A stretch of DNA of 64,000 bases, taken from positions 13,945,618 through 14,009,617 of the forward strand of contig OZ022576.1 in assembly GCA_963669155.1 (NCBI GenBank). Direction: 5' to 3'. The stretch comes from Arbacia lixula. Lineage: Eukaryota > Echinodermata > Echinoidea > Arbacioida > Arbaciidae. The first letter of the stretch is position 1. Every line of letters starts with the position of its first letter. Under the pieces are notes generated by a model, which had not been told where the DNA came from, did no database searches, and was given only the letters and a program-made list of their open reading frames with translations. This document shows, in pieces, positions 1 through 64,000 of the stretch. The position numbers and the translations under genes are program-made.

Positions 1-19
1 ATTTTCTGCGGTTTAGTTT

Positions 20-268
20 CTAGTACGGGAATGGAATAAGTTGGGGGTAATTGGGGCTAACACAGTCGTTAAAACCGGCATCAGTTTCATCATCATCTTT
101 CGCCTCAGATGCTCCATCACCCTCAACGGCACTTTCTTCTGGTTGAACTTCCGTAAGAACAGGCCTTTTTCCGATATTATCCGATTTTGATGTAGACGGC
201 TGTTCGCCATCATATTCTTCTTTCTCATTATGCTTGAAAAGGAAGTAATCTTTGATGTTTTCAACTTC
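20..268 (-). CDS. candidate terminal exon of an unrecognised acidic protein
   Basis: An open minus-strand frame runs from just after a TAA (269-271) to a TAG at 20-22. Its composition looks coding: charged and rich in Glu, Asp, Ser and Pro, with a run KDDDETDAGF and the C-terminal end PNYPQLIPFPY. A pyrimidine-rich acceptor-like stretch ending in CTAG lies near 284, but using it would put stop codons in this frame. A junction nearer 268 would be needed. I do not recognise a family. A different frame of the same DNA is also open and begins with an ATG, but its composition looks less natural. Confidence 0.27.
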   Translation of the reverse strand, partial: EVENIKDYFLFKHNEKEEYDGEQPSTSKSDNIGKRPVLTEVQPEESAVEGDGASEAKDDDETDAGFNDCVSPNYPQLIPFPY

Positions 269-411
269 TTATTATGAGCCATCCTAGAATCAGAAAATCA
301 ATTCACGCTGTGAATTATGTAAGGGACACACTCACATATATTTTCCCCTTAAAAAAAGTTAAGGAAGACAAGGCCTCCTGCTTAGCGGACTCACCACGTG
401 TTTTTGTTTTC

Positions 412-1160
412 TAAACACAACCAAAAAAGAATACCCCCCCCCTCTCCCCCCCCCCCCCCCCCCCTAAGCAAAATAGCATAACTTTTTATCGAAGCGGTTT
501 TGGGCAAAATAATTTGTACGATTGTTCCTTATCTTATTGACTAACCTCTGTGTGACAATGACATTAATCCAATTAGTCATGCATGAGTGGGCAAATTTTA
601 AAGGCAAAAAATGTACATTATTGAAAAGTCACAAGGGTAATTGTTTATGCTATTTAAACAGTACATTTTGGCATTTCTTTATTTTCTGCAATTTTTAAAG
701 TGTATTCACTCAACCATGACACCGAAATGACTTCCAATGTTTACATAACAGGTCATGTTACATCTTTGTCAAAATATCCAATATTTTTTAAAAATTTCAA
801 ACTCAAGAGGGAGAAGTATTTTTTAAACGGGTTAACGGGTTAAATGGGTTAAATGTCGGGATATAGGTCTAGGTGCATCGAGAGATGGATGATAAATAAT
901 GAAAGGACATAAGTTATGCACCAGAAATGGAATTCATCAAAAATTCATATGACAGAAACCCGAAATTACCCTTGTGACTTTTGAAAAGTTACATTTTTGC
1001 CTCTTAAATTTGCACACTCACGCATGACTTATCGGATATTTGGATTAATGTGATTTTCACACAGAAGTTGGTCAATAAGGTGAGAAACAATCCTACCAAA
1101 TTATTTTGCCCAAAATCTCTTTGATAAAAAGTTATGCTATTTTGCTTAGTGAGGACAAAC
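412..1160. mobile_element. palindromic MITE-like element, family A, copy 1
   Basis: The two ends are inverted copies of roughly 200 bp. The left arm reads CTAAGCAAAATAGCATAACT after a poly-C run, and the right arm ends AGTTATGCTATTTTGCTTAG near 1150. The arms extend inward to CACAAGGGTAATT on the left and AATTACCCTTGTG on the right. A long C tract (about 436-464) sits inside the left terminal repeat. The interior has no coding potential. A second copy lies at 23502-24271. The outermost right end is diverged, so the boundary is approximate. Confidence 0.75.
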
Positions 1161-1254
1161 CAAAAGATAACCACAAAATACTTGTAAGATTTTCTCTTTT
1201 TTACCGTGTGAATTGGATTTCAACGTGTGAATGCGGCTAATACACATAAACAAG

Positions 1255-1340
1255 ATTACAATAATGATGAGGATTAATATCATCATGATAATTATTATTA
1301 ATATCATTATTATTTTTACTATTATTATCATCATTATGAC
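1255..1340. repeat. ATT/ATC-rich simple repeat
   Basis: Degenerate trinucleotide tract of ATT, ATC and ATG units; the short open frame here is an artefact of the repeat. Confidence 0.6.
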
Positions 1341-1381
1341 TTATTAAGTTAAGTGATTAAGCAAATATCATTCCTCCAAAC

Positions 1382-1473
1382 CTGGGTGGGGGGGAGGATT
1401 GTACATGCCATCCCCCCCACCTTGTGGAGTGGGGGATGCATCCCCCTCATACCCCCGTTGTCTACGCCCCTGT
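1382..1473. repeat. G/C-run segment flanked by a CAGGGGCGTAGAC-type end
   Basis: C and G runs form a local inverted repeat around GGGGGATGCATCCCCC (1430-1447). The segment ends with TCTACGCCCCTG next to the LINE fragment, which resembles the terminus of a DNA element. The family is not identified. Confidence 0.35.
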
Positions 1474-2085
1474 TAATCCATGTTTATCTTCAAACCACTC
1501 AGTTTCTCAAAATCTTTAACAACTTTTTGAACTCTATTAATTTAAGACGTACCCTTCAAAAACAATGTGATATCATCTGCATACAAAACTTGTTTAATTT
1601 CTTTATTTCCGAATCCTACTCCTTCAATGCTTTTGTCATTCCGTATATAATGAGCTAACAGTTCAATAGCTATTACGAATAGATATGGAGACAAAGGTTC
1701 ACCTTGTCTTACTCCTCTTTGAACTTCCAAGTATCCAGTTGAGTGCCCCCATTCATTACACAACTGCGTACATTATTGTAAAGGGTCTTAACCCAAGAAC
1801 ACAGATCTTTACCGAACCCAAAATATCCTAAAGCTTTAAATAGAAGTCTGTGCGAAATACATTGAAATGCCTTTTCGAAATCTATTGCTACTAGAAATCC
1901 TGTTGGTTGATACAATGATTGAAAAAAAATATGTCATCAATTAGCCGCACTGCCTCTCCAACATATCCAAACTGATCGTAATGAATGATGTCTCTTAAGA
2001 CATCCTTAACTCTTTTGTCTAATACTTTTGATAATATTTTATCATCTACATTTAAGAGAGTTATCGGCCTGTAATTTTTCATGTC
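1474..2085 (-). pseudogene. decayed LINE reverse-transcriptase fragment (L1/Tx1 type)
   Basis: Three minus-strand frames together cover the middle of a non-LTR reverse transcriptase. In order they contain NYRPITLLNVDDKILSKVL, LVAIDFEKAFQ, GVRQGEPLSPYLF and the catalytic VLYADDITLF, with a trace of SGLKIN in a further frame near 1480-1510. The same motifs occur in the same order in the long LINE at 12246-15966, so the two are related, though clearly diverged here. At least two frameshifts separate the pieces, and both the endonuclease and C-terminal regions are absent. It is a dead 5'- and 3'-truncated copy. Confidence 0.9.
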
Positions 2086-2295
2086 CAGAATGCGCTACTT
2101 TAATATTAACTCCCTCCCCCTCTGCTGAGCTTCGGAGCATAGCGAAGGATGTTCAGTGTGTGTCTTTGTGCGCTGTTCAGGTGTTTTGCACTTAGTCTAG
2201 AAATACATACAAATCATACACAAAAGTTCTTAATTTGGCACAAAAGGGTTCAAGAGATACGAAACAAACTCTTGACTAACTAGTATCTCTTCGGT
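2086..2295. other. intergenic, nothing recognised
   Basis: Short spacer between the LINE fragment and the satellite. No coding or structural signal seen. Confidence 0.5.
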
Positions 2296-3300
2296 CTGCT
2301 TCCACATCTCTGGTAGACCAAAGGATGCTAGCTCCATATATTTCCCTGGTATTACCAAAGATGCTAGCTCCATACATCCCCGGTATTACCAAAGATGCTA
2401 GCTCCATACATCCCTGGTATAACCAAAGACGCTAGCTCCATACATCCCTGGTATAACCAAAGATGCTACTTCCATACATCCCTGGTAGAATCAAGGGTGC
2501 TATCTCCATACATCCCTGGTAGAATCAAAGATGCTAGCTCCATACATCCCTGGTATAACGAAGGATGCTAGCTCCATACATCCCTGGTATAACCATAAGA
2601 TGCTAGCTCCATATATCCCTGGTAGAATCAAAGGTGCTAGCTCCATACATCCCTGATATAACCAAAGATGCTAGCTCCATACATCCCTGGTATAACCAAA
2701 GATGCTACCTCCATACATCCCTGGTAGAATCAAGGATGCTAGCTCCATACATCCCTGATATAACCAAAGATGCTACCTCCATACATCCCTGGTAGAATCA
2801 AGGATACTAGCTCCATACATCCCTGGTATAACCAAAGATGCTAGCTCCATACTTCCCTGGTATTACCAAAGATGCTAGCTCCATACTTCCCTGGTGTTAC
2901 CAAAGGTGCTAGCTCCATACTTCCCTGGTATAACCAAAGATGCTACCTCCATACATCCCTGGTAGAATCAAGGATACTAGCTCCATACATCCCTGGTATA
3001 ACCAAAGATGCTAGCTCCATACTTCCCTGGTATAACCAAAGATGCTAGCTCCATACATCCCTGGTAGAATCAAAGATGCTAACTCCATACATCCCTGGTA
3101 TAACCAAGGATGTTATCTCCATACATCCCTGGTAGAATCAAGGATGCTAGCTCCATACATCCCTGGTATTACCAAAGATGCTAGCTCCATACATCCCTGG
3201 TAGATCCAATGATACTAGCTCCATACATCCCTGGTATTACCAAAGATGCTAGCTCCATATATCCCTGGTATAACCAAAGATGCTAGCTCCATACATCCCT

Positions 3301-5307
3301 GGTAGAATCAAAGATGCTAACTCCATACATCCCTGGTATAACCAAGGATGTTATCTCCATACATCCCTGGTAGAATCAAGGATGCTAGCTCCATACATCC
3401 CTGGTATTACCAAAGATGCTAGCTCCATACTTCCCTGGTATAACCGAAGATGCTAGTTCCATATATCCCTGGTAGAATCAAGGATACTAGCTCCATCCAT
3501 CCTTGTTAGAATTAAGGATGCTAGCTCCATACATCCCTGGTAGTATCAAAGATGCTAGCTCCGTGCATCCCTGGTAGAATCAAAGATGCTAGCTCCATAC
3601 ATCCCTGGTAGATCCGATGATACTAGCTCCATACATCCCTGGTAAATCCAAAGATGCTAGCTCCATACATCCCTGGTATAACCAAAGATGCTAGTTCCAT
3701 ACATCCCTGGTAGAATCAAGGATACTAGCTCCATCCATCCTTGTTAGAATTAAGGATGCTGGCTCCATACATCCCTGGTAGAATCAAGGATACTAGCTCC
3801 ATACATCCCTGGTACTGGTATAACCAAAGATGCTAGTTCCATACATCCCTGGTAGAATCAAGGATACTAGCTCCATCCATCCCTGGTAGAACCAAAGATA
3901 CTAGCTCCATACATCCCTGGTACTACAAGAGATACTAGCTCCATACATCCCTGGTATAACCAAGGATGCTAGCTCCATACATCCCTGGTAGATCCAATGA
4001 TGTTATCTCCATACATCCCTGGTAGAATCAAGGATGCTAGCTCCATACATCCCTGGTATTACCAAAGATGCTAGCTCCATACATCCCTGGTAGAATCAAA
4101 GATGCTAGCTCCATACATCCCTGGTATAACCAAAGATATTAGCTCCATACATCCTTGGTAGATCCAAAGATGCTAGCTCCATACATCCCTGGTATAACCA
4201 AAGATGCTAGCTCCATACATCCCTGGTATAACCAAAGATGCTAGCTCCATACATCCCTGGTATAACCAAAGATGCTAGCTCCATACATCCCTGTTATAAC
4301 CAAGGATGCTAGCTCCATACATCCCTGGTAGAATCAAGGATGCTAGCTCCATACATCCCTGGTACCAAAGATGCTAGCTCCATACATCCCTGGTACTAAA
4401 GATGCTAGCTCCATACACCCCTGGTACCAAAGATGCTAGCTCCATACATCCCTGGTACCAAGGATGCTAGCTCCATACATCCCTGGTAGAATCAAGGATG
4501 CTAGCTCCATACACCCCTGGTACCAAAGATGCTAGCTCCATACATCCCTGGAACCAAAGATGCTAGCTCCATACATCCCTGGTACCAAAGATGCTAGCTC
4601 CATACATCCCTGGTATAACCAAATATGCTAGCTCCATACACCCCTGGTACCAAAGATGCTAGCTCCATTCCCTGGTACCAAAGATGCTAGCTCCATACAT
4701 CCCTGGTACCAAAGATGCTAGCTCCATACACCCCTGGTACCAAAGATGCTAGCTCCATACATCCCTGGTACCAAGGATGCTAGCTCCATACATCCCTGGT
4801 ATAACCAAGGATGCTAGCTCCATACATCCTTGGTATAACCAAAGATGCTAGCTCCATACATCCCTGGTATAACCAAGGATACTAGCTCCATACATCCCTG
4901 GTATAACCAAAGATGCTAGCTTCATACATCCCTGTTATAAACAAAGATGCTAGCTCCATACATCCCTGGTATAACCAAAGATGCTAGCTCCATACATCCC
5001 TGGTATAACCAAAGATGCTAGCTCCATACATCCCTGGTATAACCAAAGATGCTAGCTTCATACATCCCTGTTATAAACAAAGATGTTAGCTCCATACATC
5101 CCTGGTATAACCAAAGATGCTAGCTCCATACATCCCTGGTATAACCAAAGATGCTAGCTCCATACATCCCTGGTATAACCAAGGATGCTAGCTCCATACA
5201 TCCCTGGTATAACCAAAGATGCTAGCTCCATACATCCCTGGTATAACCAAAGATGCTAGCTCTATACATCCTTGGTATAACCAAAGATGCTAGCTCCATA
5301 CATCCCT
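3301..5307. repeat. 2007-bp higher-order repeat, copy 1
   Basis: Rare unit variants recur exactly 2007 bp later. Examples are GGTAGAATCAAAGATGCTAA at 3301 and 5308, a shortened unit TCCATTCCCTGG at 4664 and 6671, and TTATAAACAAAGATGTTAGC at 5071 and 7078. Every landmark compared kept the same offset. Confidence 0.9.
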
Positions 5308-7314
5308 GGTAGAATCAAAGATGCTAACTCCATACATCCCTGGTATAACCAAGGATGTTATCTCCATACATCCCTGGTAGAATCAAGGATGCTAGCTCCA
5401 TACATCCCTGGTATTACCAAAGATGCTAGCTCCATACTTCCCTGGTATAACCGAAGATGCTAGTTCCATATATCCCTGGTAGAATCAAGGATACTAGCTC
5501 CATCCATCCTTGTTAGAATTAAGGATGCTAGCTCCATACATCCCTGGTAGTATCAAAGATGCTAGCTCCGTGCATCCCTGGTAGAATCAAAGATGCTAGC
5601 TCCATACATCCCTGGTAGATCCGATGATACTAGCTCCATACATCCCTGGTAAATCCAAAGATGCTAGCTCCATACATCCCTGGTATAACCAAAGATGCTA
5701 GTTCCATACATCCCTGGTAGAATCAAGGATACTAGCTCCATCCATCCTTGTTAGAATTAAGGATGCTGGCTCCATACATCCCTGGTAGAATCAAGGATAC
5801 TAGCTCCATACATCCCTGGTACTGGTATAACCAAAGATGCTAGTTCCATACATCCCTGGTAGAATCAAGGATACTAGCTCCATCCATCCCTGGTAGAACC
5901 AAAGATACTAGCTCCATACATCCCTGGTACTACAAGAGATACTAGCTCCATACATCCCTGGTATAACCAAGGATGCTAGCTCCATACATCCCTGGTAGAT
6001 CCAATGATGTTATCTCCATACATCCCTGGTAGAATCAAGGATGCTAGCTCCATACATCCCTGGTATTACCAAAGATGCTAGCTCCATACATCCCTGGTAG
6101 AATCAAAGATGCTAGCTCCATACATCCCTGGTATAACCAAAGATATTAGCTCCATACATCCTTGGTAGATCCAAAGATGCTAGCTCCATACATCCCTGGT
6201 ATAACCAAAGATGCTAGCTCCATACATCCCTGGTATAACCAAAGATGCTAGCTCCATACATCCCTGGTATAACCAAAGATGCTAGCTCCATACATCCCTG
6301 TTATAACCAAGGATGCTAGCTCCATACATCCCTGGTAGAATCAAGGATGCTAGCTCCATACATCCCTGGTACCAAAGATGCTAGCTCCATACATCCCTGG
6401 TACTAAAGATGCTAGCTCCATACACCCCTGGTACCAAAGATGCTAGCTCCATACATCCCTGGTACCAAGGATGCTAGCTCCATACATCCCTGGTAGAATC
6501 AAGGATGCTAGCTCCATACACCCCTGGTACCAAAGATGCTAGCTCCATACATCCCTGGAACCAAAGATGCTAGCTCCATACATCCCTGGTACCAAAGATG
6601 CTAGCTCCATACATCCCTGGTATAACCAAATATGCTAGCTCCATACACCCCTGGTACCAAAGATGCTAGCTCCATTCCCTGGTACCAAAGATGCTAGCTC
6701 CATACATCCCTGGTACCAAAGATGCTAGCTCCATACACCCCTGGTACCAAAGATGCTAGCTCCATACATCCCTGGTACCAAGGATGCTAGCTCCATACAT
6801 CCCTGGTATAACCAAGGATGCTAGCTCCATACATCCTTGGTATAACCAAAGATGCTAGCTCCATACATCCCTGGTATAACCAAGGATACTAGCTCCATAC
6901 ATCCCTGGTATAACCAAAGATGCTAGCTTCATACATCCCTGTTATAAACAAAGATGCTAGCTCCATACATCCCTGGTATAACCAAAGATGCTAGCTCCAT
7001 ACATCCCTGGTATAACCAAAGATGCTAGCTCCATACATCCCTGGTATAACCAAAGATGCTAGCTTCATACATCCCTGTTATAAACAAAGATGTTAGCTCC
7101 ATACATCCCTGGTATAACCAAAGATGCTAGCTCCATACATCCCTGGTATAACCAAAGATGCTAGCTCCATACATCCCTGGTATAACCAAGGATGCTAGCT
7201 CCATACATCCCTGGTATAACCAAAGATGCTAGCTCCATACATCCCTGGTATAACCAAAGATGCTAGCTCTATACATCCTTGGTATAACCAAAGATGCTAG
7301 CTCCATACATCCCT
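5308..7314. repeat. 2007-bp higher-order repeat, copy 2
   Basis: Direct head-to-tail repeat of 3301-5307. The match stops near 7315, where GGTAGAATC is replaced by GGTATAACC. No indel was seen between copies at the landmarks compared, which implies a recent duplication. Confidence 0.9.
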
Positions 7315-7490
7315 GGTATAACCAAAGATGCTAGCTCCATACATCCCTGGTATAACCAAAGACGCTAGCTCCATACATCCCTGGTATAACCAAATATGCT
7401 AGCTCCATACATCCCTGGTAGAACCAAAGATGCTAGCTCCATACATCCCTGGTATAACCAAAGATGCTAGCTCCGTGCTAGCTCCGTACA

Positions 7491-7867
7491 TCAAAATACA
7501 ATGTAGATACGACAGCTTGCCCTATAGAAACTCACAGAAACAGACACACCAGAAAAACACTTTTTAAACTTCAGAATTGTTGTTATCATTATTATCATTA
7601 TTATCATCATGTCAAAATTTGCATTAATGTTAATAACAAAATTGATATCAATCTAGCACTTTTCTATTCAAGCTAGGGTACATTAGTACAATACTCAAAT
7701 TAGATATGCCACATCACAGACCTTAAAAATGCGATTTAGTTCAATCGGAATAACCTAATCACACACGCGGAAACAAGCAGGCTCACATTACATATGCAGG
7801 GTGCCATATCCAGAGCCACACAGTCTGGCAAACGCGGTATGAATAAATAACGTCATGAGGCGTATTC
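7491..7867. other. intergenic, nothing recognised
   Basis: AT-rich sequence with a short ATT/ATC stretch near 7580-7610. No gene signal seen. Confidence 0.5.
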
Positions 7868-8160
7868 CTTTGTTATGCGCTTGCCCAACAAAGCAATACG
7901 TTCCATGTTACTACCTTTTAGACCGAGTTGACCAAACTCTGTGTAAAGATGGCTCTGACCAGCTACAGAGCAATCTGTATACAGAGTTTGGCAAACTCGG
8001 TTTTATTGGGTTTCAACATAGCGCATATTCTTTTGTTCTTTCCTTGCCCAACAAAGCAACACGCGCCATGGTGTTACCTATTGAAACCGAGTTGGCCAAA
8101 CTCTGTTTATAAATTTAGATGGCTCTGGCCAGATCTCTATGCAGGTACTCTAGCCAGATC
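7868..8160. repeat. dispersed fold-back repeat, family B
   Basis: Contains CCGAGTTGACCAAACTCTGT, its inverted form ACAGAGTTTGGCAAACTCGG, and a further direct copy CCGAGTTGGCCAAACTCTGT, each linked to GCCCAACAAAGCAA(T/C)ACG. A related single copy lies at 22470-22610. The short open frames here overlap the repeat and are not convincing genes. Confidence 0.6.
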
Positions 8161-8609
8161 AACAAAAGAGCTCCCTCTAGAGTTGGAAACTGTTCCCCTA
8201 AAGTAGCCTTTTCGAACATTAAAAAAGGATTGTGCTGATATAGACAAACTGACCAATCGAAAACAACAGTGCCTCTCTTAATGCAACGATGCTATTAATG
8301 TTGTGTTCCCTCTCGAAAATCATCAAAAACAGTCTGAAGTTCTCTACTCATGAATAATTGTATGCCTCTTCTTAGTTGAGAGGGTAAACGGTCCCTCGAC
8401 AATAATATAAACCACGTTCTTGCGATATTGAAATGGATATTGCGCCCCCTATCGAGTTTGAAAAAGGGACGCTGCACTTTCAATGTATCTGCTTTTTCAA
8501 CATTAAAAACTAACCTCAATCCTAAAAGTACGCTGTTGCAAGAAAAATCATGACCGATCTCGACCCCATACATTAAGTTCGTTCCCGCCTGGCCCTACCG
8601 TCTTTCTTC
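8161..8609. other. intergenic, one unconvincing open frame
   Basis: A 92-codon minus-strand frame (8295-8573) has no recognisable motif and no splice context. Nothing else seen. Confidence 0.4.
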
Positions 8610-8744
8610 AAAGGGATAGTTCACCCTGAAAATAAGTTAGTTTCAATAAAATCAGAACATGAAAGAAACGCATCAGTGAAGATCTGACGAAAATCGGTCA
8701 AAGGAAAATAAAGTTATCATTTTTTTTTTTGGGGGGGGGGGGGG
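8610..8744 (+). mobile_element. MITE family C, one end (AAAGGGATAGTTCACCCTGAA)
   Basis: Starts with the terminal sequence AAAGGGATAGTTCACCCTGA, followed by the conserved subterminal AAGTTAGTTTCAATAAAATC and CGGTCAAAGG. It stops at a T(11)G(14) run at 8720-8744 and no right end is visible, so it is truncated. Other copies are at 19673-20146, 29511-29998 and 63138-63370. Confidence 0.7.
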
Positions 8745-9269
8745 CAACAGGGATGGTACAGTACAATACATTTCATTTTTTTTCATAAAATTATCCATTA
8801 GCCAATTTTAGATTGTGACCCGTGTAACTTCAAATTAGATCCAATCAATTTGATTCATGCTTTATCAATTTCTGATAAAAGACATACAAACAAATATGCA
8901 TAACAACATAAGCATGTAATGACAGATCAAAACACATTGACGGCACTGAAAAACACACATTCGAAATCATGTGAGAACATTATGATGAACACATTTGTTA
9001 TATTATATCACCAAAAACATGTGAGGCAAAAAACAACTGTTATGTTTACGAGACCCTCAAGAGGTGTACGTTACCCCTCTTCCGCTCTGGAGTTTACATC
9101 CTCGGAGTGTTAACCTAGATAATGAGATCAGTTCGAGGAAAATACGTGCATGATCAAGAAGTTGGTGGGTGTGAAATTGCATCTGTCAGTTCTGGTTCAG
9201 GATACTGCGTTCCAACCCCAATCCAAGTTTCGTAGTTTCTGTTGTCCTCTCCTTTTGTTCGTATTACTA
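8745..9269. other. intergenic, nothing recognised
   Basis: AT-rich, no coding signal or element ends recognised. Confidence 0.5.
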
Positions 9270-9310
9270 TTTTTTTTTTTTTTGGGGGGGGGGGGAGGGG
9301 GGGGGGGCGG
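9270..9310. repeat. T-run joined to a G-run
   Basis: About 14 T followed by about 24 positions that are nearly all G. It is one of four such junctions in this window. Confidence 0.9.
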
Positions 9311-9439
9311 TATTTTTCGATTGAGCCAGCATCATGGGATGAACACGATCAAGAGGTGTCTACCGGGTCTATCACTGTACCGATGAGACGGTAACACAAA
9401 CAAATTAAATCCATCTGTGTTTCATTCAAAACATCTTTC

Positions 9440-9525
9440 TATCTAATTTGTTTTTATTTAACTTTATTTAAACCGGGCAGCCCTTTCAGTGACAAGCGCT
9501 GGTCTCCCAAGGGGTCCTGTATACA
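9440..9525 (-). mobile_element. probable LINE 3' end fragment
   Basis: On the minus strand this reads GACCAGCGCTTGTCACTGAA, then AGGGCTGCCCGGTTTAAATAAAGTTAAATA. A conserved block followed by a short AT-rich repeated tail is typical of the 3' end of some LINEs. The assignment rests on style, not on any coding sequence. Confidence 0.35.
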
Positions 9526-11404
9526 CTACATCTACATCTCATACATCTACATTTAGAAATATGATGTAGAATATGAATATATCACGTGGAAATGATAAGT
9601 GGCGCTTAATTCTTCACATGCCACGTGTGGATTTATTCACGAGAAATGTACTCATATCACATATAGTACGTGTACTTCCATTTAATCTGGAACAAATAGG
9701 GTTACAGATGCCGTGGAAATGTTCTTTAGAATACAATGAACTCGGGCGACCTTCTAATCTATTTACCACAGCTTACTTTCCTACTCGAATTTCCCCCAAA
9801 ACATCCAGTTGCACAGGTGACGTGTAAACCAAGTACCTTCATTGATATCAATGCGAGCAGGGGATTTTCTGCCCAATAGTCTGTTTTGCTCTGTTTAGAG
9901 TTCACGATTGTTTTCTCACGTACTAATTCCTGAAATAAAGGGAAAGCGATAGGAACTGAAACAACAAAATACTTATGACGTGCGATTCGTGTGATAATAA
10001 GAGTTGGTAGGTAGGCATGGCAACTCTTTAATGAAAGTGTTTTTGTGTATACAAGTCATGTCGAGCACAGTTCACGGCTCTAACAGTATGTTTTCAGATA
10101 TTTATTTGAAAAAAAGTGCAACAGTGATTTCGAATCACAATCATAGCGCAAGATCGTTAACCTTCGGCAACCCCGAAACCTGCTTATGAACACATCATTG
10201 TACACGCATCTCTTCGCTAGTTTAGGAAGGAAACCATATAATATATTTTACATGTAGTTGTGGCTATTTCGGAAAAGCCTCGGTAGAACTTTGAGATTGT
10301 CGATACTGTTGTGCAACACAAATGCATTATTGTGAAAAACTTAGTTATTCGGTATAGACAAATGTACATAGGCCTACTCTACCACTTCACTGGGCATGCT
10401 GGGTGCAATGATTAGGTTATTTCTTATACGACGTACCCTGAAGCTCACGATTTCTCCTTTTTAATTTACTTCTCTGAAATGAATAATTTCATCACAGTTT
10501 TTAAAAAGACTTTAGCAAAGTCAATTTTAATAAATGAATTTACACTGTGATGTAATTTAAGTCTCTCCAAAACAAATCATTTTCCCGTATGAAAGCGCAT
10601 GATTTTCCACTGACACGTTTGAAAATGAATAGATGAATCGATACCACTTTGTTCTAAAGACGTTCTACTATTTCGTGTGTTAACCTGTAATATGATTAAC
10701 ATATCAACATGTAATATAAATTTTAGCAGCAACTTTTGGTGGCTTTATTTTGCATATTTTGAAAATGAATAATTCGTTTCTGCTTGGTGTACGTAAACAA
10801 TTGATAAAAAATACTCAATATCATACTAAAGACAATTGTGCCATTAAATAAATGAGTCATTGCACTATCAAATATATAACATTGCACCATTAAATTGCAA
10901 TATTGCACCACCGAAGGTGCATTGAGACCATCTCGACATTTTGGAGTCACAAACTGCACATCGGGTTCTCAATGGACTGTGTTAAATCATGCATAGTCCT
11001 TCTATATCTAAGAAGGCAATGACAGAACGTTTGACTCGAGGTACTGAGTCTGCTCCTATATAATGGCAGCGAGGCCCATTGCATTTTTCAACAAACACGG
11101 CTTCACGAGAAATGCATAATATCGGCATCCGATTACTATGCAATATGCCTATAGTTCAGGAACCTTTACGGCGACTATCATGTAGCCCCGTCCGGTATGA
11201 ATTCAAATGGGGACACTGTTCTACTCCAAACATGCTGACGTCATATGATATAAAGGTGCGGGACTGAAATTGTCTATCTCAACGTGAAATCTCATCATTC
11301 TATCTGTTATTCAGCAATTAGTTTTATTTATTCTGGCCGTTAAAATGTTTTCACAGCTTGTATCGTCTTTGACCCCCGCCCCTCACAATCAAAATACTAC
11401 TGTC
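9526..11404. other. intergenic, nothing recognised
   Basis: About 1.9 kb with no frame over 85 codons, no paired splice sites around coding-like sequence and no clear element ends. A CRE-like TGACGTCA lies at 11236-11243. Confidence 0.5.
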
Positions 11405-11525
11405 ACCATGGATACTACTACTACTAAAACTACAGCTACAACAACAACGACTACTACTACTGCCATGACCATGATTACTACTACTACTAATGATATTAAT
11501 ATCGTCACTATTACTTCTACTACTA

Positions 11526-11595
<70 letters not shown>

Positions 11596-11785
11596 GCTAC
11601 TTCTACTACTTCTACTACTATTATTATTACTACTACTTCTACTATTTTACTACTACTACTACTACTACTACTAGTAGTAGTATTACTGTGACTATCACTA
11701 CTTCTACCACTGCTTACTACTACTACTACTTCTTATACTACTCATGCCGCTGTTGCTACTACTACTACTGCTACTACTAATGATA
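11405..11785. repeat. (ACT)n trinucleotide microsatellite
   Basis: Long, mostly uninterrupted ACT/CTA/TAC repeat with ATT and TTCT interruptions. It creates false Leu-, Tyr- and Thr-rich open frames. Confidence 0.95.
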
Positions 11786-12150
11786 ATGGCGCATCTAACT
11801 ATAACAATATAAATGATGATAACAATAATCAAATACGTATAATTACCATAATCATCTTCACTTTCTTTATCATCCTTATAGTCATTTTCATATCAAATGA
11901 ATAAAACTCGTAATCAATCATCATTGATTGTTTGGAAATTCGCCTCACGCCATTCATACCCTAAATCAAAATTTCTATGAAGAGGAAGGATTATGCGATT
12001 CCCTCCGTATCTACAAGGGTAGCGCAGTAAGTAGGATAATTCAGTTTGATGAATAGTGGTGGCTGTCATGGATTAAAGAAATGAATTTCATTAAGTGCTT
12101 CATAGCAGGATAATACGCCTTCTGTCATGTTTTGCCATAAAGAAGAGTGC
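11786..12150. other. intergenic, nothing recognised
   Basis: AT-rich spacer before the minisatellite. No signal seen. Confidence 0.5.
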
Positions 12151-12246
12151 GATATGAGAGGGTTATGAGAGATCGATATGAGAGGTTATGAGAGATCGAT
12201 ATTAGAGGGTTATATGAGAGATCGATATGGAAGGTTATGAGAGATT
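12151..12246. repeat. GATATGAGAGGGTTATGAGA minisatellite, left part
   Basis: Tandem ~24-bp units built from GATATGAGAGG, GTTATGAGAGATC and similar. The same array resumes at 15967, after the LINE. Confidence 0.9.
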
Positions 12247-12545
12247 TGGTTGACCTAGTGGTAAAATGTGAAATAATGCATTCAATTGCTCCTGATCATT
12301 CGGCAATAGAGTTACGTCTTTTTGATAAACGTGAAACACAGATAAAAAATAAAGGCTCTTATTGGAAATTTAATAATAGTCTGTGCAATGACGCTGCTTA
12401 TGTTCAGCAAATGAAAGAAGAAATTTTGAATTTAAAAGGGGACTTACAAGTAGAGATTCAAGATAAAAGAGTCCTTTGGGACTTTTTGAAATTAAAAATT
12501 CGTCAATTTACGCAACGTTTTTCTAAGAAACTTGCTCAAAAATAG
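12246..12545 (+). pseudogene. C-terminal remnant of LINE endonuclease plus linker, frame-broken
   Basis: The frame contains APDHSAIELRLF, the end of an apurinic-type endonuclease fold whose SDH-like His is catalytic in the family, followed by GSYWKFNNSL and a charged linker. It ends at a TAG at 12543-12545, inside CTCAAAAATAGG. The reading continues in the next frame over the same bases, so one extra A in the A-run accounts for the break. An apparent ATG start at 12237 lies in the minisatellite and is not a real start. Confidence 0.85.
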
Positions 12546-15357
12546 GAAAGAACAGAGAAGAAAACTTGAGCAAGAGATTGAAGATTTAGAAAAAAGTTTA
12601 GTAGACCAACCAAACCAAGAGACATGTAAAATACTGGAAGAGAAAAAACGGGAATTACAAATAAGTTATGATTATGTTAATGAAGGAGTTAAGATTCGCT
12701 CCCGTGCCTCTTGGTATGAAGGGGGTGAGAAAGATGTGCGATTTTTTACGCAATTAATGCAGTCAAATAAAAGGAAAAGTACCATTAAAAAGATTGTTAA
12801 TGAAGAGGGGGAAATTATTCATAATGAAGCAGATATAATCATTGAAATTAAGCACTTTTATAGTAAATTATATGCGAAATCGGAGGTGATCCACTACTTA
12901 GACAATCCCTTCTTTCCTTCAGATTTACCCACGTTATCTTTAGAGTCTAGAAAGTTGTGTGAAGGATTAATATCCGAAAGGGAGTGTATACAGGTTTTAG
13001 AAAAAATGAAGCTGAATAAATCACCCGGGAATGACGGCCTAACCGTAGAATTTTATCAAACTTTTTGGCCGGTTATAGGGCAGTTAGTTGTAGAGGCCTT
13101 TAATGAAGCATATCAATATGGGGAATTATCGGCCTCTCAAAAGCAAGCAATGATTATTCTAATTGCTAAAGAGGACAAGGATCTATTGCAAATAAAGAAT
13201 TATAGGCCTATTTCATTACTCAATGTGGATTACAAAATTTTATCTAAAGTTTTGTCGTTGAGAGTAACACAAGTTTTGGATGAAATTATTTTGGAAGATC
13301 AAATGGGATTTATGAAGGGCAGAAATATTGGTGAAGCAATACGTATCATAGATGATTTGATATTCCACACATCACATTTTGATTTACCGGGTTATTTAGT
13401 TGCCATTGATTTTGAAAAGGCTTTCGATTTAGTTGCTCATAGTTTTATACAAGAGGTCCTTTTGTCTTTCGGTTTTGGACCGTCATTCCGGAAATGGGTG
13501 GATACTATCTATAATAATGCCCTTAGTTGTGTTTTTAATGGGGGTAAATCCACAGGATATTTTAAGGTCGAAAAGGGAGTTAGACAAGGAGACCCGTTGT
13601 CACCCTATCTTTTTATTTTATGTATTGAAGTTTTGGCACACAATATAAGGAATGATAAAGATATCTTAGGCTTACCGTTCGGGTCAAACGAAGTCAAGCA
13701 GGTGCTTTATGCGGACGATATTACTCTATTAGTACAAGATATTGAATCCATCAGGAGATTAGAAGTGGTTTTTGAGGGTTTTAAAGCGGTTTCCGGTCTC
13801 AAAATAAATAAAGATAAGACGAAATTGTTACAACTTGGAAGTAGTCAAGATGAAGATGGGGAGTATGGTGGAGTTTTCGGGCAAAAAGTGGGTGTTTTAA
13901 AGATTTTATGGGTATACTTCACGTTGGATCCCGATGTGAAGGAAAATAAGAACTATAAAGAAATTCTAAGTAAAATTAAAAAAATATTGACATGGTGGAA
14001 GCAAAGAGATTTGACACTTCAGGGTAAAATTCAGTTATTGAAGACTTTTATTTATTCTAAGCTTATATATATTGCCTCTCTCACTCCGGTGCCAAACTGG
14101 GTATATGATGAGTTAGAAAGTATTGTTTGGGATTTTATTTGGCGAGGAAAACCGAAGATTAATAAAAGTGTTTTAACTTTAGGTTATGAACAAGGGGGTT
14201 TAAAATTAATGCATTTTCCATCATTAATAGACGCTCAAAGAGTAATGTGGGTCAAAAGGCTTTGTTATGGTAAACAAGAAATGAAATGGAAACAATACTT
14301 TGAGGAATGTACAAAGCAGATAGGAGGCAAATTTATATTTTGTTGTAACTATTTAGTAGACCTTTTGGATTTGTCTATACCGCTATTCTATGCGAACTTA
14401 TTAGAAGTCTGGGCAAAAACGAAGGAATTTAGGGGTAATTATAATCAGGTACGGAAGGAAGTCCTTTTAAATGATAAAATGATTCGAATTGAAGGAAAAT
14501 CTATTTATAATGAAAATTTGCAGTTGAAGAATTTTTTTAGAGTGGAACATATTGTAGACAGGAGTGGGGAGTTATATTCGGCGGCTTATCTTTATAGTAA
14601 AGGTCTGGTTTATTCAGAGGTTTTGATTATTCGAAGAATATATGAAGTACTTCCATTAGTTTGGAAAAGGAAAATAGAAAATACGGAACCAGGAACTGAT
14701 ACATGTGATGAAATGACTTTTATAAGAAATAGCTGTAAATTTTCTTTAGATACGAATATATCTAAACAAGTTTATAATGATTTTGTGGAAAAGATAAGAG
14801 ATAAGTCATCTTTGAAAGAAAAAATGAGAAATGTACATACTCGCGAGTTTTCTGATACAGATATAAAATCGGTATTTAGTAGACCTAGAAAAAGTACTTT
14901 GAACTGTATATTGAGGGATTTCCAATTTAGGTTATTACACGGAATATTATATACGAACTATCATTTATGTAAATTCAACATTACTGATGATAACTTATGT
15001 TCATTTTGTCACAAAGAGGAAGAGACTTATAAACATATATTTTATACGTGTGAATTTGCTGGGATGATATGGGAACGGTGCAGTAACCTTCTTGATTATA
15101 TAAATTTAAAAAACTTAAGCTGGGAAGAGATTCATTTTGGAATTGACTTACCGGACAAAGGAAGAGGTCAATTAGTTAATCATGTTTTAATACTGGCAAA
15201 AAGATTAATTTTCTTAGGAAGAGGAAAGAACACACAAATAACTGAACAATCGGTTAAAAGCCAGATTGAACAAGATAGGTTAGAAGAAAAAAGGATAGCA
15301 GTTTTGCATAATACATTATCAGTGCACTTGAAAAAGTGGGAAAATTGGTTATGGTAG
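12532..15357 (+). pseudogene. LINE ORF2: reverse transcriptase and zf-RVT domain
   Basis: An almost intact 941-codon frame. Motifs in order, with residues counted from 12532: a coiled, charged linker (1-60); KSPGNDGLTVEFYQTFW (about 163-179); NYRPISLLNVDYKILSKVL (about 223-241); LVAIDFEKAFD (about 288-298); GVRQGDPLSPYLF (about 349-361); the catalytic VLYADDITLL (about 390-399). A C-terminal zinc-binding domain follows with C-x2-C and H-x4-C spacing in CSFCHKEEETYKHIFYTC (about 822-839). The GLTVEFYQTFW form and zf-RVT tail point to the L1/Tx1 group. There are no internal stops after the upstream frameshift, so the insertion looks young. It is not expected to be autonomous because its 5' end is missing. 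Confidence 0.93.
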
Positions 15358-15966
15358 GGCTCCCTTGCCTTGTGAGTCTTTATGTATTTGAAAATAAAAT
15401 AAAACAAACTAAAATAAAACGTATATTTATTAACATTGAAGGAGTGGGACGACACTTCAGAAGTATTTTTAGTATCCACCAAGATATGCCCTGCAACTCG
15501 TTCTAGAGATGGTAATATGTATGCTCCTGTTCCAGAAGAAATAAGTGCATGTATAAGAAGCCCGGGGGGGGGGGGGGGGGGGGGGTGGAGGGAAAGGAGA
15601 GGGCGGGGTATGGTGGAGGGGTGGGGTAGGGGTGGGGTAGGGGAAATGGAGGGAAGGGCCTTTTTGGTGTCCTTTTTTCTTATCTAATTTATCAATGAAC
15701 ACAATGAGCGAATGATATGTTTTTCCTTTTGAACAGCGATTAATGGTTGTTTTTCTTTATTGTTGTAATTTGATGTAATTCTTGAAAAATCTGACAGTTT
15801 GTATAAATTTGTTATGATCAATGATTATGACGAATATGTTTCTGGAAATAATTTATTTATTTGTTACAGTAATTGTCATTTAAATCATTCATGAATAATT
15901 GTTTAATGTTCTGTAAAATTGGTGTTCATTGATTAATAAAATACACGTTGAAACAAAAAAAAAAAA

Positions 15967-16465
15967 TGAGAGATCGATATGAGAGGTTATGAGAGTTCGA
16001 TATTAGAGGGTTATATGAGAGATCGATATGAGAGGTTTTTATGAGAGATCGATATGAGAGGGTTATGAGAGATCGATATAAGAGAGGGTTATATGAGAGA
16101 TCGACGTGAGAGGGTTATATGAGAGTTCGATATGAGATGTTTATAATGAGAGTTCGATATTAGAGGTTTATATGAAAGTTCGACATGAGAGGGATGAGAG
16201 TTCGATATGAGAGGGTTATATGAGAGATCGACATGAGAGGGATGAGAGTTCGATATGAGAGGGTTATGAGAGATCGATATGAGAGGGTTATGAGAGATCG
16301 ATATGAGAGGGTTATATGAGAGTTTGATATGAGAGTACAATACGAGAGTTAAATGAGAGTTCGATTTAAGACTTTTATATTAGAGTTCGATATGACAATT
16401 CAATATGAAAGTCTAATATGAGAATTTGACGAGCGATTGGCATGAGCGTTTTATATGAGAGTATT
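15967..16465. repeat. GATATGAGAGGGTTATGAGA minisatellite, right part
   Basis: About 20 degenerate units of TGAGAGATCGATATGAGAGG / TTATATGAGAGTTCG continue the array interrupted by the LINE and become more diverged toward 16465. A minus-strand frame rich in NPLISISH across it is an artefact of the 24-bp period. Confidence 0.92.
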
Positions 16466-17119
16466 ACATGACATATGTTTTCCTTATTTGGGTTCACTTC
16501 TTTGTTGCATGTGTTCTTCAAATCTAACAATGATTACTTTGGTGACAACTGAACTATGAATATTGTAGGATGTTTACTACTTATGTTTATTTGTAGGCTT
16601 ACATTTGTTGCTATCTTATGTGAATTATTCAAAATAGGCCCCTTTCCATTGCCAGTTTAAGAAGCTCAATCTTCGCCAATCTAGTTAACGTTGCAATGCT
16701 CTGCAAAATCATTACTCTTTGGCGTCCTCGATCCCTCTTTCCTGCTATCTTTCCAGTAAGAAACAAACACTCCAAATTTTCTCATACAGTGGCCTAAAAA
16801 TTCCAGCTACTGTTTCCTAACTGTTTTTGGTAAAATACATTGTCTGCCTGCCCTCTCTAAAACGGCTGTGTTTGATGTGTGATCTTGAAAGATCACACGT
16901 GCAATAACACGAGAAGTACTTAAATAAATTAATAGATACAAATATTGTTTTTATTTTTAGAGAAGCAGAAATCACAAAACTGAAAACAATGGGTTGCTAC
17001 TGCATCATATTGCCCCATGTCATTTCCGTGTGGCTGAATATGAATCCATTTATTTCTCAATCAATTCATTTTTATTTCAGACTGTATCTCTAAAACATTT
17101 GAATGACGTGAATAACCTA

Positions 17120-17121
<2 letters not shown>
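16466..17121. other. intergenic, nothing recognised
   Basis: No coding or element signal seen. Confidence 0.5.

Positions 17122-17163
<42 letters not shown>
17122..17163. repeat. (GA)n microsatellite
   Basis: 21 perfect GA units. Confidence 0.97.
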
Positions 17164-17164
<1 letters not shown>

Positions 17165-17744
17165 ACAATCATTATAATATGTCACTTTCCTGTTAATAAA
17201 AGGGGCATAGAAGCATCAATATTAAGATTGTGGTACTGACGTTGGTTGTTTCCCTTGTAGTCTTCGTAGAAAGCTATTTTTGTCTTCAAGTCCCGTTGTA
17301 TTAGGCAATAATTTCATTTCATTCCTTTCAGTGAGCATCCTTTCTTGTGAAAGTCAATCATAGATTAGAGTTCCCATGTCACGCACAAGTATCATCTGGC
17401 CCAGAAGGATTACGCAATACTCCGTCATCCACACCACTCACATCCGCCTACGCTGTCATTAGAAACTGATTGATATGTTCATCTATTTCATAAAGAGGGC
17501 CCTTAATCCCCGCGGGCCTTCATTAAATCACTTGGAATAGCTGTTGTAATTACGCACAAAAGTCAAGGGTTATAATTGATCTCCCGATGTTAGAATGCAA
17601 AGGCCATCTCAAGATTACTCAATTATCAAACTACGCGTAACGACCCTCAGTTCATCTTATGTAACCAACGGTGTAACGTATAATTTCGCCATTACATGTA
17701 CTTTCCCAATCCTTGTCACTTATGGTCCCCTAAATGTCAGTGCG
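17164..17744. other. intergenic, nothing recognised
   Basis: No coding or element signal seen. Confidence 0.5.
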
Positions 17745-17965
<221 letters not shown>

Positions 17966-17987
17966 TTTTTTTTTTGGGGGGGGGGGG

Positions 17988-18309
17988 ATTCCCACTCCCC
18001 GATTGAAGGGATACAAATGAATATTCGTCAGAGGATTAGATCAATGTACTTAAATATTCATTTTCTCACGAAAATTACCAATGACGACGCACAGGGTTTG
18101 CCCGACGTAGCATACCCATCTGCGTGACAGGGTGGGGCAATGATACGTCACTATAGACTGGCGAAGCGGCATGTGCATAATGGTGAATATGTTTGCATAG
18201 ACGTAGGACCTAGTGACAAAGAAAAGAGGAAAACGTGAGTTAAGAATAGTAAGTTTTCCAACAAACTCCATGACTATGGCTAGCGAACACTGTCCGAAAT
18301 GTCGAGAAT
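17988..18309. other. intergenic, nothing recognised
   Basis: No signal seen. Confidence 0.5.
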
Positions 18310-18350
18310 TACACACTCTCTCTCTCTCTTTCTCCCTCTCTCTCTCTCTC

Positions 18351-18388
<38 letters not shown>

Positions 18389-18425
18389 CCACACACACAC
18401 TCTCTCTCTCTCTCTCTCTCTCTCT
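18310..18425. repeat. (CT)n(AC)n(CT)n compound microsatellite
   Basis: CT repeats, then AC repeats interrupted by TACCC, then CT repeats. Confidence 0.95.
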
Positions 18426-19204
18426 TAAATATTGAAATAAAATCGCATTATTTTTTTCCAAATCTTACTATTCTCAACACGGCTTGGACAGAATCAAAGC
18501 CGAAGCGAAAGCGCGTGATTGTGTGTATTTTGTGTTATTCAAAGTTGGAACGGATAGTATCCAGCACTTTCGCCTCTCAGTACCATAGGTGCATGACATA
18601 TTATGTATTAAGTCAATGCGTACTGAGAAGGTTAATTCGCCTCAGTGGTTTGGCCTCTGATTAGCATACTGGGCGCGAGGATGCGCGTTGTCACGTTTTA
18701 ATTGCTGCTATAAAAATTAACATCGGAAGTGATTATACAAAGCGATGCGGATGAAACGTCCGAAAAGTGTGTAATTTTGGACAAATTAAGGAATACAAAG
18801 GGTATTTAATTCATGCACTTTCCCACGCGGCTGGTCGAAAACAATGCAACAAGCTATGCATATTGTCATGAATAAGAATACTGAATAATACGGTGATTTC
18901 GGTAGTACTGTATAATGATGGGCTAGGCCTAAATGATAATAGCAATTCATAGTAAGTTATACGTTTAACGAAGCTGAAATATACCAACCGCAAAGTTTAG
19001 AGATGTCACCATGTTTAAAACATTTCCTAAATTATTATTCTTGAGTTACAAAACGTTTACGCTTTTCGACGAATGAAGACCATAACATTTGTATGTGTCA
19101 CATCACTAATCCCGATTTTAATTTTCCATTTATGTGCATTAGTACACTTGAACGAATTTACCAAGAGAAACACAAATTACAGTAGCAAGAAAGGGAAAGA
19201 GAAG

Positions 19205-19256
<52 letters not shown>

Positions 19257-19672
19257 AAGAGAAAGTTTTGTTTTTCATTGTTGTATGTTCTGTATAAACG
19301 AAATTCGATATACACAAGTGTTCTAAAAAAGGAAATATCAAAATACCGGAATGTTTATTTGCTCTGCCTCTACGGTTGATCTCAGCCAAAAACCTTGCGT
19401 AGCGGTGGGGGAGGTTTCCGAAAAACGGGTGGTAGTAAATTTCCCATGTCGATGACTAAATAGAAAAGGATGTGATTTTATCCCTACTGAGAGTACAACG
19501 TAACACCCCACCCACCCCAACCCGACACCCTTACCCTCGTGCATGCATTAGAGTCAGTCAATGTCAACATTTTAGCGCAACTTAACACGATCATAAAAGT
19601 CAGATTTCATGCGGTTCAAACCTGGTCACATTCCGGGAATATTGCGTTACATCTTCCGGTGCTTTGTCTTTG
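18426..19672. other. intergenic with a (GA)n tract at 19210-19251
   Basis: Apart from the GA microsatellite, no gene or element ends were recognised. Confidence 0.5.
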
Positions 19673-20146
19673 AAAGGATAATTCACCCTGAATATAAGTT
19701 GGTATCAATTAAAGCAACATAGAGAAACATGTTGGTGAATGTTTGACGAAAATCCGTCAAAGGCTAAGAGAGTTATGGACTTTTTAAAATTTCAATTTCG
19801 TGACGTCACGTTCAAGGTGCTCTCCCATATATTGTTTTTAGTATCATTACATAAATTGCTCTTTTTCTGTTTTTTGACAATGGAATGTTTTTTTTTTCCA
19901 CACAGGCGTGTGCGAAAACCTTTTTCTAATGATGTATCAAATGCACAGGTAAAATAAAGCATATCTTTTTGAGAAAATACACATAAATAACTTGTGTACA
20001 AGATTATGGGAGAGCACTTTGCACGTAAAGTCACAAAATAAAAATTTCAAATAATCATAACTTTCTCATCCTTTGACGTTTTTTTTTCTTTATCAAACCT
20101 TCACTTTTATTGAGACCAAATTAATTCCAGGGTGAACTATCCCTTT
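19673..20146. mobile_element. MITE family C, full-length palindromic copy
   Basis: Left end AAAGGATAATTCACCCTGAA and right end CAGGGTGAACTATCCCTTT are inverted copies. The similarity continues inward: left CGTCAAAGGCTAAGAGAGTT, right CATAACTTTCTCATCCTTTG. The left arm carries CGTGACGTCACG at 19799-19810, and the right arm has the shorter AAAGTCACAAAATA. No coding sequence. This copy defines the ends used to recognise the other family members. Confidence 0.85.
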
Positions 20147-20214
20147 AAAAGTGGCAAAGTCCATAATAAAGGGCGCGAGCTCATTCTCTATAAAAGTAGT
20201 CACTCATCGACGTA

Positions 20215-20378
20215 TGTACATGTCTAACATAAGGACATATTGGAAGAAATCTGTAAAGAGATTTGCGCCCAAAGAAGTTCAAATTGAAATGTGTTGCCCC
20301 CGTGCTTACTAAGTACATGTACAATGTATATCAATTTTATATGATATATTGTATGTGGAAATAAATGAAATGAATGAA
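20215..20378 (+). mobile_element. possible LINE 3' end fragment
   Basis: Ends in TTGTATGTGGAAATAAATGA followed by short ATGAA-type repeats, a pattern seen at the 3' ends of CR1-like and related LINEs. No coding part is visible. Confidence 0.3.
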
Positions 20379-21699
20379 ATATCGATTGTAAATTCTTTTT
20401 TTTATATTAATCTACATATAAACGTTGAAAGATCTTAATCCTAACTTTGATTTATCTTATATACGGTAATCTGAATCATAGCTAATTCATATATATTTTT
20501 TTAAACTTTATCCTATCTTATCGTATCCTATCTTATATCCTATCCTATTCCTATCCTATTTCGTCCTATCCTTTGTGACACTTTTTAAAGATATTTTTGT
20601 TAGTTTTTTCTCTCAAATCAATTGAACAAATCATTCTTAATTAAACCTGATATGCTGTACATTTAAATTTTGGATTAAACATAAATTGCATTATCAATAA
20701 CCAAAAAGTACGCAATTGCGATCGATATCAATCGTACGATTAGTCGCGCGATAAATATCGTAGCTCTTTGTGACACGGGCACCAGAAGCGCGGCGTATCA
20801 TCGTTTAAAAAAGTGAAGGATGTCTATTCATAATCATAATATAAGGTCCATATCCGAGCCTGGAGAGTTCAACATAAATCAGCCAACCTTAATTTTCCAC
20901 TCTCATCAACACAACCGACAGTCATTAGTTCTTCGGTGGCTTAACTATCTCTTAGTCTAATTGGTGCCTTCTTGGCCTTGCTTGGGAAGCGTCGAATTGG
21001 AAGCTACGGACTCACGCCAAGCTTGTATGAACCGAATGCATCCTTACTCACACATTGAACAATCTTGCCCATTAGCTAATTAAAGGCTTCGCTTAAAGAT
21101 GACTTTCCAATTTTGCAGGTCTGTGATATAAAGTTGGGTGAAGAGGTTCCCTCAACATGAAAAAAAAGACAGAACAGTGACTTTCACATTTTAGCTGACG
21201 GCCCAGTACATACATACCCTTACATCGACAATGTAATTGTTTACATGTCAATCTTACCGGCTTAATCAGATTAATGTTTTCCAAAGGTTATTTCCTATAT
21301 CAGCTTTGTGGCAAGGGCAGACTTTCATTTTGGATTTGAAAAAAGAAGCCGAGAGCGTAACTACAAGGTAGTTCATGATTTTCAAGCATTATTTGTTCTG
21401 CATATTTCACAAACTGGACCTGTATGTTGTTGTAACGGTTCATGCTTTGTTTTGAATACTTTATTTCGTGTGCAAAAGGAGAACATTTCCTTTAAACTGA
21501 AAGCTATCCTACATGATGTTGGTGGGCTTTCGGGGCTAGTGTTGTCTAATTAAAAAGGTAAATTGACTTGCAATGGACGTAAAGGCTGGTTTCAGAGAAA
21601 GCAAATTTATTAGACACCAGGACAGAGACTTTTAGATAACCCGTTCAGGAAAAAAAAAATCGGTGCTTCTCCCTACCCTCTCCCCCTGTCTCTTTCTCC
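20379..21699. other. intergenic; (TATCC)n-like stretch at 20513-20577
   Basis: A degenerate TATCC/TATCT pentanucleotide tract; otherwise nothing recognised. Confidence 0.5.
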
Positions 21700-21757
21700 A
21701 TCTCTCTCTTTCTCCAAATCTCTCTCTATCTCGTTTAAATCTCTCTCTCTCTCTCTT

Positions 21758-21797
<40 letters not shown>
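21700..21797. repeat. (CT)n microsatellite
   Basis: Pyrimidine tract of CT repeats with TTT interruptions. Confidence 0.95.
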
Positions 21798-21798
<1 letters not shown>

Positions 21799-22469
21799 AC
21801 CATCTCTCATATCTCTCAACATCAAATTTCTTCTTCATTGTCAAATTCTCCCAGGCTGAATGTATACTTGCCATAGAATGTTGTAAGTAATACTAATCCT
21901 TGATGATTTGTTCGCTGCGTTGGCTCGTAAATCACGACAGGTGAGACGACCTTTTCATAAGAAACAATGAATGCCGGAAAACAATTCCATGACCATTACA
22001 AGCAAAATACAAAAATGACAAAAATAAATATGTGGCACGAGGCCGTTCCAAGGTAATGGAAAGCAGGGTGTAAGTAACTTTCGATAACAATGGGACATGT
22101 GCATACAAAATTATGTGGAATGTGGGCATGCGAAGGATGTTTCCGAGTTGGACACGAAAATGTTGAAATTATTCCGTAAATCTGAATACAAAATTGTTAT
22201 CTGTTATCAGAGCGCTTGTAAAGAGGTAATTAGTATAATTTCATAAACCGCAAATAGCTCAAGGGTTATAATTATGGGCGTGTCCCAAGGTGGTGCTTCC
22301 GGCGTAGCCCATCGACGCATTAATATGTTGACCTCGGAAAGGGGCCACAGTAATGCTATTTTAATTATCATGCCATGATGCCAACCCACGTTCCTCTTCA
22401 ACATCCTATCCCCCCCCCCCACCCTTACCCCCTCCTCCAGTCTCTTCAGTCTTCTCACGCTGTTTCATT
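21798..22469. other. intergenic, nothing recognised
   Basis: A short C-run near 22410 only. Confidence 0.5.
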
Positions 22470-22610
22470 AGGTAGCAACATGGCGCGTGTTGCTTTGTTA
22501 GGCAAGCAGATACCAAACGAACATGCTCTATATTGTTACCTTCTTGAACCGAGTTGGCCAAACTATGCGCATAGATGTCTCTATAAGTGCGTAGGCGTTT
22601 AGCCTACTTC
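22470..22610. repeat. dispersed repeat family B, second copy
   Basis: Contains CATGGCGCGTGTTGCTTTGT (inverse of the ACAAAGCAACACGCGCCATG block at 8051-8070) followed by CCGAGTTGGCCAAACTATGC. Confidence 0.55.
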
Positions 22611-23501
22611 GAAAGGTAACCCCGACAAATCCATTGCAAAATATTGGGCATTCTCCAAAGATACCCATATGGTCACTAACATTTCTCAGTGACGGGTGCA
22701 CCACCACAACCCCCCCCCCCCCCCCCCTCTCTCTCTCCCTCTACCCCACTACCACCAGACGTCTTATACTTCTTTTGAATATAAGCAAGTTGTTCTTTAT
22801 ACAATTAACCTTTAATTGATTAATGTCATTTCTGGAGAAAATCGTCGTCACCATCGTCATCATCTTGTGTAGAAGAGTACATTACAGGCCAATAATTATA
22901 TTGATGGGTAACGATCAATTCAATTCTTTATATTTCGACTAGCTCTTTCTTTGATTGAATACAACATAATGTGCAGGACGGACATGCTCATCAACGTTGA
23001 AATAATGCGGTATCAATATGTCAGGCCTGGAGTCAAACTCGTAAGATGAAGACAAAAGCATTTTCTATCAAATATTGTATATACATGATCCGGATTTACA
23101 ACGCTATAGGTCCAGTTTTTGAAGTGTGAAACGTACAACTCAAATGATGCATGAAAATACTACTTTGTAATGTGTCCCTCAGTCTAAGCCACGATCTTTT
23201 ACACACGCAACATCAAAGTTGAAGCTAACTTAGAAATATGTATTTTTAATTTTGCCGTATAATCGTATTATATCATAAATTCGACTAGAAACACCACTGA
23301 GTTCAATCAATAAATCTCTTTGGGTCGATTATGTGTATAGTGGTTTTCAGAATAACTTTGGCATTGTGAGGGCGCGTGTGCATGGACTAGACTATACATT
23401 TGGAAGATCCGCCTAAAAATCGATTTGGGTTGTAAAGTCAATATTAACACATTTACATTCTCTTTTTAGATGAAACATTCTGAGAAAATATTTTAACAAT
23501 G
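22611..23501. other. intergenic; C-run followed by (CT)n near 22712-22740
   Basis: No gene or element ends recognised. Confidence 0.5.
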
Positions 23502-24271
23502 TAAACACAACAAAAAAAGTAAGCCCCCCCCCCCCTAAGCAAAATCGCATAACTTTTGATCGAAAAAATTTAGAGCAAAATAATTTGGCACGATTGTTTC
23601 TTAACTTATTGACTAACTTCCGTGTGAAAATCACATTAATCCAATCATTCATGCTTGAGTGAGCACACATTAAAGGCAAAATTGTCACTTTTCAAAAGTC
23701 ACAAGGGTGATTGTTTATGCCGTTTTAACAGTACATTTTGGCATTTCTTGTGCAATTTTTAAAGTGTATTCACTCAACTATGACACGAAAATAACTTCTT
23801 ATGTTCAAGTAATAGGTCATGTTACAGCTTTGTCAAAATATCTAGAGTTTTTTTTCACAAAAATAAAGGGTTTTTAAAAGTTTGAAACTAAAGAGGAATG
23901 AGATTTTTTAAACGGTGCTCACTCAACCGGAACAATAGATTAAGTATCGGGATAGATGTTACTGCATCCAGAGATGGATGATAAATAATGAAAGGACATA
24001 AATCATGCACCAGAAATGGAATTCATTAAAAATTCATCTGACAGAATCTCAAAATTACCCTTATGACTTTTGAAAAGTGACAATTTTGCTTTTAATGTGT
24101 GCTCACTCATGCATGACTGGATGGATTAATGCGATTTTCACGCGGAAGTTAGTCCATGAGTTAAAAAAAAACTTCCTGCCAGTTTATATTGCTCAAAACC
24201 GTTTTGATCAAAAGTTATACTATTTTGCTTAGGGGGGGGGGGGGGGGGGGCTTACTTTTTTGCTGTGTTTA
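23502..24271. mobile_element. palindromic MITE-like element, family A, copy 2
   Basis: Best-preserved copy. The left end reads TAAACACAACAAAAAAAGTA then AG, a C run and TAAGCAAAAT. The inverse right end is ATTTTGCTTAG, a G run, CTTACTTTTTTGCTGTGTTTA. The arms stay alike for about 200 bp, to CACAAGGGTGATT / AATTACCCTTATG. The central region matches copy 1, including GAGATGGATGATAAATAATG. No transposase is present, so it is non-autonomous. Target duplication is unclear. Confidence 0.82.
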
Positions 24272-24360
24272 GTTTAGGCCTGTGAAACGAATATACCGCC
24301 CAAACTCTTTTGTAATGCACATGTCTCACCATAAAGTTACTAGGTTTACAATGAACAGAT
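24272..24360. other. spacer
   Basis: Nothing recognised. Confidence 0.4.
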
Positions 24361-24498
24361 GCACACACACACACACACACATACACATACACACACACAA
24401 GTACATACACATACAAACACACAGAAACATAACACTCACATGCATACATGTATATGCAAACACGCACACACACGCACGAAGACAGACACGCACACACA
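24361..24498. repeat. (CA)n imperfect microsatellite
   Basis: CA repeats with TA, GA and GC interruptions. Confidence 0.93.
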
Positions 24499-25346
24499 TG
24501 AACAATCTACACACTCGCAGACAGATGGAACGAGATAAATTGACAGAGGGAGAAGGGGGAGGGTGTGGAGAGAACGGAAATGAAATAAAGAGATGAGAGA
24601 GTATTCACCTCCACCTTCGCGCTGACCTGCTTACTCCTTGCATCGATCCGACGGTATAGCCTTGAAGCCCAAGACATCCACATCTTTCTTCCCCATCACC
24701 GGCCCTCGCCCGCTCTCCTTTTCAATCCGCTGAGCAATCTCCAATCCACTCATGCATAGCGAATAAAGAAGATAATCCCCAATACTTCAGTACGAGTGTG
24801 CGATTCCACGATACAGGTCTACTACGCACGTAAAACACAACAGTTCGAAATCTTCGAAATCCATGATTGCCCATTTCCCATTTCTTCTTAGTATTTGATG
24901 ACTCGTGCCCGATCATGGCGACCTTCACATATTTGAAGATGAACAGTAAGCCGATAATTATGATGGTTATCACCGGTTATCACCGTCATGAATGCTAAAT
25001 GGGCTGTATCATAAGGTCAAAGCAACCTAGATCCAGTCAACAAACGTCATCTTTCTTAGACTGATAACAAGAAGTTTGATGTTTTATCTTTTGAAAGCCT
25101 CTTGAGAGATAGTTTTATGATAACATTGAGCATGAATTCATGATTTTTTCAATTGATTCGATATATTTTGGCCTTAATATAAAATGTATCCCAAAAGCAG
25201 GTCAACTCCCTACTCTTTGTCAAATTACATACGTGGTTACAAAACGGCATGTATATTGGTTTATATCCCTCATAAAAATAATCCTGCCCCTTGATTGGTT
25301 GAGACCACTGCACGTGACCAAGGATATTTCTACTATTTCTGCAAAA
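24499..25346. other. intergenic, one ambiguous open frame
   Basis: A minus-strand frame (24722-24973) begins with a hydrophobic stretch but has no ATG and no matching splice partners. Not called as a gene. Confidence 0.4.
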
Positions 25347-25445
25347 AGTACTATCCGCCATCCGAGTCTACCAACGCCACATTTTCGGAGGGCCAAAATG
25401 TACTATCCGTGACGTCAGAAGGCTCGGAGGGCGGATAGTACTTTT
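25347..25445. repeat. short inverted repeat (AGTACTATCCGCC ends)
   Basis: Left AGTACTATCCGCCATCCGAG and right CTCGGAGGGCGGATAGTACT are near-perfect inverses about 55 bp apart, with an internal AAATGTACTATCCGTGACGT copy of the motif. Could be a very small MITE. Confidence 0.65.
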
Positions 25446-26519
25446 CAAGATGCGTCAAGAGTACAATAGTACAATCGAAGTCACTCTTCATACACATATA
25501 TTTCACTGGCTTCTCTCGAGGCGGTATATATTTGTATAATATGATTATTGTATTCATGATGCTTTATATAGATAAGACCAGGACATGAACAAAATATTAT
25601 TTTTTTCAAATCTCGTTTAAACATGGCCCCGTACTATAAAGAGATACACGTTTTACAAGACGGGGCCATGGCAGAGACAGAGACAACTCTAACAATAATC
25701 GGAAACAAATGATTTCCTACCTGTAGCCATTGGCTTGCTTTGAAGAGAATGCTACCAATAGAAAAGCTGTTCTCTTGTGAACATTCCTTTATTTCAGGGA
25801 GAAGTGGAGAGGTGGTAATCTAGCATTACAGAGAGAACTATTGTTGGACTATCCCTGCCTCTCATTTTCTTCCGTTTCAAACTTAAACAAGGATAGTTTT
25901 TCACTTTAGCCGAAAAGGTTCGTGAAGCTATGACTGATATTTCATAGACCTTATTGGTCTACTCTGTCTTTAAAGTACCTAACCTCGTGTTGTCTTTTTT
26001 TTTTCTCTTTCTCTATTTGTTCTACACGCCTTCCAGTACGTTCACTTACCTGTGGTGAACTCTCGGTGACGATGGCGTGGGCGCTACGTGTATGACGTAA
26101 GTGGATATCGATAGTTAATTTTCTTATTCAGTTGTTTTATTGGTCGTCAGCCGCTGAAGACGGTCGTTTTTTGACGATGGATCAATAGCTTCACATGGAA
26201 GCTAGAGAAACAATTTATTTTTGTAATAAAAAAGGTCAAGGTCAAAATCGTATGGTTCACAATTTGACACATCACATATGCACCGCTCTGGGTCAAGCAG
26301 TTCAAAGTACTAGAAAGAGAAATTTGATTAAATCTTGTTCCAATAGACGTTTGATTTCTTCTCTTTAAAGTCTGGGGAAGAATTGGGAAGAAGGAAAAAG
26401 GTGACAGATTATTTTTAATGCGTCTACGGAGCGGGATAGATTCAACATTATGACATCAAGAGCAAATGCTCCAACAATGATAATGTGTATAGAGAGAGCG
26501 AGATGCAAGAAGATAAATA
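25446..26519. other. intergenic, nothing recognised
   Basis: No coding or element signal seen. Confidence 0.5.
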
Positions 26520-26527
26520 AAGAGAGA

Positions 26528-26581
<54 letters not shown>

Positions 26582-26725
26582 TAGAGAGAAAGAGATAGTT
26601 ATAGAGAGAGGGGGAGAGAGAGAGAGAGAGAGAGGGGGGGAGGAAGAGGAGGAGGAGGAGGGGAAGAGAGAGAGGGGGAGAAAGAGAGAGAGAGAAATAA
26701 TGAGGGAAAGAGAAAGAAATAAAGA
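26520..26725. repeat. (GA)n and purine-rich tract
   Basis: Nearly pure purine strand of GA, GGA and GAAA repeats over about 200 bp; the open frames in it are artefacts. Confidence 0.95.
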
Positions 26726-26989
26726 AATTGACAAAACTGTGATATGAGAGGAGACATCGTCTTGCTAATTTTACTTAAGTAGAACCCAGACGCATCGACA
26801 CATAAGGAGCTACTGTATTTCGTGAAATGACATTCCATGATTAATCGTGCTCAGATAATGTCACTCCATATTTTGAATCTCTGCACTTATAATATATTAA
26901 CCCAAAAAGTTGCTTCTTTCAAAAATATTGATTTTACATGAGCCTATGAGCAAGATTTGAGCAAGTGTAACTGATATGAGACCATTCCC
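26726..26989. other. intergenic, nothing recognised
   Basis: No signal seen. Confidence 0.4.
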
Positions 26990-27118
26990 GCAGATAGATG
27001 CGTATGCAATAATGTAACATGTCAGCAACATATCAAAATACCCCCCCCCCCCCGCAGATAGATGCGTATGCAATAATGTAACATGTCAGCAACATATCAA
27101 AGTACCCCCCCCCCCCCC
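26990..27118. repeat. 64-bp tandem duplication ending in C-runs
   Basis: GCAGATAGATGCGTATGCAA starts at 26990 and again at 27054. Each copy ends in a run of C. Confidence 0.95.
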
Positions 27119-28438
27119 TCCCCCATCCGCGCTTCTTCGAACTCTCGTATCCGAGGTCCTTCACATGACACGGGACATTCCTTTCCTTGGCGTCTTTCTG
27201 GCTCGAGCTATCTCTCTCGCCCACGGGACTGCCAGCGGGACGGTACGATGGCCCATTAACTGCTCGGGTAAGAAATGGCCCATTAGGAACGTCACTCACA
27301 CCAGTCAGTTGATAGAACATCAAATATTCAGTGAACCCCCGTCATATATTATTAAAGCGACACAACATGGCTCACGTGCCAGAGATTAATTTCTTACTTT
27401 GAAATTGCCCTTTCTTTTTCACATCTCGTGCCATTTCCCAACGTTTTCAGCCGGTAAGTTGTCCTAATTGCCATCTTTCTTCCTTTTACTGCACCTCCTC
27501 CTCATCCCACTACTTCCGCCTCCATCTTTATTCCCTTTCTGTCTATGCCCTCTTTTTAATTGCTCTCTATCCGGCATACCTTCACACAGCAAACAGCATT
27601 TTGTTGACATGTATACCGTATAGCATTACACACACAGTTCGAATTACCACATACCATAACCTTTCGCTGTACAATGTCAAATAATGTTGTTGATGTATAC
27701 GAATAAAAATTCTCTCCCTATATGGCAAGTATGAATTTCAAGTTCACATTCCGTTATATATCATTTTGATATTATTGCATTTATTACGATTGAGCAACAA
27801 ATGACAAATTATTTTATAGTTGTATGTATTATTGTAGCGTTTCCTTCTTTGACAATACTATTGATCGTAGAACTTACGCTTTGAATTTGTACGTTGGTAA
27901 ATACGTCCAGCAACTTCCGGCAACAACACATTACGTAATAAATAACCATCGTCTCCGTAAAATAGTACCAGCAGCTATGAATAAAAGAGAGGCAAACAGG
28001 GAGAGAGAGAGAGAGAGTGAGAGTGAGAAGGGGGGCGGTTAGAGGGCAAGAGAGATAGACTTGTAATACCCACCAGCATTACAGGGCCAGATGAATTCCT
28101 CCTCTAATTACTTTGAGAATACCATCATCGTGATGATCTCATTAAGCCTGCATGCAAAGGGGAGTCTTTCATCCACCTTTGACCACTGCCTACCACCAAC
28201 ACCACATCATTACAACACAAACACCTTTTTGTTACATAATTTGTTGATACTCTTAATTACATCAAGGAAATTTTACGATGATATAACATGAATATACATA
28301 TTCCTATAAATTTTAAGCAAATGTGGATTCAACGTGTTTATAATAATTTACATTCTAATACTTAGATTTCAAGCTCTGAGAAAGCAACAACAAGCAAAAT
28401 GAAGTGATCAAACTTTCAGGCAGTAAGTTTTAACCTAC
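27119..28438. other. intergenic, two ambiguous open frames
   Basis: Around 27130-27390 both strands are open and both have splice-like sites near GGTAAGAAATGG / CCCGAGCAG, so neither can be preferred. A short GA tract lies near 28003-28020. Nothing else seen. Confidence 0.4.
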
Positions 28439-28487
28439 CCCCCCCCCCCACACACACACACACACACCATACACACCATACACACAT
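28439..28487. repeat. C-run plus (CA)n
   Basis: About 11 C followed by CA repeats and two CATACACAC units. Confidence 0.9.
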
Positions 28488-28716
28488 GCTCCTTTCTTTA
28501 CCCAGTACAAGCCCAAAGTTGCCCATTTTGGTAGCTAGAGTACGATCTACGCTTGGATTGAAACGAGTTTATATTTTTGAAGGGTAGATAATAAAGAATC
28601 ATACACACACACATACACACACACATGTGCGTGTAAACACTGTGACTAAAAGCCCAGGGGAGAACACCAAATATGGGCATGTATCGAAATGATAATTACG
28701 AACGGTGTGCTTGCAG

Positions 28717-28926
28717 GTGGTTAGGAGGACCTTGACTTTGGTCGGTATGGAGGTCAACTCACCTCAAGGTTACACAGATAGAGTTACGCACCGTGGAAAG
28801 AGAATGCCGACCTGGTTCGTCACGTACCAACAGGGCCTACATACTAGTATTACAACATTCCGTCTAACCGTTTCCGATCGAGTTGGCAGACAAATTCAAT
28901 CATATTCAACGCAACTGTTGTCGTAG
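28717..28926 (+). CDS. candidate terminal exon, unrecognised
   Basis: Follows an acceptor-like GTGTGCTTGCAG and stays open for 69 codons to a TAG. The predicted peptide starts VVRRTLTLVGMEVNSP and includes MPTWFVTYQQG. The LVG...WFVTYQ pattern loosely recalls the discoidin (F5/8 type C) core, but key positions do not line up well enough to assign it. No upstream partner exon was found. It could be a pseudo-exon. Confidence 0.22.
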   Translation: MVRRTLTLVGMEVNSPQGYTDRVTHRGKRMPTWFVTYQQGLHTSITTFRLTVSDRVGRQIQSYSTQLLS

Positions 28927-29025
28927 TTAGGTAGTTGTTGATGTCTTCATTGAACACAACAACAAAGAACATGGCGTGTTTTTTGTTTTAAAGCTCGTAT
29001 GAAGGTGCTCGTTTGCCGATGATAC

Positions 29026-29161
29026 ATTTTATCAGCAAACTCACACCAAAGATATATGGCAAACATTACACACATACACATATACACACACACACACATA
29101 TAAATATGTGTGTGTATATGTGTATGTGTGTAATGTTTTAGTGTGAGTTTACTGATAAAAT
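29026..29161. repeat. long near-perfect palindrome with CA/TG arms
   Basis: Outer arms ATTTTATCAGCAAACTCACA and GTGAGTTTACTGATAAAAT flank inner arms AACATTACACACATACACAT and ATGTGTATGTGTGTAATGTT, which meet at TATAAATA. A 15-base insertion breaks the left arm only. Confidence 0.9.
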
Positions 29162-29510
29162 GTGTGTGTGTGTGTGAGTCACATACACACACATACACAC
29201 GCGCATACACACGCATAAAACCACTCACCCCCTAAATATATTCACATTCTCGGACTCACGCACATACCCATATACAGTGTATGCATCTATGCTGGATCTC
29301 TTCGACTAGTGACGTTTGGCCCGACGCCCTCTCGTCAACATGACTGCTGACGTCACCAGGAAGTGCGTGACGTCACACACATGCCTTCACGTGAAACACA
29401 TTTCAAAATAGCTTTTGTTTCTCTTTAACCCATGATGAAGTTTATCACACACAACATGGAACATGAAAGTTGCATTGTTTGGTAGATTTGCTAAAATGTA
29501 ACAAACCATT
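29162..29510. other. intergenic with two CRE-like sites
   Basis: CA/TG tract to about 29216, then TGACGTCA at 29348-29355 and 29368-29375. No gene seen. Confidence 0.5.
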
Positions 29511-29998
29511 AAAGGAATAGTTCACACTGAAGACAATTTGGTTCCAATAAAAGCAGAAGCATACAAGAAACAAAGTATTGAAGTTTTGATGAAAATAAGT
29601 CATAGGTTACGAAAGTTATGATCTTTTAAAGTTTTGATTTTGTGGCGTCACTTGGGAGGTGCTCTCCTATATGTTGTGTACATTTTTTTTGGTAGGGCCT
29701 GATATAGTGGTGAGTACATTTTTTCCGTCAAATTAAAGTTGGTTAGATATTTCTCAAACTATTTTTTTAGTTTCATTTCTAACAACGTTTCTTTACAATA
29801 CAAACTTTCTTCTGGGTAGAAATAAACGCCATCAGACAAGGTATTAGATGCACTGGGGTAAACAACAAAACAAGTACTAATCAGCAAATTTCCATTGAAA
29901 TTTGTTCGTTTTTCCACCCCACCCCAACTTTTACTTGTGTTGTACCAAAGTGTGACGCCATATGAGCATAGGTGTCAAGACAACTTATTCTGAACTAT
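29511..29998. mobile_element. MITE family C, diverged copy
   Basis: Left end AAAGGAATAGTTCACACTGA, then CAATTTGGTTCCAATAAAAG and TTTTGTGGCGTCACTTGGGA, all matching other copies. The right end, ...TTATTCTGAACTATGGG near 29985-30001, is weak, so the right boundary is tentative. Confidence 0.6.
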
Positions 29999-30834
29999 GG
30001 GTAGAGCAAAAAAGGGTGATCATAGCAATGATTCTCATTGGAAGTTCCCGACACTAGCACGCTAGACATTGTCGGACCAGTGAAACTCTCACACGAGTGA
30101 TGTTGTTTAAAACCAGAATCAATATATATTGCTACAGTACTTCGGTATTCTATAACCCAAATATAAAGCTGTCTAAAACCATAGCGACCGCTCCGGCAGA
30201 ACAGTTGGTTGCCCAGGAAAAGAAGTGCTGATGAAATTAAATACCCTACTCCAAATAAGAAACCATAAAAACAACAGTACTGATAATATATATCAGACTG
30301 ATAAACCATTGAAATAAGAATGAATACTCGGTGTTCTAGGCAACAAACACATACATTTTGTGGTGTTCATCTACTTAAGTTGTCACTTATCAATCATGAT
30401 ATTCTAGAGTAGTTGTCATCGATCTCAACAGCACTCTAGCGTTAATAGCACATTAAGAACAGCTGTTCCTTGTCAGTTGCTATAGTAACAAAGACATTTC
30501 CTGAATGTCGCGATTTAACTCCGTGCTTCAGGGAAGACAAAACCATAAATCTCAAAGGTCTTTTATTTGTAGTAAGAGGAATGCAACATGCAACAACGGT
30601 GGAGTGATGAAATATGAAATATAGTATACATTTTATATAGGATTATATGTGACGCCCTGAACAAAAATGTGTCGAATGATATGCTTTTGAATAGCTAAAA
30701 CATACACTATTGTATATTATTGTAAACTGATACTCCCGAGGATCCCTGGTACAAGCATTTCCAAAATGCACAAATGGCGCTTAGAGATATTTTAATGATT
30801 TATATGTTTATTTCGTTCACAATCATACATTTGA
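29999..30834. other. intergenic, nothing recognised
   Basis: A 104-codon minus-strand frame (29995-30309) has no recognisable domain. Nothing else seen. Confidence 0.45.
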
Positions 30835-30978
30835 TAGATAGATCGAGAGATAGAGAGGCAGATGGACAGACAGACAAACAGATAGACATAGTGAGAGAGA
30901 CACACAAAGAAAACAATAAAGAGACACACATAGAAGAGAACCAGCAGAGAGAGAGAGGGGGGGAGGGGGAGGGGGGTT
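30835..30978. repeat. GATA/GACA and GA simple repeats
   Basis: Degenerate GATA, GACA and GAGA units followed by a G-rich tail. Confidence 0.85.
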
Positions 30979-31898
30979 TTGAAGTAAGACAATACAAACC
31001 AGAAAGACAGTTAATTCCACGCTAATTCATTTACGAATAACAACATCTCATGTGTTCCTTTAACAAAGAAAACAACACATCACAGTCACGATACATAACG
31101 CGGGATCAGATATGCGCTGAGGTATGTCCCTAGTATTTAGCACTCTGAACTCGACACCATCATGTAGCTATCCGTATACCAATGTGATGATGCCGCTATG
31201 TCGAGTCTTCAGAAGCCCTCCTTATAACCCCTACGCCAGCCCCTCGGGTGGGTTAACCCTCGTGATACCGGATAAACCACTCGTTTACGGGATTGGTGTG
31301 TATTACTGGGACAAGCAATAATCAGTGTCACGTAATGAGTTAATGGGACCTATGGAGAATCCAGGAGCCTTAATCGGAATTACGGGGGCGACCACAACCG
31401 CCCCCTCCCTCCTTCCCCCTAACAAGTCTTAGTAAAATCTTCACCAGTAGAAGTAAAGAAGTACAAATTATCGCAAACCGTAGTTCTTTTCCCACGTGAA
31501 TCTCTGTGCTACGCGAAGTATCTAGATGTTTCGGATCCGGTACGTGGAGCGTAGACCAAAACTATTAGCGATTTCTTTTATTATTTTTTTAGCAATATAA
31601 TGATAATACCTTTCGAGTGTGACCGGTGGAATATCATACTATATATGGACAGAATGGGCGAGAGTCCTGCATAATCTGCCCCCTCGCACGCCCCCCCCCC
31701 CCCCCTTCCCTATCCCTATACCCCTCCCTTTCGGTAATTCACAAACACAAATCCGCTTTTTCCTGGTTTTTCCTGGCACCCTTAGCAGCCAAGGACACAA
31801 ATATAGTGAATATATACTTGCGGAGCTCGGAGCGGTATCGGAACCATAATATCCGGTTGTATGCTCTCTACAAATTAAAAGGGCGCTGCCAGAGTAGG
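30979..31898. other. region upstream of TSR gene 1
   Basis: Contains a C-run near 31691-31705. No coding exon recognised; it may hold control sequence for the downstream gene. Confidence 0.4.
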
Positions 31899-31904
31899 TA
31901 TAAA
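31899..31904 (+). promoter_or_regulatory. TATA box of TSR gene 1
   Basis: TATAAAGG within GTAGGTATAAAGGCCATC, 288 bp upstream of the signal-peptide ATG. Gene 2 has the same TATAAAGG, which supports the call. Transcription would start near 31930. Confidence 0.5.
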
Positions 31905-32186
31905 GGCCATCACGATTGGGTAACGCGAGCCAGTGCGAGTAAGTATCTCTCTCCGAACGGACACCAATCGCTATTAACCTAAGGTTGCTCTCCATCCACG
32001 TGAATACTACCATCATATTTATTTACAACCAACAACATACCCAGGATAGTCAATCAATCAGACGGAGTCTACCTGATACGGTGTATATTCTACTTTCGAG
32101 TGAAGTTGTTGGGCCTTTTTCGGAACTCGTTATCTTCATTTTGACTCTTTATCTCGCTATCGACCAGGAATTCGAAGGAAATCATC

Positions 32187-32262
32187 ATGATCAGCAAGAT
32201 ATCGCACAGTGTGTCGGCATTGCTTCAGCTGTCTGTCATCCTATGTTTGGTGTACGTCTCAT
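32187..32262 (+). CDS. TSR gene 1 exon 1: signal peptide
   Basis: ATG in AATCATCATGATC opens 25 codons: MISKISHSVSALL, then a hydrophobic core LSVILCLVYVS. The exon ends at TCAT|GTGAGT, leaving one base (phase 1) that pairs with CG of exon 2 to give Ser before the first Cys. The length and hydrophobic core fit a cleavable signal peptide. Confidence 0.72.
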
Positions 32263-33602
32263 GTGAGTGACAATATATTATATGATATGATAACAAAACG
32301 TGATATTTGATATTTTTGAATGTTTCCATGGTGAGAGTGCAATATCAAATATTATTTTAAAAATAGTAACACATTTGCTAACACCATTTGGTTATATTCT
32401 TTCGTGATGTGTTACATCACATAACGTGATATGCTATATTATGCCACTATATCATCAATGATATTATTTATATAACATGTTTCAGTTCCCTCTGATTCTT
32501 GCTCATTGTTTCCATCTACATGTCATCGTGTTTCAGAAATGGAAATTCCAGATGCTCATTTAAAACAAGTGATATTGAAGACTTACGTTACAAAAAATAT
32601 CTAGTTCACGTTACAAAGTGTGATTGTTCTAATAAACATGTAAATAGATTCAATTTAAACGAATTATTTAAAGGATAGATTGAGATGATAGATATATGAA
32701 TAGATTGAAACATGAATGGATAAATGAATAAATAGACACTCTCACATTTGATCATAAGTTATTTGAAATTTGAGCAAACGTGTCAAACCCCAGTCGATAA
32801 CTCGATTTTTAATACTAGGGCCGCTTGTTTTGATTCTTGTTTTGATGTTCTCACGCAATCGTTTGACAGAATTAAGACAGTTAAATTTATATGTTTCCAA
32901 ATATATAATTTTTTGAAAGAGACACAACCAATTGGATACATTCAGTCTCAACTAACAGAAATCAAATTAGTTAGATGGTCAGTTGTGGTAAAAGAGGTAC
33001 CTTATATTTCCATGCATTGTTTTTAGAGAAAAGTAAAATATGACGGCATTTTACTGACCTTTCATATTTACTAAAGCATGTCAAATGTCCTTCCGCTTGA
33101 TGGCGGTTGTATACTTCAATCCACTCGGATTCGGGACTAATATACACTTTTACTAATAGTACAGCGAACATCGAGAGAACAAGGCATTCTTCTATACAGC
33201 TACACCCATTTGAATTAAGTAATGTAGGTTATTCCTCTGAATATAGTGTTTGGATGTGAAAAGTCTTAAACCAGAAAAATTGATACTTTCAGATGAAAAT
33301 CTGAAGCATGGACCCAACTATGAATAGAGACCATGGTGAAGTAAGCAGTTTCGCGACGTAATGTTTCCCTTTGAGAATGAGATGTGTTCTTGCTGTGATC
33401 TGATCTGTTTGAGGGCTTATGTTTCAGGGCTGAATCATCGAGTCAGCAAAACAAAGCAAAATAGTGCAAAACAACAATCATTCAAGTAGTACGTAGTCAA
33501 TCACAATGAGTACATGACAGACCACAATGACCGTGATGACGCAAACAATAAGTTCTTCTTTGTTAACAGGAAGTTTTCACTTCAGTTGCTATACTTGCCG
33601 AC

Positions 33603-33646
<44 letters not shown>

Positions 33647-35786
33647 GCTGGAGGGATATATCATAACTTAAATAGACGAGATACCATAGAGATATTCTGA
33701 CAAAAAAAATGATTTGCTCTTTTACAGAGTTCACTTTGCATTTTACCCAAAATTGCATTAAAATAAACATTAAATAACGGAAATAAAGGGAGGAAAATAC
33801 TTTATAGTATTGTGCGATATTGTGATCGTTGTGTCACCGTGGTTGTCATGGTTGTTTCGGTTCTGTTATCATGTTTATAGGTTGACAAAGATATGTATTG
33901 AATATTTGTTATTTTATTCAACGTACGTACCACTGACCATCGTATAGACTTAACTTATGCATGTTAAATAATGATAATTGAATAGCACGTATTACGTGCA
34001 TCAATAAATTGACGTGAAATGATGTGCTCTCCAACTTTTTTTTGGTGATTTATAAATCAATGAAATCGTATTATACCAATCAGATTAAAATGAAGTTTGA
34101 CGTAATATCTTGAGACAATACAGTCGTGTAATAGATACCATCATAACACTTGCGAAGTTTTATTCTTAATTTACGACATCACATGATCATTAATAAATAT
34201 CATCATATCATGTTACGGAGTTGTACGTTTACTTATAACATAACACGCACGGTGATAATCATTCACCATTTTGATGTTTCATGCAGTCGGCTGATCACAA
34301 GTACTTATCAATAATGGACCCTGTCAGCAAATCGACGCAGTGTGCTCAATCACTATGAGCCCCTGTGTATTTGTTCCCATTGTTGAGGTACTTATATATT
34401 GTGAACCTACCTTGTGTTTCCTTGCAGCGTGCAACCCTACTAGTTGGTGGTCCGAATGTTCGGTCACGTGTGGTGGCAGCGGAGTACAGACCAGGACCAC
34501 TTCAAACAACGTCGTCGTAACACGCACCTGTACGAGCTCCGACCCATGCCCAGGTTCGTGCTTCTTGGCATCTTCCATCGTTAGTTTAGAGTCTCGTCAA
34601 CAACCATATTGATCATCTTAAAGATGCATTTATTTACGTAGATATATCTATAAATATAACATATTTTAGACCAACTTAAAGGAATCGTACGTGGAGGCTT
34701 CCGAGCTAGTGGCGGTGATTTCGTTCTGATAATCATATCTTTCTACTAATCAAAAGGATGACATATCCTCCAACCACTACCACTATATGCACATTAGAGG
34801 ACCAAACAATCTTTGCTCTTGCACAATCTTGTTATCTTCGCACCTTTTTAATAGTTTATTTAAATCGTTGATCTAATTCCCAAATGAGTGAAATGATGGA
34901 CCGTTTGTGTGGTTATTTTTTTTTTGCTCCAAAGTTAACGGGGGCTGGACGGAATATGAACTCGCTAGTTGCACTGCCAAAACCTGTGCCGACGTCAATA
35001 CTATTATCTGGATGCGCTACTGTGAGAACCCAGCCCCTGCACACGGGGGCGAGAACTGCGGAGGGCCGTCCGTCTATATCGAATACAACACCCCATGCCC
35101 GACATGCGCTGGGTCTGGTAAGAATATGACACCCTTCTTATCCCCCTCCCTCCCCCCTCCCCCCTCCCCCCCCCCCACCCCCACCCCCACCACCATCTCT
35201 ACCAAAACAGAGGCGACGTAACCTCATCTTCCAGTTCATCATGTATTATACGATTATACTATGATGAAATATTAACCCCAAGGAGTAATATATTTGTAAT
35301 ATATATTCAATCCGCGCAAGAAAACTGGGAATATGAAGCCTCACATTATTTGATTATCCTACTCGACTTTAAACAAAACAATTGCTGGTAAGAAACTTCC
35401 ATCTCAACATATTCATGATAATTACTTTTTTCTAGGCTCGACGTTTCCCATCGAGTAGTAGCCTACCCCAATCCCGTTTTACCGCATTCATAGTATTTCA
35501 ATATATGCCCCTTCTTTATATTTGCGCTGATAATAAACACTGATCTTTTACGCGTAGTAACAATTAGTCCCCAGCGCATAACAAGTGAAATTCAAACGGC
35601 CTGTAATAGGAGTACCTCCACATTCCTGGCAACTTAGATGTGAAAATGGTTCCCACTTTCTCCCCGACAGCTGAATTCGCCACGCAAGCCCCTGTCGGCA
35701 TGGCTGAAGAAATGACGACAGAAACAGCGACCGAACTTATCGACGAGACGACTGAACTTATAGAAGACATAACGATCGACCTGTAG
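32187..35786 (+). CDS. TSR gene 1: secreted protein with two thrombospondin type-1 repeats (spliced, 4 exons)
   Basis: Joining 32187-32262, 34428-34553, 34935-35117 and 35671-35786 gives an open 167-codon frame (166 residues plus TAG). All junctions are GT-AG and all are phase 1. The protein has a signal peptide (about residues 1-25), TSR1 (about 30-67), TSR2 (about 70-124) and an acidic, Thr/Glu/Ile-rich tail (about 130-166). No membrane segment or GPI signal is seen, so it should be secreted. TSRs generally bind glycans, matrix or complement-type partners; the specific partner here is unknown. TSR1 has the typical WxxC start (WWSECSVTCGG). TSR2 is unusual because it lacks the tryptophan ladder, starting WTEYELASC. 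Gene 2 at 48 kb has the same architecture. Introns hold only simple sequence. Confidence 0.8.
33606..33645. repeat. (TG)n microsatellite in intron 1 of TSR gene 1
   Basis: About 20 TG units. Confidence 0.95.
34428..34553 (+). CDS. TSR gene 1 exon 2: first TSR
   Basis: Acceptor TTTCCTTGCAG, donor CCCAG|GTTCGT; 126 nt, phase 1 to 1. Encodes CNPTSWWSECSVTCGG, then a Thr/Val-rich strand and TRTCTSSDPCP. Six cysteines are present, as in a canonical TSR, in a shorter than usual domain. Confidence 0.85.
34935..35117 (+). CDS. TSR gene 1 exon 3: second, divergent TSR
   Basis: Acceptor with a T-run and GCTCCAAAG, donor TCTG|GTAAGA; 183 nt, phase 1 to 1. Encodes GGWTEYELASCTAKTC, then MRYCENPAPAHGGENCGG and TPCPTC. 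The CENPAPAHGGENCGG block is a strong TSR signature. The N-terminal WSxW is reduced to one Trp, so C-mannosylation there is doubtful. Confidence 0.87.
35671..35786 (+). CDS. TSR gene 1 exon 4: acidic C-terminal tail and stop
   Basis: Acceptor ACTTTCTCCCCGACAG; in phase 1 it reads AEFATQAPVGMAEEMTTETA and ends IEDITIDL-TAG. The tail is low-complexity and negatively charged, with many Thr that could carry O-glycans. Two more in-frame TAG codons follow at once. Confidence 0.75.
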
Positions 35787-37013
35787 TAGTAGAAGAAGAA
35801 ATAGATTGATGGAAGTCACGGGAGGAGCTTAGATAGACTGATAGCATTATGTATTCGCTCTGATTGTATTGTAGACGCAACATTACTGTGAATATATGTA
35901 AATATATGTATATATATATATATAAATATATATACCTGTGTATATCACATATGCTTATTCTTTATGAACGTGTTACTGCATTATGCTGCATGTTTCTCTT
36001 CGCTAAATGTTGTATCCCTTATACCATATTCCTCACGTTCGTCTCTCCATGACACTAACACCTTTTTATCGCAATTCTTTGTAAATACATATAGTGCATG
36101 TCCTAGTTCTACTAATCGAATCATGCTTTGTTTTCCTTCTATATATTATCATTGCAGTTTCCCCGCTTTTGAAAACCAACGGTCAAACGGTGTAATACAT
36201 AATGGAGGTATGTCCCCGTGCTGCTTGCTGCATGAGCTTAATACCGGGCTAAGATGGGAAGCAGAACAGAGGATCGAACATTAACCAATACATCAAACGA
36301 ACTGATTATATTCAATGTTATATAATTAGACATAGATCTGACCATCCCAACAAAAGTACCTTATTTGCATGGATAGTGGTTAATAGTACTTTAATTTGCA
36401 TAAATGGCGGGCAATAATACTTTTCTTGCATACATTTGCATAATGAGAAGTGACCAGCATGTGCTCGAGATTCAAAAACCCACATTCTTCAGTGCATTAC
36501 TGTGCCGGTTCGCAGAAAGAAGTGGCAACAAGCATTGTATGGCAAGATGTTTACATTGACGTCGCAATGTTTTTTGTTGTGTACCTTTCATGCCTTTGCA
36601 ATGCGAATTCAATGACAAATTATCATGAACGCCTTGAAAACACGCGATGAGCAATGCGCAATTCGCTTAACAAATACGTAACATCTAACATTAACGCGCG
36701 CTGTTGATTGATGAAGATAAGGTAGAGCCTGGAAAACTCATTTTTTATTGCTGTTGGTTCGTAATATCTCTGTTATTCAGTAGTATTTTATTTGGTATTT
36801 AAAATATATATTAACGTTCCTGCTCTGATATTCGGGAAATTGTTGAACTGTAGGCCCGCGATGATGCGGCCGAGTGATAATAGCATCGATTTGAGATCAC
36901 TTTATGCCAATAGTTTTAACCATGCCCCTAAGAGCAATCTATGTTTGTATAATATTCACTGCCTCTAGCATGTCTGATGCATTATTTGTAAATAGACGAT
37001 ATGTGTAAATAAA
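35787..37013 (+). other. probable 3' UTR of TSR gene 1
   Basis: AT-rich, with an AT microsatellite at 35905-35936. The first AATAAA I found after the stop is at 37008-37013, which would give a ~1.2 kb UTR. This is tentative. Confidence 0.3.
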
Positions 37014-39219
37014 CAGAATTTACTAGTATTATAATTCAATTTTACTGTTTACTACGTCACCAGTGCCATGCTCCTCAAATATCATATTACACGATCATAT
37101 ACTTTGACATAAACTTTGCCTGTATATTATGATGAAGTATGATTGAACAAGTTATGTTAATTCTTGGTTTCATAAGCATGAATTCAACGCAGCGGAACTA
37201 TTTGTCTGGTACAGGGCAGGTTAATATTTTTTGAGACAGATAAACCAATATCTTGATATTTGTGCGCTTTACTCTATTGCAAAGTGCATCAAGAAGTATA
37301 TATATTATAATTATAATACTCCGGGTTAATACTTGAATGTTAGCGTAAGAGTGTATCATTCTACTTGCATCATTCTAAATACAATAATTCGTTGTAGCCC
37401 TTGTAGCTAAATGACACAACGTGCACGCGAATGCTACTAACCATTGACGTTATCATGCCGTCAAGTTAATCACATGGCTTTTGTTGTAAAAAAAATATGT
37501 TTTGGTATAGTAGTGATTGTCATGATAGTATGTATTGTAAATGTTTCAACGATAGGAAGCATCATCGAGAGCAATTACTGTCTTTCAATGTGAATTCTAA
37601 AGCGTATATCAATTCATTAAATGCGAGTACCCATCAGTACGTTCATATGGACATTAAGTTCACATTCATTTTTCAATTCTCGACTATATTGAAGGTCGTT
37701 GAAGCCTGTAAGCCAAATTGTCATTTAACATAATCTTGTCTTGCTATGAGTCAGATAACTTTCCTCTTTTTTATCATATGTCGAGAGGTTTATTTTGCGA
37801 CCGAGGCACAACATGAGTTTCCGTTGGTTTGCTCAAGCCGCAGAAAATTCAAATAACAAATGAGTGATCTCCGTATTAGATCATGGACTCAACTACATGT
37901 TCCATGGTTAGAAGGATACTGTTTGGTCCATCATGAGGGAGATGAATGATATAAAACAAATATAACATGCACATTTTTCGAGCCACTGGTGAAATCATGG
38001 AGTCCTTGATGACATATGTTGTTATGTCCTTTGGGGTTGCGCCCCTCGGAAAAGAAATGCTGTTTGTTCCACCGCGGAATCCATCCTTTCAACCAAAGGT
38101 CTCAGTGCATGGTATATTCGCTTACTATATCCAATAGACATGGTATTTATGAATGTGTGTACATTGCATGTAAGGTTTCTGACTGAGTGTTATATCTATT
38201 ACTGTTATTGAATGTAATTCTTGATTTGATATTGCAATGCACGATGGTCATCGAGATATTATTTTTTCTTCGATATTTTGATAACTATGGTAATGATGGT
38301 AAGGATGACGTGCTCCATCCTGAAAATAATTAAAAAACAAGTCGATTTTCGTTTGAAATTAACTTTGTGTAAGCTCCGTTATAGCATTTACATCATTTAT
38401 GTGAGCACATGGTTCTAAAAGCTGGCGTAGACATGTTGTCCACAGATATATGAAAGAGTAACCATATGAAACTTTGACCTACAAATTGCCCTATTATGGT
38501 ACTTCATGTTTTGCAAATTTGGCAAATGTATTTTTGTTGTTAAAGAAGACGATGCTACGACACTGCCATAAAATAAGATCATTACAATTAGACTGCTATT
38601 CAATTTGACTTTGCAATTTTTTCAATGTTTTCAATAGTGAAATCAAAACCATTGTTTGTTATGAACAGTCGTTTGTGATCCCATTGTCTAAAAGAGTGTG
38701 AGTCCGATTAACATTAAAAGTAGAATTATTCGCAATAAGGGTCCCCCACCCCCTCCCTGCTAGAGTCATCCACGATTCGAGCGCTATCATTAGTTCCAAT
38801 AAGTATATTATAAAAAAACAATATTTTGAATTAATATTGTAACATATTTCACTCACTCTTGTATGTTAATGCCTATAATGACATCAATTTCCTTTGTCGT
38901 ACTATTTTACTTTGCCTGTAATTGAATAATAGTCTAATGGATAAAACGAAAAAATGGATATGATATCTCTTTGCTGTTGGTCACTGTTGTTATTATCATA
39001 AATGATTCCGCGGCAAAATCTAAATGTTTTGGGCCTTTGTTTTAAATTTTATCTGATAAATCAATAAATTATGATTATTTAAAGAAAATTTTTTACTTGT
39101 TTTCGTGTTATTCAATGCCTTTTCTTTGCATCGTTAGATATTATAACGTATTCAGAACGGAACGCACACTTATAATGCTAAATTAAGCAGGAATCCGAAA
39201 TGGCGCGATCGCACTATAG
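37014..39219. other. intergenic, nothing recognised
   Basis: AT-rich, no frame with domain-like content and no clear element ends. Confidence 0.5.
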
Positions 39220-39275
39220 CGTTAAAGGGCTTATTGATGCCAGCGTATAAGGGCTTATTAATGTCAGCGTATATG
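39220..39275. repeat. ~29-bp tandem duplication
   Basis: AAGGGCTTATTGATGCCAGC is followed by AAGGGCTTATTAATGTCAGC, each then GTATA. Confidence 0.8.
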
Positions 39276-39804
39276 ATTCTAAAAAGTCTAGAAACGCTCA
39301 AATTATCTGGTTGGTGCACTGTTCACGCACGTTGCAAAAACATCAACAACAAGAACAACCTCCGGGCACACGTTCACTCTAAAAGCTAGAGTGTAACAGA
39401 GCCATTTCATATAAGAATCTACACGACGCAATAACATAAAGCAAACGTGAACAATCCAGAACACCGTCTCTCCCATTAACAACTATGCGACATACAGTAT
39501 AGCCTCGTAGATGATGTACAAAGACTTTATTTTTAGCTTTGGCAGGAGTCAAAATAACACTAAAAGTTGGTCAACGGAAGAACTTCTCGTGACTTCGTGT
39601 TGATGAACTTGGCAAAATCTGGCCTCCTTTGATCAAGGTGATGTCATCGCATCTCCCCCACTCCGTGTAGGCCGTGTGTTTTACTGAGCATAAACAGTTG
39701 TTTGTTTGTATATGGCAGTGGAGACAAAATGGTGTGATTTTGGGGTGGTGCTGGAAGTGGGGGGGGGGGGGGGTATACGCGGAAGCGTGTATAATGTATA
39801 AATA
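39276..39804. other. intergenic; G-run near 39759-39772
   Basis: Nothing coding recognised. Confidence 0.5.
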
Positions 39805-39893
39805 TGTGTGTGTGTGTTTGTGTGTTTGTGTGTGTGTGTGTGTGTGTGTTTGTTTGTGTGTGTGTGTGTGTATGTGTGTGTATGTGTGGTGCG
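39805..39893. repeat. (TG)n imperfect microsatellite
   Basis: TG repeats with TTTG and TATG interruptions. Confidence 0.95.
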
Positions 39894-40107
39894 TATTTGT
39901 GTATATTTGAGAGTGTATAAAAAAACAACTATGTTTAGAGTAGATGTGTACTATGTGACACTTTAAAAATAATAATAATAACAAAGTTACAACTAATTCA
40001 AGCTAACATTTAAACATCATAACGTGAAAGGATGTCACATTTGGGAGAAGGATTTGTGATATTTCATCAATTGGGCCTACTATTATTAATTTTCACTTTT
40101 TGAGAAG

Positions 40108-40275
40108 TCGGGACCAAAACAAGTTGTGTGTATCAATTGATTAATTCAAAACAAAGCAATGCCCATAGTGCATCACGTATGTCAATCCACAAGGTATATT
40201 CTGCCAGAAGCATCATGAATTATTAATGTAACTTTGAGGGTCAGCTGCTAGTGTCTGTTAACACCGACGATATTT
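40108..40275. repeat. dispersed palindromic repeat family D, copy 1
   Basis: Shares ATTAATTCAAAACAAAGCAATG and TTCTGCCAGAAGCATCATGA with 54632-54822. The ends are less well conserved than in that copy. Confidence 0.55.
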
Positions 40276-40375
40276 CGTATATCTTTTTATGATATATGCA
40301 TAGTCCCTCCCTCCCGCACTCTTTCTTACATCAGGTCTTCTTGGGCTGTTGTACTAATAAAAAACAGGGAAATTT

Positions 40376-40710
40376 CTTTAAAGGTAGCCCGTCCCTTTTG
40401 CAAACTTAATTCTGAAAGTTCCCTGACTTTGTCATCACATGAGAAAGAGTGGCTATATAACCTTTCCCTGGAATCGACAAAGTGTAATATTCGGTTTTGA
40501 GGAAATAATCTTCGATAATTGATCGAGCTTTTTTTATTCGTACCACAAAAATAGTCAAATCTCAGCGAAAACTAGTTAGATTTTTATTCATTCTGCGGGA
40601 GTTATAGTACCTCTGACCTTAAAATTTCAGTTGGTATCCCAAAGATACGCGCTGTGCAAACTTTCATGAAGTTTGCAGATGTTTGTGAAAGGGACGGGGC
40701 ATCTTTAAGG
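40376..40710. mobile_element. MITE family E
   Basis: Left CTTTAAAGGTAGCCCGTCCC then TTTTGCAAAC; right GTTTGTGAAAGGGACGGGGC then ATCTTTAAGG. These are inverted repeats of about 30 bp around a 335-bp non-coding body. Confidence 0.65.
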
Positions 40711-41479
40711 ATTCATGCGCCATTAATGCATGTTTGCACAAGTAGCACACGCAAATCCCATAGAGCAGCATTTTGGCTGGCGGATGTCGGGTTAAAGAAT
40801 GCTTTTCTTGACAAAGTCACAAATTGCTTTTGCCTCATAAAATCCCCGCAGGTATTTTGGCTGCAGGACAGAGTGGTTTGCTGAGCATGCAGGTACTTTA
40901 GCCTACGAACGCACTTATTTCATATGAAGGTAACTAATTAACCACCACATTCCCTGATATAATTGCCGGAAGTATGATAAGTGCTGTGTCATTGATGTTG
41001 TGGCTAATCATTTCCGAATTTGGATCGACTATTCTTTCGATTTAAAAGTCCTCATTGTTAAATGAAACAAAGCTACCAATATTTACATCATTCACAAGAG
41101 CTTATATTTCTCAAACCGTCATTAAAAAAAAAGACATATTCATCTTTGGTAGCAGTGTGTTGATATAACGGTGTTTGAAGATAACAAACGTTACTAATAT
41201 TCGAAACAAAATAAAGAAAATACAGAGACAGGACACCCATCAACCGAAACCGTATGGATATTTACTTTCCCTGATGCAGGTTATTTTTAGTTCTTGTGTC
41301 CTTTTAACCTTTGTCCGCCAGCGTTTGAATGACTAATAATGTAGGTTGCAGTAATGTATACAATATATTATACCGTTGACATGTTCTCACAGAGACCTTG
41401 CCCTAAGCACTAATTCTACTCTATTCGTTCCTGATCCTGTAATAAGTCTAAGCCCATCCACTGTTAACCCCATAAGTCC
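40711..41479. other. intergenic, nothing recognised
   Basis: No gene or element ends seen. Confidence 0.5.
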
Positions 41480-41603
41480 CATACGTCTCTGCAACTGGCT
41501 GAATCGCGGGACCCGGTCATTGGATTTGAAGAAGAAGGTGACGTCACATTTCAAGTAGAGGCCCTTACGACTGGAGAACCGTGGATAAATCGTGTCGAAT
41601 GCG
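41480..41603 (-). repeat. short MITE-like repeat family F, reverse copy
   Basis: Reverse complement of the element at 52235-52373. Shared blocks are CTCTGCAACTGGCTGAATCG, GGTGACGTCAC, AGGCCCTTACGACT and ATCGTGTCGAATGCG. Confidence 0.6.
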
Positions 41604-41939
41604 ATGGTCTCCATTCATCCACTCGGGCAGTCATAACTTTCGTTTCAATATCTAAAGCCGTACCAAAAGTATATCACGCGATAATGCACGCATCAATCAA
41701 CTCCTCTGCATGATAATTTCGTCTTGCTTAATCTGCAACCTGAGGTCGACATTTCTAATCTCCGTTCTATTATCTTGGCTTAAAATTACCGGAAGCATAC
41801 CGGAACCTTTACCGGAAGTGCATCATGGAATCGATTAAAACGGGGAAGATTTTTTTTAGGAGAAGATTGTTATCAATTTATTGGTTCCGCCGTAGGTTCC
41901 GCTGTGGGAAATAACTTTGATGTTCACACTGATGTCTGC

Positions 41940-41940
<1 letters not shown>
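41604..41940. other. intergenic
   Basis: A triple ACCGGAA motif (about 41790-41817) is the only pattern seen. Confidence 0.4.
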
Positions 41941-41989
<49 letters not shown>

Positions 41990-42149
41990 GTGTGTATGCG
42001 TGTGTTGGTGTGTATGTGTGCGTGTCCGTGTGTTAGTGTGTGTGTGTGTGTGTGTGATGTGTGTTTGTGTGCGTGTGTGTATGTGTGTGCGTGCGTGTGT
42101 GTGCGTGTGTTGGTGTGTATGTGTGTGTGTATGTGTGTGCGCGCGTGCT
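41941..42149. repeat. (TG)n imperfect microsatellite, 210 bp
   Basis: TG repeats with CG, TA and TTGG interruptions, ending GCGCGCG. Confidence 0.95.
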
Positions 42150-43010
42150 CTTTTTCTTTCCCTCTGTAATCGATATTCTGTTCGTGAACTACATGCTCTA
42201 AAAAAAGTAAATTATGAGTGAATGTGAATATGTTAAGACCGAATTATGAAATAAACAACCTAAGAAAAATTCAGCGAACTGTTGAAATCAAATCAAATCA
42301 AATATCAAACAAACTCCTTCCCTGCCGAACACACTGCTGATCTAGTTAACTCGTATGTATAATTTGAGGAAAGTATGACAGTGGAAATGCACAAATTTTC
42401 CACTAAAAGTATTTCAAGTAATATGATTTATACATGTTGCAGATACAATATCCTTGGCACTGTTAGTAGCAAAGAAGAAGACAATAGGAAACACCTAGGT
42501 TATTTTTATCCCAATTTTTGTGAATCTAATGAAGTCAAATAAATTTACTTCTCCTGAAGAAGATAATTTAAAAAAAATGAAGTTCACACGAATTCAAGAA
42601 TTCAAGAATTCAGAATCCGAATATTCAGTTCATTCTCAGTTCAAGTTGAGCAATTCAATCAGATAATATACGTTAGCGGTTCACAACATCCATCCTTCGA
42701 TCACTTATCTTCTAGGTTCCGAAGAAAACAGTCATTTCGAAAGTAAAATCATTAAATCTCCTGGATTTAGACAACAATTTTGAAGGACAAACCACCAGAA
42801 AACTGTTAATTTCAATAAAAAAAGAAGCAGAAAGATAAGAGAACACGATTCGCGAAAGTTTTCACATAATCGGATAATTCAAATCAAGTTGATTATTGAA
42901 ACATGTCATCGCTTATCCCAACGACCATCACAGGTAAACTTAAGTTTGCCCCTCACATATTCCTTACTTACAGTGAATCCTGCTTCAGTGACTACATGTA
43001 AAGAGCTCAT
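42150..43010. other. intergenic
   Basis: Short AATTCAAG repeats near 42588-42610; nothing else recognised. Confidence 0.45.
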
Positions 43011-43409
43011 TTGCAAAACGGGTTAGATCCATTTTTCATTAAATGTGATTTTTTTTTTGTTTTTGTCTCAATGTATAGATTTGAGGTAGCTCTATAAGAT
43101 AACACCAAAGGAAAGTGGAAATTCCCATTAAAAAGTGAAAAAATGGCAAAGAAAAATCTTTTTTTTTTTTCAAAGGGGTTAGATCCATTTCAGTTTGTTT
43201 GCAAAAGGGGTTAGATCCGCAAAGGTAATTTTTGGAAAAAATATTTTAAAGATATGAAGACAGATAGATTTCTTTTATACCCAATTTTATGTACATATGA
43301 TGATACTTTATTATGACAATTTAGTTTCGCATAAGAATATGGCAATATGGGAGAATAAAAAAAAAAAAATCTCAGAATGGTCGAAAGTGGATCTAACCCC
43401 TTTTGCAAA
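43011..43409. mobile_element. MITE family G
   Basis: Left TTGCAAAACGGGTTAGATCC and right GGATCTAACCCCTTTTGCAAA are inverted repeats. Two more direct GGGGTTAGATCC copies occur inside, near 43177 and 43207. Non-coding body of about 400 bp. Confidence 0.7.
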
Positions 43410-43703
43410 CAAAGTCTTCATGTATAAAAAGACCACTTACCTATAAAGAAACTTAAAAGATGTCTCTCATCGAAACTTGAAACAGTATGTAAAGACAAAC
43501 TATGCATAAAGATCACGTTTGTGTCTCCTTTGAGCTATCTTTACAATACATGTGTCACTGTTAATGTAAGACCGCAGGGCTCGCAATTAAATTTATGAGA
43601 ATCAAAGAGAGAAACTCTCTGGAAACCTCCAGCTATTCCACTGAGTTCTCTGATATTATAGAAATCTCTACTTAAAGCTCGATGTGTTGTTTACATCACA
43701 CTA
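43410..43703. other. intergenic, nothing recognised
   Basis: No signal seen. Confidence 0.4.
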
Positions 43704-44209
43704 TACAGAGTGAGTCAGAGAAAATGTCCCACTTTTGTAAAGTTGCCCCTTTTTAAAATATGAATATATCTTGATAGAGGTATCCTCCAAGTACATTCAG
43801 GTACCATTTTTATTTGATCCCGTGCAGGCATGACTGAACATCGGACAATCTTTAGAAGACTGTCAGATCTCACTTGCGCCAAGTTACTGGGTGATGAATA
43901 AAACAGTGCTTTAGACAAGACTGGCATGCACACACACACACACACACACACATACACACACACACATGCACACAATCCTGGCAGACCCACTCAAACATGC
44001 ACACACAAGCACACGCACACACGATGAAGATAAAGATCAAGATCAAGATGATGACAATGAGGAGGAGGATGATGATAATTTTTATGCTGGTGGTAGTGAA
44101 TGTGTTTTAAGGCATGTAAGGGGAAAGATTGTGGGGAGTTGCCACTTAAACATTCAGCGATCTTGCTAAAAATCAATGCTAAATTATGAACCAGTTATTA
44201 CCATGTGTG

Positions 44210-44246
<37 letters not shown>

Positions 44247-44509
44247 CATGCCAGTCTGTCTGTCTGACTGTCTTTGTCTAAAGCACTGTTTTATTCATCA
44301 CCCAGTAACTTGGCGCAAGTGAGATCTGACAGTCTTCTAAAGATTGTCCGATGTTCAGTCATGCGTGCACGGGATCAAATAAAAATGGTACCTGAATGTA
44401 CTTGGCGGATACCTCTATCAAGACATATCATGAAACTAATGATTAAATATTCATATTTTAAACAATTCAACTTTACAAAAGTGGGACATTTTTTCTGACT
44501 CACTCTGTA
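43704..44509. mobile_element. fold-back element with ~230-bp arms, Tc1/mariner-like ends
   Basis: The arms 43704-43930 and 44246-44509 are inverted copies. The left starts TACAGAGTGAGTCAGAGAAA and the right ends TTTTCTGACTCACTCTGTA. Long arms, TA at both ends and AGTGAGTCAGA termini resemble Tc1/mariner-type non-autonomous elements. The arms enclose (CA)n at 43929-43966 and (TG)n at 44205-44243, plus unrelated filler. The similar open frames at 43715-43990 (minus) and 44274-44498 (plus) are the same arm read from each side, not genes. Confidence 0.8.
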
Positions 44510-45156
44510 GACGGGAAGTAGGAAAGCGAGGAACATCCGAACACAAAAAAATGTTTGTTTTTTTGTTTGAAATATAAAGACTGTTCTTTTAAGTTGTTCT
44601 GTTACCTTTTTTACGTGGGAGGTTTGATGATCCCTTCTCATGGGTGGTTTAGAAAGTATGAGATTTGAGTCATTTCGGGATGTGACCACGTTTTTAGACC
44701 TCAAACATCTCACGTATTTAAACATAAAATTCTGTACACAAACAGATTATGTTTTTATCCTCGCTCAAGTTGAAGAAAGAACATGAACGTGCCTTCAAGG
44801 TTGTGTTAAAGAAAGTGAAACTCCACTCTCTCTGTTAGATGTCGTTCATTGGCCCTAGTTATAATCGATGGATATGTATTAAATGTGTTGATTCAACATC
44901 TAAGCAAGATCACAGAGACAGACAGATCAGAGTTTATCTGTTACTATTGCAACTATGAAACAACTCTCCGGTGCTATCCATGACGATTATTCTATACCTA
45001 TTTGATTTACTCTAATTCCGTCTTCAAGCAAATCCTTGAATCTACCCATTAAGATTCCATAAACTTAACTTAATGTCTGTACCTTAATCATTATCGTACA
45101 AAATAAACTCTCATCCTACAGAGATATTTAGCCCCTGAATATAAGTGCCCACTTGT
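44510..45156. other. intergenic, nothing recognised
   Basis: No gene signal. Confidence 0.5.
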
Positions 45157-45294
45157 GAGCGTAGTGAGGGTAGACCAAATGTGAGTAGACCAAATAAAAG
45201 CATATAAAGTGGGTTTGGACCAGATGAGAGTAGATAAAGTGAGTGTTGACCAAATTAGAAGAGACCAAATAAGAGTAGACTAAATGACAACATC
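45157..45294. repeat. degenerate ~16-18-bp tandem repeat
   Basis: Recurrent GAGTAGACCAAAT(A/G) variants, about eight units. Confidence 0.7.
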
Positions 45295-46856
45295 AGGGCC
45301 AGGCATGCTTCCAACCTCAATCTACTTATCCCCCCTCTCCCCTCTCCGACTCAACCACTGTTGCTTCATTGGCAAGATTGAGAATATGAGTTCAACGAAT
45401 TTGAATTGAAATTAATTGAATTTGTCTTCATTTTACATCAAATAAAGTAATAAACAATAAAGAAGTGGTAGTTACAAGTTTGTGCAATGACACACGTGTT
45501 GAATATGGATAGTAATTAACCAAAATAATGAAATAAATGAACACAATTATAAATCATATAGATGTACTTACCTTTCGTGCATTGAAACAATTCAAATGTG
45601 TTTAGGGGGGTATAAGAAATCGAGAATTGCGGGGGTAGTACCTGTTGTACAAAATATCAAGTAATCTCTGTTTCGTGAAGCTACGAATATACAGTAATTC
45701 CCAATGCATATTGAGTGAGAAAAGGTGTTGCGAAACAAAATAAAAGCGATATAGTGAAATGTAAAGGTGCATCATATGAAGGACGCTTTATGATGTGTGG
45801 GATGAGGGGGGGGGGGTCTGCAAAAGTAAAACCACACAAGTGGAAATGCAATTCAAAATGGTTACAGAGATAGCGAGGAAAATCCACTTGGCGGAAATCC
45901 ACAAAGTCCTTTCCCAACCCAGCACAAAATGTCCACTCGACTAGCGAAAGTCCGTTCAACTCGGGCGTTGGGAATGCCTTCACTCGAATATTAGGCGTGA
46001 TCCTATCACAAAACATGTATCCACTTCTTGGCGTGTGTTTTAAAATAAATGAAAAGTATAAACTCGCAGTTTGCTGTTTACCGTTCTAATGATCACAAAC
46101 CATTATTTTCGTGGGAAAAGGGACCGAGGTCATTTGCGTCAAGTGGAATGTGCGTCAATAAACCGTCAACCGGAAGAAAACGTACAATTGATAAAAAGCG
46201 CTAAACATAGGTATGTTTTATAGATCACTGATCTAATGGTTTTTGCAGCTAACCTGAGGTATCTTAGTAATAACTTCAATTGTGATGACAATACGGCGTG
46301 TGATGATGTGTCCCACGGGACACGAGGAGGTGGAACCTTTTATTATGATGAAATATACATACATCTTGATAACTGATTTTGTGTAATATAGAAGATATTA
46401 TATATATATCAATATAAATTTCTTGTTTGTCTTTTTGTATCAAGGTCACCGGAGACGACACGATCTTATCAGCCGTACGACTTTGAGACTGGCTAAACAC
46501 GATGGTAAAACTAATCGATGAAAGGTCTTTCCCACTGGTATATCATTGCCTTCATTCATCATACAGACAAGTTCGAAAGTGTAACAAAAAGGGAGTCGGC
46601 GAAGAAGAAAGAGAAGAACATTAACCGTTTTGCTCTGTTTTGTTGTGATCTGTCCTACATGGCGGGTCGCGCGCTAGCTGAGTGTATACAGACGTTGAAA
46701 TGGTATTCATGAAATCATAATCGTGTTCAGCCCAACGTTGGAAGGTACAGCATTGTAATGTTTATTTCTCCTACAATTCCTAATGCCATGGCCCATGGCC
46801 ACAGCCGATCATGCGCCTCCCTGCGTCTACTCTACGTCAGATTTCGCAGAAAACCA
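45295..46856. other. intergenic, nothing recognised
   Basis: A 111-codon minus frame (45681-46016) has no recognisable motif and no splice or promoter context. G-run near 45807. Confidence 0.45.
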
Positions 46857-47228
46857 TTGCGTCAGACGCAGGCAGATGCACGTTTTCCAGGCACACAAGA
46901 GTTAGCACATAGGGGGTGCAGAAGGTTATTTGAAATGTCCAATAAATTGCGTTTGGCTTTTTTTTTTTTTTTTTTTTGCACATTTCAAGGAGGAGCGCGG
47001 AGGTACAGGTTCATCTTGCGGTGTCTGCAAGGTTTTGCAAGGTTTAGGATTGGAACCGAACACAAGTACAAACCTGTGGTAGTGGCACGTTCACCGCACA
47101 TCCGCGGTGCGATGAACGTGCGATTTGTGTACAAGTGTCCGCAAACCCCGCCGTCTTCTTGCCTGCAAGGTGGCCGTACTTTTGCTCCAGCCATGTTTAA
47201 AATGCAGTTTGCCCACACCTGACGCAAT
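46857..47228. mobile_element. putative MITE family H (ATTGCGTCAG ends)
   Basis: Starts ATTGCGTCAGACGCAGGCAG and ends CTGCAGTTTGCCCACACCTGACGCAAT on the inverse reading, so the terminal ~25 bp are inverted repeats. An inner hairpin CACGTTCACCGCAC...GTGCGATGAACGTG lies near 47086-47121, and a T-run at 46960-46977. The 154-codon frame over it (from 46758) is not a credible gene. Confidence 0.5.
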
Positions 47229-48162
47229 TAAGTTGTGGACACGCATGTGCAAAAACACGTTTAGCGGGTTGTGACCAAGGCTTTGAATGTTATTTATAGA
47301 GAAATTTTCACGACTCTAACATTGCTGGCGCCATACCAGTGTCTCTGCATCCAACATTGATTTCCATTTCACAGCCAACTACAAGATTCCTCTCCCACAG
47401 GATTTCGCAATTTAAATCCAGAAGGTTGTTCATTATTTCTGCGTCATATAGTGAATTCGAACACATATGGTGCATAAAGAGTTGATATATTTTTTTACAC
47501 AAAAATCCATTTTGTACAAACTATGTCGATGATTGTTTTACAAGTTTGTTGACTTAAAACACACTTAATCTGTATAAAATTGATATATACTCTTTTAAAT
47601 TTCCAAAAGCTTTTTCATCACTTTATGAACTTTATGGTTATTGAGTTTTGCATAATCGATTTTTTAATATTGTACCATATCTGCAACGATTGTACTTATA
47701 CATCATCGATGAAATGTATACCAATAAAAACTATGATGGTGAAAGAAACAAAAGTTTGCAAAACATTAAAACATTACCATGAAAATAGAAAAGGTAAATT
47801 AAGAAGAGGGGGGGAAAGGAGAAAGACAAGGTGAGAAAAAGAAGAAGATTGAGAAGAAAACTGTTGTAGAGGAGCTGTGATTTCATATATAAATATATAT
47901 ACACGTTGCAATGACTGAGAAAACAATAATTATTAAATTGGACGTACGAAACCTATGATGGCGCGTCTTGTTTCCGTCTGTCCACTAACGGACATTCCCA
48001 CTGTCGTGTCACTTTCACGGAAGGGAAACCCCCTGTTGACATGTTATACCATTGTGATCAGCATGGACCCCAGAGTATGTAGAATTACGCACCTCGCCTC
48101 GATCCCGGATTCTCTCTCCCAAAGGGAACATACCACTTCGCCACGTGAGTGACAGAAGACAC
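47229..48162. other. region upstream of TSR gene 2
   Basis: No exon recognised. The last ~200 bp before the TATA box are less AT-rich and may include promoter elements. Confidence 0.4.
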
Positions 48163-48168
48163 TATAAA
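48163..48168 (+). promoter_or_regulatory. TATA box of TSR gene 2
   Basis: TATAAAGG in GACACTATAAAGGACGCAG, 125 bp before the ATG, so transcription would start near 48195 with a ~95-nt leader. Confidence 0.6.
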
Positions 48169-48287
48169 GGACGCAGTAGTTAGGTTGGCCAGCAGTGATT
48201 TGTAATATCCAGCGTCAGTTTATTGGCACCGTCTCGTGAGTCGATACCTTTCTCTTTGAGGCACTGTTTCGAGGAACTACTAGTGAT

Positions 48288-48342
48288 ATGGAGCTTCATC
48301 GTGGGACATTTCTCTTTGCAGCTCTGTTTCTGCTCGCTGCGG
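48288..48342 (+). CDS. TSR gene 2 exon 1: signal peptide
   Basis: ATG GAG opens MELHRGTFLFAALFLLAA and ends GCGG|GTAAGT in phase 1. The hydrophobic core and length fit a signal peptide, with cleavage likely soon after the junction (ECLGSA). Confidence 0.83.
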
Positions 48343-48602
48343 GTAAGTTATAGAGATACTTGAATGTAACAACAGATGATATAGAGGAGAGGAGGAGGAG
48401 GAGGAGGAGGAGAAGGAGGAGGAGGAGGAAAAGGAGGATATCAATGATAATGATGATGATGGTTTGTATGTAGTGCTCTCAGAGCATAATGTATAAAGAC
48501 GCTCGATCATGAATTCATAGATAAAGAACAAAATAGAGACTCAAGAGAAAGAATGGGGGTGCGTGATGGCGGAGGCATAGGCATAGCAGAGAAAACAGAA
48601 CA

Positions 48603-48665
<63 letters not shown>

Positions 48666-50762
48666 GGGTAGGAGGTGTTTTGTGTTGGGAGGGAGAGAGA
48701 AAGAGAGAGAGATACAGATACAGATTAATAATTGAATTTGATCAGCGATTATTCATAGATTGTTTAAAGAAAGTGAGGAGACGTATAAGATTTAGTTTGC
48801 AAATGAAATACAATTATTTAAATTGGTAAATTATATACAATGTACATATAGATCAACTAGAATACTTTAGCCTTATTGTGACAGACTGGACTAACAGATT
48901 AACTAACAAATAATTATAGGTTTGAAATTATCAAATTGATAAATTGGGGGATCTACGAGGGTTTGTATATACTGTAGATTGTGCAGAAAATCCAGAGACT
49001 TATAACATTCAGTTTGAAATTTAAAAAAGACCCAAATCATAGGCAAATCACAAGAGATAACAACAACAAAATGTTGACATTGTTGTAGTAGACTGTAATA
49101 ATGCGCTGGTAGTTTTATTGACAAAAAATAGTTGGAATGAATACTTAATTGATCATATCAGTCATGCAAAATGTTACTTTCCACTCATGTACATGTTTTG
49201 TCCTGACACTTTCTAGCTTCCTTGCCATTGCATCTCCTATGATACACATGTGTGTCATATACTGTAGGAGACGCAATGGCAACGATCACACTGTGATCAT
49301 AGAGGTCTTGCTGTGTCTATGTCTCATCATTGCACGACTAGTATATGTACACGCACAGCACTCAAAGCTTGTCAACCTTCATGAAAAAGGAATTTGACTG
49401 CGAATCAAAAACAAATGCAATATAAAACAGGGGATAGTTACAATTTAATAAAGTGCTGACAGTCAGAGACACAGACTGACAAAAGATATGAAATATCACA
49501 AGGGAGTTGGGAATTTTTGGAAAATCATAGTAACTAGTGCTGAATTCTGATCATCCAACTTCCAGGGTAACTGCTTTGGTAGGCAATGACGTATAAGTTT
49601 AATTGTTTTTATGTAAGATGCGTAAACAAGGCCCAATTGCCTTGATTTACCATGGACTCTACTTTGTATGAAGGTTCCATGGATTTACAGAGCAAGCTGA
49701 CAGTGCTAGGGATTGAGATTTTTTTCAAACTGTTGCCGATCTATTTTCTCTGATTTGTCTGCTGTCGCTAAATTCAAGTAGTTATGATTTCATTTAACTT
49801 CGGCAAGACATTAAGAGGATAATCATAAAATGCGCACTTATGCAGAAGGCCCGAACATAAAGGAAAGTGTTGTCATACTCTCATTCAAAGATTGCCAAGT
49901 TGAGATATTCCCTGACGCAACAATGGCAGCTGTATGGTGAGAGTTGACCAGGTGGAAAACAAACGTAGGAAGTCAAATGTTTTGATAAAGACCTCAGAGA
50001 CGGATGTTCGGCTGTGATTCCTTTAAGGGGAGCTGAAGTGGTAAATCCCTTTAGACTCTGTTTGTTTCTTTTTCTTCTATAGACCCTACGTCACGGATTT
50101 ATTTTTTTCAACGGAGAGGATTCGGTTTTGAGTAGATAGGCATATTTCTTACGGAAGCTACATAAGCTCCAGGCTCTCCTTTTTTCCCCCAAGAAGGGAT
50201 AAATAACATAGAAAATATCTGTACACAAAAAGTTTAAATCTTTATTGATTTTCTGATGAGCTTTTTTGGATTATAATTCTAACCAAATGTAAAATGTTTT
50301 GCTGGATCAGTACTAGGCATATGTGTATATGAATTACCGTGTTTGTACAAAAATTAATATCATTTTGTGATTGAGTCTTTTATATCTACTGACATTCTAC
50401 TGACATACATGCCTAGGCCAACATGGGGTCACGTGATACCCCAAACTTACGTCCATTACGTCACTTCTCTTTACTCTTGAGTTTAAAATTGTTGAATATC
50501 GCTCTTCTTTGCACAACAACGCTTCGATGTTTGTTTAGTTTACGCTATTCTTCTTTGATGAAAAAAAAGTAAACTCTTGCAATTGACAGCGCTGCATTAG
50601 GAAAGTTGAAATACATATATTGTACATACAAACACATGCACACAAACACACATACATACATACATACACACACATACATACATACACACACAGAAACACA
50701 CATACATACACACTCACAAACACATATACATACATACACACACATACGTACACACACCAACA

Positions 50763-50806
<44 letters not shown>

Positions 50807-53371
50807 TACACACACATAATTATTATAATTATAATTTTTATACAGGCTAAATCTCTAGGGCGTTTGTACTTCTTTATCTTAAAAAAATAATAATATTAAG
50901 CATATATCCGACTTTCTTCTGCAGAGTGTCTTGGATCAGCGATCCCAGTCAGCGAGGGTGAAGGTCTCCACTGGGGAGCATGGAGTCAGTGCAGTAAGAT
51001 GTGTGGTGGCGGCCAACAGGAGCGACGTATGATCTGTGACGAGGGACTCGATCCCGAGACCTGCGTGTACCGGAAGAGTAGGCTCCCCCGTCGCGGCTTG
51101 CGGCAAACTCTGCCGTGTAATACACAGGACTGCGAAGGTAGGATCAAGTGTTATATCAGGTTGGATTTCAGAAGCTCCTCAGAATTCTTCTCCTTCAATA
51201 AATGTTCCCATTATGCATTCTTATATGCCTTAAAACGCAAAATATGAACACTTTAGAGGAGGGAAAACCGTAAGAATGGGAAGAAGAAAATAAATCGGAG
51301 GAGGAGAAGCAAGAGGAGGAGGTAGTAGGAAGAAATGGGAAACAGCTTCAACGCGCTCTCCAAACATTCATGCTCTCTCCTTAATTAAGTACACAATATA
51401 AACTCTTTTGTTGATTACCTACTTGAGTAGTTTTATATTTATGTTGATTATGAACTTAAATGTGTTCATTATTTAATTTGTTACGTTTAAAATTATTATA
51501 AAGTGTATAGAGATTATTAATATTATTCGCTATACAAATGTTTGATTATTATTGTTGTTATATGAAAACGACGAAAAGTAAAATGGTCAAGGAGAAATTT
51601 GTTTAAAGAAATATGAAAGGACGAAATGTCGTGAGTTTCTTTACCGGCTGGCAAAACAACATTAATGTTAGTTCAATTCCATTCAAACTTTGAAAAGGAT
51701 GTGTTGTATCCAGAGTTACCTCAACTGGACTAAAACAAAAAATATGGACATTACTACAGTTGAATTAAAGCTTATGTTATAAAGTATTTGTTACTCCCAC
51801 CCCCTCCCTTTTCTCTTTCCAGTCACAGGGACGTGGAGTGCGTGGGGCGAGTGGCAGCCTTGCTCATCGACCTGCGGCGAAGACAGCTTTCAGCTGCGAT
51901 TCCGCCGGTGCGAAGGCGACAATGAAACCGGTGACGTCCAGCCGAACTGCGACGGACAAGCCTTCGAATGGGCAGCGTGCGAGGGAGTGCCCCCTTGCCC
52001 TAACCAGCAGGAGGAGGTCGAAGATACCATACACCCAACCAATATCGCTCAAGGTCAGCAAGCGACAATTCATTTTAGAAGCCAAATATTGATTTCGACG
52101 AATTTTACGGATATCAAAATAAGTGTTCCTGATAACCGTGCTTACCTTGATTTATTACAAGTTCCGACAAACATTAATTAACTGTATATCGCGCTGAATC
52201 ATGTGCATACTGCCTAAAGACGAGTGAAGGTCAACGCAGGCGACACGATTTTGCTGCGGTTATGCAGTCGTAAGGGCCTGCGACAGGAAGTGTGACGTCA
52301 CCTTCTTGCACAAATCACATAACTGGGTCCTACGATTTAGCCAGTCGCAGAGATCGGATCGTGTCGTCTGCGGTGGCCGTAAGATTTTGTTAAGAACAAG
52401 AACATCGAAAATAAGAACACAAATGGCGACAACTTTATACCATTGTGAATATGATGGTAAGTTACCCCAACATACATGCACACATAATCCACACGCAGTT
52501 TCAGGGGGGGGGGGTGATTATTTGTACAACAGCATGGTCACCATTTTCATCGTTTTCGATTAATCATCATTCTACGCACCTCCCTCTTCTCTGCAGAATC
52601 CTACAATTCGTTCTTCAGTTTCGAGGAGAGCGAGGAACAGGTAAGACTTCTCATAGTCATCTGCATACTACTAAACCGAGTACCTCCATATGAGTTATAG
52701 AATATTTTTGGTAAAGATCGCATCCATTGCACTTTATTTCCCATTTTCTCCTGTACTGAAGGTCCCGAACAATCAACAGCACCAGTGGTATTACAATGCC
52801 GTGTCACATTTCAATTGCGTACAAAAATGTTTGACAGCAAAACCTACACAAAAACCAACAGTACACCTGAGATATCCACTCGCTATGTGGCACTCTCCCC
52901 GCCAAATGTGCATACACTGTATAACAAGTCAATGTGCTTCTCTTGGCTTGGCACCGAGTCAGTTAAGCAAATGTTAATAATGGCTATTACCATATTATTC
53001 TGATTTTTATTGCTGTATGTCACTGAATTAATGATTTTGGTGATTAGTTCTAAATCACTAATTTTCGGTTCAGTTGTTTAAGTATCCTCTGTATGTTCAC
53101 CCAATATACTTAAGATATTTTAACAATTACCGGGCTCGTTTGATCTTATTTTCAATTTGATTCTCTACCCACCCTAATCGCATTTTGGCTGATATCATCT
53201 GGTAATTTGTAATGCCACTGAATTTCGCTTGGATAACATACTCCGGGAAAAGAGTTCTTTGAAGCCCGTCCCTACCATGCCTACTTACATAACCTCTGCT
53301 ATGTTCGAATAATTCCCTCTCGCATAGCTTAAATAAAGTTACAAATATATTCCCTGTAGCATTTCACATTT

Positions 53372-53439
<68 letters not shown>

Positions 53440-53544
53440 AACTCTCTCTCTCTCTCTCTCTCCATTTCATTTCGGAAGAAATAAATGTCACCTTGCATAC
53501 TCTCATTGCAGGACTTCTCTTCATCCCTATCAAGTTCCTGGTAG
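48288..53544 (+). CDS. TSR gene 2: secreted protein with two thrombospondin type-1 repeats (spliced, at least 4 exons)
   Basis: Exons 48288-48342, 50925-51137, 51823-52053 and 52597-52640 join in frame with GT-AG sites for 181 codons. A final exon at 53512-53544 is tentative. The protein has a signal peptide (about 1-19), TSR1 (about 33-89), TSR2 (about 90-150) and an acidic Glu/Ser tail. WGAW and WSAWGEW give the WxxW C-mannosylation pattern; NET in TSR2 is an N-glycosylation sequon. No membrane anchor is seen, so it is probably secreted. It shares with gene 1 the signal-exon phase, one TSR per phase 1-1 exon, and an acidic tail. The partner and function are unknown. Intron 3 contains the small MITE at 52235-52373. 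Confidence 0.8.
48379..48430. repeat. (GGA)n simple repeat in intron 1
   Basis: GGA/GAA trinucleotide units. Confidence 0.9.
48606..48716. repeat. (GA)n microsatellite in intron 1
   Basis: GA repeats with GGG interruptions. Confidence 0.95.
50630..50817. repeat. (CA)n/(CATA)n microsatellite in intron 1
   Basis: CA repeats with frequent TA steps, ending about 110 bp before exon 2. Confidence 0.95.
50925..51137 (+). CDS. TSR gene 2 exon 2: first TSR
   Basis: Acceptor CTTTCTTCTGCAG, donor GAAG|GTAGGA; 213 nt, phase 1 to 1. Encodes HWGAWSQCSKMCGGG, a Cys-containing arginine-rich middle and LPCNTQDC. In CSKMC the usual Ser/Thr of the O-fucose site is replaced by Met, so that modification is unlikely in this domain. 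Confidence 0.9.
51823..52053 (+). CDS. TSR gene 2 exon 3: second TSR
   Basis: Acceptor TTTTCTCTTTCCAG, donor CAAG|GTCAGC; 231 nt, phase 1 to 1. Encodes GTWSAWGEWQPCSSTCGE, FRRCEGDNETGDVQPNC and GVPPCPNQ, then an acidic linker EEVEDTIHPTN. Base composition is clearly more GC-rich than the flanks. Confidence 0.9.
52235..52373 (+). mobile_element. short MITE-like element family F in intron 3
   Basis: CGCAGGCGACACGAT and ATCGTGTCGTCTGCG are terminal inverted repeats around a 139-bp body holding GTGACGTCAC. A reverse-oriented relative is at 41480-41603. Confidence 0.65.
52597..52640 (+). CDS. TSR gene 2 exon 4: acidic tail
   Basis: Acceptor CCCTCTTCTCTGCAG, donor GAACAG|GTAAGA. Enters in phase 1, leaves in phase 0 and encodes ESYNSFFSFEESEEQ. 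Short, but both splice sites are strong and the acidic composition matches the tail of gene 1. Confidence 0.68.
52762..52977 (+). CDS. alternative exon 5 of TSR gene 2 (uncertain)
   Basis: A pyrimidine-rich acceptor CTCCTGTACTGAAG precedes a phase-0 frame of 71 codons ending in TAA, with several Cys (FNCVQKC, MCIHC). A second frame over the same DNA is equally open, and neither resembles a known domain. It may be intron or repeat sequence. Confidence 0.2.
   Translation, partial: VPNNQQHQWYYNAVSHFNCVQKCLTAKPTQKPTVHLRYPLAMWHSPRQMCIHCITSQCASLGLAPSQLSKC
53374..53462. repeat. (CA)n then (CT)n microsatellite
   Basis: About 30 CA units, AACAAA, then CT units, just upstream of the candidate last exon. 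Confidence 0.95.
53512..53544 (+). CDS. candidate last exon of TSR gene 2
   Basis: Acceptor ACTCTCATTGCAG in phase 0 gives DFSSSLSSSW and TAG. AATAAA signals follow at 53698-53703 and 53754-53759, so this fits a 3' exon. A third possible acceptor (TGCCTTTTTCAG, exon from 55249) would give AKQSPV and TAA. Confidence 0.4.
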   Translation, partial: DFSSSLSSSW

Positions 53545-53569
53545 GAGTGACACACCCGCCCCCATGACG

Positions 53570-53970
53570 TCATCCCCGGGGGAAGAGGAGAGAGAAAGAG
53601 GAAAAGACGCCTACCCCTTGAACCCATCCAGGTCAACAAAGGGGGTTGAATGGGTGGGGGTGGTGGGGGGAGAAAGAAGGGGAGGAGAGGGGGGTTAAAT
53701 AAAGTAGGAGATGAAATCAGACGAGGAGAGGGAGGGAGGGAGGGAGTAAATCCAATAAAGGAAGATACAGAGAGATTGGGGGGGGAGGGGGTAGAGAACG
53801 AATGAAGGAGAATGAAGGGGATGGGGAGGTGAAGAAAAGAGGATGACATTTCAAGGGCGAGAAAGAGGGGGACGGGGGTAAATCAAGGGAGGGAGAAAAG
53901 GAGAGGGAGAGAAATTGGGGAAGAAGAGAAAGAGGGAGCGGATGGGGAGAGGGTGGGAAGGAGGAGAGGT
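53570..53970. repeat. ~400-bp polypurine tract
   Basis: The plus strand is overwhelmingly A/G (GGGA, GAGA and GAAG units) just beyond TSR gene 2 and includes the AATAAA signals above. Confidence 0.9.
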
Positions 53971-54137
53971 AACCATACAAAAAAAGCTACAGCAGATGTC
54001 GTGTTGTACATTGTACATGTATATGAACTACACAGCATTATGCTTGGCCTATACCAGTGTAGGCTACAAACCTGAAATAACTTTTAAACTGAGTACAGTA
54101 GTGTGCATGCTTAGCTTCACAAGTGGCCTGCCATTAC

Positions 54138-54390
54138 TTTTTTTTTTTTTTTTTTTTTTTGGGGGGGGGGGAGTGTTTTTTCCATAATTTTTTTTTTGCA
54201 ATTAATTTTTTATCTCTAAAATCTCTAAAAGTGCTCTCAGTGGGTGGGTGGGGGGGGGGGGGGGGGGGGGGTACAGGACCGAAAATATTGGGGGGACATT
54301 TGATATTGTGTTCCCCCTTCTTCAGATTGGTGGGGGAACACAACCCCCACCCCCACCCCCCCCCCCCCCCCCACCCGGTCCCCCATGTAT
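54138..54390. repeat. T23-G11 junction, G-run and C-run cluster
   Basis: T-run 54138-54160 runs straight into G11. A second G-run lies at about 54250-54271 and a C-run at about 54357-54372. Several G-quadruplex-capable blocks lie within 250 bp. Confidence 0.9.
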
Positions 54391-54631
54391 GTCAATGCTA
54401 TGATATAATGGAAAAATGGATTATCATTTAAACAAGTGCTAACTTTCCGCTGAGACGTGGTATTTTCATTTTAAGCACAGTGCTGCTTATAGTGAATCTA
54501 CAATCTGCTAGTTCCTTTTGAGCTTCGTTATCATATCTACTAGGTCTTAAAAACACTTTTTGTGACATTTAATTGATTATTCTTCTTATAATACTCCTTG
54601 GAATATTCAATGAAATTTCACTTTTGGACAA

Positions 54632-54822
54632 TTTTGGACCTAAAAATGTATGTATCAGATAATTAATTCAGAACACAATGGCCATTGTGTGTCACACATG
54701 TCAACTCACATCTTATTTTCTGCCAGAAGCATTGTGCATTATTAATGACACTGTGATGCCAGTTACTAGCAGATTTACAGGTGTTCTGAATTATCTGATA
54801 CACATATTTTTCGGTCCAAAAT
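54632..54822. mobile_element. palindromic repeat family D, well-preserved copy
   Basis: Left TTTTGGACCTAAAAATGTAT then GTATCAGATAATT; right AATTATCTGATACACATATTTTTCGGTCCAAAA. These inverted ends surround the core shared with 40108-40275. Confidence 0.72.
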
Positions 54823-55862
54823 TACAGCTTGATTTGAATTACAACTTCTTCTTTTTTTCAAAAGTGCCTAATTTTCAAAAATGCCTCGTACTTCCTTGAA
54901 TATACATGTACATATTTTGCTGGATAAACATTTTCTAAGAGTAGTAGTCATGTAACTTGAAAGCAGAATGATCGTTATATCCAATTTGCAGTACAGTGTA
55001 CCATTAATATGTAATGCATAAAATGCATACCCTTTAATGCTCTTTATAAGCCACTGAAATAAATTGTACGACAGTTAGACTGATTAATATTTTGGTATAC
55101 AGTGTGATTTATTTTTGAAAGTGTATTTCCAATATCTTCCATTACAGAAACGAAAGAAATGTCATTATCATTCCATCAGTTTGAACCAGTTGCATAGCAG
55201 TCAGAGTACAGAAAATACACAGTAATATATATCCTCTGCCTTTTTCAGGCAAAGCAAAGCCCGGTTTAAGGGAGGTCATTATGGTGAAGAGACCGTTACA
55301 TGAACACTGAAGACAGCTCTATCAATGAGCCTTTACAACCAAGCTAATGTATAGATAACTGACGAGGAGGCGAGTTTGTCAACTTGAGGTATACAGAAGA
55401 GAGTTTATATCAGATATCAGGCTTATTATCATTCATGTAATACCATTATAACATTTTGACTACCGGTATTTAAAATCCTGTTTCATACATTGCACATATA
55501 CAGAGTATATCACGATATACACATTTACATTTTATCATCTTATTTTGTATGCAGTATACTTAGCATTCTTGTCTACACGGAGGGGAGAAGGGAACTGTAA
55601 AATCACTACACGTTGGGTAGACTGTCTGGCAATGCATACCCAATACATTCTTCTTCGACTCTGGAATTTGATGCTGAGTGAGCTCTTAGAATGCCTTCCC
55701 TTACCTTCCGGGCCACTTCCTTCATTGTCAAACTTCCTTTCCCTTTCACATTTTTTTCATCAACCGGGCAGAAATTAAAGGCATGTACACACCATGTATT
55801 AAATTCCAGCAAACGGAGGCAAAGAGTAATTTGAAGTAGGAAACAAACATGATATAATGTGC
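54823..55862. other. intergenic; possible 3' UTR exon of TSR gene 2 at 55249
   Basis: TGCCTTTTTCAG at 55237-55248 is a good acceptor, but no independent coding support exists. Nothing else recognised. Confidence 0.35.
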
Positions 55863-56080
55863 ATGTTTTTTTCTCTGGTGCACCTACTCCTCTCATTCCA
55901 TCTGTCTTTTTCTCTTTCATTCTTTCCCTTTTCTTCTACCTTCTTCTCTCACCTCTTTCCATTTTACTTATTCTTTCTTTCACTCTATCATTTGTACTTT
56001 TTTTCTCTCCCCCTCCTCTCTTAACATCTGTCTTTTTTTCCTTCCCTCCCCCCTTCCTTTCCCTGCTCTCTACCCATACA
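55863..56080. repeat. ~220-bp polypyrimidine tract
   Basis: The plus strand is mostly C/T (CTTT, TTCC and CTCT units), the strand opposite of the block at 53570-53970. Confidence 0.88.
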
Positions 56081-57238
56081 ATGTCCTAGATAGCTAGAGC
56101 AAGAAGTCCTACACGTACCTGATGGTTATAGTGACGTGATTGTCATTGAAGTACGAAGGAGCACATCCAAACTCATTTTCTCTATAAGCAAAATCAATGT
56201 CATGAATCAATCCAGACAGTAATGGTTCTATGTGTTTTCTTACTCTGGCTGGGCAGTGGTAAAAGATTAATAGCATCAGCACATTAATTCATTGTGAAAG
56301 TTTCATGAAATTCCTGGAATGTTTTGGAAAACAACAGCTCTCTGTATTCTAAGTGGTATGTTATTATCAAGTGATGATCCTACCTGTCACTTCCCCCAAT
56401 ATTCACACTAAAGAAACAACCCCCTGGTTATGGCATTTGACTGAGCTCAATGTTATGTCTATGGACTACAGATATATACCAAAGGGTTAAATGTCTATTT
56501 CTTTCCAATTATGGCCCTGAATCATAAAGACCCATATTCACAAAGGGGGTGGAATCTCGTTAAAAAGCAGACAACTTCACACCACAATTCTTATCTGTTG
56601 TAAACGCATCTCCTTTTTGTCTGTTAATCTTACAGATCTCTGATATCAGATAAGCCTCCTTGAACAAATATACATGTTAATACTGTTCTGTCTATGTCTC
56701 CTTCCAAGCAATACATATTACAGTCATGCAAATCATCATACAACCTGCTAAAATATACACCAATAAAATCAAAGATTTTCAGTAAGCTAAAGCAAAATGG
56801 CAATTAAAACTTTAAAATTCATATGAACAAAACAATTCAAAGAATTGCAAATTGCACGACAAAATATTAGCACAAGTGACCTCTTGTTTTCCCAAGGCTT
56901 CAATGTAGGGTGCTACATCAACACAATCCCATCACACAGTTCACATTTTCAGCAAAGAAGACAATAATTCATAATAAAATCACAACTGAAATTTGTTTCA
57001 TATTGACTAATCGTTTAAAGCAAATTCAAAATTCAAGCGGTACAAGCTTGTTCAAAGCAAGGAAATATGTGTGATAAAAGTCATAAAATTTTAGCAGCAC
57101 AAAAACAAGAAATAAATCAGCGTGAAGTGATTGCAAGGCAAACAATGGGATTTCCTTAAACTTGAACAGATCCGCCTCACATATGTACGCTGCTGCTTTT
57201 ACTGGAAGCAAGGTCCCTTCCTAGAGCAAGCCGTCCCC
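56081..57238. other. probable 3' UTR / downstream region of the USP19-like gene
   Basis: AT-rich with no convincing exon on either strand. Confidence 0.4.
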
Positions 57239-57241
57239 TCA

Positions 57242-57556
57242 TTTTTTCACGCCTTCTCCATCCATCGCAGGAATGTACGATGTACAATTTGATTTGATGT
57301 GCAAATTGATTTGACAATTTAATTTGACTTTCAAAAGATGCAGTCCCTCTCTGCATCTTCTTTCTTCTTGGATAAATAACGTGAGGAAGGGTAAATCCCA
57401 ACTCATACTCTTTATAATCGCCCAAATATGAAGAAGCTTCTCCATGTCTAGCAATCCAATATTCTCATCCACTCCTTCTCCTTCCACATTACCATCAATA
57501 CCAATAATCCATAACCAGATTGCCTGAGAGAAGAAGGTTTGCCTGATGTGGCAACA
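57242..57556 (-). other. open frame continuing past the USP19-like stop codon
   Basis: After the TAG at 57557-57559, the same reading frame stays open for 105 codons to a TAA near 57239. It repeats the motif before the stop: GVDENIGLLDMEKL here, GADEDIGYTNMEDID upstream, 129 bp (43 codons) apart. It could be an alternative C-terminus reached by splicing (acceptor-like CTTCTTCTCTCAG ending near 57515), readthrough, or simply 3' UTR derived from a duplication. Confidence 0.4.
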
Positions 57557-57902
57557 CTAGTCAATATCCTCCATGTTTGTATATCCAATATCCTCATCAG
57601 CTCCTTCTTCTTCTTCCTCTGGCTCCGCCTCGGTGGTATCCATGGTGATGTCCAGACACACAGGAGGAGCAGGCGGAGCAGGAGCAGGAGGGGCAGGCGG
57701 GATGGACCGGTTGTCAAGGTAGGAGGAGGAGGAGGAGGGAAGAGTGGTGGCCTGGTGGGGGTGTGTTGGGGGATGCTGCGCCCCTCTCCTGCTCCCCTTG
57801 GCAGCCCGATTGCACACCTCTGCCTGGTTGGTATCCCTGCTTGTGCTTCCTCCTCCTCCTCCCTCTATGATCTCCATCTCACTGGACTTACCACTGGAGG
57901 AC
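57557..57902 (-). CDS. USP19: USP19-like last exon: low-complexity tail and stop
   Basis: Acceptor TACTGTGTGTCACAG; the first G completes the AA|G codon from the exon before. Encodes SSSGKSSEMEII, Gly, Ser and Pro runs (PPAPPAPAPPAPP), an acidic EPEEEEEGADEDIGY and ends NMEDID-TAG. No hydrophobic anchor. Confidence 0.85.
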
Positions 57903-58766
57903 CTGTGACACACAGTAAATTACGATGGACGATTCATCATTGAGAGGAAATAAAAATCCTCAAAGCAAGTTAATGTGAACAAAAACAGAAAAACTCATGA
58001 GAATAAACTAACGATCTAAATAATTTGCCCCTCTTTGAAAGAAATTGAAAGAAATTTAAAACGCATTAAACCATTTGACAATAAAAATTAGAGTAAAAAC
58101 AAACAGAGTAAAAATGATATTGCGTACAATAAAAATATGTCCTGGTTTGGATTCAAAAGAAGCAATGCTTGCGCGCTCGGGCCTTTAACAGATTGTGTGG
58201 GAACGTCATTGTCCTAGTGCCTAGTGCAAACCCAAGATAACCCATGCATCATTGGCAGACACTAGGAATGCACAATTTCAGGATGTGTGTTTTGATCTCT
58301 TTGAGTGTCACATGTGTTGCACAACTTATTCACACAATTCCCATAGAGTTATAGTTTATCTAGCACACAAGGGGTTAAAGATGGTAAAGGAAACAGATAT
58401 CAAGGGTGCAAGATTCCATAAAACTCATTCATTTGTGCCCATATACCGGTAAGCAAAATCTACACAGTCTTCAATCACATAGTCAACCAAACAAAGTTTT
58501 GTGTTTGTCTCCAATTGTTGAATGCATAAAACAGATCAGATTGGAAAGATAACAGCGACAGATGGATGAATTGATAATGGATCTCATTTCGACAGAGTGC
58601 GGATGGAAGTGGAAAGCTCTCGTCTGAGTTTTGTTTTGGTAAAATATAGGTCAAGCGGTGAAGATAACCATCAAGGAAGTAAATGCACACTATCAAGCCA
58701 GGCGGATGTCAAAACAATTGAATATATTTGAATACTCCTAGTCTACACATGACACACATTCACATA

Positions 58767-58816
<50 letters not shown>

Positions 58817-58821
58817 CATAT

Positions 58822-58858
<37 letters not shown>

Positions 58859-61800
58859 AAATTCAGAACATCTGCTTTTGGGGGGCATATTCCCCATGCA
58901 AAATCTAATAAAAGATAGTGTATTATGCTTTTATAATTTTTTAGTGAAATTGTATCTGCCACACTATACAGGAATAGGGAAATTCAGGGCCACAATAGCT
59001 GTATCTTATTACTGGTGGTTATCATCATGATAAGAACTAAAATGCTCAGGGATCATTAGTTGTATACCTAAACAAAAGAGCCTGATGCATGCTATCCAGG
59101 TCCAGGAATGCCCTGTTAATGAGCTGGCAACCAGAGTGATGAGAGCATAGAATCATGAATAGGTCATGGTAACCAATCAACCTAGACTGCTGCAAGGTAA
59201 ACCTTACTTGGCATCTATTTTGCGCTGATCTTGCTTCTGTTTGGGCTCCGGTGCTGGTGCTGGTTCCCGGTCAGACTCTGGGGCCGTCGGAGTGCGCCAG
59301 ATGTAGGGCACGTAGGGCTGGCGGCGGCGGTAGAAGAGGAGGTAGGCGGAACGCGTCACCACGTTTTTCTCCGACATCGGCGTCACATGGTTGTCATCAT
59401 GCAACCGCCAGTCTATAGAACACATTCAGAATTAATGAGAGAGTTGGGGGGGGGGAGAATCAAAATGTGACTTGGGTGACATTGTACATTCTCTAGCCTA
59501 GAACATGCATCAAGAATGAGCAGAGATGTGTGCAGCCCTTCAAATGATGGCAATGTAGTACCATGGTGTAGTGATTTGAGGGGCATTCCTTGGTTGCCAT
59601 CACATAACCGTCAGTCTACAAGACACATCAAGAATGAACAGAGAGATTGGTGTAATCCTTAAAACTGGCTTGGCTGACATTGCACATTCTTTAATCTACA
59701 AAACACATCAAGAATCAATAGAGACTTGTAAACACCTTCCAAACTATGAACATTTTATGTTCCGGGCTGTAGTGAATTGACAGGAATGACTTTGGTGCTT
59801 TGAACAATCTCTAGTCTACAAAAGATTAAACTCAATGACATAAATAGAGAGACACATCAACAGTGTCAATCATGTGTCAATGTATGATTGATTGACTGAA
59901 TGACCACTTAATAGATAGATAGATGGATGGTAGGAAGGATTGAATGATGGGTTGCTTGACAGATACAGATGATACATATTTTGCTGCAGTTCATTTTGAT
60001 ACCGACGCACAAGTCAAACCCAAATAAAACAATTCATGTTACAAAATGAAAGGATGAAAATATTACAATGCTTTCTGCGTGATTAGAATACCACTACTCT
60101 CAACGTAGTGCCTAATTAGGTAATTTTCCACAAATATAGTGGGGAAATAAATGCACTTGCATTTATATGGCTGTTGCCCTAATTCATTGAAATACCAGTT
60201 TGTTTATGTACGTGGCGTATTCAACATTTTAGACATCAAATCAAGGGTAGGGAAAGGCAACAGGGAACATACCATGTTCATTCTTGGACCAATCAGCTGT
60301 GCTGACGAGCCTGGCAAAGGACGTGTAGTGACCCCCCAGTATGCCTCCATGGTGATTAATCACACCGTAGAGGTCGTAGATCAATGGCGAGCTGTGGTTG
60401 CTATGGCAATACGGGGAGAGGTCAAGTCCCCTGAGCAGTAAATATGGATAAAGGGAAAATTTATATTACCATAGTAATGGATGACCCTAATATCATGGGT
60501 AGCAGCAGTATGGGAAAGGTCCCCACAAGAAAAGAGAGAATACTGTATATGTAACCATAGAAACAGATGACTTTTAAAGAATGGGTTGCAGCACATGCCA
60601 GAAAACCCCTCTTGCTCTCAATGAATTGGCTTATAAACTCTTCCTGTGGCAGGCAAGCTGGCATTCTACATGAATGCCAGAAGGCCCCAATGGTGCATAC
60701 ATGTTTAAGTAAGGTACACCACCATGCTCCTTCAGGTTAGAAGTGATCATGACAGAGGGAGTTTAGATACCACAAATTAAATCATAACAACAGCAACATT
60801 TCTTCATAAATTTTTAACAGAAGTATGATGAAAGCAGCTAATGAACATGTGAGATAAAATGAACATTATTGAAAATCAACTTTGAGTTATAACTGGACTT
60901 TGTATTGACATGCTCTCAATGTGAAACAACCTCATGAATACTTGTATATCAAAGGTTTTGGGGGGAATTTCACATTGCTGTTCGATTGGCAATAACAGGA
61001 AAGAGCAAACAGACTACAGCGGATACAATGACAATATAACATGAACTAAACAAAGCCATCCTGGGATTTTCAAAAGGAAAAGGATAGGGAAGTTCACAGG
61101 AAGTTGACATCAAATAGTGGTTTATTCGCTAGAAGGTAAATCAGCAGAGGAGGTGATAACACTACCATTGAGAAATAGGGTCTAAACTGTATACATGTTC
61201 ATGAACATAGCAGAGCTACTAGCATTGACATTCAACAATCAGGAAGAGTGTGGGAAATTTCATCAGTCAGGAGATGTCCATCAAATGCATACAACTTAAT
61301 GACAATAACCTATCAATAATCAGGGAGATTGGTTGATGTCAAGAAATCCATGCAGTATTATTGGTCTACTTTCAGAGAGTCTCCGACAATATCAAGGAGA
61401 CTTGGCAGCCCTGACATAGCCATCTTCAATGTTCAAGTTTGTTGAACAAGTGCCAACTGACTCATTAATATTCAAAAATCCGCCAAAACCCCTCACTCTT
61501 TAAGTTACGTACACAAATCTCATGCACTTCTTTCAAACAGTCAAACAGTATGTTACTAATGGTTACCCCAATGCTTGTTCGAGGTTCGTCCAACTAGCAA
61601 CAACTAATTGATTCAGAGAGTATTCCACCCAATGGAATTGAATCACGAGAGACATGTTAAGAAAATAATGTGTTTTTAAGCAGTAAGGGGGGGGGGGGGG
61701 GTACATTATGAAAACAGTTTATTAGGCTAAGTTTGATGTCTTTTAACTTAATCCTGATTTGATGGTGCCAGGAGCCAACACAGTGCTACCAACATTGAAA

Positions 61801-63792
61801 TTCAACAATCAGGAAGATTTTTAGAAATTTCATCAAAAATCAGGGAGATGTCTATCAAATGCATATAACCTAATGGCAATAATCGATCCATAATCAGGGA
61901 TATTGGGTGATGTGATGGAATCCAATTCAGTAATTGATTGATTACTTTGATTGATTACTTTCAGGGAATTTCTTGCGAAATCAGGGAGACTTGGCAGCTC
62001 TGGGCCAACATACCTGACAGGGTACTCCACCATCTTGTCAATCTTGTCTCTCCAGAGCATGTTGCCAAAGGAGAAGCGCTTCAGCTGGATGATAAGGGTA
62101 GAAGGCAGTCGCCAGAGCATCATCTGCTTGGTCGCCTCCCGATGTTGCTTGCACTTGGGGCAGTACCTGCAAATAGAGTATGGATAATGTTTGAACCAGT
62201 ACCAAGCCATGAAAAGCCTGCTAAGTTTGTTTACACATTTACATTTGTTGTAAAATAACCTTAAAACATTCTGTATATCCTACTGGGGTACAAGGTTCAT
62301 GCTAAGGCTCAGCCTAATAATTGGATTCCAAACTTTCATGCACGTTGGTCAGTATATAGCAATCCAATTTACACAATTATTGAAAGTCATTGTAAAACAT
62401 CCAGGAAACTGACCCTCAGAGGGAATTTTGCTTGAATTGCGAACCAATAGACATTCAGAAATATCAGAGAGTTTGAATCAGGTAGAGAAAGAAATACGCA
62501 TTTGACAGAGATACACTTAGACAGATATTCATCAGATAAAGAGACAGAGATATAATTGAGTGAAAGAGCCCAGTAACAAATAAAATAAAATGTACTGCAA
62601 CCTTTAATACACTTCAAGTCTGTGAGTTCTCCTTCGACTTGGAATTAAGCAACACTTTAGAGCATTATACTTGATCCCGCAACAAACAAACACAACGGTA
62701 GCTTGGGGACGGTGTTCGGATCAACGCCGCTATAGGTGCGCTTACCATGCTTCTTCCGGGGACAGCTTCTCTGGCTCAGTGAAGAGAGACAGACACTGGT
62801 TGAGGGAGATCTCATTCTCTTCACACGACATTCCCATGTCAGACTCATCCTGGGTGAAATCCTGAAGAAAGCCGACAAAAACCATTAGAATCAAATCACA
62901 CAGGTAGAGCTCTTATAAAGAGTGTTCATGGTATTACAGACTTATAGGATGAGTTTCATGATAAACCATGTGCTATTAATGAAACCCATTGTACACCATG
63001 CAAGAACCTCCCTTCAAAAAAACACATCATTAAAGACTTATTGTAGTTTCTTTTTAAAAGTGTACAGGGGTAGGTAAGGTCCACCTTTATTTATGCACTC
63101 ATTATGCACACTAAACAAGGTAAATGACACAAACGATTTAAAGGGATAGTCTAACCCAAAATTCAGTTGGTTTCATTAAAAGTAGAAACATGAAAGAAAC
63201 ATATTAGTGAAGGTTTGAAATAATTCCGCCAAAGGATAAGAAAGTTATGATCTTTTAAAATTATGATTTTGTGACGTCACACGCATGGCGCTCTAAAATA
63301 TGTCACGTGCTGTATGATTCTATAAATTGCTCTTTATCTGTTTTTGACATGATGGATACAGGTGCATGTCACAGTTCGAGATAATGTTGTGAATACATTA
63401 CAGAAACGGCTTAGTGACCAAGGGTTCAAATCGTCCATACTGCTTGCTTGCTCACATGTGAGATAATCAAGGCATGGCCATCGAGTGTCCACTGAACGTT
63501 TTGTAATGTTATTGAAAAACTGTGCTACAAACATTTATTTCCCCAACAAATTTACCATGTTTAGTAAAATCCCTTTTAAAAACATTTCTTCAAATAAGGT
63601 TCATTTTATTAGTAAGAACTCCTGAACCGTGTACGCCCAGTTCCTGTAGTAAATGGTTCAACTGAATGCTGACTGCATGTATATAGCTCACCAGGCTCTT
63701 GGTTTCAACAAGGACATTGTTCTCTTGCTTGGGGTCGTTTCTCCAGTCCACAGCCAGGCACGATATACCACTCAGATTCAGAGGCTCATCAC
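57557..63792 (-). CDS. USP19: USP19-like ubiquitin carboxyl-terminal hydrolase, C-terminal part (6 exons, 5' end outside window)
   Basis: Six minus-strand exons (63692-63792, 62746-62861, 62014-62166, 60273-60430, 59208-59412, 57557-57902) join with matching phases and GT-AG sites. They encode the second half of a USP catalytic domain: YCPKCKQHREATKQMMLWRLP with a zinc-ribbon CxxC, IIQLKRFSF, VEYPVRGLDLS, then the catalytic His box YDLYGVINHHGGILGGHYT and the final AYLLFYRRR. The CKQHREA...LWRLP and RDKI...PVR.LDLS wording is characteristic of USP19, which removes ubiquitin from ER-associated and other substrates. The catalytic Cys box, CS domains and MYND finger would lie upstream, beyond 64,000. 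The tail is Pro/Ser/Glu-rich and lacks the C-terminal membrane anchor known from one vertebrate isoform. Confidence 0.92.
58745..58857. repeat. (CA)n microsatellite in a USP19-like intron
   Basis: CA repeats with TA and CC interruptions. Confidence 0.95.
59208..59412 (-). CDS. USP19: USP19-like exon: end of the catalytic domain
   Basis: Acceptor GTTCTATAG, donor GCCAA|GTAAGG; 205 nt, phase 1 in and 2 out. Encodes DWRLHDDNHVTPMSEKNVVT and RSAYLLFYRRR, the last strand of a USP fold, then a charged linker with PAPAPEPKQKQ. Where the vertebrate protein has WRLFDD, this has WRLHDD; the Asp pair is kept. Confidence 0.93.
59389..59850. repeat. degenerate ~200-bp tandem repeat overlapping a splice acceptor
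   Basis: (A/C)GTCTA(C/T)A...ACACATCAAGAAT blocks start near 59410, 59495, 59613, 59693 and 59813, giving an ~80/120-bp alternating, ~200-bp overall period. The first block contains the intron-exon boundary of the exon at 59208-59412. Confidence 0.7.
60273..60430 (-). CDS. USP19: USP19-like exon: catalytic histidine box
   Basis: Acceptor TTTACTGCTCAG, donor CATG|GTATGT; 158 nt, phase 2 in and 1 out. Encodes GLDLSPYCHSNHSSP, YDLYGVINHHGG and GGHYTSFARL; the His of GGHYT is the USP general base. Joins AG|G to make the Arg of PVR. Confidence 0.95.
61213..61415. repeat. intronic ~210-bp repeat, copy 1
   Basis: Shares ACATTCAACAATCAGGAAGA, ATCAAATGCATA and GGAGACTTGGCAGCCCTG with 61785-62002. Confidence 0.75.
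61785..62002. repeat. intronic ~210-bp repeat, copy 2, next to a splice donor
   Basis: Second copy of 61213-61415 in the same intron. Its GGAGACTTGGCAGCTCTG end lies about 11 bp from the donor of the exon at 62014. A G-run lies at 61687-61700 between the copies. Confidence 0.75.
62014..62166 (-). CDS. USP19: USP19-like exon: zinc ribbon and LKRFSF core
   Basis: Acceptor CTCTATTTGCAG, donor GTCAG|GTATGT; 153 nt. Encodes YCPKCKQHREATKQMMLWRL, then IIQLKRFSFGNMLWRDKI and MVEYPV. CPKC supplies two zinc ligands of the USP fingers. Confidence 0.96.
62746..62861 (-). CDS. USP19: USP19-like exon before the zinc ribbon
   Basis: Acceptor CGGCTTTCTTCAG, donor GCATG|GTAAGC; 116 nt, phase 0 in and 2 out. 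Encodes DFTQDESDMGMSCEENEISL, NQCLSLFTEPEKLSPEEA and the split Trp. The LNQCLSLFTEPEKLSPEEAW wording is typical of USP domains just ahead of YCPKC. Confidence 0.92.
63138..63370 (+). mobile_element. MITE family C, one end, inside a USP19-like intron
   Basis: AAAGGGATAGTCTAACCCAA, then CAGTTGGTTTCATTAAAAGT and TTTTGTGACGTCACACGCAT, match the other family C copies. No right end found. Confidence 0.65.
63692..63792 (-). CDS. USP19: USP19-like exon, most upstream one in the window
   Basis: Acceptor CTCCATGTACAG, donor AGCCTG|GTGAGC; 101 nt, phase 1 in and 0 out. Encodes DEPLNLSGISCLAVDWRNDP and VLVETKSL. I do not know this stretch by heart, but phase and position fit the preceding part of the catalytic domain. 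Confidence 0.8.
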
Positions 63793-64000
63793 CTGTACAT
63801 GGAGGTGATATACCTATTAGTAATGGCTACTTCATCTATCACCAACCATCCATCCCAGTTCTACCACTGCATAGAATTCACAACCTTCACAGGATCCAAT
63901 AAACACATTTACATTTGCAGATTTCCTGAAAAGAGACTTGTCTTCATTTTTTTTTTTCAACAAAAGGTACTTTTAAATGAGTTCACTGAACATTTAAAAA
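63793..64000 (-). other. intron of the USP19-like gene, cut by the window edge
   Basis: No exon seen in the last 208 bp. Confidence 0.6.

What the first reader, a model, noticed from the sequence alone, without database searches (positions are those of the whole stretch)
31899..53544. Pair of compact secreted two-TSR genes with a common exon plan
Two same-strand genes about 12 kb apart each have TATAAAGG, a signal-peptide exon ending in phase 1, one TSR per phase 1-1 exon and a short acidic tail. Two TSRs with nothing else make an unusually small TSR protein; most family members carry other domains. Sequence between the two is diverged, so the pair is old, yet the plan is kept. A strong TATA box and small secreted product suggest inducible or tissue-restricted expression. 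A role in defence, matrix or biomineral biology is speculation.
Basis: partly seen in the sequence, partly recalled or inferred. Interest (0 to 1): 0.75.

Follow-up and report, generated by a model that had tools for sequence, protein, structure and literature searches.

The report
Two small secreted TSR-repeat genes
Two small genes for secreted proteins made of two thrombospondin-type repeats really appear to be there, but their shared layout is the usual one for this repeat and they do not clearly look like copies of each other, so the find is mostly ordinary.

Summary
Gene A (32187-35786, 166 aa) and gene B (48288-53544, 191 aa) are plus-strand models with GT-AG introns, a phase-1 signal-peptide exon, two phase 1-1 TSR exons, an acidic tail and TATAAAGG upstream. 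B passes Pfam TSP_1 (52 bits). A does not (19.7 against 21.6): its second repeat has other support, its first is weak. A profile scan of 264 kb found no further TSR exon. No transcripts were available.

The exon plan is usual here: 17 of 19 scored TSR exons elsewhere in the genome are phase 1-1 by best-scoring splice sites. By raw score, A and B repeats are not each other's closest among 33 TSRs, and a genome search with B does not return A; but against shuffles A1's best partner of nine is B1. A third compact two-TSR candidate lies on C22.

Best reading: two ordinary, diverged, TSR-only secreted proteins that are neighbours, perhaps in a sea star. Function is inferred. Modest oddity: none of the four repeats has the strict O-fucosylation consensus, against 20 of 29 others.

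The parts
31899..31906 (+). TATAAAGG, putative TATA box of gene A, 288 bases before the ATG
32187..32262 (+). Gene A exon 1: start codon and predicted signal peptide, ends in phase 1
34428..34553 (+). Gene A exon 2: short TSR-like A1 (five Cys counting the one at its start, lacks the C3-C4 pair), phase 1-1
34935..35117 (+). Gene A exon 3: TSR A2 with six Cys, WxxW motif absent, phase 1-1
35671..35786 (+). Gene A exon 4: acidic, Thr-rich tail and stop
48163..48170 (+). TATAAAGG, putative TATA box of gene B, 125 bases before the ATG
48288..48342 (+). Gene B exon 1: start codon and predicted signal peptide, ends in phase 1
50925..51137 (+). Gene B exon 2: TSR B1, six Cys, WxxWxxC, phase 1-1
   Evidence: TSP_1, two stretches in the protein, 52 bits
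51823..52053 (+). Gene B exon 3: TSR B2, WxxWxxWxxC, six Cys, phase 1-1, plus start of acidic tail
52597..52640 (+). Gene B exon 4: acidic tail, phase 1-0
53512..53544 (+). Gene B exon 5: Ser-rich end and stop (TAG); an earlier end by read-through of exon 4 is not excluded
   Evidence: AATAAA at 53698 and 53754

Best explanation
Genes A and B are two separate small genes for secreted proteins, each a signal peptide, two tandem TSRs and an acidic tail, in an animal genome that fits a sea star. They were most likely assembled from the common phase 1-1 TSR exon stock of that genome and diverged, rather than kept as a tandem pair. Mechanism: each protein enters the ER, the signal peptide is removed, the TSRs fold as three-stranded ladders held by disulfides (in B with tryptophan C-mannosylation), and the protein is released to bind matrix glycans or other extracellular proteins. 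The sequence layout is shown. Secretion, folding and binding are inferred from TSR biology.
For: Frame-keeping GT-AG models. TSP_1 for B. Properdin match for B and thrombospondin-1 match for A. The four exons are first to fourth of 2,264 ORFs and the only TSR exons the profiles find in 264 kb. Signal-peptide exons with TATAAAGG occur only at these two places in the window. Phase 1-1 is usual for TSR exons of this genome (17 of 19 scored). By raw score A and B repeats have no special affinity, and B's genome search does not return A. Genome size 607.0 Mb and contigs of 23.5-23.8 Mb fit Patiria miniata v3.0, 608 Mb with scaffold N50 23 Mb (PMC13317027, section 5 read).
Against: Against 200 shuffles B1 is A1's best partner of nine (z 7.8), which also fits a very old duplication. 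Two neighbours with the same tail style and the same TATAAAGG could be a diverged tandem pair. The rank test uses raw scores, A1 is short, and many of the 29 other TSRs were picked as strong Pfam matches, which favours them. The genome search with gene A did not complete. Gene A is below the Pfam cut-off, and A1's model matches nothing.
Confidence: 0.65

Rival explanations
1. A and B are an old tandem duplication of one two-TSR gene; the repeats have diverged but the exon plan, promoter and tail style have been kept.
For: Same strand, 12 kb apart, same layout, TATAAAGG at both; against shuffles B1 is A1's best partner of nine (z 7.8); no other TSR exon found within 100 kb of the window.
Against: By raw score A1 ranks B1 15th, A2 ranks B2 18th, B1 ranks A1 26th and B2 ranks A2 last, of 32; genome search with B does not return A; no DNA similarity; the plan is generic.
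Confidence: 0.25
2. One or both are exons of larger multi-domain genes, or decayed exons, so the compact proteins do not exist.
For: Gene A is below the Pfam cut-off, its A1 is short and it has no AATAAA within 1.2 kb; no transcript evidence.
Against: All frames open, with signal-peptide exons, stops and TATAAAGG in place; no further TSR exon found in 264 kb; no Pfam domain over its cut-off in the plus-strand ORFs tested upstream of A and between A and B (21 of 42 and 25 of 58).
Confidence: 0.1

Closest known systems
Properdin
   Same: Tandem secreted TSRs; gene B's best solved-structure match (1w0r, whole-sequence E 1.1e-20)
   Different: Properdin is a longer multi-TSR complement protein (recalled); B has two TSRs and an acidic tail. 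The properdin-type C-terminal model TSP1_CFP_C is below cut-off (19.5 against 27 bits)
Thrombospondin-1 type 1 repeats
   Same: Gene A's best solved-structure match (7yyk, whole-sequence E 2.2e-6); the alignment shows a shared NPxPxxGGxxC stretch and a CPxNGGW link between repeats
   Different: No other thrombospondin domain was met in the ORFs scanned near gene A (part of the ORFs); A2 lacks WxxW
Compact two-TSR candidate on C22 of the same genome (L030)
   Same: Hydrophobic leader, two TSRs, phase-1 intron between them, stop directly after the second TSR
   Different: No acidic tail; both its TSRs have the strict O-fucose consensus and its second has WxxWxxC

Membership tests
Thrombospondin type 1 repeat (TSP_1) proteins: gene B | Match to the family profile over its cut-off | tested here: met
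   52 bits against 21.6, two stretches
Thrombospondin type 1 repeat (TSP_1) proteins: gene A | Match to the family profile over its cut-off | tested here: not met
   19.7 against 21.6 bits, A1 only. Other results point to TSR ancestry: thrombospondin-1 match E 2.2e-6, own profile ranks third and fourth of 2,264. Filed as TSR-like, not as a Pfam member
Thrombospondin type 1 repeat (TSP_1) proteins: genes A and B | Six-cysteine framework | tested here: inconclusive
   A2, B1 and B2 have six Cys each; A1 lacks the C3-C4 pair (counted by eye)
Thrombospondin type 1 repeat (TSP_1) proteins: genes A and B | WxxWxxC ladder motif (C-mannosylation site) | tested here: inconclusive
   B1 and B2 yes; A1 only WxxC, A2 none; 24 of 29 other TSRs of the genome have it
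Thrombospondin type 1 repeat (TSP_1) proteins: genes A and B | O-fucosylation consensus (common, not universal) | tested here: inconclusive
   Strict CxxS/TCxxG: 0 of 4 here, 20 of 29 others. Loose CxxS/TC: 2 of 4 here (A1, B2), 22 of 29 others
Thrombospondin type 1 repeat fold: gene A | TSR three-stranded fold in a model | tested here: inconclusive
Properdin family: gene B | Properdin-type C-terminal TSR model (TSP1_CFP_C) over its cut-off | tested here: not met
   19.5 against 27 bits
Tandem paralog pair A and B | Members closer to each other than to other TSRs of the genome | tested here: inconclusive
   Raw-score ranks 15, 18, 26 and 32 of 32 speak against, as does; A1's best z against shuffles is with B1

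The most novel reading that the evidence does not exclude
A and B belong to a set of lineage-restricted compact TSR effectors that have dropped the strict O-fucose quality-control site and share a strong TATA promoter, so that they are made fast and in bulk, for example in coelomocytes or in adhesive or skeletal cells.
Probability: 0.1. Interest if true: 0.45.

Novelty: new member of a known kind. Interest (0 to 1): 0.2.

Why it matters
It gives two gene models to check against annotation and transcripts, and shows with counts from one genome that a shared phase 1-1 plan should not be read as paralogy for TSR genes. If weak O-fucose sites in small TSR-only proteins hold across related species, they would be a natural test of how far TSR secretion depends on that modification.

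Tried and rejected
Close paralogy of A and B: tested by pairwise scores against 200 shuffles (the printed label says 300), blastn of the two loci, raw-score ranks among 33 TSRs and a whole-genome search with B. Not the leading view, kept as a rival because A1's best z is with B1.

Further TSR exons or a multi-domain gene: profiles on 264 kb, of which 2,500 bases read N, and Pfam on selected plus-strand ORFs of 20-31.4 kb and 36-48 kb (21 of 42 and 25 of 58). The one match there, ThrE at 14.4 against 26.3 bits, was taken as chance. Plus-strand ORFs elsewhere were not scanned with Pfam, except the LINE and genes A and B.

RNA families and tRNAs in the window: none reported.

Literature: searches listed nothing that I recognised as these genes; most listed papers were not opened, and only open-licence papers are held. 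Passages seen: PMC8001218, PMC10381214, PMC9338275, PMC5460417, PMC13317027 (and its section 5 read). PMC9759900 was searched for three terms and had none.

A whole-genome search with gene A was asked and never answered, so relatives of A elsewhere in the genome are untested.

Full report
What is there. The window is C1:13945618-14009617 of a 607 Mb genome in 590 contigs. Size and contig lengths (23.5-23.8 Mb for C11, C13 and C14) fit the Patiria miniata v3.0 assembly, 608 Mb with scaffold N50 23 Mb (PMC13317027, section 5 read). The organism is inferred from this alone.

Gene models. Gene A encodes 166 aa: leader, TSR A1 (short), TSR A2, acidic Thr-rich tail. Gene B encodes 191 aa: leader, TSR B1, TSR B2, acidic tail and a small fifth exon. 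Introns are phase 1,1,1 in A and 1,1,1,0 in B. Exons are GC-richer than introns. An alternative end of B, reading through the 52640 donor, cannot be excluded: AATAAA occurs at 53332 and 53480 as well as at 53698 and 53754. Gene A has no AATAAA or ATTAAA within 1.2 kb of its stop, only variants.

Not part of something larger, as far as tested. In 264 kb the profiles find only these four TSR exons. Of the plus-strand ORFs of 45 aa or more upstream of A (20-31.4 kb) and between A and B (36-48 kb), 21 of 42 and 25 of 58 were scanned with Pfam, with no domain over its cut-off.

Not shown to be a pair. Of 19 TSR exons scored in eight other loci, 17 are phase 1-1 by the best splice sites of a simple home-made score, and the other two have a phase-1 site second. 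One weaker match (L005:2287-2613) fell under that script's threshold. Class 1-1 is also the rule for shuffled animal modules (PMC8001218, passages; the paper does not name thrombospondin). Among 33 TSRs of this genome (4 here, 29 from twelve loci), A1 ranks B1 15th, A2 ranks B2 18th, B1 ranks A1 26th and B2 ranks A2 32nd, each of 32, by raw score. That test has biases: A1 is short, and many of the other TSRs were chosen as strong Pfam matches. Against my reading: measured against 200 shuffles, A1's best partner of nine is B1 (z 7.8, next 7.2), while B1's z with A1 (7.3) is below its z with six of the other eight, and A2-B2 is only about 3. A genome search with B returned 39 places at E up to 1; three are its own exons, the best other is 39% identical at E 5.4e-6, and gene A is not among them (46 candidates of a loose first look were scored). 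The same search with A did not complete.

How unusual. The genome has at least 91 TSP_1 places (150 of 200 candidates were scored). They fall into 43 same-strand clusters at 20 kb linking: 25 single, 7 double (one is gene B) and 11 larger. Of the 6 other double clusters I read 5 (L029-L032, L045). One, L030 on C22, looks like a compact two-TSR secreted gene. The others have further TSR exons or, by eye, other domains or long ORFs. Compact two-TSR genes are thus not unique to this window; how common they are was not counted.

Modification sites. None of the four repeats has the strict CxxS/TCxxG, against 20 of 29 others. With the looser CxxS/TC the counts are 2 of 4 and 22 of 29, so the oddity is modest. 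WxxWxxC is present in B1 and B2 and in 24 of 29 others, not in A. The C-mannosylation motif and its role in TSR stability are from PMC9338275 (passages), which also gives CxxS/TC; the final G of the strict consensus is recalled.

Mechanism. Shown: gene layout and repeat identity, weaker for A1. Inferred: secretion, disulfide-held TSR ladders (stronger in B) and extracellular binding. A defence, matrix or mineral role has no direct evidence here; the Patiria skeletal proteome lists a thrombospondin type-1 domain-containing 7A-like protein, not shown to be A or B (PMC5460417, passages).

Verdict. Observation confirmed at the sequence level; interpretation partly supported; new members of a known kind; low interest.

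Noticed in passing
59207-62279 (-): Exons of a ubiquitin carboxyl-terminal hydrolase: UCH over cut-off in the ORFs at 61836-62279 and 60244-60465, below it at 59207-59425. It looks like USP19 by recall.
   Followed up: partly
12496-15354 (+): Retrotransposon ORF of 953 aa with reverse transcriptase and zf-RVT domains; a second RT-like fragment on the minus strand at 1545-1772 (by eye).
   Followed up: partly
2304-7474: A 5.2 kb minisatellite, 34-base unit, about 154 copies, 89% matches.
   Followed up: no
L030 (G000:C22:2629000-2635000, minus strand): Another compact two-TSR candidate, preceded by repeated ORFs at 157-base spacing and, by eye, a partial copy of its first exon.
   Followed up: partly
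34428-34553: A1 has five Cys, one at the predicted mature N-terminus without an obvious partner; it could pair between molecules (inference).
   Followed up: no
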